DNA of 34,098 nucleotides from Novosphingobium sp. 17-62-19 (lineage in GTDB: Bacteria > Pseudomonadota > Alphaproteobacteria > Sphingomonadales > Sphingomonadaceae): contig NZ_NCII01000024.1 in assembly GCF_002256775.1 (NCBI RefSeq), positions 1-34,098 of the forward strand, read 5' to 3'. Below the pieces are notes generated by a model that worked only from the letters and a program-made list of their open reading frames with translations, was not told the origin of the DNA and searched no databases. The translations under genes were made by a program, and so were the position numbers. The stretch's first letter is position 1; every line of letters starts with the position of its first letter. Positions 1 through 34,098 of this stretch are shown here, in pieces.

Positions 1-15
1 ATCGCGGAGCTTTGA
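1..15 (+). CDS. C-terminal tail of an upstream gene, possibly gcvH (partial)
   Basis: Read in the frame that starts at base 1, the edge encodes I-A-E-L and then a TGA stop at 13-15, only 4 bases before the gcvPA start. In many proteobacteria gcvH lies directly upstream of the gcvP subunits, so this could be the end of the glycine cleavage H protein. Four residues cannot identify it. The call rests on position alone. Confidence 0.25.
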
Positions 16-19
16 TTCC

Positions 20-1378
20 ATGCGCTATCTTCCCCTGACCGACGCTGACCGGAGCGCCATGCTCTCGGTCATCGGCGCAGGCTCGATTGACGAGCTGTTT
101 GCCGACGTTCCCGCCGAGGCTCGCCTTTCAGCCCCCATCGCTGGCCTGCCCAATCACGCCAGCGAAATGGCGGTCGAACGCCACATGGCGCGGCTTTCCG
201 CCAATAACGTCACTGCCGGATCGGTGCCGTTCTTCCTCGGCGCAGGTGCTTATCGTCACCATGTCCCCGCCACGGTCGATCACATGATCCAGCGCGGCGA
301 ATTCCTCACCGCCTACACGCCCTACCAGCCTGAAATCGCACAGGGCACGCTGCAGGTCCTGTTCGAATTCCAGACGCAGGTCGCGCGTCTGTTCGGCACT
401 GATGTGGCCAACGCCTCGCTCTACGATGGCTCGACCGCGTGCTGGGAAGCCATCGCGATGGCGGGCCGCATCACCAAGCGCGGAAAGGCCGTGCTCTCGG
501 GCGGCGTACACTCGCACTACGTCGAAACCGCGCGCACGATGGCCAAGTTCACCGGCGACGTTCTCGATACGACTGCCCCCGAACTCACGCCTGCACCCGA
601 CGATGCCGCGCTGATTGCCCGCATCGACAGTGAAACCTCATGCGTCGTTGTCCAATACCCGGACATTCTGGGCCGCATTCCCAATCTCGCCGCAATTGCC
701 GAAGCAGCACAGGCCAATGGCGCGCTGCTGATCGCTGTCGTTACTGAACCCGTCGCACTCGGCGTCCTGCAAAGCCCCGGCAGCCTTGGCGCTGACATTG
801 TGGTGGGTGAGGGCCAGTCCATCGGCGTCGGCCTGCAGTTCGGCGGACCCTACCTCGGCCTTTTCGGCTGCCGCGAAAAGTACCTTCGCCAGATTCCCGG
901 TCGCCTCTGCGGTGAAACCGTGGACGCCGATGGCAAGCGCGGCTTCGTGCTCACGCTGTCCACGCGCGAACAGCACATCCGGCGCGAAAAGGCGACGAGC
1001 AATATCTGCACCAACTCCGGCCTGTGCGCGCTGGCCTTCTCGATCCACATGACGCTGCTCGGCGGTTCGGGCCTGTCCGACATGGCAAAACTCAGCCACG
1101 CCGCCGCCCGCAAGACTGCTGCCGCACTTGCAGACGTTCCCGGCGTCACCGTGGTAAATGCGCACTACTTCAACGAATTCGCTATCACCCTGCCCAAGGA
1201 TGCGCGACAGGTCGTGCGCGAACTGGCTGACCGGCAAGTCCTCGGCGGTGTCTCGCTTGGCCGCCTTTACCCGCAGGAAGCGGCCCTTGCGAACGGCATG
1301 GTCGTCGCCGCCACTGAATGCACGACGGACGAAGACATCGCAGCGCTGGCCGCTGCGCTCAAGGAGGTGCTGGCATGA
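20..1378 (+). CDS. gcvPA: Glycine dehydrogenase (decarboxylating) subunit 1, P-protein alpha
   Basis: With GcvPB this forms the PLP-dependent P-protein of the glycine cleavage system. That enzyme decarboxylates glycine and passes the aminomethyl group to the lipoyl arm of GcvH in the cytoplasm. The 452-aa length is normal for the separate N-terminal half of P-protein. Typical stretches are visible: [11 protein letters not shown] at the start, the [13 protein letters not shown] segment and [14 protein letters not shown]. The ATG at 20 has a GGAG about 10 bases upstream. The 3' end overlaps gcvPB by four bases (ATGA), which implies translational coupling and a 1:1 complex. As expected for this subunit, the PLP lysine is not here but in GcvPB. 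Nothing is unusual about the gene. Confidence 0.96.
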
Positions 1379-2931
1379 ACGCGATCAATCCCACCGGTTG
1401 GCGCCCTTCGATGGGCGAAAATGTCCCCGGCGCACCGGTCCAGACCTTCACCGGCAACCGCGGGCTGCAACTGGAAGAAGCGCTGCTGTTCGAACTCGGC
1501 CTGCCCGACCGTTCGGGCGTCGACTTCCCCGAAACGGACAGCATTGATCTGTCCGCACTCGGCCCGATGGCCCGCACCGAACGCCCGAACCTGCCCGGCT
1601 TGTCCGAACCGGAAACTGTGCGTCACTACACCCGCCTGTCGCGCCAGAACTATGCCATCGACCTTGGCCTGTTCCCGCTCGGCTCCTGCACCATGAAGCA
1701 CAACCCGCGCCTTGATGAAAAAGTCGCGCGGATGCCCGGCTTTGCCGATGTCCACCCGCTCCAGCCGGTTCACACGGTGCAGGGCGCGCTCTCGGTCATC
1801 AATGAACTGGCGTTCTGGCTGATTGAACTCACCGGGATGCACGGCGTCGCCATGACACCCAAAGCCGGTGCCCACGGCGAACTGTGCGGCTTGCTCTGCA
1901 TCCGCGCCGCGCTTGAGGCCAAGGGCGATCCGCGCGATGTTATCCTTGTTCCCGAAAGCGCGCATGGCACCAATCCCGCCACTGCCGCCTTCGCAGGCTT
2001 CAAGGTGGAAAACATCCCCGCCACCCCCGAAGGGCGCGTCGATTCCGACGCGTTGATTGCGCGCCTCGGCCCCGATGTTGCAGGTGTTATGATCACCAAC
2101 CCCAACACCTGCGGCCTGTTCGAACGTGATCTCAAGACTATCGCCGATGCCGTCCACGCGGCGGGCGGATACGTCTATTGTGATGGCGCAAACTTCAACG
2201 CCATCGTCGGCCGCGTGCGTCCGGGCGATCTTGGCGTCGATGCCATGCACATCAACCTGCACAAGACCTTCTCCACCCCGCACGGCGGCGGCGGTCCCGG
2301 CTCCGGCCCGGTCGTTCTGTCCGAAGCGCTCAGCCCCTTCGGCCCGCTGCCCTTCACCGCGCGGCAGGCCGATGGTTCGGTGCTACTGATCGAGGAAGAG
2401 CAGGCGCACGAAGAGCACCCGCAGACCTTCGGTCGCATGTGTGCATTCCACGGCCAGATGGGCATGTACACCCGCGCGCTCGCCTATATCCTCAGCCATG
2501 GCGCGGATGGCTTGCGGCAGGTTTCGGGCGATGCCGTGCTCAACGCCAACTACATCCTGCGCAGCCTCGATGATGTGCTCGATGCCCCGTTCGGCGCATC
2601 TGGCCCATGTATGCACGAAGCGCTGTTCTCGGACGATGGCTTTGCCGAAGGCTTCTCGACCAACGATCTTGCCAAGGGCCTGATCGACGAGGGTTATCAC
2701 CCGATGACGGTCTATTTTCCGCTCGTCGTCCACGGCGCGATGCTGGTGGAGCCGACCGAGACCGAGAGCAAGGCCGGAATCGACCAGTTCGTCGGTGCGA
2801 TGCGCTCGCTTGCCGAGCGGGCAAGGGCGGGGGATGCAATGCTGAAATCAGCCCCGCACCTGGCTCCGCGTCGCCGTCTTGATGAAACGCTGGCCGCACG
2901 CAAGCCGAAGCTGGTGTGGAAAGAAGACTGA
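1375..2931 (+). CDS. gcvPB: Glycine dehydrogenase (decarboxylating) subunit 2, P-protein beta
   Basis: This is the catalytic PLP-binding half of the split glycine decarboxylase, 518 aa. The PLP Schiff-base lysine is K297 in the [16 protein letters not shown] motif, followed by the glycine-rich loop that is diagnostic of P-protein. The SCTMKHNPR segment near residue 100 is also family-typical. The frame stays open upstream to 1318, but the ATG at 1375 is preceded by a strong AAGGAGG at 1361-1367 and overlaps the gcvPA stop as ATGA, so I chose it. A perfect 11-bp hairpin follows the stop and probably ends the transcript. Confidence 0.96.
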
Positions 2932-2939
2932 CACGAAAA

Positions 2940-2967
2940 GGGCCGCTCCGGCAAAACGGAGCGGCCC
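2940..2967. terminator. Hairpin terminator shared by gcvPB and the entericidin gene
   Basis: GGGCCGCTCCG at 2940-2950 pairs perfectly with CGGAGCGGCCC at 2957-2967 around a 6-base GCAAAA loop. Read on the minus strand the stem is followed by TTTTC, a short U-tract that suits termination of the entericidin transcript. On the plus strand there is no T-run after the stem, so it would act there as a stem-only terminator for gcvPB. The position between two convergent genes fits a bidirectional role. Confidence 0.8.
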
Positions 2968-2987
2968 ATCTAACGTCGGCGAAACGA

Positions 2988-3122
2988 TCAGTCGTTCATC
3001 GCGCCCTGCGTCGTATCTGCAGCCGATTCGAGGTCTGCACCCGCACCGCGCACGGTGTTGCAGGCGCTTACGCCCATCAACAGGCCGCCCATCATTGTGG
3101 CAAAAACAAACTTGCGGATCAT
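2988..3122 (-). CDS. Entericidin A/B family small lipoprotein
   Basis: A 44-aa lipoprotein. Positively charged start MIRK, a hydrophobic stretch, a lipobox ending GVSAC with the lipidated cysteine at about residue 20, then the entericidin signature NTVRGAGADLESAADTT. This size and pattern match EcnA/EcnB-type proteins of proteobacteria. These are small cell-envelope lipoproteins, described in enteric bacteria as an antidote/toxin pair and often present singly in sphingomonads. The frame is open further upstream, but the ATG at 3122 has GGAAAGG about 9 bases before it and gives the signal peptide at the N-terminus. No second entericidin partner is visible, so a toxin-antidote function cannot be assumed. 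Confidence 0.88.
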   Translation of the reverse strand: MIRKFVFATMMGGLLMGVSACNTVRGAGADLESAADTTQGAMND

Positions 3123-3198
3123 GGCTTGCACCTTTCCATCGTGGGCGGGCGGAGAATGTCCGCCTCGTGCCCGATCTGGTAGGTAGAACGCCCGAAGG

Positions 3199-4107
3199 TC
3201 AGGCCGGTTCCAGCGCCGCCGCTTCCGCAAGGCGTCGCTTGCCCAACACGTGTTCTCGCCATACGATCAACAGGCTTGCCCCGATGATCACCGGTGCGCC
3301 GATCCATGTGCTGGCAGGCGGCAGATGGCTGAACACCAGCCAGCCCCAGAATGTGGCCCACGCAAGCTGCACATAATCCACCACGATCACGCTGGCCACC
3401 GAGCCATAACGCAGCGAAGCCGTCATTGTGATCTGCGCAAACAGACCGGTCACGCCGATTCCGCCCAGCATCAGCCATCCCGTCAGGTCATGGTTCATCC
3501 CCGTGCTGAACAGGAACAGTCCCAGAAATGGTGCGCTGATAGCCGAGAAATAGAACACCACCGTCAGCGGTTCTTCGGTCCGCCCCAGATCGCGCACCTG
3601 CACCGTCACCAGTGCCACCATGAATGCCGCACCGATCCCGACAATAACGCCAAACAACGGCAAGTTGCTGGTATCCGGCCCGGCAATGATAAGCACTCCC
3701 AACAGCCCGACAATCACAGCCGTCCAGCGCCAAGGCCCGACCTTTTCCTTTAACAATATCGCCGAAAGAATCACCGCGAACATCGGCGTGGTAAAGCCAA
3801 GCACGGTCGCTTCAGCCAGCGGCAGAATGCGCACCACGCCCAGCGTCAGGAACATGCCCGTTCCACCAATCAGCGCGCGCCGGGCATGGACCCATGGCCG
3901 TTGGGTCTTCAACCGGCCAACCTCACCACGCGCCGCCAGCCATCCAAAAATGACCAGTGCAGGCAAGGCCTGTCGCCAGAACAGCGTTTCAGGAAGCGCG
4001 ATGCCGAGATCGCCGGTCAATTTGACCAGCAGCAGCATGACCGAGAATAGCACCGTAGCCAACAGGCGCAACGCAAGTGCGAGCATCGGACGATCATGCG
4101 CATTCAT
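3199..4107 (-). CDS. EamA/DMT-family transporter
   Basis: A 302-aa integral membrane protein of the drug/metabolite transporter superfamily, with about ten hydrophobic helices arranged as two EamA repeats. The N-terminal repeat carries the ETLFWRQALPALVIF segment, and the second contains LFAQITMTASLRYGSVASVIVVDY, a hallmark of the S-adenosylmethionine-uptake/RarD-like DMT branch. It probably moves a small metabolite across the inner membrane. The substrate cannot be read from the sequence. It lies 76 bases upstream of the entericidin gene on the same strand and is divergent from the small membrane protein at 4168. The ATG at 4107 lacks a strong Shine-Dalgarno. M8 (MLALALRLL) is an alternative start. 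Confidence 0.88.
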   Translation of the reverse strand: MNAHDRPMLALALRLLATVLFSVMLLLVKLTGDLGIALPETLFWRQALPALVIFGWLAARGEVGRLKTQRPWVHARRALIGGTGMFLTLGVVRILPLAEATVLGFTTPMFAVILSAILLKEKVGPWRWTAVIVGLLGVLIIAGPDTSNLPLFGVIVGIGAAFMVALVTVQVRDLGRTEEPLTVVFYFSAISAPFLGLFLFSTGMNHDLTGWLMLGGIGVTGLFAQITMTASLRYGSVASVIVVDYVQLAWATFWGWLVFSHLPPASTWIGAPVIIGASLLIVWREHVLGKRRLAEAAALEPA

Positions 4108-4167
4108 ATGAGGGCCTTAGGCCATAGCCCCTTGTGATCAACCCCTTCATTGCCCATCTGGCGAGCA

Positions 4168-4386
4168 ATGGAAGATTGGTTCCCGCACCTCTGGCAATTT
4201 CACCTCAGCGCAGGAGCAGTAGCGCTTGTCGTCGCACTGGTGTCGGTCTGGGCCGAACGCCGCCGCCTGCGCCGCACCAATCTCGATGCAGTCGGCTTTA
4301 TGCCCTGGACCGTGATCTACCTGACCACGTTCCTCACAGCTATCGTGTTCCTCGGCCTCTCAGCGCGGGAATGGTTCGCAGTTTAA
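4168..4386 (+). CDS. Small two-helix membrane protein of unknown function
   Basis: A 72-aa product beginning MEDWFPHLWQFH. It has two clear hydrophobic segments, roughly residues 16-31 (AGAVALVVALVSVW) and 47-66 (FMPWTVIYLTTFLTAIVFLG), joined by a basic loop ERRRLRRTN. This predicts a helical hairpin in the inner membrane. I do not recognise a named family, although the compositional quality and the good fit between the divergent and convergent neighbours argue that it is real. An in-frame TTG at 4150 would add six residues. The ATG at 4168 gives the cleaner N-terminus. It ends 10 bases from the convergent cpaF stop. Confidence 0.65.
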   Translation: MEDWFPHLWQFHLSAGAVALVVALVSVWAERRRLRRTNLDAVGFMPWTVIYLTTFLTAIVFLGLSAREWFAV

Positions 4387-4396
4387 ACGGCAGTTA

Positions 4397-5935
4397 TCAC
4401 AAGCAAGCTTCAAGATAAGCCTGATCGAATCCGAACTGCCGCGCCTTTTCCAGCGTGTAGGGGCGCAGGCCCGAGGGGCGGAACTCACCGATGATCTTGC
4501 CGTCCTCGGTCTCGTCAAGATACTCGAACTTGAACAGATCCTGCGTCACGATCACATCGCCTTCCATCCCGATCACTTCGGTGATGCCGGTGGTGCGGCG
4601 TGAGCCATCGCGCAGACGCTTGACCTGCACGATCAGATCGACCGATTCCGCAATCTGGCGGCTGATCGCTTCCTTCGGGATCTTGATGTCGCCCATCAGG
4701 ATCATGTTTTCCATACGGCCAAGGCATTCGCGCGCCGAGTTGGCGTGAAGGGTACACATCGAACCATCGTGGCCGGTGTTCATCGCAGCGAGCAGATCGA
4801 AGCACTCAGCGCCACGGATTTCGCCAAGGATGATGCGGTCAGGACGCATACGCAACGCGTTCTTCACCAGATCGCCGATGGTGATGGCACCCTGGCCTTC
4901 AAGGTTCGGCGGACGCGTTTCCAGCGGCAGCCAGTGCGGCTGTTGCAGCCGAAGTTCGGCGGCGTCTTCGATGGTGAGCACACGCTCGCCCGGATCGATC
5001 ATCTTCGACAGCGCGTTGAGCATGGTCGTCTTGCCCGAACCCGTACCGCCCGAGATGACGATGTTCATGCGGCAGGCCCCGGCAATCTTCAGCGCGGTCG
5101 CCATCTTGTCGCTCATCGACCCGAAATCGCGCAGCATGTCGATCGTGATCGGCTTTTCGGAAAACTTACGAATGGAGATCGCGGTGCCGCGCAGCGAAAG
5201 CGGCGGCACGATCACGTTGACGCGGCTGCCGTCCTTGAGGCGAGCGTCTGCCAGCGGCGTGGTCTGGTCAACACGGCGGCCCACCTGGTTCACGATGCGC
5301 TGGGCGATTTGGAACAGGTGGCTTTCATCGCGGAAGCGGATCGGGGCGAGCACGAGCTTGCCCTTCTTTTCGATGTAGGTCTGCTCCGGCCCGTTGACCA
5401 TGATGTCCGAGATGTCAGGATCGTTCAGCAGCTCTTCCAGCGGCCCGAAGCCCAGCAACTCGTCAATCAGCACCTTTTCCAGCGCGAACTGTTCACGCCG
5501 GTTGAGCGTGACCTTCAGTTCGGCCAGCACTTCCAGGATGATCGGGCGGAATTCTTCGGAAAGCTCGTCCTTGGTCAGCGTCGCCGCCGCTTCGGGATCG
5601 ACACGCTCCAGCAGGCGGGGCAGCACCTGCTCCTTGATCTTGTGGACCGAAGCCTCAAAGCCCTCGGCCTGATAGTTGCCTTCGTTCACGCCATTGGCAC
5701 GATCGGCCAGACGCGTCAGAGCATCAGCCTTCAGCGCCGCGCCATTGGCTGGCGCGTCGTCATTGTCCATTGCGGGCAGGGGCGGGAACTGGTCGCCGCC
5801 CATCGGCATAGGCACTGCCGCAGCAGAAGGCGTCGCAGCCTGTTCCCCGGCCTTCATCGGTCTTGCCACGCCGAACGAGGGTCTGGCCCCCGTCGATGTG
5901 CCTGAAAGTCCGGTCTTCCGCCCGAAAGCGCTCAT
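4397..5935 (-). CDS. cpaF: CpaF/TadA-type secretion ATPase
   Basis: A 512-aa cytoplasmic hexameric ATPase of the type II/IV secretion family that powers Flp/Tad pilus assembly. An unstructured Ala/Pro-rich N-terminus (about 1-70) is followed by the N-terminal CpaF domain (to about 280) and the motor domain. Walker A GGTGSGKTT is at 296-304, a Walker B-like RIILGEIRG at 367-375, and a His-box GHDGSMCTLHANS at 388-400, so all catalytic elements are intact. The frame is open to 5989, but the ATG at 5935 has AGGGG upstream and gives the MSAFGRK N-terminus. No other cpa/tad genes are in the window, so the gene is an orphan here. The structural pilus genes, if present, lie elsewhere. The upstream region has a CtrA-like box. 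Confidence 0.94.
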   Translation of the reverse strand: MSAFGRKTGLSGTSTGARPSFGVARPMKAGEQAATPSAAAVPMPMGGDQFPPLPAMDNDDAPANGAALKADALTRLADRANGVNEGNYQAEGFEASVHKIKEQVLPRLLERVDPEAAATLTKDELSEEFRPIILEVLAELKVTLNRREQFALEKVLIDELLGFGPLEELLNDPDISDIMVNGPEQTYIEKKGKLVLAPIRFRDESHLFQIAQRIVNQVGRRVDQTTPLADARLKDGSRVNVIVPPLSLRGTAISIRKFSEKPITIDMLRDFGSMSDKMATALKIAGACRMNIVISGGTGSGKTTMLNALSKMIDPGERVLTIEDAAELRLQQPHWLPLETRPPNLEGQGAITIGDLVKNALRMRPDRIILGEIRGAECFDLLAAMNTGHDGSMCTLHANSARECLGRMENMILMGDIKIPKEAISRQIAESVDLIVQVKRLRDGSRRTTGITEVIGMEGDVIVTQDLFKFEYLDETEDGKIIGEFRPSGLRPYTLEKARQFGFDQAYLEACL

Positions 5936-6026
5936 GTCATAACCCCTGCGTGATCCTCTGCGCACAAAGCCCGAAAAGCCTTGGTGCATGGCGTCGCTTA
6001 TGGTGATTATTCGGCAAACTTTGACA

Positions 6027-6065
6027 TTTCGCTAATGTCTTCATCATCCGACAAGGTTAGCGAAA
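6027..6065. repeat. Inverted repeat in the cpaF upstream region
   Basis: TTTCGCTAA at 6027-6035 is mirrored by TTAGCGAAA at 6057-6065, a perfect 9-bp inverted repeat with a 21-base spacer. The flanks (ACA...TGT) nearly extend it. It lies about 90-130 bases upstream of the cpaF start. It may be a regulator-binding site with half-sites about three helical turns apart, or a weak hairpin. No regulator can be assigned. Confidence 0.4.
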
Positions 6066-6103
6066 AATGTTAATTTACCGGCAAACTTCCTCGCAAAACA
6101 TCG

Positions 6104-6119
6104 TTAGTCCAATCTTAAC
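6104..6119. promoter_or_regulatory. Candidate CtrA box upstream of cpaF
   Basis: TTAG-N7-TTAAC occurs here in an A+T-rich 228-base gap between cpaF (-) and the methyltransferase gene (+). It differs from the CtrA consensus TTAA-N7-TTAA at one position. CtrA controls pilus and cell-cycle genes in Alphaproteobacteria, so a site near cpaF makes sense. It lies 169 bases from the cpaF start but only 45 from the methyltransferase start, so which gene it would control is open. Confidence 0.4.
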
Positions 6120-6163
6120 AGCCCCAGCGGTAAGTCTATCGCAGCAGAGTTGACGAGGGTGTC

Positions 6164-6808
6164 ATGCAGGTTGCCAAAAATGCCTATTCCGCATCAGCAC
6201 AAGCCATCGCCGGACTCTCGGTGCTTGATGGTTTCTGGCAGCAGGCGCGCACATCCTCCCCATGGGGACTGCAACGCTGGGCCGCTTCGCTGCTCGCAAT
6301 CCATCAACCGGAACGCATGATCCCGCTCGATTGCCCGTGGTGGAATGTTGTCGCCACGCGTGAGATTGACGCCTTTCTTGCCGCCCGACCCGCTGCCCGC
6401 GTTTTCGAATACGGTTCGGGCGCGAGCACGGCCTGGCTGTCGCGCCGCGCGCGCGAAGTCATCAGTGTGGAACATCACGCAGGCTGGCATACCCGGCTTG
6501 GTGAACTCATCTCCGATCGCGGCAACGTGCGGCTGTGGCATCGTGATCTGACGACCCCGGCCTATGTTGACGCCATCGCCGAAGCAGGGGGGCAGTTCGA
6601 TCTCATCGTCGTCGATGGCCGTGATCGCAACGCCTGCCTCGCCCGCGCCATGCCATTCCTGAAGCCTGATGGCGTCATCCTGTTCGATGATACGGGCCGT
6701 TCGCGCTATCGCAAGGCGATCCGCAATTGCGGGTTGAAAGAAACACGGCACTTTGGCCGCTCTTACTGCGTTCCCTACCCGGATTTCAGCAGCATCCTTC
6801 ATGCCTGA
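6164..6808 (+). CDS. Class I SAM-dependent methyltransferase-like protein
   Basis: A 214-aa soluble protein with a Rossmann-type methyltransferase core. Motif I VFEYGSGAS is at about 80-88, an acidic residue after strand 2 (SVEHH, E103) would hold the SAM ribose, and the motif IV-like strand FDLIVVDGRD is followed by LKPDGVILFDDTG. The acceptor is unknown. The proximity to membrane glycosyltransferases and a flippase-like gene suggests a cell-surface glycan or lipid substrate, which is inference. The stop overlaps the start of the next gene by 8 bases, indicating co-translation. The ATG at 6164 has a GAGGGTG a few bases upstream. Confidence 0.75.
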   Translation: MQVAKNAYSASAQAIAGLSVLDGFWQQARTSSPWGLQRWAASLLAIHQPERMIPLDCPWWNVVATREIDAFLAARPAARVFEYGSGASTAWLSRRAREVISVEHHAGWHTRLGELISDRGNVRLWHRDLTTPAYVDAIAEAGGQFDLIVVDGRDRNACLARAMPFLKPDGVILFDDTGRSRYRKAIRNCGLKETRHFGRSYCVPYPDFSSILHA

Positions 6809-7688
6809 AGCGCAAACCCCGGCCATTACAGTACTGTCCGGGGATAATCGCAAGCGCCGTCTGGGCCGCCGCATTGCCGGGTTCGCCCTTGTTGGCACAT
6901 GCCTTGGTTTCATGGGGCACCGCGTCGCGCAGCTTGGCCCCGGTGTGCTGCTCGAACAGGCCTCTTGGCCCTTGGCGGGTGCGATGGTCGCCGCGCCGGT
7001 GTTCTTCGCGCTGTCCAATCGCGCGCTCTCCTCGGCCTGGCACGCGCTGGCAGATCCTTCTGACACTGTAGCCCCGGCCAACATGCGCGCGATCTACGGT
7101 CGCGGCGTGCTTGCCAAGTATCTGCCCGGATCGGTCTTTCAATACGCCAGCCGCCAGATCGAAGGCGCCGCCGCCGGGCTGGATCATCGCACTCTGGCAA
7201 AAAGCAGCCTTGTTGAAATCGCACTGCACCTGCCGTCAAGCCTCGGCGCGATGGGCCTTGCACTGGCTTTCGCGCGCTGGCCGCTTCTAGGCATTCTGGC
7301 AGTCCCGGCGGTCGTAAGGCTTGCGCGATCCCCAGCCACGCCGCTTATGCGCGCCGGGGCATTGCAGCTTTGCGGATTCCTATGCTTCGCCGCCGCTGCC
7401 GCCGTGATTGGCGCCGCCTTGCTGCCTGCAAGCGCACCGCTTGGACTGTTCGCTGGATTGTTCCTGCTGGCCTGGCTCGCGGGCTTTCTGGTGCCGATTG
7501 CTCCGGGTGGTCTCGGCGTAAGGGAGGCGGTGATGGTCGCACTCGCCAGCAGTGCCTTTTCCACTGCTCCAGTTTTGGCCGGTGTGCTGGCCTTACGGAT
7601 ATCCTCGATAGTGGGCGATTTTGTCTTCAGCCTGTTCGCCACTCTGGGGCGTCATCGACGCCCCAGAGGAAGCGTCAATATATTGTGA
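6801..7688 (+). CDS. PF03706-type membrane protein (lysylphosphatidylglycerol synthase TM region-like/flippase-like)
   Basis: A 295-aa polytopic membrane protein. The C-terminal motif PIAPGGLGVREAVMVALAS is the signature of the MprF/AglD2-type transmembrane domain (LPG_synthase_TM, UPF0104), whose members are linked to lipid flipping or to glycolipid and polyprenyl-linked pathways. The aminoacyl-transferase domain of true MprF is absent. The start is ATG 6801, inside the end of the methyltransferase gene. An upstream in-frame extension to 6753 would run through that gene and is unlikely. The 3' end overlaps the convergent GT-C gene by 14 bases. With that gene and the GT2 it may form a flippase-plus-glycosyltransferase set like GtrABS in logic, but this is inference. 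Confidence 0.78.
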   Translation: MPEAQTPAITVLSGDNRKRRLGRRIAGFALVGTCLGFMGHRVAQLGPGVLLEQASWPLAGAMVAAPVFFALSNRALSSAWHALADPSDTVAPANMRAIYGRGVLAKYLPGSVFQYASRQIEGAAAGLDHRTLAKSSLVEIALHLPSSLGAMGLALAFARWPLLGILAVPAVVRLARSPATPLMRAGALQLCGFLCFAAAAAVIGAALLPASAPLGLFAGLFLLAWLAGFLVPIAPGGLGVREAVMVALASSAFSTAPVLAGVLALRISSIVGDFVFSLFATLGRHRRPRGSVNIL

Positions 7689-9342
7689 AGTACTGCTCGC
7701 GCGGCCAAGGCTGTGTCGGCCGGCGCAAGTGATCACCCCAACGCAAAGTCACTTCGGCTGCGCTTGTGACAATGTGAGGACCTCGCGCAAGTGAAACGAC
7801 ATCGCCTGCCGCGTGTCCGACGCGATCAATTGTGATGTCGCCGCCTTCTATGGTGTAAAGACCCGGAACCGCAAAATCGAGTTTCAGATTCGCTGATCCG
7901 GCTGGAATAACTTTCCCCGCAACATATGCAAAACCCCAATGAGGTATGAAATTTTCCTGGATCACTGCTGTGTCTGCAGGAAGAAGTCCGTCAGAAATTC
8001 CATTATTTTTCACAGCGTCAAGAAGCGTTGGTGCGTCAATCAGGAGCAATGGAACGGTTTCCCGGCGCATTGCTTCTGAATAGGAGGGTGAGCCTTTACG
8101 CCTGTAGTCGCGCAAAGCCCAAGCCGTTGCGAACTTGTTCACAGCCCGTGGGAAATCTCCAGCCAAGCCGCAATTGTCGATGTACACCGCTCCGTCTGGA
8201 AACATCTCACGAAGTCCGGTTTGGATGGTTCGCTGCCGCTCGATGACTGCACGGTCTTGCGTGAGCGAAAGGAATATCGCGCTTGCCACCATCCCACCGC
8301 TGATGATGCCAAAGCCATATCTTCGCAGCATCGCTGCAAATTCTGGAGCCGCTGCTACGACAACGGGGGGAAGAATAAAAGCGTAGTGGTAGGGGTAGGC
8401 ATTGTAGTAAAATGGCACGGTCAATAACGGGGCAAATAGCCCAAGGCGCATGACCGCCAACCCATCAAATGCTTTCGCTCTCAACACCGAAATCGGAACC
8501 ATTAGCACGGCAATAGTGAGAATGGGGGCGATCAAAGCCTGTCGAAGCGCCCATCCCTGTTGGGGAAAGAAGCCTTGGGTAAACATCCATTCGATTGATG
8601 TACGCCCAAGCAAGCTGGCATTCTGCAACAGCCCAAGAACGCCGCTGGAGGGCAAATACGGCCCAAAAAGAATTAGCGCGCTACCGAAAATTACCACGCA
8701 CACCGTTATAGTAACGAGTGTGATGCGGTGAAGCCTGTCTTCAAGGCGGTAATAAGCTATCCCAAAGAAAGCAGGGCCATAAAACACACTTTTAATGGTA
8801 CATATGAAGCCGATACCCCCTAATACAACTGCGATCAGAAGTGTGCGTGCTTTGAATGGACCTGTCATTAAAATGTATAACGACATCATGAGGGCTGCGC
8901 TTGCAATCATGTCTGACCGCAACGCGAAAGCGTGCAGAAACACAAATCCACCGCTTGCAAAGGCAAGGCCCGAGATTAGGGCAGCATTCTGATCAACAAA
9001 TCGCCGTGTCATAGCGATGATTATGCCAACGGTAGCTAGTTCGAACGTTAGCGTTATTAGCCGTGCTAATTGGATATGAAAAATGTTGTCGCCCGGAGTA
9101 AATGGTATCCACCAAAACAGTTTCACATAAGGCGTTTGAAACATTTCAGTTGGGCGACCGGCATTAAACTCGGTAATTTCGGAAAAATGATAAAACTCAT
9201 CCCAATTTATGCTTTTAGAAAAGATTAGCTCAATTTGAAGAAGAATAACGACCGAAAGCGCAGCAAGCAAATAGCCACGCGTTCCGATTCCAATCTTCGT
9301 CACCTGCAGGTGAGGTTTATGTTGCTTTGCTAAACTGGTCAT
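7675..9342 (-). CDS. GT-C fold membrane glycosyltransferase-like protein
   Basis: A 555-aa polytopic membrane protein. After a first transmembrane helix (about 23-41) comes NWDEFYHF (46-53). An acidic pair in the first periplasmic loop is typical of PMT/ArnT/GT39-type enzymes that use polyprenyl-phosphate sugars. About ten further hydrophobic helices are followed by a soluble C-terminal domain from about residue 375. The specific family is not certain. The start ATG overlaps the stop of the upstream GT2 gene (ATGA), so the two are co-translated, and a GtrB-like enzyme could supply its lipid-linked sugar. The gene is clearly richer in A+T than its neighbours, with codons such as AAA, AAT and ATA frequent. 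This suggests horizontal acquisition, common for surface-glycan genes. Confidence 0.72.
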   Translation of the reverse strand: MTSLAKQHKPHLQVTKIGIGTRGYLLAALSVVILLQIELIFSKSINWDEFYHFSEITEFNAGRPTEMFQTPYVKLFWWIPFTPGDNIFHIQLARLITLTFELATVGIIIAMTRRFVDQNAALISGLAFASGGFVFLHAFALRSDMIASAALMMSLYILMTGPFKARTLLIAVVLGGIGFICTIKSVFYGPAFFGIAYYRLEDRLHRITLVTITVCVVIFGSALILFGPYLPSSGVLGLLQNASLLGRTSIEWMFTQGFFPQQGWALRQALIAPILTIAVLMVPISVLRAKAFDGLAVMRLGLFAPLLTVPFYYNAYPYHYAFILPPVVVAAAPEFAAMLRRYGFGIISGGMVASAIFLSLTQDRAVIERQRTIQTGLREMFPDGAVYIDNCGLAGDFPRAVNKFATAWALRDYRRKGSPSYSEAMRRETVPLLLIDAPTLLDAVKNNGISDGLLPADTAVIQENFIPHWGFAYVAGKVIPAGSANLKLDFAVPGLYTIEGGDITIDRVGHAAGDVVSLARGPHIVTSAAEVTLRWGDHLRRPTQPWPREQYFTIY

Positions 9343-10349
9343 GCTGCTTCACATGCCTCGGGGTTACCAGATTTTGGGGTGATCTGGGGTCCGTTCCGCA
9401 GCGCGGCAACGTCCTGCTCCAATCGGCGGATGTGACCAAGAGATGCCTCCAGCAGCTTGCGGTTTGCACCTACCAGTTCAGCGAGTACACCCATCAGACC
9501 GGTCATCACGCCCAACACCAATAGCGCGCCACCCAGGACCAGTGATTGCAGATGGCCATCGCCATCGCCCATCGCCCACAGCACCAGAAAGCGCAGCACC
9601 GGCAGCAGGCCGATCGTAGCCAGCGCTCCGCCGATCAGCGCGAAGGTGCGCAGCGGGTTGTAGGTCGCATAGGCACGGCCCATCGTCATCAGCTGGCGTG
9701 CGATGAACTGCGGGATCGATTTGAACAGGCGGCTCGGCCGTTCGGTCGCATTGGTGCGGATCGGTACGCTGATGATCTTGAACCGCTTGCGCCCGGCCTG
9801 GATCAGCATGTCGGTGGTATAGCTGAATTCGGTGGTGATCGTGATGCGCTGTGCAGCGGCACGGCTGATGGCGCGGAAACCGCTGACCGCGTCCGTCACT
9901 TCGGTGCCTGAAAGGTTGCGCACCACCGCACTGCCAAGTCGCTGTAAACACTGCTTGAATGGGCCGAAATGTTCGTTGCGGCCAACGCCGCGATCACCGA
10001 TCACCAGATCCGCTTCGTTCGCCACGATCGGCGCGACCAGCTTGGCAATGTCCTCACCGGCATACTGCCCATCGGCGTCGGTGTTGACGATGATGTCAGC
10101 ACCAGCCGCCAGCGCGGCATCAAGCCCGCTCTGGAATGCGGCGGCGAGGCCGCGGTTCCGGCGGTGGCGCACCAGGTGGTGCGCGCCAAAACGGCGGGCG
10201 ACTTCGGCTGTGCCATCGATGCTGCCATCGTCGATGATCAGAATTTCGATCTTGTCGATACCGGGGATCACGCGAGGCAGGGCGACCAGCGTATCGGGCA
10301 GGCTGTCTGCCTCGTTCAGGCAGGGAATCTGGATGATCAGCTTGGTCAT
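9339..10349 (-). CDS. Family 2 glycosyltransferase, polyprenyl-phosphate type (GtrB/DPM1-like)
   Basis: A 336-aa enzyme with an N-terminal GT-A domain. It starts IIQIPCLNEADSLPDTL, has the nucleotide-sugar acidic site LIIDDGSIDGT (about 38-47) and the DxD-type metal motif NTDADGQY (89-96). Two hydrophobic helices near the C-terminus (about 229-250 and 267-290) and a short coiled tail fit the GtrB/ArnC class that loads a sugar onto polyprenyl phosphate at the inner membrane. The frame stays open to 10454, but the ATG at 10349 (MTKLIIQIPC) begins the fold exactly as in the family and was chosen. It is the first gene of a two-gene unit with the GT-C gene. The donor sugar is unknown. Confidence 0.87.
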   Translation of the reverse strand: MTKLIIQIPCLNEADSLPDTLVALPRVIPGIDKIEILIIDDGSIDGTAEVARRFGAHHLVRHRRNRGLAAAFQSGLDAALAAGADIIVNTDADGQYAGEDIAKLVAPIVANEADLVIGDRGVGRNEHFGPFKQCLQRLGSAVVRNLSGTEVTDAVSGFRAISRAAAQRITITTEFSYTTDMLIQAGRKRFKIISVPIRTNATERPSRLFKSIPQFIARQLMTMGRAYATYNPLRTFALIGGALATIGLLPVLRFLVLWAMGDGDGHLQSLVLGGALLVLGVMTGLMGVLAELVGANRKLLEASLGHIRRLEQDVAALRNGPQITPKSGNPEACEAA

Positions 10350-10448
10350 GTAGCCCCGTTTTACGTCCCGCAGTACGCGCCGCCGGAACACCCCCGTTCC
10401 GTCTGTCATCCGTAGGCCTAGCGCCTCATGGTTAACCCCCGGTAAAGG

Positions 10449-10480
10449 CGCCAAAGCGCTGGCAGCGGGGCGCTTTGGCG
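10449..10480. repeat. Perfect 11-bp inverted repeat in the divergent GT2/EamA spacer
   Basis: CGCCAAAGCGC at 10449-10459 pairs with GCGCTTTGGCG at 10470-10480 around a 10-base loop. It lies 100 bases upstream of the GT2 start and 35 bases upstream of the EamA gene at 10515. A GCGTTTTG stretch follows 12 bases downstream on +, so it could be an attenuator for the EamA gene, a terminator for an unannotated transcript, or an operator in a shared promoter region. Confidence 0.5.
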
Positions 10481-10514
10481 GCTAGGCGGGGTTGCGTTTT
10501 GTTCAGGGGGCTTC

Positions 10515-11405
10515 TTGCAGGACAATCACAGATCAGGCCTGATTTTCGCATTGGGCGGCTTCGCGCTGCTATCGCTTGGCGATATCGCGGTGAAAAGCAT
10601 GGCGGGCCAGTGGCCCGGCACCGCGATTGCCGCGCTGCGCTATGTCGTCGGCGCAGTTGGCCTCGGCGTGATACTGTATCTGCGCGAAGGGTGGGCCGGC
10701 TTTCGCTTCCCGCGCCTACGCTGGCAGATGTTGCGCGGGAGTGGCGTGGCGCTTGCTGCCGTCGCAAGTTTTACCGCATTCCATCTCATGCCGTTGAGTG
10801 AGGCGACCGCAATTTCCTTTACAAGTCCGATGATTACCGCGCTGCTTGCTGCAATCATGCTGGGTGAGGCGCTGCGGCGCGAGACGTTGATCGCCAGCGT
10901 CGTGGCGTTCATCGGTGTGCTGCTGATCCTGCGCCCCAACTTTGCCGTGCTTGGCCCTGCCGCGCTGCTGCCGGTGTTCGCGGCGACCGGGATGGCGCTG
11001 CTGATGATCGCCAACCGCAAGGTGGTGGGTCTGGGGAGCATCCTGTCGATGCAGTTCAACGTGGCCGCGATTGGCGCTGTCTTGCTGGTCATCGCTGCAA
11101 TTGCCGGACATTTCAGCGGTTTGGCAATGTTCGCCGTGCCCCCTCTGCCGCTCCCGGTCCTGCTCAAGAGCGCCGGGATCGCGGTCAGCGCAAGCCTTGC
11201 GCACATGCTGCTTTATCTGGCGACCACGCGGACCGGGGCGGCGGCGATTGCGCCGATGACGTATGTGCAGTTGCTGCTGGCCGGATGCTTTGGCTGGGTG
11301 CTGTTTGATGAGCGGCCCGACCTTGTTGCCGTGATCGGGGCTGCTGTGATCGTGTGTGCGGGGCTGTACCTGTGGCGTGCGGGGCGTGCGCCTAATCCGG
11401 TATAA
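10515..11405 (+). CDS. EamA/DMT-family transporter
   Basis: A 296-aa inner-membrane protein with ten predicted helices in two EamA repeats. The first repeat includes FHLMPLSEATAISFTSPMITALLA, and the second ends in AIAPMTYVQLLLAGCFGWVLFDE followed by a terminal helix, both classic for the DMT superfamily. It is a paralogue-level relative of the transporter at 3199-4107, not a recent copy. The start appears to be TTG at 10515, since no ATG or GTG precedes the first helix in frame. An AGGGGG at 10505-10510 sits 4 bases upstream, a short spacing. The substrate is unknown. It stands alone between a divergent and a convergent gene. Confidence 0.86.
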   Translation: MQDNHRSGLIFALGGFALLSLGDIAVKSMAGQWPGTAIAALRYVVGAVGLGVILYLREGWAGFRFPRLRWQMLRGSGVALAAVASFTAFHLMPLSEATAISFTSPMITALLAAIMLGEALRRETLIASVVAFIGVLLILRPNFAVLGPAALLPVFAATGMALLMIANRKVVGLGSILSMQFNVAAIGAVLLVIAAIAGHFSGLAMFAVPPLPLPVLLKSAGIAVSASLAHMLLYLATTRTGAAAIAPMTYVQLLLAGCFGWVLFDERPDLVAVIGAAVIVCAGLYLWRAGRAPNPV

Positions 11406-11465
11406 TATTCAGCAACGTCATATAATTACGGTCGGTTTCCGCTAAATTTCCAAACGACGCATGAA

Positions 11466-11504
11466 TGCACCTAAATGCACCAAAGCGCACCTAGAGTGCA
11501 CCTA
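11466..11504. repeat. Four short direct repeats spaced by about one helical turn
   Basis: The octamer (T/C)GCACC(T/A)A occurs at 11466, 11476, 11486 and 11497, at intervals of 10, 10 and 11 bases. The last copies run into the 3' end and TAG stop of the HAD gene (11491-11493), so part of the array is coding. The phase near 10.5 bp places every copy on the same face of the helix. It may be a small tandem duplication or a protein-binding array. Confidence 0.5.
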
Positions 11505-12333
11505 ACAGCGGTTCGAGGTCGTTCAGCAGCACCGTGGGGCGGTCTTTTTCGGGCAAGGCAACATCGCTGCCCATGATGCCCGTCGCAAGGCCGACCGACA
11601 TCGCGCCAACCGCATTTGCCATGCGCATTTCCAACGCCGGATCGTCTCCAACAACCACCATGTCCTTCGCGGCGGAGCGGGGCAGGCCGAGCACTTTCAT
11701 CGCGGTGTCGAACGCGACTTTGGACGGCTTGCCCAGAATTCGCGGGCGCTTGCGCGTCATCGCCGTGAGCATGGCGTTGATCGGAAAGCTCGCCCCGATG
11801 GCGCGGCCATTTTCGGTGGCGAAAAACGGAACGTGGCTGGCCGTGACAAGTCGCGCGCCGTTCCACAACGAGTGGCATCCGGCCTCTAACGCATTGAAAT
11901 CAAACTCGCGGAACCAGCCGGTGTAGACGGCGTCCACCCCGTCCGCCTCTTCCGATGGGCTGACCACATCCAGCCCGGCATCGATCAAGGGCGCAGCGCA
12001 GCCTGCGTTGCCGAGCACCCGCACCTTGCGTGCGCCCACGCTATCGAGCCAGACCGCAGCGGATGTCGAGGGCGTGAGCATCTGCCCGTCTTCCACCGGA
12101 AAACCGGCGTTGCGCAATGAGTTGGCATAGACGGCGGGGGGCTTGGCCGTGCCATTGGTAAAGACGACATAGGGCGTTCCGCTGGCTTTCAGAGCTTCCA
12201 GCACGGCGATGGCGTGAGGCAGGGCGCGGTGGCCGCCGCTTTTGGAATCGCCCAGCGCGATGGTGCCGTCCATATCGAAGATGAAGCCTGCCGCGCCGCG
12301 CAGGCGGGCGGTCAATTCTGCGTTCAGTTTCAA
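11491..12333 (-). CDS. HAD-superfamily class IIA hydrolase (NagD/phosphoglycolate phosphatase-like)
   Basis: A 280-aa putative phosphatase. HAD motif I FDMDGT has the nucleophile D20 and acid D22, motif II is VVFTNGT (Asn60), the GKPSKVAFD lysine is K202, and motif IV VVVGDDPALEM has D230 and D231. The large type IIA cap lies between motifs II and III. All catalytic residues are intact. It is the last gene of the carboxylase operon. Its TTG start (12333) overlaps the TGA stop of the carboxyltransferase gene as TTGA, and no ATG or GTG is available upstream in frame. The context suggests it removes a phosphate from an intermediate or side product of the carboxylation pathway. The substrate is unknown. 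Confidence 0.85.
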   Translation of the reverse strand: MKLNAELTARLRGAAGFIFDMDGTIALGDSKSGGHRALPHAIAVLEALKASGTPYVVFTNGTAKPPAVYANSLRNAGFPVEDGQMLTPSTSAAVWLDSVGARKVRVLGNAGCAAPLIDAGLDVVSPSEEADGVDAVYTGWFREFDFNALEAGCHSLWNGARLVTASHVPFFATENGRAIGASFPINAMLTAMTRKRPRILGKPSKVAFDTAMKVLGLPRSAAKDMVVVGDDPALEMRMANAVGAMSVGLATGIMGSDVALPEKDRPTVLLNDLEPLLGAL

Positions 12334-13802
12334 AGCGATGCTCCGGCATGGAGGGCAAGACGGAAGCCGTCGCGCTCGATCACCAGATCGCGCGCATGGG
12401 GCCGTGCCGCCAGTTGGCGCAGCAACGACAGGATCGGTGCGGCGTGGGGCGAGTAGGTGGCGCGCGAACGTCCGGCGACGAGCATGGCATCGACCTGTTC
12501 GCCCGGCATCACCGCGCGCAGCAGGAATTCCTCGTCGGGCAGGTTGGTGCCGAACTGGCGGCGCAGATCGCCAAGTGCCGGAAACATCGGCTCATTTTCC
12601 AGCTCGCGCGAACGCGGGCGGTCCATGATCGTGGCCAGCACTGTTGGATCGACCGGCGATGTGGGCTTGCCGAACTTGCCCATGCAATAGCGGATCACCT
12701 GATCCGAAACTTGCGCATAGCGGCGGTCCCCGATCACGTTGAACAGCGCCTGCGTCATGACCATCTGCGGGAACGGCGTGACCATGATGGGGAAGCCGAG
12801 GTCGGCGCGGACCTGCCCGGTTTCGGCGATCACCGCGTCCATCCGGTCTGACAGGCCGAGTTCTTCCAACTGGCGCGCGATGGTCGTCATGACGCCACCT
12901 GCGATCTGGTGGCGCAGGAAGCTGGCGTCAAAATTCTGCGGGGTGCCGGGGGGCAGGCCTTCCGCCAGCGCGACCTGTTGCCAGTAGGTGGTGAGGCGTT
13001 TCAGCGCGGGTTTGTCTATGCCGACTTCGAAGCCTGCTTCTTCAAGGTTGGCGACCATACGGTTGGCTTCGGGCAAGGATGAGCCGTCGCCGCCGGGGCC
13101 AACGCCGACGTGGATAGCCGAAATGCCCAGCTTTGCGGCTTCCAGACTGGTCATCATGCCGAGGCCGACGGTGGTGTGGGCGTGGATTTCGAGCGGACGG
13201 TTGCCGATGGCAGCCTTTACCGCAGGCACCAGCGTGCGGGCGCGATCTACGGAAAGCAGGCCTGCCGGGTCCTTGATGTAGAACAGGTCGATATGCGGGC
13301 TCTGCCCCACGGCGCGGGCGAAATCGGCGTAGAATTCGTCGGTGTGGATTTCCGAGAGGGTGAAGGTGAGCGCCGCCATGACTTCGGCACTGCCTTCTTC
13401 CTTCACCAGCTTTGCCGCCTCGATCACGGCGGGTACTTCGTGCATCGGGTCGAGCAGGACGAAGCGGCCCACGCCGTTCACCTGCAGCGCGCGATAGACG
13501 AGGCGCATGAATTCAGGGTCGGCCTGTTGCCATGCGATGAAGCGCAGGCCGGTGGTTATGAACTGCAGCGGCGTGGTGGGCATGGCGGCGGCCATGCGGC
13601 GCAGACGCTCCCACGGATTGTTGCGGAAATAGCGGACGGCGACGGCCATGTGGCTGGACGAGGTGAAGTCTATCGCGCGGAAACCGCAGGCTTCGGTCAG
13701 TGCGGCGGCTTGCAGCATGTGCGCGGTGTTGAGGCCGGTGGCGCCCCACAGGCTCTGGTTGCCATCGCGCATGGTGACATCGACGAGACGGATCTGCGTC
13801 AT
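12330..13802 (-). CDS. Biotin-dependent carboxyltransferase subunit (OadA/PycB/HMGL-like TIM barrel)
   Basis: A 490-aa carboxyltransferase that would move CO2 from carboxybiotin to an organic acceptor. It begins IRLVDVTMRDGNQSL, equivalent to the D-T-x-x-R-D-x-x-Q-S motif of pyruvate carboxylase/OadA. FYIKDPAGLL carries the family lysine (K177), and EIHAHTTVGLG gives the metal-binding H207 and H209. Residues 234-243 (GVGPGGDGSS) replace the usual OadA loop, so the acceptor may not be pyruvate or oxaloacetate. There is no fused biotinyl domain. The separate BCCP is upstream. The frame is open to 14063, but the ATG at 13802 overlaps the biotin carboxylase stop (ATGA) and starts the barrel. Paralogues with other acceptors exist, so the substrate is open. 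Confidence 0.85.
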   Translation of the reverse strand: MTQIRLVDVTMRDGNQSLWGATGLNTAHMLQAAALTEACGFRAIDFTSSSHMAVAVRYFRNNPWERLRRMAAAMPTTPLQFITTGLRFIAWQQADPEFMRLVYRALQVNGVGRFVLLDPMHEVPAVIEAAKLVKEEGSAEVMAALTFTLSEIHTDEFYADFARAVGQSPHIDLFYIKDPAGLLSVDRARTLVPAVKAAIGNRPLEIHAHTTVGLGMMTSLEAAKLGISAIHVGVGPGGDGSSLPEANRMVANLEEAGFEVGIDKPALKRLTTYWQQVALAEGLPPGTPQNFDASFLRHQIAGGVMTTIARQLEELGLSDRMDAVIAETGQVRADLGFPIMVTPFPQMVMTQALFNVIGDRRYAQVSDQVIRYCMGKFGKPTSPVDPTVLATIMDRPRSRELENEPMFPALGDLRRQFGTNLPDEEFLLRAVMPGEQVDAMLVAGRSRATYSPHAAPILSLLRQLAARPHARDLVIERDGFRLALHAGASL

Positions 13803-15133
13803 TGGGCAAGTCCTGCAAGGAAGCCAGTATCGACGCCGCCAGCGATGAAGCGCGGGTCTGCGACGATGCGGCGATGGAGCGGTGCGGTGGTGGGCAGGCC
13901 TTCGATGTGCAGCGCTTCCAGCGCTTTGCCCAACTGTTCGACCGCCTGTTCGCGCGTGGGAGCGTGGACGATAAGCTTGCCCATCAGCGAATCGTAGAAG
14001 GGCGGGACCTCTCCTCCGATGCCGATGTGGGTATCGACGCGCACGCCGGTGCCTGCGGGCCATGCGGCGCGGGAAGCGCGGCCGGGGGAGGGGCGGAAAT
14101 CGGCGTCCGGGTCTTCGGCGTTGATGCGCACTTCGATGGCGTGGCCCGTGGGGCGGATCATGGCCTGGGTTAGCGTCAGGTCCTTGCCTATCGCGACGAG
14201 CAGTTGTTGTTCAACCAGATCGACGCCGGTGATTGCTTCGGTGACCGGGTGCTCCACCTGAATGCGGGCGTTCAGTTCTAGGAAATAGAACGAGAAATCG
14301 GTGGCATCGACGAGGAATTCCGCCGTTCCTGCGCCTCGATAGCCCAGATGGCGGGCGAGGCGGACAGCGGCTTGTTCGATGCCTTCGCGTGCGGCCAAAG
14401 GCATTGCGGGGGCAGGCGCTTCCTCAACCAGTTTCTGGAAGCGGCGCTGAATCGAGCAATCGCGCGTGCCGAGGTGGATGGCGTTGGCGCCATCGCCGAG
14501 CAACTGCACTTCGACATGGCGGCCGAGCGCCACGAAGCGTTCGACATAGACCGCCGCGTTGCCGAATGCGGCTTGTGCTTCGGCCTGCGCCATGTCGAGC
14601 GCGGTATCGAGGTCTTCGGCGCGGTCCACGCGGCGCATCCCTTTGCCGCCCCCGCCGGAGACGGCCTTGAGCAGCAAGGGGTAGCCGGTTTGTGCCGCGC
14701 GAGTGTGGACATCGGCGCGGGTGGCGGCTTCTCCGCCGGGGAGGACGGGCAGGCCTGCTTCGACTGCAAGGGCACGAGCAGCGAGTTTGTCGCCCATGCC
14801 TTCGAGTGTGGCGATGTCAGGGCCGACGAAGCGGATGCCTTTTGCCTGCATGGCGCGGGCGAAAGTGGCGTTTTCGGACAGGAATCCGTAACCAGGGTGG
14901 ACGGCGTCGCAGCCCGAACGGACGGCGGCGGCGACCACGCTTTCAACCGAGAGATAGCTTTGTGAGGACGGGCCGGGGCCGACGATTTCTACCTGATCGG
15001 CAAGCTGTGCGGGCAGCGATGTGGCATCTGCAGCCGAGGCACCGAGGACGGTTTCGATCCCCATGGCGCGCGCGGTGCGGATCACGCGGAGCGCAATTTC
15101 CCCGCGATTGGCGATGAACAGTTTGCGGATCAT
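13799..15133 (-). CDS. Biotin carboxylase subunit (AccC-like)
   Basis: A 444-aa ATP-grasp enzyme that carboxylates the biotin of BCCP using ATP and bicarbonate. It has IANRGEIALRVIRTA at the start, the HPGYGFLSEN motif (79-88), GDKLAAR with K116, the flexible glycine loop SGGGGKGMRR (159-168), and the catalytic ELNARIQVEHPVTE (286-299). The length is that of free-standing AccC. Because it is encoded with its own BCCP and an OadA-type carboxyltransferase, I read it as part of a dedicated catabolic carboxylase and not as the acetyl-CoA carboxylase subunit. It starts at ATG 15133, 4 bases after the BCCP stop, and ends overlapping the next gene. Confidence 0.92.
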   Translation of the reverse strand: MIRKLFIANRGEIALRVIRTARAMGIETVLGASAADATSLPAQLADQVEIVGPGPSSQSYLSVESVVAAAVRSGCDAVHPGYGFLSENATFARAMQAKGIRFVGPDIATLEGMGDKLAARALAVEAGLPVLPGGEAATRADVHTRAAQTGYPLLLKAVSGGGGKGMRRVDRAEDLDTALDMAQAEAQAAFGNAAVYVERFVALGRHVEVQLLGDGANAIHLGTRDCSIQRRFQKLVEEAPAPAMPLAAREGIEQAAVRLARHLGYRGAGTAEFLVDATDFSFYFLELNARIQVEHPVTEAITGVDLVEQQLLVAIGKDLTLTQAMIRPTGHAIEVRINAEDPDADFRPSPGRASRAAWPAGTGVRVDTHIGIGGEVPPFYDSLMGKLIVHAPTREQAVEQLGKALEALHIEGLPTTAPLHRRIVADPRFIAGGVDTGFLAGLAQ

Positions 15134-15137
15134 GAGG

Positions 15138-15596
15138 TTAGCTGCCTTCCGGCGTCAGCTTGATGAGCGCATCACCTTTGGCAACGAGTGTGCCATCGGT
15201 AACGAGCACTTCGGCAATCGTGCCGCTGCGCCCGGCGTGGACCGGATTCATCAGCTTCATCGTCTCGACAATGCCGATCACGGTTTCCGGGCCGACTTCA
15301 TCACCGGGCTGGACAAATGGCGGAGCGCCGGGCTGGGGCGCGTGGTAGAACGTGCCGGGCAGCGGTGAGCAGATCGCCGAAGGATCGGCCTCGGCGACAG
15401 TGGCTGCTGCGGCCACGTCACCCGATGCGCCTGCCCATTGCCATTCCTGCGTCAAGCCGCTGTCTGCGCCAACACCTTTGGCCACGCGCAGGCGGAAGCG
15501 GCGGGTAGACAGATCAAGCTCGCTGTAGCCTGATTTGTCGAGGATTGCTGCGATTTCAGCGATATCTTCGTGAGTAAGAGGCAGATCATCGGTCAT
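15138..15596 (-). CDS. Biotin carboxyl carrier protein (AccB-like)
   Basis: A 152-aa swinging-arm protein. The C-terminal biotinyl domain (about 75-150) carries the biotinylation motif ETMKLMN with K114 as the biotin acceptor, preceded by the SPLPGTFYHAPQPGAPPF stretch that resembles the AccB thumb region. An Ala-rich linker (about 57-70) separates a short N-terminal domain. It shuttles CO2 between the biotin carboxylase and the carboxyltransferase encoded next. The ATG at 15596 lies 6 bases after the UPF0261 stop, and the gene ends 4 bases before the biotin carboxylase start. No strong Shine-Dalgarno is visible, consistent with coupling to upstream translation. Confidence 0.92.
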   Translation of the reverse strand: MTDDLPLTHEDIAEIAAILDKSGYSELDLSTRRFRLRVAKGVGADSGLTQEWQWAGASGDVAAAATVAEADPSAICSPLPGTFYHAPQPGAPPFVQPGDEVGPETVIGIVETMKLMNPVHAGRSGTIAEVLVTDGTLVAKGDALIKLTPEGS

Positions 15597-15602
15597 GGGG
15601 GA

Positions 15603-16820
15603 TCAGTTCTTTGCGGCCAGCATTTCCCGTGCCGCGGCAGTCACCGCGTCGGAAAAGGCCTCGTCGTTGAAGTGGGCGTCGATGGTGGTGACGGGAACAT
15701 TGTCCGGCATGACCGAAGCCAGATATTCGGCGAAGGGGCCGGGGACCGATAGGTCCTGCAGGTGCCCTTGCGCACTGTCATGGCTGGAAAACCCGCCGAG
15801 TGGGGTGAACACGCGGACCGGGCCTTTCGCCTCGCGCACGTTGGAGGCGAGGTGATCTGCGAGGCGCTTCAGGTCTTCGACTTTTGTGCGCACAGCGGTG
15901 AGCTGCGGGTTGTGCTCGTGATAGCGGCGACCGGGGAACTGGACTTCGGAAATGGCCAGCGGTCCTCCGATGATGAAATCGGCATTGCCGGGTGCGATGA
16001 TCGTGGGGATGCCTTTGGCAAGGCCAGCCTTGCCGCGATCGGGGCCGGAATCGGCAAGCCCGCCGAACAGGTGATCGAGGATTTCAGTCTGCGACAGGTC
16101 GAGCACCAGCGCCACATCCTTGTCCTGAGCCAGTGCATCGAGCGTGGGGCCGCCTGCGCCCGAGGAGTGGAACACCATGACTTCGCAGCCATCGGATTCC
16201 AGCGACTGGCGGATGCGCTTCACGCTGGCCTCGGTGGTGCCGAGCGTGGTGATCAGGACCAGCGGTTTGGCGGGGCCTTTGTCTCGTTCATAGCCCTTGG
16301 CCATGCCCGCAACGGCATTGGCAGCGTTGCGGAAAACGTCGCGGCTGATGGTGTTGATGCCCGAAATGTCGGTCACCGCGTTCATCATCGCGATGTCTTT
16401 CACGCCCATGTAAGGCTTGGTGAAGCCGGAGGCCATTGTCGAGACGATCAGCTTGGGCAGGCCATAAGGGAAGCTTTGCATCAAGGCACCGGCGAGCGCA
16501 GAGCCCATCGAACCGCCGACCGCGAGGATGCCGGAGACTGGGGCCTTGGCGTCCCAGGCGTGGGCGGCGGCGATGGCGCCACGGATCATCGCGTCCTGGC
16601 ATTTGCCTTCGTGGCCGAGCGCGCGGACCTGTTCGATGGTCATGCCAGCAGCTTGCGCAACCGTTTCGGGCGCGATCTCTGCGCCGCCGATAGTGCGGCG
16701 CACGCTGGGATCGAGGTGGACGACATCCACTCCTGCCGCTTCGAGCACGGCGCGGGTGAAGTGGGCTTCTTCTTCCTTGGTATCCTGCGTGCAGATGAAC
16801 AGGACGCTTGGGTTCGTCAT
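15603..16820 (-). CDS. UPF0261 / Tm-1-like ATP-binding domain protein
   Basis: A 405-aa protein of the UPF0261 family, whose founding relatives include the N-terminal domain of the tomato Tm-1 resistance protein, an ATP-binding fold. Typical features are the start SVLFICTQDTKEEEAHF, the VDVVHLDPSVRR segment, a glycine-rich ILAVGGSMGSALA and the VMVFHSSGAGGPTLD-like stretch (here EVMVFHSSGAGGPT). The reaction of bacterial members is not established. They often sit beside a TIM-barrel PEP-hydrolase-like partner, which is missing here. Instead this is the first gene of a biotin-carboxylase operon, hinting at a role in substrate activation. The ATG at 16820 has AGAGGA about 9 bases upstream. Upstream in-frame codons to 16904 look non-coding. 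Confidence 0.86.
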   Translation of the reverse strand: MTNPSVLFICTQDTKEEEAHFTRAVLEAAGVDVVHLDPSVRRTIGGAEIAPETVAQAAGMTIEQVRALGHEGKCQDAMIRGAIAAAHAWDAKAPVSGILAVGGSMGSALAGALMQSFPYGLPKLIVSTMASGFTKPYMGVKDIAMMNAVTDISGINTISRDVFRNAANAVAGMAKGYERDKGPAKPLVLITTLGTTEASVKRIRQSLESDGCEVMVFHSSGAGGPTLDALAQDKDVALVLDLSQTEILDHLFGGLADSGPDRGKAGLAKGIPTIIAPGNADFIIGGPLAISEVQFPGRRYHEHNPQLTAVRTKVEDLKRLADHLASNVREAKGPVRVFTPLGGFSSHDSAQGHLQDLSVPGPFAEYLASVMPDNVPVTTIDAHFNDEAFSDAVTAAAREMLAAKN

Positions 16821-16895
16821 TTTGTGGTTATCCTCTCCGTCCCGCCATTGGTGCGACAGAGTAGTTGACAATGCACGGGGGTTTCGGGATTTTGC

Positions 16896-16912
16896 GTTCC
16901 ACAAGGTGAAAC
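16896..16912. promoter_or_regulatory. Candidate IclR-type operator between UPF0261 and iclR
   Basis: GTTCCAC-AAG-GTGAAAC is a 7-3-7 palindrome with a single mismatch. It lies in the 118-base divergent gap, 76 bases from the UPF0261 start and 27 bases from the regulator start. A site of the same architecture, GTTTCAT-CTG-GTGAAAA, lies at 17739-17755. A palindrome of this size fits an IclR-family dimer. The assignment is by proximity and recurrence. Confidence 0.5.
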
Positions 16913-16938
16913 ACAGATTTTGCCAGGGGGATAATCGG

Positions 16939-17738
16939 ATGCTGGAACGGCGGGTGAAAACCGTCCGCGCGCTGGAGCGCGGGCTGGATGTGCTGATCGA
17001 AGTGCAGACTAGAAAGGCAGCCAGCCTGCACGAGTTGCATCAGGCAACCGGGCTGCCCAAGGCGACATTGCTGCGGATGCTGGTGACGCTGGGGCAGAAG
17101 GGGCTGGTGTGGCAGAGGCTGGCCGATGGGGCCTATTTGCCGCATGTGGACCGGGTGGAGCGGGCGTTGGTTACGTCTACGGCCCATATGCCGAGATCGC
17201 CTCACCGCATATGAAGGCGCTGTCCACGCGGGTGGCATGGCCTTCGGTGCTGGCTGCGCCGCGACTCGATCATATGGAGATTCTCGAGACGAACAGTCCG
17301 CTGTTCAGGCTGGATTCCGCGATTCTGGGGCCGGTAGGCGTCAAGCTGTCCTATATCCATACGGCAACGGGGCGTGCCTATCTTGCGGCCTGCGGCGATG
17401 CGGAACGCGATTCGATCATCGATCGTTTGCGCCCGGCGAACCCGCAGGAGGGGAGCGAGGCTGAACTGCGGCAGATGCTGCAGACAGTTCGGCAGCGCGG
17501 TTACGCCACGCGTGATCCGCTGCTGCCATGGCCGGACCGGTCAAAGCAGATGATCCTGCGCGATGGTCGTCGGTCAATGGCGGTGCCGATCATGGTAAGC
17601 GGATCACCTATTGCCACGATCAATGTGACATGGCCGGGGCGGCGTGGAGCGGATGAAACGGTTGTCCAGCGGCATCTGGAAGCATTGAAAGCGACCGCGC
17701 GGGCTATTGGATCTGCATTGGAACAGAAGCCCAATTAA
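16939..17738 (+). pseudogene. IclR-family transcriptional regulator, split by a frameshift
   Basis: The N-terminal part (ATG 16939, MLERRVKTVRALERGLDVL) encodes an IclR winged helix with the recognition segment LHELHQATGLPKATLLRMLVTLG. This frame stops at TGA 17212-17214 after 91 aa. The ligand-binding part (AEIASPHMKAL, WPSVLAAPRLDHMEI, LGPVGVKLSYIHTATGRAYLA and so on to 17738) continues in a frame shifted by -1. The switch must lie between about 17150 and 17195. The joined length is 800 bases, one short of an intact gene of 266 residues, so a single-base deletion (real or a sequencing error) explains it. I see no convincing slippery heptamer for programmed shifting. An intact version would control the carboxylase operon and possibly the genes from 17824 on. 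Confidence 0.85.
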
Positions 17739-17755
17739 GTTTCATCTGGTGAAAA
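17739..17755. promoter_or_regulatory. Candidate IclR-type operator upstream of the quinone-reductase-like gene
   Basis: GTTTCAT-CTG-GTGAAAA repeats the 7-3-7 design seen at 16896-16912, sharing the core GTTyCAy-N3-GTGAAA. It begins one base after the regulator's stop codon and ends 68 bases before the next gene's start, a suitable position for control of that promoter. Confidence 0.5.
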
Positions 17756-17823
17756 CTGTTTGTCCCGCTGATTATCTCTTGGCGCTGAATCGGTGATGCT
17801 CCCGAAACAGGGAGAGAATGATA

Positions 17824-18837
17824 ATGCGCCAGTGGCTGATTTCCGCAGGGTCTACTTCGCTTGACGATCTGAAGCTGGTTGAGGCCGCCGAGCCACAAGT
17901 TGGCCTGGGCGAAGTGGCGGTGCGGGTGCGGGCCTGTTCGCTGAACTTCCGGGACCAGATCATTCCGCTTGGTTTTTACATGGGCGGCGTGGTGCAGCAG
18001 GATACTGTGCCGCTGTCTGACGGAGCCGGTGAGGTTGTGGCGGTGGGCGAGGGCGTTACTTCGGTTGCCGTGGGTGACCGGGTGGCAGGCACCTTCTTTC
18101 AGGACTGGATGGACGGGCCGCCCAATCCCGCGATGGGCGTGGCGTTGGGTGCGCCGCCTGCGCCGGGGATGCTGCAGGACGTGGTCGTGCTGCCGGAGCG
18201 CGGCGTCGTGAAGCTGGCTGAGACGCTGGACTTTGTGGAGGCCGCGTGTCTGCCTTGCGCCGGGGTGACGGCGTGGAACGCGCTGATGGAGGGGCCTCGG
18301 CCAGTGAAGGCGGGTGATACCGTACTGGTGCTGGGCACCGGGGGCGTTTCGTTGCTGGCCTTGCAGATTGCCAAGGCGGCGGGCGCGACGGTGATTGCGA
18401 CGTCTTCGTCTGATGAGAAGCTGGAGCGCGTGAAGGCGCTGGGGGCGGATCATGTGATCAATTATCGCACGACGCCCGAATGGGGTGCGGAGGCTGCGCG
18501 GATTGCCGGTGGGGGTGTGGATAAGGTTGTGGAAGTTGGTGGGGCGGGGACGCTCAAGCAGTCCATCGCTGCCGTAGGCTTTGCCGGTGAGATTGCGCTG
18601 ATCGGCGTGTTGACGCGCGAGGGCGATACCAGCCCGCATGGACTGATGTTCAAAGGTGCGTCGATCCGGGGGATATTCGTGGGGTCAAAGGGCATGGCCC
18701 AAAGGCTCAACGCCTTCATCGATGCGCACGGGATCAAACCGGTGGTGGACCGCAGCTTTGCGATGGAGGGGTTGAAGGACGCCTTTGCCTATCAATCGTC
18801 CGCGGGGCTTTTCGGGAAAGTTGCGATCACGCTTTAG
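17824..18837 (+). CDS. Quinone-reductase-like NAD(P)-dependent alcohol dehydrogenase (MDR family, zinc-free type)
   Basis: A 337-aa medium-chain dehydrogenase/reductase. It has an N-terminal GroES-like domain (SLNFRDQIIPLGFY, about 41-54) and a Rossmann domain with the nucleotide-binding VLVLGTGGVSLLALQIAKAAGA. The structural-zinc cysteine cluster is absent, and FRDQ and the LPCAGVTAWNAL segment match the YhdH/QOR-like zinc-independent branch. The reaction is probably an NAD(P)H-linked reduction or oxidation of an enone, quinone or alcohol. The ATG at 17818 would sit one base from the GGAGAG at 17811-17816, whereas ATG 17824 has 7-base spacing, so I chose the latter. It is the first gene of the catabolic series, with the IclR-like site upstream. 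Confidence 0.86.
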   Translation: MRQWLISAGSTSLDDLKLVEAAEPQVGLGEVAVRVRACSLNFRDQIIPLGFYMGGVVQQDTVPLSDGAGEVVAVGEGVTSVAVGDRVAGTFFQDWMDGPPNPAMGVALGAPPAPGMLQDVVVLPERGVVKLAETLDFVEAACLPCAGVTAWNALMEGPRPVKAGDTVLVLGTGGVSLLALQIAKAAGATVIATSSSDEKLERVKALGADHVINYRTTPEWGAEAARIAGGGVDKVVEVGGAGTLKQSIAAVGFAGEIALIGVLTREGDTSPHGLMFKGASIRGIFVGSKGMAQRLNAFIDAHGIKPVVDRSFAMEGLKDAFAYQSSAGLFGKVAITL

Positions 18838-18893
18838 GCAGGTCGGTTTGGCGTCGCCGCACGATAGAGGCGGGGCGCGAGGAGAGGATGGGA

Positions 18894-19439
18894 ATGGGGC
18901 AATTGCTTGGCTTTGGCCAGCCCTTTGGGGGCGTGATGCAGACGGCTTTCGTGGTGGAGGACGTGCGCGCTTCAATCGCACATTTTCAGCGCGATTGTGC
19001 GGCGGGTCCGTTCTTTCTGCTCGACCACTTTCTGGGGCCGGACCAGTTCTATCGTGGGGAGACTTCAACCGCCGATGTGACCATTGCGATGGGCTTTGTC
19101 GGGCATATGCAGATCGAACTGATCCAGCCGCTGGACGGCAATGCTTCAGTCTATCGCGAAACCATCGAGCAGCGCGGATACGGGTTCCACCACTTTGGAA
19201 TTGCTTGCGAAGACGTGGATGCAGCCCTGCCGGACTATCTGGCGCGGGGCTATTCGCTGGCGTTCAAGGCGGCGGTGCCGACCGGGGGGAGCGTGGCCTA
19301 TCTTGAGGGTGGCGATGCTGCGGCTCCCGGCTTTCTGGAGCTGATACCCGCCACGCCGGGGATGGATGCGCATTTTACGGCGATGTGGCGCGCTTCGTTG
19401 GACTGGGACGGTTCGGACCCGGTGCGGCCGTTTATCTGA
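18894..19439 (+). CDS. VOC-family (glyoxalase/dioxygenase superfamily) protein
   Basis: A 181-aa protein of the vicinal oxygen chelate fold. It has MQTAFVVEDVRASIAHF at the first beta-alpha unit and YGFHHFGIACEDVDAALPDYLARGY at the second, both classic for glyoxalase_4-like members. Possible metal ligands are the histidines of GFHHFG and the glutamates of QIELIQP and FLELIP. VOC members include epimerases, lyases, dioxygenases and small binding proteins, so the reaction is open. In this setting an isomerase or ring-cleavage accessory role is possible. Two ATGs compete, and ATG 18894 has GGAGAGG 6 bases upstream, better than 18888. It follows the dehydrogenase gene by 56 bases. Confidence 0.78.
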   Translation: MGQLLGFGQPFGGVMQTAFVVEDVRASIAHFQRDCAAGPFFLLDHFLGPDQFYRGETSTADVTIAMGFVGHMQIELIQPLDGNASVYRETIEQRGYGFHHFGIACEDVDAALPDYLARGYSLAFKAAVPTGGSVAYLEGGDAAAPGFLELIPATPGMDAHFTAMWRASLDWDGSDPVRPFI

Positions 19440-19442
19440 TCC

Positions 19443-19482
19443 ATTGCGCGCTGGTCCCGGTTTGGGTGCGCGCCAATGCAAG
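19443..19482. promoter_or_regulatory. Candidate AraC-type operator (two 12-bp direct repeats, 22-bp phase) upstream of the MFS gene
   Basis: TTGCGCGCTGGT at 19444-19455 is repeated as GTGCGCGCCAAT at 19466-19477, starts exactly 22 bp apart. The 40-base block matches 29 of 40 positions with 21799-21838 upstream of the TonB receptor, including GTGCAAG-like ends. Direct repeats two helical turns apart fit an AraC-family dimer or two-headed monomer. It lies 75 bases before the MFS start. The same bases also form an imperfect hairpin (ATTGCGCGC with GCGCGCCAAT). Confidence 0.55.
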
Positions 19483-19557
19483 AGAGGAGAGCAAAGGCGA
19501 CCTAGAACGAAGGCAATGTCGGCAATGAACCGGCGAAGAGGATTTTGGGAGAAAGCG

Positions 19558-20808
19558 ATGTTGGGCAAGGCGGAAAACAAGGCCGAAAAGGCGCGCGGCG
19601 GGGGGTACCAGATATGGGTAACTGCGCTGCTGAGCCTGAATTTCGGCATCCTGTTTTTTGACCGCAACGCGCTCAACTTCCTGATGCCGTTCGTTCAGCC
19701 GGATCTGCAACTGAGCAACACGCAGGTGGGCATGTTCAGCTCCGCGCTTTCGCTCACGTGGGCACTTTCCGGGCTGGCAGTGGGGCGGATTTCAGACAAG
19801 CTGGGATCGCGCAAGCCGGTGATCGTGGTGGCCACCGTGGCGTTCTGCCTTTGCTCGTTCATATCCGGTGCGGCGTCCTCGTTCCTGATGCTGTTGGGCG
19901 CGCGCCTGTTGATGGGTGCGGCAGAGGGCGGGGTGATGCCGGTCAGCCATTCGATGATCGTGGCCGAAGTGGCGCCTGAGCGGCGCGGGCTGGCGATGGG
20001 GGTGGCGCAGAATCTGGGATCGAACCTGCTGGGATCGGGCCTTGCACCGCTGCTGCTGGTGCCGGTGGCGGTGGCGGTCGGTTGGCGCACGGGGTTCTAC
20101 CTTGCGGCGCTGCCCGGCCTGATAACGGCTGCGTTGATCTGGTTCACCCTGCGCGAACCGCCTGCTGAAGTGCATGACGACGCCGCGCCGACAGTTACGC
20201 TCCGTGAGGCGTTTCGGCATCGCAACGTGATCCTGTGCGCGATGATCTCGATCTTGCTCGTCTCCTACCTTGTGGTTTGCTGGGCGTTTATGCCGCTGTT
20301 CCTCACCAAGGCGCGCGGGTTTGACCCTGAAACGATGGGCTGGTTGATGGCGACGCTGGGGATTTCGGCGGGGCTGGGGAGCTTTGTGGTTCCGGCGATT
20401 TCGGACGCCATCGGACGACGCCCAGTGATGATCTTCTTTTCGTTTCTTGGCGTGATCCTGCCTTTGGCGGGGCTGTACTATCAGGGTTCGACGCTGACGC
20501 TGGCGGCGATTTTCTTCTTCGGGTGGGGGCTGAACGGCCTGTTCCCGATGTTCATGGCGACGATCCCGGCAGAGTCCGTCGATCCGCGCCTGACCGCGAC
20601 GCTGACCGGCGTGGTCATGGGGACGGGCGAAGTGCTGGGTGGCGTGCTCGCGCCATTCATGGCGGGCGCGCTGGCCGACATCTACGGACTGGCTGCGCCG
20701 CTGTGGCTGATGCTGGTCTGCGCGGTGCTGGCAGGAATTTGCACATTGGGACTGATTGAATCCGCACCGCGCGTGGTTGCGCGGCGCGCCGCTCCGGCAT
20801 TTGCCTGA
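19558..20808 (+). CDS. MFS transporter, anion:cation symporter-like (aromatic/organic acid uptake)
   Basis: A 416-aa inner-membrane transporter with twelve predicted helices. It has the MFS loop 2-3 signature GRISDKLGSRKPVI and, in the second half, the equivalent AISDAIGRRPVMI. It also has the GARLLMGAAEGGVMPVSHSMI segment typical of ACS-family members that import organic acids, including aromatic carboxylates. The substrate is inferred only from context (catabolic enzymes, TonB receptor). Several upstream in-frame ATGs exist (19516, 19525), but ATG 19558 has GGGAGAAAG immediately upstream and starts near the first helix. The araC-type gene follows by 25 bases. Confidence 0.87.
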   Translation: MLGKAENKAEKARGGGYQIWVTALLSLNFGILFFDRNALNFLMPFVQPDLQLSNTQVGMFSSALSLTWALSGLAVGRISDKLGSRKPVIVVATVAFCLCSFISGAASSFLMLLGARLLMGAAEGGVMPVSHSMIVAEVAPERRGLAMGVAQNLGSNLLGSGLAPLLLVPVAVAVGWRTGFYLAALPGLITAALIWFTLREPPAEVHDDAAPTVTLREAFRHRNVILCAMISILLVSYLVVCWAFMPLFLTKARGFDPETMGWLMATLGISAGLGSFVVPAISDAIGRRPVMIFFSFLGVILPLAGLYYQGSTLTLAAIFFFGWGLNGLFPMFMATIPAESVDPRLTATLTGVVMGTGEVLGGVLAPFMAGALADIYGLAAPLWLMLVCAVLAGICTLGLIESAPRVVARRAAPAFA

Positions 20809-20833
20809 GCTAAACGTCGACGGGAGAAGAACG

Positions 20834-21772
20834 ATGACTGCGCTTCTCAAGTTTCATACAGGCGATGTCGCCCCGGCCGACCGGGCGCGATACTGGAATG
20901 AAGTTGCCGACCGCGTTTTTACCGGAACCTTCGTCAATGTGCCGGGGGAAGATTTTGCCGGGCGGATGCTGGCCTGGCGGGTGGGTCAGCTTGATATGAT
21001 CCGCACGGATTCTACGCATTCAGGGGTGGGGCGTACGCCTTTGCCGCAGAACGAGGAGCGATTGATCCTTCATCTGCAATGCCGGGGCACCAGCGAACAT
21101 GCGCAGAAGCGTGCGGAATGTGCGCTGCAACCCGGTGACTTTGTGCTGGCAAGTCCGCATGAGCCGTATTCCATCAAGCTTAGCGGCCATGAAATGCTGG
21201 TGGTGGAGTTTCCGCGTGCCCCACTGGTCGAGCGCTTTCCCGATGTGGACGATGCGCTGATGCAACGCATGTGCGGATCAACGCCGGGGGGGCGAGTGTT
21301 CCACGATTTCCTGCTTTCGCTGTGGCAGCATGGCGAGCGGGCGGGCGAAGATCCTGAATGGGAAACCGGCGTCAACGCGGTGTTCTATGACCTTGCGGCG
21401 ATGGCCATGCGTGGAGCGCAGCGTCCGCAGGCGGTGATCGGCGAGGATGATCTGCGAGCACGGGTCACGACGATGGTGGCCGCGCATCTGGAAGACCCAT
21501 CGTTGCGCACTGCTTCGATTGCCGATGCCTGCCGCATTTCCATGCGCACGGTGCAGAACGTTTTTGCGGCAATGGGCACGACGCCGACAGCTTATGTTCT
21601 GGAACAGCGGCTGAAGCGCGCGGCTGACCGCTTGGTTGCACGGCCTGACGCCAGCATTACCGAAATCGCGTTTGAGCTGGGCTTCAACGACAGCGCCTAT
21701 TTCACGCGGTGCTTCCGCCAACAGTTCGGTGCAGCGCCGCGCGATTGGAGGCTGGGGCGCCGGACTGTGTAG
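20834..21772 (+). CDS. AraC-family transcriptional regulator
   Basis: A 312-aa activator-type regulator. The N-terminal ligand/dimer domain (to about 200) resembles the AraC-binding-like domain of FeaR/NahR-type regulators (LQCRGTSEHAQ..., LQPGDFVLASPHEPYSI). The C-terminal double helix-turn-helix begins near residue 212 (LRARVTTMVAAHLEDPSLRT) and ends with the conserved IAFELGFNDSAYFTRCFRQQFGAAPRDWR. ATG 20834 is preceded by GGGAGAAG. It lies between the ACS transporter and a TonB receptor, and matching 22-bp-phased direct repeats are found upstream of both, so those are its likely targets. The inducer is unknown and probably the imported substrate or a metabolite. Confidence 0.92.
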   Translation: MTALLKFHTGDVAPADRARYWNEVADRVFTGTFVNVPGEDFAGRMLAWRVGQLDMIRTDSTHSGVGRTPLPQNEERLILHLQCRGTSEHAQKRAECALQPGDFVLASPHEPYSIKLSGHEMLVVEFPRAPLVERFPDVDDALMQRMCGSTPGGRVFHDFLLSLWQHGERAGEDPEWETGVNAVFYDLAAMAMRGAQRPQAVIGEDDLRARVTTMVAAHLEDPSLRTASIADACRISMRTVQNVFAAMGTTPTAYVLEQRLKRAADRLVARPDASITEIAFELGFNDSAYFTRCFRQQFGAAPRDWRLGRRTV

Positions 21773-21798
21773 TGAAAACAGAGATCTGCCGCGCAGCA

Positions 21799-21838
21799 TT
21801 TGCGCGTCAGTCCTGATCAGCTTGCGCGCCAGTGCAAG
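21799..21838. promoter_or_regulatory. Candidate AraC-type operator upstream of the TonB receptor
   Basis: TTGCGCGTCAGT at 21800-21811 and TTGCGCGCCAGT at 21822-21833 match at 11 of 12 bases and start 22 bp apart. A third, weaker copy (core CGTCAG) follows in the same phase at 21844-21855. The block resembles 19443-19482. It sits 94 bases before the receptor start and just downstream of the araC-type gene. A TTGACA at 21889-21894 could be the -35 element, but no good -10 is visible. Confidence 0.6.
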
Positions 21839-21932
21839 CCACGATTTCCGTCAGCACGTATCACGCTGGCGAGATCTTGGGAGCCGCCTTGACAGGCAGT
21901 TCCGCCACCAAGACCAACAGGGAGAGAAAAGC

Positions 21933-24437
21933 ATGAGAATGGCATCGATTTCCATTGCCGCAATGGCAGCGGCCATCGCCGTACCGGCATTCGCGCAGGA
22001 CAACGCGCAGGCCGAGGAAAGCACTGGCGGCATTGCCCAGATCGTGGTGACCGCACAGAAGCGCGCTGAGAACGTGCAGGACGTGCCAATTGCTATTTCG
22101 GCCTTCAGCGCCGATGCATTGCAAGAGCGCGCCGTCGGCAGCGTGGCCTCGCTTTCCAACATTTCGCCGAACGTGACGCTTGACGCGGGCACACCGTTCT
22201 CGGGCTCGTCCGCCGTGCTTTCGGCCTATATTCGCGGCATTGGCGCGAACGATTTTGCCTTCAACATCGATCCGGGCGTGGGTGTGTATCTGGACGGCGT
22301 TTATCTTGCGCGGTCGGTTGGCGCGAACCAGGATCTGCCTGACGTTGAACGCATCGAAGTGCTCAAAGGGCCGCAGGGCACGCTGTTTGGTCGCAATACC
22401 ATTGGCGGTGCCATTTCCATCGTGACGCACGATCCGGGTGATGAGTTCCGCTTCAAGGGCGATGTAACCACCGGCAGGTTCGGTCTGTTGCAGACCCGCG
22501 GCACAGTTGACCTGCCGCTGACGGACGGCCTTGCTGCATCGGTCAGTTTCTCGACCAAGAACCGCGACGGCTATGTGAAGCGGGTGGCGTTCCCCGGTGC
22601 TGAAAACTTCGATTCAACGCCGATCACAAACTACAAGGCCGCAGGTTACAACAACATCGGCTATGGCACGGAGGGTGGCGACAACAGCTGGAACCTGCGC
22701 GGCAAGCTGCGCTATGACAACAAGACCAACCTGCGCATCACGCTGTCGGGAGACTACAGCAATATCGACCAGTCGCAGTTGGCCAACACGCTGATCTCCA
22801 CCACATCGGCCGTTTTTGCAGGAACCTACAACTGTGCAATCGAAGGTATCGTGGCTGACTCCTGCGGGGGCGGCCCTCCTTCGTTTGCCTACATCGGTGG
22901 CATTGGTGGTCTGAACAGCATTTTCGACAATCCCACCGTATTTGGGGTGAACGTGGATGCCGATCCGAACAACAACCGGTTGCCCTATGATAACCGGTTT
23001 GTTTCGGGCGATGTCGACGTATCCTATGCCAACGGTAACAACTATTCGAAGATGAAGTCCTATGGCGGTTCGGGCACGATCGAGTTCGATCTGTCCGACA
23101 CGGTGATGATCAAGTCGATCACCGCCTATCGCGAGCTGCACTGGAATGCGGGCATGGACCTCGACAGTTCGCCGCTCAACTTCCTGCATACCAGCTTCAC
23201 CATGAACCAGTACCAGTTCAGCCAGGAAGTTCAGCTGAACGGTTCGGCGATGGACAAGACGCTGAACTATGTGCTGGGCGCATACTTCTTCAAGGAAGCG
23301 GGCGACCTTCATGACTATGTGACCTTTGCCGAAGGTCTGTTGCAGGTTGACGGTCCGAACGACCTTTCGACCAAGAACTACGCGTTCTTCGGTCAGATCG
23401 ACTATCGCCCCACGGAACAGTTCGGCATCACCATCGGTGGCCGTTACACCAAGGAAAACAAGACTTTCGAAGGCTTCCAGTCGGACGCCAACGGGCTGAC
23501 CTACAAGATCCTCAATCAGGTTGGTGTGCCGGAGTGTGCTTCGATCAACCCGATTTCGGATGCCTGCCGCATTGCCGCGGGCTTCCCCAATCAGGGCGAA
23601 CCGCTGCGGTATTACATTGCAGGAACCCAGCGCAAATCGTTCAGCGACTTTTCGCCCAAGATCGGTCTGCAATATCACCCGACCGACGACGTGATGCTCT
23701 ATGGCAGCTGGTCGAAGGGGTACAAGACCGGTGGCTGGACCACGCGCCTGTCCAACCCGCTGCCTACTGCGCCTGACTTCGATGAAGAAAAGGCGACTAC
23801 GTGGGAAGTGGGCGTAAAGTCCATGTTCCTCGACAATCGCCTGCAAATCAACGCTGCGGCGTTCCATACCGACTATAAGGGCATCCAGCTGAACTTCCAG
23901 CAGGGCGTCTCGCCGACCATTCAGAACGCAGGCGATGCACGGATCAAGGGCTTCGAAGTTGAGGTTGTTGCAGCCCCCACGGACGGCTTCCTGATCAACG
24001 CGTCGGTGGGCTATACCGATGCAACCTATACGGCGGTGCTGGCAGGGGCGCAGGTTGCAGCGAACCCGTTCCAGGCGGGCGTGTTCCCCGGCGCCGATCT
24101 GCCCAAGACGCCCAAGTGGAAGTTCAACGTCAGCCCGCGCTATGAACTGTCGGTGGGTGGTGATGCCAAGGTTGTGATCCTTGGCGACTGGACCCACACC
24201 ACGTCGCTTTGGAACGATACCGAGCGCGCGTTCCTGTTGCAGCGTGGACCGACCGACATCGTCAACGGCAACATCAGCTACAAGTCAGGCAACCATTGGG
24301 ATCTGACCGTGGGTGTCACCAACATCACCGACGAACGTTATCTGGTGACCGGCCAGGCGCAAATCACCGGTGGCCAGTTCTACGGCACCTACAGCCGCCC
24401 GCGTGAATGGTTTGCGCGGCTTGGCGTGGAATTCTGA
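21933..24437 (+). CDS. TonB-dependent outer-membrane receptor
   Basis: An 834-aa outer-membrane transporter. A signal peptide (about 1-22, MRMASISIAAMAAAIAVPAFA) is followed by the segment GGIAQIVVTAQKRAENVQDVPIAIS, typical of sphingomonad receptors with a TonB box near IVVTAQKR. A plug domain contains IRGIGANDFAFNIDPGVGVYLDG and VERIEVLKGPQGTLFGRNTIGG. The barrel ends in a terminal aromatic residue (RLGVEF). The family imports large or scarce substrates across the outer membrane using TonB energy, and in sphingomonads many act on aromatic compounds. ATG 21933 has GGGAGAG upstream. The frame is open further back but overlaps the araC gene, so that extension was rejected. It is followed by the cupin genes after a stem-loop. 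Confidence 0.94.
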   Translation: MRMASISIAAMAAAIAVPAFAQDNAQAEESTGGIAQIVVTAQKRAENVQDVPIAISAFSADALQERAVGSVASLSNISPNVTLDAGTPFSGSSAVLSAYIRGIGANDFAFNIDPGVGVYLDGVYLARSVGANQDLPDVERIEVLKGPQGTLFGRNTIGGAISIVTHDPGDEFRFKGDVTTGRFGLLQTRGTVDLPLTDGLAASVSFSTKNRDGYVKRVAFPGAENFDSTPITNYKAAGYNNIGYGTEGGDNSWNLRGKLRYDNKTNLRITLSGDYSNIDQSQLANTLISTTSAVFAGTYNCAIEGIVADSCGGGPPSFAYIGGIGGLNSIFDNPTVFGVNVDADPNNNRLPYDNRFVSGDVDVSYANGNNYSKMKSYGGSGTIEFDLSDTVMIKSITAYRELHWNAGMDLDSSPLNFLHTSFTMNQYQFSQEVQLNGSAMDKTLNYVLGAYFFKEAGDLHDYVTFAEGLLQVDGPNDLSTKNYAFFGQIDYRPTEQFGITIGGRYTKENKTFEGFQSDANGLTYKILNQVGVPECASINPISDACRIAAGFPNQGEPLRYYIAGTQRKSFSDFSPKIGLQYHPTDDVMLYGSWSKGYKTGGWTTRLSNPLPTAPDFDEEKATTWEVGVKSMFLDNRLQINAAAFHTDYKGIQLNFQQGVSPTIQNAGDARIKGFEVEVVAAPTDGFLINASVGYTDATYTAVLAGAQVAANPFQAGVFPGADLPKTPKWKFNVSPRYELSVGGDAKVVILGDWTHTTSLWNDTERAFLLQRGPTDIVNGNISYKSGNHWDLTVGVTNITDERYLVTGQAQITGGQFYGTYSRPREWFARLGVEF

Positions 24438-24447
24438 TCGAACACAG

Positions 24448-24483
24448 CGCGGGCGGGCTTGGACCGCTTCAGGCTCGCCCGCG
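24448..24483. repeat. GC-rich stem-loop between the TonB receptor and the cupin genes
   Basis: CGCGGGCG at 24448-24455 pairs with CGCCCGCG at 24476-24483 around a 20-base loop. There is no T-run after it. It could lower read-through from the receptor into the cupin genes or protect the 3' end of the receptor mRNA. Confidence 0.4.
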
Positions 24484-24506
24484 TTCCAACATTTCGGAGA
24501 GAGACA

Positions 24507-25040
24507 ATGCCTGAGGCAGCGCACGCGGAATTCTGGAGGGACATCAAGCCGGTAGACAAGGTGTTCCGCGAGGGCAGCTTGCCGGAAGTCTACCTTCCCA
24601 AGATTGCCGAGGGTGACGAACGGTACTGGGTGCCGATTTCGGAGACGGTGTTTTCGAAGCCGGTCTGGATCAGCCCAACAAAGAACATGTGGGCCGATGT
24701 CCTGATGAGCAAGACAGCCGGGCTGGTGAACCGCCATTACCATCCGCACCCGATCTGGGCCTACACCATCAGTGGCAAGTGGGCCTATCTCGAGCATGAA
24801 TGGACCGCGACCGCTGGCGACTTTGTTTATGAGACGCCGGGCGAGAGCCACACGCTGGTCTGCTATGAACACGAAGACCCGATGAAAGTGTTCTTCGTCG
24901 TTTCCGGCCCGCTGATGTGGCTGGATGAAGAGGGCAATACTGTCGACCACTATGATGTGTTCGATTACATCAAGGCCGCGCGTGAGCATTACGACAAGGT
25001 CGGCATCGGTGCTGACTATGTTGATACGCTAATCCGTTGA
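24507..25040 (+). CDS. Cupin, 2,4'-dihydroxyacetophenone dioxygenase-like (copy 1)
   Basis: A 177-aa single-domain cupin. The metal site is HxH at H77/H79 (VNRHYHPHP) with a third histidine H115 in the ETPGESHTL motif. This spacing agrees with the three-histidine iron site of 2,4'-dihydroxyacetophenone dioxygenase (DAD). DAD cleaves the C-C bond between carbonyl and hydroxymethyl carbons of hydroxyphenacyl alcohols. The cupin-1 glutamate is missing, as in the DAD group. It is the most divergent of the three tandem copies. ATG 24507 has GGAGAGAG upstream. A DAD-type role is inferred, as ChrR-like cupins of other function share this fold. Confidence 0.8.
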   Translation: MPEAAHAEFWRDIKPVDKVFREGSLPEVYLPKIAEGDERYWVPISETVFSKPVWISPTKNMWADVLMSKTAGLVNRHYHPHPIWAYTISGKWAYLEHEWTATAGDFVYETPGESHTLVCYEHEDPMKVFFVVSGPLMWLDEEGNTVDHYDVFDYIKAAREHYDKVGIGADYVDTLIR

Positions 25041-25053
25041 GAGGATTTCCCAA

Positions 25054-25590
25054 ATGACCGTGATGACCGCACCGCCATCGGACAAGGCCGAGATTGTCGA
25101 TGTGCCCTTTGCGCACAAGGAACTGGTGGCTCGGCTCAGCCCTGGCGGACGCTATATCGATGCGCAGACCGATGTGGACAGCCCGTGGGTGCCGTTTGGT
25201 GAAAATGCGGCGATCAAGCATCTGGCGTTCGATGTACGGCAGAACCTCTATTCCAACATCCTGTGGGTGAAGGGGCCGGGCGTGATCGGCACGCATTTTC
25301 ATCGCGGCACGATCACGATGGTCTGCCTTGAAGGCAGCGTCCGCTATCTGGAATATGATTGGGTGGCGACGCCGGGTGGATTGATCCTTGAGACGCCGGG
25401 CGAGAGCCACACGCTGGTCACCGATCATCCGCAGGGCTGCAAACTGTTCGGTTGGATGCAGGGACCGATCGAATTCTACGATTCCAACGCGGTGCTGGTC
25501 GATACCACCGACGTATGGTGGTTCATCAACCACTACGAGACGCACTGCCGCGAGAACGGCATCGCCATCAACCCCAAGCTCTATCTCTGA
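25054..25590 (+). CDS. Cupin, 2,4'-dihydroxyacetophenone dioxygenase-like (copy 2)
   Basis: A 178-aa paralogue of the preceding gene, 13 bases downstream. The metal ligands are retained: H81 and H83 in VIGTHFHRG and H119 in ETPGESHTL. It shares long stretches with copy 3 (SPWVPFG-NAAI-HLAFDVR, KGPGVIGTH, RYLEYDWV, HYE-CRENGIAINP), so copies 2 and 3 arose from a later duplication than copy 1. GAGAGGA precedes the ATG. All three could be isoenzymes, subunits of a mixed oligomer, or enzymes for related substrates. Confidence 0.8.
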   Translation: MTVMTAPPSDKAEIVDVPFAHKELVARLSPGGRYIDAQTDVDSPWVPFGENAAIKHLAFDVRQNLYSNILWVKGPGVIGTHFHRGTITMVCLEGSVRYLEYDWVATPGGLILETPGESHTLVTDHPQGCKLFGWMQGPIEFYDSNAVLVDTTDVWWFINHYETHCRENGIAINPKLYL

Positions 25591-25597
25591 GGCACAC

Positions 25598-26131
25598 ATG
25601 GCCAGCATGACTGCACCGCCTTCCGGCGCTTACAAGATCGTCGACGTTCCCGAACTCTACGGCGATTTGATCCGCGCCAAGGGCGTGGAGGGCACCTATG
25701 TCGGCTTGTCCGAAGTAGAAAGTCCGTGGGTGCCGTTTGGCGACAATGCCGCGATCCGGCATCTTGCGTTTGACGTGCGCGAGAATGTTTATGTCAACGT
25801 GCTGTGGATCAAAGGGCCGGGCGTGATCGGCACGCACAAGCACCGGGGCAAGGTGTGGGCCGTGGGGCTGGAAGGTTCGTTCCGCTATCTGGAATACGAT
25901 TGGGTTTGTCGGGCCGGGGACTTCATCACCGAAACGCCGGGCACCGCGCACACGCTGGTTACCGACGATCCCAATGGGATGAAAGCGCTGTTCCACATGC
26001 AAGGGGCCAACGAGTTCTTCGATGAACATGGCAACCATGTGGAAACGCTCGACGTGTGGTGGTTCATGAATCACTACGAGAGCTACTGCAAGGAGCATGG
26101 CATCGCGATCAACCCTGCGCTCTATCTGTAG
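25598..26131 (+). CDS. Cupin, 2,4'-dihydroxyacetophenone dioxygenase-like (copy 3)
   Basis: A 177-aa paralogue directly after copy 2, with a GAGG that overlaps the upstream stop codon. The metal site is again complete: H80 and H82 in VIGTHKHRG and H118 in ETPGTAHTL. PGESH is altered to PGTAH, and the residues after the HxH differ from copy 2 (KVWAVGLEG versus TITMVCLEG), so the pocket is probably different. The frame is open back to 25388 inside copy 2, which is a shadow. It is followed by the Rieske oxygenase gene with almost no gap. Confidence 0.8.
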   Translation: MASMTAPPSGAYKIVDVPELYGDLIRAKGVEGTYVGLSEVESPWVPFGDNAAIRHLAFDVRENVYVNVLWIKGPGVIGTHKHRGKVWAVGLEGSFRYLEYDWVCRAGDFITETPGTAHTLVTDDPNGMKALFHMQGANEFFDEHGNHVETLDVWWFMNHYESYCKEHGIAINPALYL

Positions 26132-26141
26132 AGGCGCGGGC

Positions 26142-27224
26142 GTGAGCGGGGAGAAGATGCCGGTGTCGAAGCTCTCCGCCCAGCCGGAGGGCACGTATCT
26201 GCGCAACACTTGGTATGTTGCCGGGTGGGCTGGCGATCTGGGTGAAGCGCCGCAGCAGCGGACGTTCCTAGAAGAACCCGTGGCGTTGTTCCGTGATGGG
26301 GACGGCGTGGCACAGGCGGTAAGTGGGCGCTGCCCGCACCGGTTTGCGCCGTTGGGGCACGGCAGCGTGGTTGAGGGTGCGCTGATGTGTCCCTACCACG
26401 GGCTGCGGTTCGATGGCGGTGGGCGGTGCGTCCACAATCCGCACCCCGGCGGCCAGCTTCCCGACGTGCAGTTGCGGGTCTATCCGCTGGTTGAACGGCA
26501 CGCGCTGTTGTGGATATGGATGGGCGAGGCAGAGAAGGCTGATGCCGAGCTGATCCCGGACTTCTCGTGGCTTTCCGACCTGAAGTGGGAAGCGGTGCGC
26601 GGGGCAACTGTGGCAGAGGGGCACTTCGAGCTTTACAGCGACAACATCCTCGATCTGAGCCACGCCAATTTCGTCCACCCAGCGCTTGTGGCGAGCGCCT
26701 TTACCGAGGGCGAGCGCAAGTTCTGGCAGGATGGCGAGAACGTCTTTGCCGAATACGTGCGGCTGAACGATCTCCTTTCCGTGGGCATTTCTGCGGTGAT
26801 GGGCACCGAGGGGCGGCCGCAGGACTTCTACGGCATGGTCAAATGGCACGCGCCCGCGGTTCTCTATTTCGATTTCCGTGCTGGTGAGCCGGGCACACCA
26901 CGCGAGGATTGTACGCTACTCCCATCGCTCCATGCCTTCACGCCCGAAACGCCGGATACCACGCACTATTTTTGGGCAACTGCGCGGGACTACAAGTTGG
27001 GCGATGCCGCGTTCACTGCTGCGATGCGCGGGGCGTTGGAGTTTGCGTTTGAACAGGAGGACATGCCGATCATTCGCGACAGCCACCGGTTGATGCGGGG
27101 GAAGGACTTCTGGGACCTGCGGCCACTGATCCTTGGCGGGGACGGTGGTGGGGTCCGCGCACGACGGATGTTGCAAAGGCTGATCGAGCGCGAACAGCAG
27201 CAGGACGCTATCGTAAAACCATAA
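26142..27224 (+). CDS. Rieske non-heme iron oxygenase alpha subunit, VanA-like
   Basis: A 360-aa monooxygenase component. The Rieske [2Fe-2S] ligands are C64-P-H66 and C83-P-Y-H86, and the mononuclear iron site is DLSHANFVHP with H174 and H179 and bridging D171. The N-terminal TYLRNTWYVAGWAGDL and the size match the vanillate O-demethylase/toluenesulfonate methyl-monooxygenase group, which demethylates or hydroxylates aromatic rings or side chains. No VanB-type reductase is encoded nearby, so electrons must come from elsewhere. GTG 26142 has GAGG at good spacing. ATG 26157 (MPVSKLSAQPEG, 355 aa) is the alternative, with GGGGAG rather close. The substrate is unknown. Confidence 0.88.
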   Translation: MSGEKMPVSKLSAQPEGTYLRNTWYVAGWAGDLGEAPQQRTFLEEPVALFRDGDGVAQAVSGRCPHRFAPLGHGSVVEGALMCPYHGLRFDGGGRCVHNPHPGGQLPDVQLRVYPLVERHALLWIWMGEAEKADAELIPDFSWLSDLKWEAVRGATVAEGHFELYSDNILDLSHANFVHPALVASAFTEGERKFWQDGENVFAEYVRLNDLLSVGISAVMGTEGRPQDFYGMVKWHAPAVLYFDFRAGEPGTPREDCTLLPSLHAFTPETPDTTHYFWATARDYKLGDAAFTAAMRGALEFAFEQEDMPIIRDSHRLMRGKDFWDLRPLILGGDGGGVRARRMLQRLIEREQQQDAIVKP

Positions 27225-27240
27225 CGAATAGAGGATGCAA

Positions 27241-28080
27241 ATGGGAACGCTGGACAGGTTCGATATCAAAGGGCGCTCTGCGCTCGTAACAGGTGCAGCA
27301 TCGGGCATCGGCCTGGCTTATGCCGCAGCGATGGCTGAGGCGGGCGCAGCGGTGACGCTGGCCGATATCGACGCCGAAGGAGCCGAGCGCGAGGCCGCGA
27401 GGCTGCGCAGTGAAGGCTACGAAGTTCGGGCAGACACAATCGACGTAGCTGATTGGGATCAGGTGGTGGCAGCGTTTGACGCCCACGCGAAGGCCTATGG
27501 TGGGCTGGACATCTGTTTTGCCAATGTGGGGATCGATACCGGCGCGGGGTTCTGGAACCCGGCGGGACATCGCAATCCCGATGGGCAGGTCGATACCTAT
27601 GACCACAAACGCTGGGAACGTTCGATCCAGGTGAATCTCAACGGCGTGTTCCATACCGTGAGCAACGCGGTGCGGATCATGAAGCAGGATGGGCGCTCCA
27701 ACGGACGCACCGGAGGGTCGATCATTGCCACGGCGTCAAATGCGGGGCTGGTGACCGAGCCGATTGTCGGTCTGCCCTATATGCCTGCAAAAGCCGGCGT
27801 TCTGCACATGGTCCGCGCGCTGGGGCTTGAACTGGCGGAGTTCGGTATCCGCATCAATGCGATTGCGCCGGGACCGTTCGTGACCAACATCGGCGGTGGC
27901 TGGCTCAAGAAGGACCCGGTCGCGCGCGCGGCATGGGACGCGATCGTGCCCTTGGGGCAGGTGGCCGAAACCGAACAGCTGAAGCCGTTGGCCCTGATGC
28001 TGGCGTCTGACGCATCGGATTACATGACCGGCAGCCATGTGGTGATCGATGGCGGCATGATGCTTGGCAAGTACAAGTAG
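27241..28080 (+). CDS. Short-chain dehydrogenase/reductase (SDR)
   Basis: A 279-aa classical SDR. It has the cofactor motif TGAASGIG (18-25), an acidic D42 after strand 2 (LADID) that favours NAD(H), NVG in place of NNAG near 95, and the catalytic N134-S166-Y180-K184 set (SNAG, YMPAK). It ends with the common SSHVVIDGG-type motif (GSHVVIDGGMMLG). It probably oxidises a secondary alcohol or reduces a ketone in the catabolic pathway encoded here. Two in-frame ATGs lie 6 bases apart, and GAGG at 27231-27234 fits the second (27241). It is 16 bases after the Rieske gene and 11 before the zinc dehydrogenase, so one operon. Confidence 0.9.
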   Translation: MGTLDRFDIKGRSALVTGAASGIGLAYAAAMAEAGAAVTLADIDAEGAEREAARLRSEGYEVRADTIDVADWDQVVAAFDAHAKAYGGLDICFANVGIDTGAGFWNPAGHRNPDGQVDTYDHKRWERSIQVNLNGVFHTVSNAVRIMKQDGRSNGRTGGSIIATASNAGLVTEPIVGLPYMPAKAGVLHMVRALGLELAEFGIRINAIAPGPFVTNIGGGWLKKDPVARAAWDAIVPLGQVAETEQLKPLALMLASDASDYMTGSHVVIDGGMMLGKYK

Positions 28081-28091
28081 GAGTATCAGTC

Positions 28092-29099
28092 ATGCGCGCC
28101 GCCGTGATGCAGGGCCTGCACAAGCCGCTTGCCATCGAAACCATCGATGACCCGACGCCGGGAGCGGGCGATGTGGTGGTCAAGGTGGGCCGCTGCGGCA
28201 TTTGTGGATCGGATCTGCACATGACCGAAGACCCTGCTTATGGTCAGGGCGCGGGGTCGGTGCTGGGCCACGAATTTGCCGGCGAAATCGTGGCGCTGGG
28301 CAAAGGCGTTGAGGGCTTGCGCGCAGGGGATCTCGTCTCGGTCATCCCGCTGAAGAGTTGTGGGCAGTGCCATGCCTGCCGCACTGGCGCTGTGCAGTGG
28401 TGTGATAGCTTCGGGTTGCAAGGCGGAGGCTACGCCGAATATGCACTGACCCGGCCCAACCAATGCGTGCGGCTGCCCGCCAGTGCCAGCCTTGCCGATG
28501 GCGCAATTGTGGAACCGCTGGCAGTGGCGCTGCATGGTGTTGCGCTCAGTCGCATGACGATTGGTGACAGGGTGCTGGTGCTGGGGGCAGGGCCGATTGG
28601 CCTGGCAGTGGCGTTCTGGGCACGGCGTTTTGGGGCTGGCCGCGTGGTGGTGCAGGACTTGGCCGCATGGCAGCGAGACCGTGCCTTGCAGATGGGGGCG
28701 CACGATTTTGTGGTCGATGCCGCCGATCCGGTGGGCAGCGCAGAGCGCGCAATAGGCGGCAAGGCGGACATCGTGTTCGAATGCGTAGGCGCGCCGGGGC
28801 TGATCGCGCAGGCGGTCGATCAGGTGCGCAACGATGGCAGCATCGTGCTGCTGGGCCTGTGTACCCGGCCTGATACCTTCAATAGCTTTGCCATGCTGTC
28901 AAAGCAGGTGAGGCTGATAACGTCCGCCTTCTTTACGCGGCAGGAGTACGAGGCTGCGCTCGATGCACTGGATCGCGGGGCCGTGGAGCCGCGCTTGCTG
29001 GTGACCGACACAATCGGGTTGGGAGCGACGCCCGACATTTTCGAGAGCCTGCGCAAACGCACCCATCAGTGCAAGGTGCTGATCGATCCTTCGATTTGA
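28092..29099 (+). CDS. Zinc-dependent alcohol dehydrogenase, threonine/sorbitol dehydrogenase-like
   Basis: A 335-aa MDR-family dehydrogenase. The catalytic zinc residues are C38 (GRCGICGSD) and H60-E61 (GHEFAG). The structural zinc cluster is C90, C93, C96 and C104 (SCGQCHACRTGAVQWC), and the nucleotide-binding motif is VLVLGAGPIGLAVA. All key residues are intact. The substrate is an alcohol or polyol and cannot be narrowed. It is the last gene of the cupin-Rieske-SDR run. GGAG at 28080-28083 overlaps the SDR stop and lies 8 bases before the ATG. A sugar-transport operon with its own operator follows after a 137-base gap, so this gene likely ends the unit. Confidence 0.9.
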   Translation: MRAAVMQGLHKPLAIETIDDPTPGAGDVVVKVGRCGICGSDLHMTEDPAYGQGAGSVLGHEFAGEIVALGKGVEGLRAGDLVSVIPLKSCGQCHACRTGAVQWCDSFGLQGGGYAEYALTRPNQCVRLPASASLADGAIVEPLAVALHGVALSRMTIGDRVLVLGAGPIGLAVAFWARRFGAGRVVVQDLAAWQRDRALQMGAHDFVVDAADPVGSAERAIGGKADIVFECVGAPGLIAQAVDQVRNDGSIVLLGLCTRPDTFNSFAMLSKQVRLITSAFFTRQEYEAALDALDRGAVEPRLLVTDTIGLGATPDIFESLRKRTHQCKVLIDPSI

Positions 29100-29139
29100 A
29101 AGTCTGAACTCGTATCGATGTCGCTCTTGCGCACATTTA

Positions 29140-29153
29140 TGCAATCGATTGTT
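29140..29153. promoter_or_regulatory. Candidate LacI-type operator upstream of the sugar MFS gene
   Basis: TGCAATCGATTGTT is a near-perfect palindrome centred on CG, the form usual for LacI/GalR-family sites. It lies 83 bases before the MFS start. The same sequence with one or two changes occurs at 33033-33046 and 33055-33068 beside the lacI-type gene, which makes common control likely. Confidence 0.7.
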
Positions 29154-29236
29154 GTCATATGCAGATCGCTGTGGCATGACAATCGCAACGCTGATGCTGC
29201 CAACACAGGCAGTGCGGCTTTCGGGAGAGTCGATCG

Positions 29237-30661
29237 GTGCAGGCCAGCAATAGCTACGAAAGTGACGGTGCCGCCGTATCATTGTCAGGCCCAGTGGCCA
29301 CGCCGATGCGCCCGCATCTCCCGCTCTCGCGCATTCTTGAAATGAACCTCGGCTTCCTTGGCCTGCAATTCAGCTTCGGATTGCAGCAAGGCAATATGGG
29401 GCCAATCTACAGCTATCTGGGGGCAGATGAATCGCAACTGCCGATGCTGCAATTGGCAGGGCCAATCACCGGCCTGCTGGTGCAACCGATCATCGGCGCA
29501 TTGAGCGACCGGACGTTGAGCCGCTGGGGACGCCGCACGCCCTATTTCCTGATTGGTGCCGTCCTGTGTTGTCTTGGCCTGTTCTTCATGCCGCTTTCCA
29601 GTTCGATCCTGATGGCAGTTTCGCTGCTGTGGATTTTGGATGCGGGCAACAATATCACCATGGAGCCTTACCGCGCCTATGTTTCGGACCGATTGAACCC
29701 GGACCAGCGGCAGGCGGGATTCCTTTCGCAAAGCGCGTTTACCGGCCTTGCCCAGATGCTGGCGTTCCTTACGCCTTCGTTGCTCGTTGGCTTCGGGATG
29801 AGCCGGGACTGGGTGGACGATCATGGCATTCCCTACACCGTGCGCGTGGTATTCATGATCGGAGCGGTGCTTTCGCTGGCAACGATCCTGTGGTCGGTGC
29901 TGCGGGTGCCGGAACTGCCGCTGACACCGCAGGAGCGCGATCACATCGCAGCGCAACCAAAGGGCGCGTGGGCTACATTGCGCGAGATCGGCGATGCAAT
30001 TGTCGAGATGCCGGTGGCGATGCGCAAGTTGGGGTTGATGAGCCTGTTCCAGTGGGTCGGCATGTCGGGCTACTGGACTTATGCCGTCTATTCGATGAGC
30101 CGGACCGTCTATGGCACGGCAGACGTTCATAGTGGCGCGTTCCGTGAAGCTGTGCTGACCAATGGCGAAGTTGCGGCGTTCTACAACGCGATTGCGTTTG
30201 TAACCGCCTTTGCAATGGTCCCGCTGGTCCGGCGGATCGGGCCGGGGCCACTCCATGCATTGTGCCTGTTTGCAGGTGGGGCGGGCATGTTCGTGCTTCC
30301 CGGCATCACCGACAAGGCCCTGCTCTTCCTGCCCGCTGTGGGCATCGGTCTGGCATGGGGGAGCATCATGGGGAACCCCTATGCGATCCTCAGCAACGCA
30401 ATTCCGCCGCAGCGTACGGGCGTTTACATGGGGATATTCAACATGATGATCGTGATCCCGATGCTGATTTTTGCCGTGGTGATGAGCCGGCTTGATCTGG
30501 GCTTCGTGTCGATCGGGTTTGATGGATACAAGCTGATGCTTGGCAACGATCCACGCAACATGTTGATGTTCAGCGGCGTGTGCCTAGTGTTTGGCGGGCT
30601 ATCGGTGCTGTGGGTGCGCGAAGGCCGGGTGGGCGCGATACCACGGGCGCAAGCGGCATGA
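29237..30661 (+). CDS. MFS/GPH-type sugar transporter, sucrose-uptake like (SLC45/SuxC-like)
   Basis: A 474-aa, twelve-helix transporter. The N-terminal half has [55 protein letters not shown] and [19 protein letters not shown], the pattern of the sucrose/maltose transporter branch shared by plant sucrose carriers, SLC45 and bacterial SuxC-type proteins. Next to a GH68 sucrose-acting enzyme, uptake of sucrose or a fructoside is a good prediction. GTG 29237 has GGGAGAG at 7-base spacing and is the only start with a ribosome site. The GH68 gene follows 62 bases downstream. Regulation is probably by the LacI-type protein through the upstream CAATCGATTG site. Confidence 0.85.
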
Positions 30662-30723
30662 CCCCGTCAACCTGACTGCGCGATTGGCGCCGCCCAACTA
30701 CCTGCTGTTTCGGAAAGTCTGCA

Positions 30724-31857
30724 ATGCCTGAGTTGACCATACCAGTTCAATCGATTGCTCCCTTCGGCGCAAGCCGCTGGGAGCCTACGGGATACGCCGA
30801 CGTGCCGCCGATTCCGCTGATTGGTCAGCGTGAAGTCGATCGCCTGTTTGACGATCTCGATCTGTGGGATTGCTGGCCGCTGGCGCACGAGGATGGGCAC
30901 ACAGTTTCTCATATGGGGCGCAATTGGTGGTTCTTCCTTTCGGCCCCGGTCTTTGCCGATCCGGTAGAGCGGCACGGCCACGCGCGCATCCGCCTGCTTT
31001 CGCGGGGTGAAGATGGCTGGCGCGATCATGGCAATGCCTTTGCCGATGGCTTCACCCCGGGCAGCCGCGAATGGGCGGGGTGCTGCGTGCTGATGGACGA
31101 TGGAGAAACAGTGCAGCATTTCTTCACCGCTGCTGGTCGCCGGGGTGAGCCTGTCGCAACGTTCGAACAACGCATCTACGTTAGCGTGGGTCGATTGACG
31201 CCGGACGGTCCGGCGGCATGGCAGACTCCGCAAGAGATCTTTGTGGCAGACGGCATCCGCTATGTTCTCGACCGGCAGGACAAGGGTGCGCCGGGGCTGA
31301 TCAAGGGTTTCCGCGACCCTGCCTGGTTGCGCGATCCTGCTACAGGCAAGGCGCATCTGCTTTTCACCGGCAGCGCGGGTTGGGACGATGGGGGCTTCAA
31401 CGGCGTGATTGGGATGGCGACGCTGGAAGCCGATGGGTGGGTGCTGAACGATCCGCTGATCGAGGCTGTGGGCATCAACAATGAACTGGAGAGACCACAC
31501 GTAATCGCGCGTGACGGGCGCTACTACCTGTTCTGGTCAACACAGACGCACACTTTTGCGCCCGATGCAGTTGCCGGGCCAAATGGCTTGTACGGCGCGG
31601 TTGCAGAAAGCCTATCCGGCCCTTGGCGTTTGATTAATACCGGGGGGCTGGTAGCCGCCAATCCCGAAACCGAGCCAAAGCAATCTTACAGTTGGTGGGT
31701 GACAGGCGAGGGCGAGGTGTGGAGCTTCGTTGACTACTGGGGAATGGCAGGGCGGTCGCTTGCCGATCATCCCGAATTGCTGCGCAGCAATTTCGGCGGC
31801 ACGCCAGCGCCACGATTTCAGCTTGTGTTTGATGGCAACGCCGTAACAGTCGGTTGA
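30724..31857 (+). CDS. Glycoside hydrolase family 68 (levansucrase/beta-fructofuranosidase type)
   Basis: A 377-aa five-bladed propeller enzyme. The nucleophile D49 lies in LWDCWPL, the transition-state stabiliser D198 in GFRDPAWL and the acid/base E256 in NELERPHVI. These match the WDTWPL, FRDP and TERPHV motifs of Zymomonas levansucrase, as does GPNGLYGAVAE. The enzyme cleaves sucrose and either transfers fructosyl to an acceptor or to water. It is shorter than the roughly 420-aa Zymomonas enzyme and has no signal peptide, so it is either cytoplasmic or exported by a non-classical route. GGAAAG at 30712-30717 precedes the ATG. A fourth CAATCGATTG palindrome lies just inside the gene (30746-30759). 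Confidence 0.88.
   Translation: MPELTIPVQSIAPFGASRWEPTGYADVPPIPLIGQREVDRLFDDLDLWDCWPLAHEDGHTVSHMGRNWWFFLSAPVFADPVERHGHARIRLLSRGEDGWRDHGNAFADGFTPGSREWAGCCVLMDDGETVQHFFTAAGRRGEPVATFEQRIYVSVGRLTPDGPAAWQTPQEIFVADGIRYVLDRQDKGAPGLIKGFRDPAWLRDPATGKAHLLFTGSAGWDDGGFNGVIGMATLEADGWVLNDPLIEAVGINNELERPHVIARDGRYYLFWSTQTHTFAPDAVAGPNGLYGAVAESLSGPWRLINTGGLVAANPETEPKQSYSWWVTGEGEVWSFVDYWGMAGRSLADHPELLRSNFGGTPAPRFQLVFDGNAVTVG
30746..30759. promoter_or_regulatory. Possible LacI-type site inside the 5' end of the GH68 gene
   Basis: TTCAATCGATTGCT keeps the 10-base core CAATCGATTG of the three intergenic sites and differs from TGCAATCGATTGCA at two positions. It starts 23 bases into the coding sequence. It may act as an auxiliary operator or roadblock, or it may be a chance match. 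Confidence 0.35.
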
Positions 31858-31860
31858 AGA

Positions 31861-32880
31861 TCAGGCGCTTTCGCGCAGGACCAGTTCGGGCTGCATGACG
31901 ATGGAGGGTGCGTCCTCTCCTGCAAGGCGGCGGCGCAAGGCATCAACCATCGCGCGAGCGCCCGCCGCAATATCCTGCCGCACGGTCGTCAATTGTGGGA
32001 CCATGCGCTGCGACAACGGCAGATCATCAAACCCGGTTACGGCTACGCGATCCGGCACGGCAATGCCGCGTTCGTGAAGCAGCCGGATCGTTGTCATTGC
32101 TATGATGTCCGACGCGCAGACAATCCCGTCCACAGCCTCGCCGATTTCGTCCAGATGCGCGGCGATCTGGCTGGCCATTTCATCGCTGGCAAGATGCGTG
32201 GGAAAAGCACGCAATGTTGCCCCGGGCGCAGTGGCGAGCGCCTGTTCCGCCCCGGCAAGGCGATCGGCAATTTCAGGCCCCTTGGTATCGCCAAAAAAAG
32301 CGAGGCGTCTGGCACCGCGTTCCAGCAAACGCTTTGCGGCAAGGCGTCCGCCTGCTGCGTTGTCCACGCCGACGGTGCATTGCACTTGCCCTTCGCGATG
32401 ACTGCCCCAGACAACCAGCGGCTTGTAGTATTGCGCCACGCGTTCGATTGCTTCGGTCTGGTTTGATTGCCCGATCACCAACGCGCCATCGAGCATCCCG
32501 GAATCGACGATCCGGTCGAGCCACTCATCATCACCGGGGATCACGCGCGAGAGCATGAGATCGTGGCCGCTCTCGGTAAGCTCATCAGCCAGATAACCGA
32601 ACAGCGTCATGAAGAACGGGTCGGAAATGTGCTGGCGCCGTTCGTGCCCCAGCGGGATGACGACGCCGATCACGCCTGTCTGCTGTGTGCGCAACCGGCG
32701 CGCCATCTGGTTGGGCCGAAAGCCGTGTTCGCGGGCCAGGGCCTGAATGCGTTCGCGCGTTTCCTTGTTGACCAGCGATTTGTCGGCAAGGGCGCGCGAT
32801 ACAGTGCCCGCAGAAACGCCCGCCATGCGCGCGAGTTCTGCGATGTTTTTGATCCTAGCCGGTTTTGTGCCGTCGTTCAT
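31861..32880 (-). CDS. LacI/GalR-family transcriptional regulator of the sucrose locus
   Basis: A 339-aa repressor. The N-terminal helix-turn-helix and hinge are at about 11-65 (IKNIAELARMAGVSAGTVSRAL ... NQMARRLRTQQT), followed by a periplasmic-binding-protein-like sensor domain (GVIGVVIPLGHERRQHISDPFF ... VAVTGFDDLPLSQ). It binds DNA as a dimer and is released by a sugar or sugar phosphate. The frame is open to 33021, but ATG 32880 (MNDGTKPARI) sits just before the HTH and is chosen. The gene is convergent with GH68 (3-base gap) and divergent from the TonB receptor. CG-centred palindromes upstream of the receptor and the MFS gene are its likely operators. Its own promoter faces the same region. 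Confidence 0.94.
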   Translation of the reverse strand: MNDGTKPARIKNIAELARMAGVSAGTVSRALADKSLVNKETRERIQALAREHGFRPNQMARRLRTQQTGVIGVVIPLGHERRQHISDPFFMTLFGYLADELTESGHDLMLSRVIPGDDEWLDRIVDSGMLDGALVIGQSNQTEAIERVAQYYKPLVVWGSHREGQVQCTVGVDNAAGGRLAAKRLLERGARRLAFFGDTKGPEIADRLAGAEQALATAPGATLRAFPTHLASDEMASQIAAHLDEIGEAVDGIVCASDIIAMTTIRLLHERGIAVPDRVAVTGFDDLPLSQRMVPQLTTVRQDIAAGARAMVDALRRRLAGEDAPSIVMQPELVLRESA

Positions 32881-32910
32881 CGAACCTGATTTTCCTGCGC
32901 AGCGATATAC

Positions 32911-32925
32911 GTGCGCCCAGCGCAC
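32911..32925. repeat. Short perfect palindrome in the lacI 5' region
   Basis: GTGCGC-CCA-GCGCAC is a 6-3-6 inverted repeat, 31 bases upstream of the lacI-type start codon. It may form a small leader hairpin on the regulator mRNA or serve as a different operator. No match elsewhere in the window was noticed. Confidence 0.35.
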
Positions 32926-33010
32926 CCCACGTCCCGGCCATGGTGATGCGTTGCAAATCACGCGCATGTCAACCTGAATGGGGGAGTTCCTATCCAGTGC
33001 TGTCGTAGTT

Positions 33011-33038
33011 TTGACACGCAAATGACGTAGAATGCAAT
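33011..33038 (+). promoter_or_regulatory. Likely sigma-70 promoter of the second TonB receptor
   Basis: TTGACA at 33011-33016 is followed after 16 bases by TGCAAT at 33033-33038, which is part of the first LacI-type operator. A repressor bound there would cover the -10 element. The start codon lies 97 bases further on. Confidence 0.45.
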
Positions 33039-33068
33039 CGATTGCGATTTTTGTTGCAAACGATTGTT
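33033..33068. promoter_or_regulatory. Pair of LacI-type operators between lacI and the TonB receptor
   Basis: TGCAATCGATTGCG (33033-33046) and TGCAAACGATTGTT (33055-33068) share the CG-centred palindrome seen at 29140. Their centres are 22 bp apart, two helical turns, so two dimers could bind side by side. The first overlaps the probable -10 element of the receptor promoter. Confidence 0.7.
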
Positions 33069-33134
33069 GTAGTGTTTATCCGACGATTGATTGATTCCTG
33101 CGGAACATGCAGGAGCTTCTTGGTGGGAGGATTT

Positions 33135-34098
33135 ATGAAGCTGTCTCCATTCTATGGCTGTGCCTCGGCTGCTGCGCTTGCCAGTGCCCTGATTGCTGTG
33201 CCTGCGGTTGCGCAAAATGCCGCGCAAGCTGATGCTGCCGAAGCCGTCCCTGAATCGGTCGGGCTTGACGCAATCGTTGTAACGGCATCGGGCCGTGACA
33301 AGACGCAGCTCAATTCAGCCGTCTCCGTCAGCTCGATCTCGGCCGACACGATCCTTGCCATACGCCCGACTTCAGAAGCCGAAGTTTTCCGCGCGATTCC
33401 GGGCATCCAGGTGGCTGGTACGGCGGGCCCGGGTGGTAACTCGAACATCGCAGTGCGCGGCCTTCCTGTGGCCACGGGCGGTTCGCCGTTCGTACAGATC
33501 CAGGAAGATGGTTTGCCGACCGTTCTGTTCGGCGACATCCAGTTCGGCAACAACGATTACTGGACCCGGTTTGATGCCTCGGTGGCCAATGTCGAAGGCG
33601 TCCGTGGTGGTTCGGCGGGCACATTTGCATCGCAGGCGCCGGGCGCGGTCATCAACTACATCAGCCACACCGGCAAGCAGGAAGGCGGCTACATCTCGAT
33701 CAATCGCGGCCTCGGCTATGACGAGACGCGCGCCGATTTCCGCTATGGCGGCCCGATCAGCGATACGCTGTATTTCCACGTCGGCGGCTATGTGAAGAAT
33801 GGCCGTGGCCCGTTGAAGGCGGATTACACGCTTTCGGATTCCTTCCAGATCAAAGGCAGCCTGACCAAGGAATTTGGCGAAGGTCGCGGCTATTTCCGCA
33901 TGTTGGTCAAAGTGGCCGATACCCAGGAGCCGAACTACACCGGCGCGCCCGCTCTAGCCACGATCAATGGCAAGCAGGTCACCAACATTCGCCCCTATCC
34001 GGCCCAGTCGGCCCCAAGCTGCGATTTTGGCCAAGTCGGAGAACGTTTTGGGAACGTGGCATTCGGTATTGACGATGGAAATCATAGAAGAGGACAGT
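33135..34098 (+). CDS. TonB-dependent receptor of the sucrose locus (3' end outside the window)
   Basis: An open frame of at least 321 codons from ATG 33135 (MKLSPFYGCASAAALA) with no stop before the window edge. It has a signal peptide to about residue 28 (VPAVAQ), a TonB-box-like LDAIVVTASGRDKTQL and a plug domain (IPGIQVAGTAGPGGNSNIAVRG, VEGVRGGSAGTFASQAPGAVINY). The start of the barrel is present, and the length seen is about a third of a normal receptor. GGGAGG at 33125-33130 is the ribosome site. Placed beside LacI, GH68 and the sugar MFS, it probably carries sucrose or a fructan across the outer membrane, as SuxA does in Xanthomonas. Two LacI-type operators lie upstream. Confidence 0.9.
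   Translation, partial: MKLSPFYGCASAAALASALIAVPAVAQNAAQADAAEAVPESVGLDAIVVTASGRDKTQLNSAVSVSSISADTILAIRPTSEAEVFRAIPGIQVAGTAGPGGNSNIAVRGLPVATGGSPFVQIQEDGLPTVLFGDIQFGNNDYWTRFDASVANVEGVRGGSAGTFASQAPGAVINYISHTGKQEGGYISINRGLGYDETRADFRYGGPISDTLYFHVGGYVKNGRGPLKADYTLSDSFQIKGSLTKEFGEGRGYFRMLVKVADTQEPNYTGAPALATINGKQVTNIRPYPAQSAPSCDFGQVGERFGNVAFGIDDGNHRRGQ

Follow-up and report, generated by a model that had tools for sequence, protein, structure and literature searches.

Gene content of the locus

The window, a stretch of 34,098 nucleotides from Novosphingobium sp. 17-62-19, carries five open reading frames (ORFs) on the minus strand from 16820 to 11491, all open and arranged head to tail in the order UPF0261-BCCP-BC-CT-HAD (BCCP, biotin carboxyl carrier protein; BC, biotin carboxylase; CT, carboxyltransferase). 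A sequence-only reading had described five genes of one direction with gaps of 6 and 4 bases followed by ATGA and TTGA overlaps, and the ORF coordinates bear this out: 6 bases separate UPF0261 from BCCP and 4 separate BCCP from BC, the ATGA shared by BC and CT lies at 13799-13802, and the TTGA shared by CT and HAD at 12330-12333. The genes are as follows.

15603..16820, minus strand: UPF0261 (Tm-1-like) protein, predicted single-component aryl-ketone kinase; 405 aa; Pfam, 88% identity to PDB 9MPY
15138..15596, minus strand: BCCP; 152 aa; Pfam, motif ETMK at residue 111
13799..15133, minus strand: BC; 444 aa; Pfam, motif GGGGKGMR
12330..13802, minus strand: CT of the Hpe/Acv-type group; 490 aa; Pfam, trees
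11491..12333, minus strand: HAD phosphatase, predicted HpeD role (dephosphorylation after carboxylation); 280 aa, TTG start; Pfam, motifs

In Pfam searches the UPF0261 product was full length (N domain, E 3.7e-56; C domain, E 1.4e-63). BCCP showed Biotin_lipoyl (E 9.7e-16), BC its three BC domains, and CT both PYC_OADA (E 5.7e-23) and HMGL-like (E 1.7e-10), together with the motifs RDGNQS and IKDP. The HAD protein exceeded the cut-off for Hydrolase_6 (E 7.8e-21) and carries DMDGT, TNG, GKP and GDD, including the DxDGT pattern, the lysine and the GDD; it fell below the cut-off of TIGR01460, the NCBIfam model for HAD-IIA (NagD-type) phosphatases (74.5 bits vs 100.15). From family knowledge, we take the motifs seen in HAD, BCCP, BC and CT to be the catalytic ones. 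Separate BCCP, BC and CT genes thus sit between a kinase gene, its role assigned by orthology, and a HAD phosphatase gene. Database records name operon genes 'Tm-1-like ATP-binding domain-containing protein', 'acetyl-CoA carboxylase' and 'biotin carboxyl carrier protein'.

Divergent from the operon, the following features occupy the plus strand.

16939..17738, plus strand: IclR-type regulator, two frames in the assembly (HTH 16939-17214, effector 17109-17738)
17818..18837, plus strand: medium-chain dehydrogenase/reductase ADH1; homologues also near some HpeHI-type operons
18888..19439, plus strand: VOC (Glyoxalase_4) protein
19366..20808, plus strand: MFS transporter; given as the longest ORF, with the real start probably further downstream
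20756..21772, plus strand: AraC-type regulator, longest ORF
21636..24437, plus strand: TonB-dependent receptor, longest ORF
24459..26131, plus strand: cupin cluster; Cupin_7 (Pfam) at 24459-25040 and 25388-26131 (longest ORFs); 25054-25590 resembles the last by BLAST
26097..27224, plus strand: Rieske oxygenase with VanA_C domain
27235..28080, plus strand: SDR dehydrogenase
28092..29099, plus strand: zinc-type alcohol dehydrogenase ADH2

Conservation of the operon and exchange of its kinase

Among the loci of relatives whose CT matches at 67% at least (31 loci, L032-L062, from largely the same genomes as the 80 named loci below), 29 show the order UPF0261-BCCP-BC-CT; contig ends cut the other two. 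Because the order is kept so widely, the arrangement is not due to chance. HAD follows CT at 30 of these loci, the exception (L057) being cut. At L039 the BC is spread across three ORFs, and in genome G094 (locus L041) UPF0261 has an in-frame stop. Across 197 genomes, 34 have a CT of at least 67% (own genome included, 2 partial), and all 34 have UPF0261; G066 is the one genome where a UPF0261, itself partial, occurs with no CT.

UPF0261 has other company elsewhere. In 385 genomes of the same class, 37 of 60 UPF0261 genes, own included, lie beside a PEP-hydrolase-like gene, as the sequence-only reading had stated for this family, and 1 of the 60 lies in a carboxylase operon of the present type. 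The 60 genes are 63 rows minus two second gene pieces and one row below the cut-off; nine weak rows of a second listing were left out as well. In a 46-row comparison, the carboxylase-linked UPF0261 proteins, that of our operon among them, formed 22 rows on one side of a 100/100 branch, apart from other UPF0261.

At 80 named loci the kinase was UPF0261 in 59, HpeHI-type in 15, both in none and neither seen in 6, five of which are truncated at contig ends. HpeHI-type genes were recognised by their domains and by their similarity to locus L065, not by the sequences of Rhodococcus rhodochrous GD02. We built a quick CT tree of 109 rows from 111 candidates, dropping L147 and L154 as too short (at L154, 3.9 kb ahead of BC has no match to any query) and leaving aside L167, which is the gene set of L164, and L032-L062. 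With all labels, and with rows whose kinase was unseen scored as 'other', the distribution of UPF0261 on this tree required 6 changes and that of HpeHI 7; L082 and L168 had very long branches, probably through bad N-terminal trimming. A careful tree of 45 rows, picked from the 109 minus L082, L168 and rows of unseen kinase, needed three kinase changes, and a single origin of its UPF0261 rows was rejected (p-AU 0.001). Since the two kinases never share a locus and a single origin is rejected, UPF0261 replaces HpeHI in the operon slot, and two unrelated kinases can fill the same pathway position. With Pseudomonas putida removed, a single clade of UPF0261 rows was not rejected (p 0.294, a test chosen after the tree was seen); that compatibility makes the return of HpeHI in L120, L122 and L124 uncertain as a reversal.

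Proposed pathway and alternatives

The UPF0261 protein matches PDB 9MPY with 88% identity (792 bits). By its title, this crystal structure, which dates from 2025, is Saro_1862 of N. aromaticivorans with acetovanillone bound. Acetovanillone catabolism in that organism starts with MarK, a single-component kinase, according to the available excerpts of PMC13101465; from organism, substrate and date, Saro_1862 is almost certainly MarK. Orthology to Saro_1862 predicts that the operon's UPF0261 protein is an ATP-dependent aryl-ketone kinase. An AlphaFold model built from the single sequence was too poor for use (mean pLDDT 39.7); one built with a 26-row alignment reached a pLDDT of 87.1.

We consider it very probable that the products of the operon carry out the first three steps in the catabolism of hydroxyphenylethanones of the acetovanillone and 4-hydroxyacetophenone type. 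The UPF0261 protein would phosphorylate the ring hydroxyl using ATP. BC would then charge the biotin on BCCP with CO2, and CT would carboxylate the phosphorylated ketone at its methyl carbon. From the resulting phosphoaryl beta-keto acid, the HAD phosphatase would take off the phosphate. Enzymes encoded elsewhere would cleave the free beta-keto acid to the aromatic acid. The second and third steps, and a two-component version of the first, have been measured in Rhodococcus GD02, according to the parts of PMC9618137 available. We infer the same chemistry for the proteins of the present strain, as well as its final cleavage step and substrate range. Through this order of phosphate addition, CO2 addition and phosphate removal, the strain most likely lives off lignin-type aromatic ketones such as acetovanillone. 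Phosphorylation, carboxylation and dephosphorylation of an aryl ketone with UPF0261 in the ATP-dependent role, as originally proposed, is the best-supported reading given the acetovanillone in 9MPY, MarK, the HpeHI slot and the grouping of CT.

Were the carboxylase instead an anaplerotic pyruvate or 2-oxoglutarate carboxylase, with UPF0261 and HAD as accessories, one would expect the generic family models to call BC and CT parts of acetyl-CoA or pyruvate carboxylase or OadA, which they do, although all such calls are listed below cut-offs; likewise, among solved structures the CT closest in sequence is a pyruvate carboxylase beta subunit. Past the LQ motif, however, that structure reads LRGQNLLG where our CT reads TTGLRFIA. 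The earlier label 'OadA-type' holds for CT at superfamily level but not as a closer identity, which is 27-29% to annotated OadA (L171, L174). CT is 47-50% identical to three CTs, of which two adjoin HpeHI-type kinase genes and one precedes an acyl-CoA ligase, and it falls in a clade with CTs of HpeHI-type operons (stand-ins for HpeB, Acv and XccC), apart from OadA. In the 45-row tree a 100/100 branch separates the operon CTs from four rows of a group with 31-36% identity, and the quick tree, which has its root on OadA, places two annotated OadA and one annotated PycB outside the group of our CT. Relatives' long pyruvate carboxylases are separate genes with less than 30% identity to CT. CT identity and trees, with references of OadA and PycB type but none of CfiA type, rule the anaplerotic role out for practical purposes, and we give it next to no probability. 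Two outcomes to which the sequence-only reading had tied its fate fell in its favour: CT is not inside the pyruvate carboxylases, and UPF0261 is present in relatives' operons.

UPF0261 might also bind ketone and ATP for sensing, CoA ligation or as a scaffold, an unrelated kinase supplying the phosphate. To our knowledge no general reaction has been settled for the family, its partner is mostly the PEP-hydrolase-like gene with the carboxylase operon a rare setting, and plant Tm-1 inhibits viral replication (available parts of PMC5028733). Against this stand the slot exchange with HpeHI without a single locus carrying both, the ketone bound in 9MPY, and MarK as a single-component kinase in the organism of that protein. 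A hidden HpeHI kinase was also sought: HpeH had no match in our strain's genome (94.9% complete), with a weak control, as the only full-length HpeH in 197 genomes was in G034, the query's own source, and other matches covered the C-terminal part only. G034 is not among the 43 of these genomes with UPF0261. We regard a non-kinase role as highly improbable. A variant that keeps the proposed chemistry has as native substrate another aryl ketone, for example from a larger lignin fragment, which the products of the neighbouring cupin, Rieske, SDR and dehydrogenase genes would process. Such extra genes do travel with the operon: the surroundings of L065, which has an HpeHI kinase, hold ADH2, SDR, cupin, MFS and VOC homologues at 51-73% identity, with extra genes likewise at L113 and L141, and the TonB receptor and MFS transporter suggest uptake of a specific compound. 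The ligand in 9MPY is nevertheless acetovanillone, and bisphenol A plasmids carry the core, with none of the extra genes seen in the stretches looked at. This variant seems rather unlikely, though it keeps appreciable weight.

For the aryl-ketone pathway, the operon itself holds no gene for the last step. BKACE had no match in the strain's genome (94.9% complete), which rules it out there as the last-step enzyme, and the same genome has no close HpeE-like ligase (best match 26%, distant). A candidate is the amidohydrolase at G000:C35:40709-41560, 59% identical to that of the P. putida operon; ahead of it lie genes for an AMP-binding ligase, a PQQ dehydrogenase and an aldehyde dehydrogenase.

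Bisphenol A degraders and comparison with known systems

The operon also occurs on plasmids of the bisphenol A degraders S. bisphenolicum AO1, S. yanoikuyae YC-JY1 and P. putida YC-AE1. In the two sphingomonads it adjoins beta-keto acid cleavage and thioesterase genes. In P. putida the order is acetoacetate-CoA ligase, UPF0261, BCCP, BC, CT, HAD and amidohydrolase, and in R. leguminosarum BT01 it is an HpeHI-type pair, BCCP, BC, CT, HAD, acetoacetate-CoA ligase and amidohydrolase. Its place on bisphenol A plasmids beside cleavage genes suggests that the operon explains the use of 4-hydroxyacetophenone derived from bisphenol A. The literature on these degraders, in the parts available, takes 4-hydroxyacetophenone through a Baeyer-Villiger route or leaves its fate open, and our literature search found no paper linking the operon to this use. 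The proposal offers a testable answer on how these degraders use the ketone.

We also advance, tentatively and as less probable than not, a wider view: UPF0261 would form a third class of small-molecule kinases, unrelated in structure to the others, and one UPF0261 lineage would have become a mobile cassette that replaced HpeHI in aryl-ketone carboxylase operons at least twice and gave AO1, YC-JY1 and YC-AE1 a 4-hydroxyacetophenone route; the PEP-hydrolase-linked UPF0261 proteins and the plant Tm-1 domain would be small-molecule kinases too. The biochemical role of the domain in Tm-1 thereby becomes testable. Tomato Tm-1 (3WRW and others) has the same fold as the UPF0261 protein, with 25-28% identity by Foldseek, and the two share G102, G103, D142, N156, H218, D241, E246, N385 and D386 in a comparison without the very long-branched L194. 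Unlike the present protein, Tm-1 acts against viruses in the plant and is fused to a second domain, and we know of no kinase reaction for it. OadA and PycB have superfamily and biotin-dependent chemistry in common with CT and differ from it in the identity, tree position and residues given above.

The Hpe system of R. rhodochrous GD02 (HpeHI, HpeCBA, HpeD, HpeEF), as far as the available text describes it, resembles the operon in having a kinase, BCCP, CT and BC, and a phosphatase, with the same predicted chemistry; it differs in its unrelated two-component HpeHI kinase, in CT preceding BC, and in including ligase and hydrolase genes. AcvABCDEF of S. lignivorans SYK-6 likewise has a kinase, a three-component carboxylase and a phosphatase, with last steps elsewhere in the genome, but its kinase is two-component; this likeness is by description in the excerpts of PMC13101465, not by sequence. 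Where those systems have HpeHI or AcvAB, UPF0261 stands here. The closest counterpart is MarK/Saro_1862 of N. aromaticivorans DSM12444, with its 88% identical UPF0261 and acetovanillone ligand. There, the available parts of PMC12352068 give Saro_1863 as IclR and Saro_1867 as AraC, numbers that fit the gene order of the window, although ours is a different strain with its IclR gene out of frame. The system is thus largely known, the same idea having been in print in 2025 for this sister species. Our analysis gives a likely function to a generically annotated operon, present with UPF0261 in 59 of the 80 named relatives, and its plasmid relatives in bisphenol A degraders are a useful lead beyond that largely known system.

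The operon and its predicted kinase

The sequence-only reading had described five genes, UPF0261-BCCP-BC-CT-HAD, as one operon in which the first genes are spaced by 6 and 4 bases and the later ones overlap by ATGA and TTGA. Coordinates, Pfam matches and motifs confirmed this gene set and its spacing:

16820-15603, minus strand: UPF0261 protein, the predicted aryl-ketone kinase (Pfam)
15596-15138, minus strand: BCCP (Pfam and expected motifs)
15133-13799, minus strand: biotin carboxylase, BC (Pfam and expected motifs)
13802-12330, minus strand: carboxyltransferase, CT (Pfam and expected motifs)
12333-11491, minus strand: HAD phosphatase (Pfam and expected motifs)

The source assembly is a 3.8 Mb draft genome of 149 contigs, of which the window is contig 40, and its nearest named relatives by CT are Novosphingobium. 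A divergent IclR-type regulator (16939-17738, plus strand) is split across two reading frames; the 43 IclR reading frames found in named relatives all have at least 264 amino acids, and the split is due either to a disrupted regulator gene or to faulty assembly. A row of cupin reading frames (24459-26131; two match Pfam Cupin_7) is accompanied by a VanA-type Rieske oxygenase, an SDR and an alcohol dehydrogenase. An MFS transporter, a GH68 levansucrase/invertase and a LacI-type regulator at 29237-33021 probably form a sucrose-type locus beyond the aromatic cluster.

The UPF0261 protein matched PDB 9MPY at 792 bits (phmmer), and 9MPY was also the first Foldseek match of a 26-row model (mean pLDDT 87.1), at 88% identity. 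That entry, released 2025-09-24, is titled 'Structure of Saro_1862, a UPF0261 domain protein from Novosphingobium aromaticivorans with bound acetovanillone'. Acetovanillone catabolism in N. aromaticivorans begins with the single-component kinase MarK (PMC13101465), which we infer to be Saro_1862. Excerpts of a further paper list Saro_1863 as IclR and Saro_1867 as AraC (PMC12352068), numbering that fits the window order UPF0261 / IclR, ADH1, VOC, MFS, AraC. For this sister species, both the kinase and the pathway have already been described in print.

We looked for residues conserved in at least 95% of 22 carboxylase-linked and at least 90% of 23 other UPF0261 proteins. Those shared with the Tm-1 fragment include G102, G103, D142, N156, H218 and D241, as well as E246, R262, D281, N304, N385 and D386; H70, D228, N279 and H347 are among those marking the carboxylase-linked clade. 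A 46-row UPF0261 tree placed these 22 proteins together on one side of a branch with 100/100 support, indicating that one UPF0261 lineage made the move. Among 385 genomes of the same class, 37 of 60 UPF0261 genes had a PEP-hydrolase-like gene within 6 kb, and one, the window's alone, adjoined one of the best 12 CT matches. Plasmids of Thermomicrobium roseum and Haloterrigena turkmenica likewise carry UPF0261 near a 'phosphoenolpyruvate hydrolase family protein', with a PEP/pyruvate-binding protein nearby in one and a cupin between in the other. This neighbourhood is the other UPF0261 context, distinct from the carboxylase operon.

Conservation and kinase exchange

We searched 197 genomes, the window's own included, for CT (identities are to the window's proteins). 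Full or nearly full matches at 67-100% were found in 32 genomes and partial ones in two more (G020, 83%; G086, 95%); three lay at 48-50% (two in G051, one in G034) and 17 at 31-36%, and the remainder were long pyruvate carboxylases below 30% or weak partial matches. Neighbourhoods of up to 20 kb were compared around 51 of the matches. The order UPF0261-BCCP-BC-CT was present in 29 of the 31 loci with CT at 67% or more (window's own excluded), the other two being cut by contig ends, and HAD came next in 30, the remaining locus being cut. BC is spread across three reading frames in one relative (L039), and UPF0261 carries an in-frame stop in another (G094, locus L041). UPF0261 at 64% or more occurred in 35 of the 197 genomes, including all 34 that bear CT; that of the additional genome, G066, is partial. 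Eight more had it at 32-36%.

A second UPF0261-BCCP-BC-CT-HAD locus occurs in three record sets (L143, L144 and L145, against L133, L131 and L132), on the same or another contig, with UPF0261 at 58% versus 65% for the first; the two versions perhaps serve two ketones. CTs were identical over the compared stretch in L131-L134 and L164, whose records are titled Aurantiacibacter, Sphingobium (two species, one record being Sphingobium bisphenolivorans YL23), Sphingomonas and plasmid pBAR1. Such identity across three genera, going by the titles, makes recent horizontal transfer likely.

In two of the three loci with CT at 48-50%, UPF0261 is replaced by a kinase resembling HpeHI, the two-component kinase of the Hpe pathway in Rhodococcus rhodochrous GD02, or by as much of it as the contig includes. 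HpeH-like and HpeI-like genes are both present in L065, and L063 has HpeI and is cut by a contig end; the third, L064, is cut before BCCP and has an acyl-CoA ligase-like gene after. The PEP-utilizers domain at the C terminus of the L065 HpeH-like protein and the PPDK_N domain of the L063 HpeI-like protein agree with the HpeHI description in the available part of PMC12167813. L065 homologues of the window's VOC, MFS, cupin, SDR and alcohol dehydrogenase genes are 51-73% identical, and some cupin, Rieske, SDR and alcohol dehydrogenase neighbours are retained with both operon types. Full-length HpeH was found in one of the 197 genomes, the query's own source G034, a genome outside the 43 that have UPF0261; the window's own genome gave no HpeH match.

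Scanning named genomes gave 452 confirmed relatives. Among the best 80 of the 452, with HpeHI-type defined as more than 40% identity to a gene of L065 or L063, 59 loci had UPF0261, 15 an HpeHI-type kinase, none both and six neither; five of these six are cut by contig ends, and in the sixth (L154) the 3.9 kb before BC match none of the queries.

Three HpeHI-type loci (L065 at 8623-10661, L169 and L170) have BCCP, CT and HAD, but nothing matching BC was found within about 20 kb, and their biotin carboxylase may be encoded at another site. An HpeHI-type carboxylase cluster on a contig titled Klebsiella pneumoniae (MAG; L153) groups with gammaproteobacterial MAGs, and its label is probably wrong. 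Plasmid pRB98 of Rhodococcus oxybenzonivorans (L173, 2243-9771) encodes a 'pyruvate, phosphate dikinase', BCCP, BC, CT (35%), an OB-fold protein, a thiolase and a tyrosine phosphatase, a further kinase-carboxylase-phosphatase layout and perhaps another pathway with a different kinase and phosphatase.

A quick 109-row tree, rooted on two OadA rows and including long, doubtful rows, placed the operon CTs apart from one annotated PycB and most CTs of the 31-36% group; a careful 45-row tree split them from four rows of that group at 100/100. On the careful tree, the UPF0261 and HpeHI labels need three changes, and a single UPF0261 origin appeared in 0 of 200 bootstrap trees. Joining all 24 UPF0261 rows in one group was rejected (p-AU 0.001), whereas one group without the P. 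putida row was not (p 0.294), a pattern that supports at least two kinase exchanges; a third is possible.

The predicted pathway and bisphenol A degraders

Acetovanillone bound to Saro_1862, the exchange of UPF0261 with HpeHI and the CT trees all support the earlier proposal of ketone phosphorylation, carboxylation and dephosphorylation. By orthology, UPF0261 in this strain would transfer phosphate from ATP to the ring hydroxyl, BC, BCCP and CT would add a carboxyl to the ketone methyl, and HAD would take off the phosphate, leaving a beta-keto acid to be cleaved by enzymes encoded elsewhere. Equivalent steps were measured in GD02 with HpeHI, the carboxylase HpeCBA and the phosphatase HpeD; in the available part of that report, HpeCBA gave no detectable conversion of unphosphorylated ketones (PMC9618137). 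A search of the window's own genome for BKACE gave no match. An amidohydrolase on its contig 35, which shares 59% identity with the one in the P. putida operon and lies near an AMP-binding ligase gene, is a candidate last-step enzyme.

Close relatives of the operon lie on plasmids of the bisphenol A degraders S. bisphenolicum AO1 (pBAR1; L164) and S. yanoikuyae YC-JY1 (L167) and on a further S. yanoikuyae plasmid, NZ_CP060125, all with UPF0261 at 65% and CT at 68%, and on plasmid 1 of P. putida YC-AE1 (L165), at 53-54%. On pBAR1, the run UPF0261, BCCP, BC, CT, HAD comes after genes for a carotenoid oxygenase family protein (PF03055), a hypothetical protein, an aldehyde dehydrogenase, an NTF2-like protein, a 4HBT-type thioesterase and BKACE (PF05853), in that order; pobA lies about 9 kb ahead of UPF0261. 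The PF03055 enzyme presumably cleaves a stilbene intermediate. BKACE and thioesterase genes adjoin the operon in both sphingomonads; about 8 kb past HAD, YC-JY1 also encodes a P450 and a 2Fe-2S protein, with transposase genes in between.

Bisphenol A yields 4-hydroxybenzaldehyde and 4-hydroxyacetophenone, each of which reportedly serves YC-JY1 as sole carbon source (data not shown; PMC7278973), and YC-AE1 is reported to degrade both fully in 24 h (data not shown; PMC9733184). The plasmid location and the BKACE and thioesterase neighbours in the sphingomonads suggest that the operon is a likely route for 4-hydroxyacetophenone. In a bisphenol-degrading community, Sphingomonas hapA and hapB, which lead from this ketone to hydroquinone, were judged inactive, which favours the operon, but the community's Sphingomonas isolate degraded the ketone just slowly (PMC6366072). 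Also against it, excerpts of the YC-AE1 paper draw the route from 4-hydroxyacetophenone to hydroquinone and include a 4-hydroxyacetophenone hydrolase among the up-regulated genes (PMC9733184). We found no published statement of a link between the operon and bisphenol A in literature covered without most subscription journals; this link, and the counts and trees for kinase exchange, may be new here.

Gene orders on named plasmids

The kinase exchange is plain from the gene orders of named plasmids. P. putida YC-AE1 has acetoacetate-CoA ligase, UPF0261, BCCP, BC, CT, HAD and amidohydrolase; Rhizobium leguminosarum BT01 has PEP-utilizing enzyme, PEP/pyruvate-binding protein, BCCP, BC, CT, HAD, acetoacetate-CoA ligase and amidohydrolase. 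We take the GD02 hydrolase to belong to the amidohydrolase family. Apart from a swap of BC and CT, the BT01 set is similar to the hpe genes of Rhodococcus GD02 (kinase pair, BCCP, CT, BC, phosphatase, ligase, hydrolase; PMC9618137). The YC-AE1 set differs from that of BT01 in having another kinase and in placing the ligase first.
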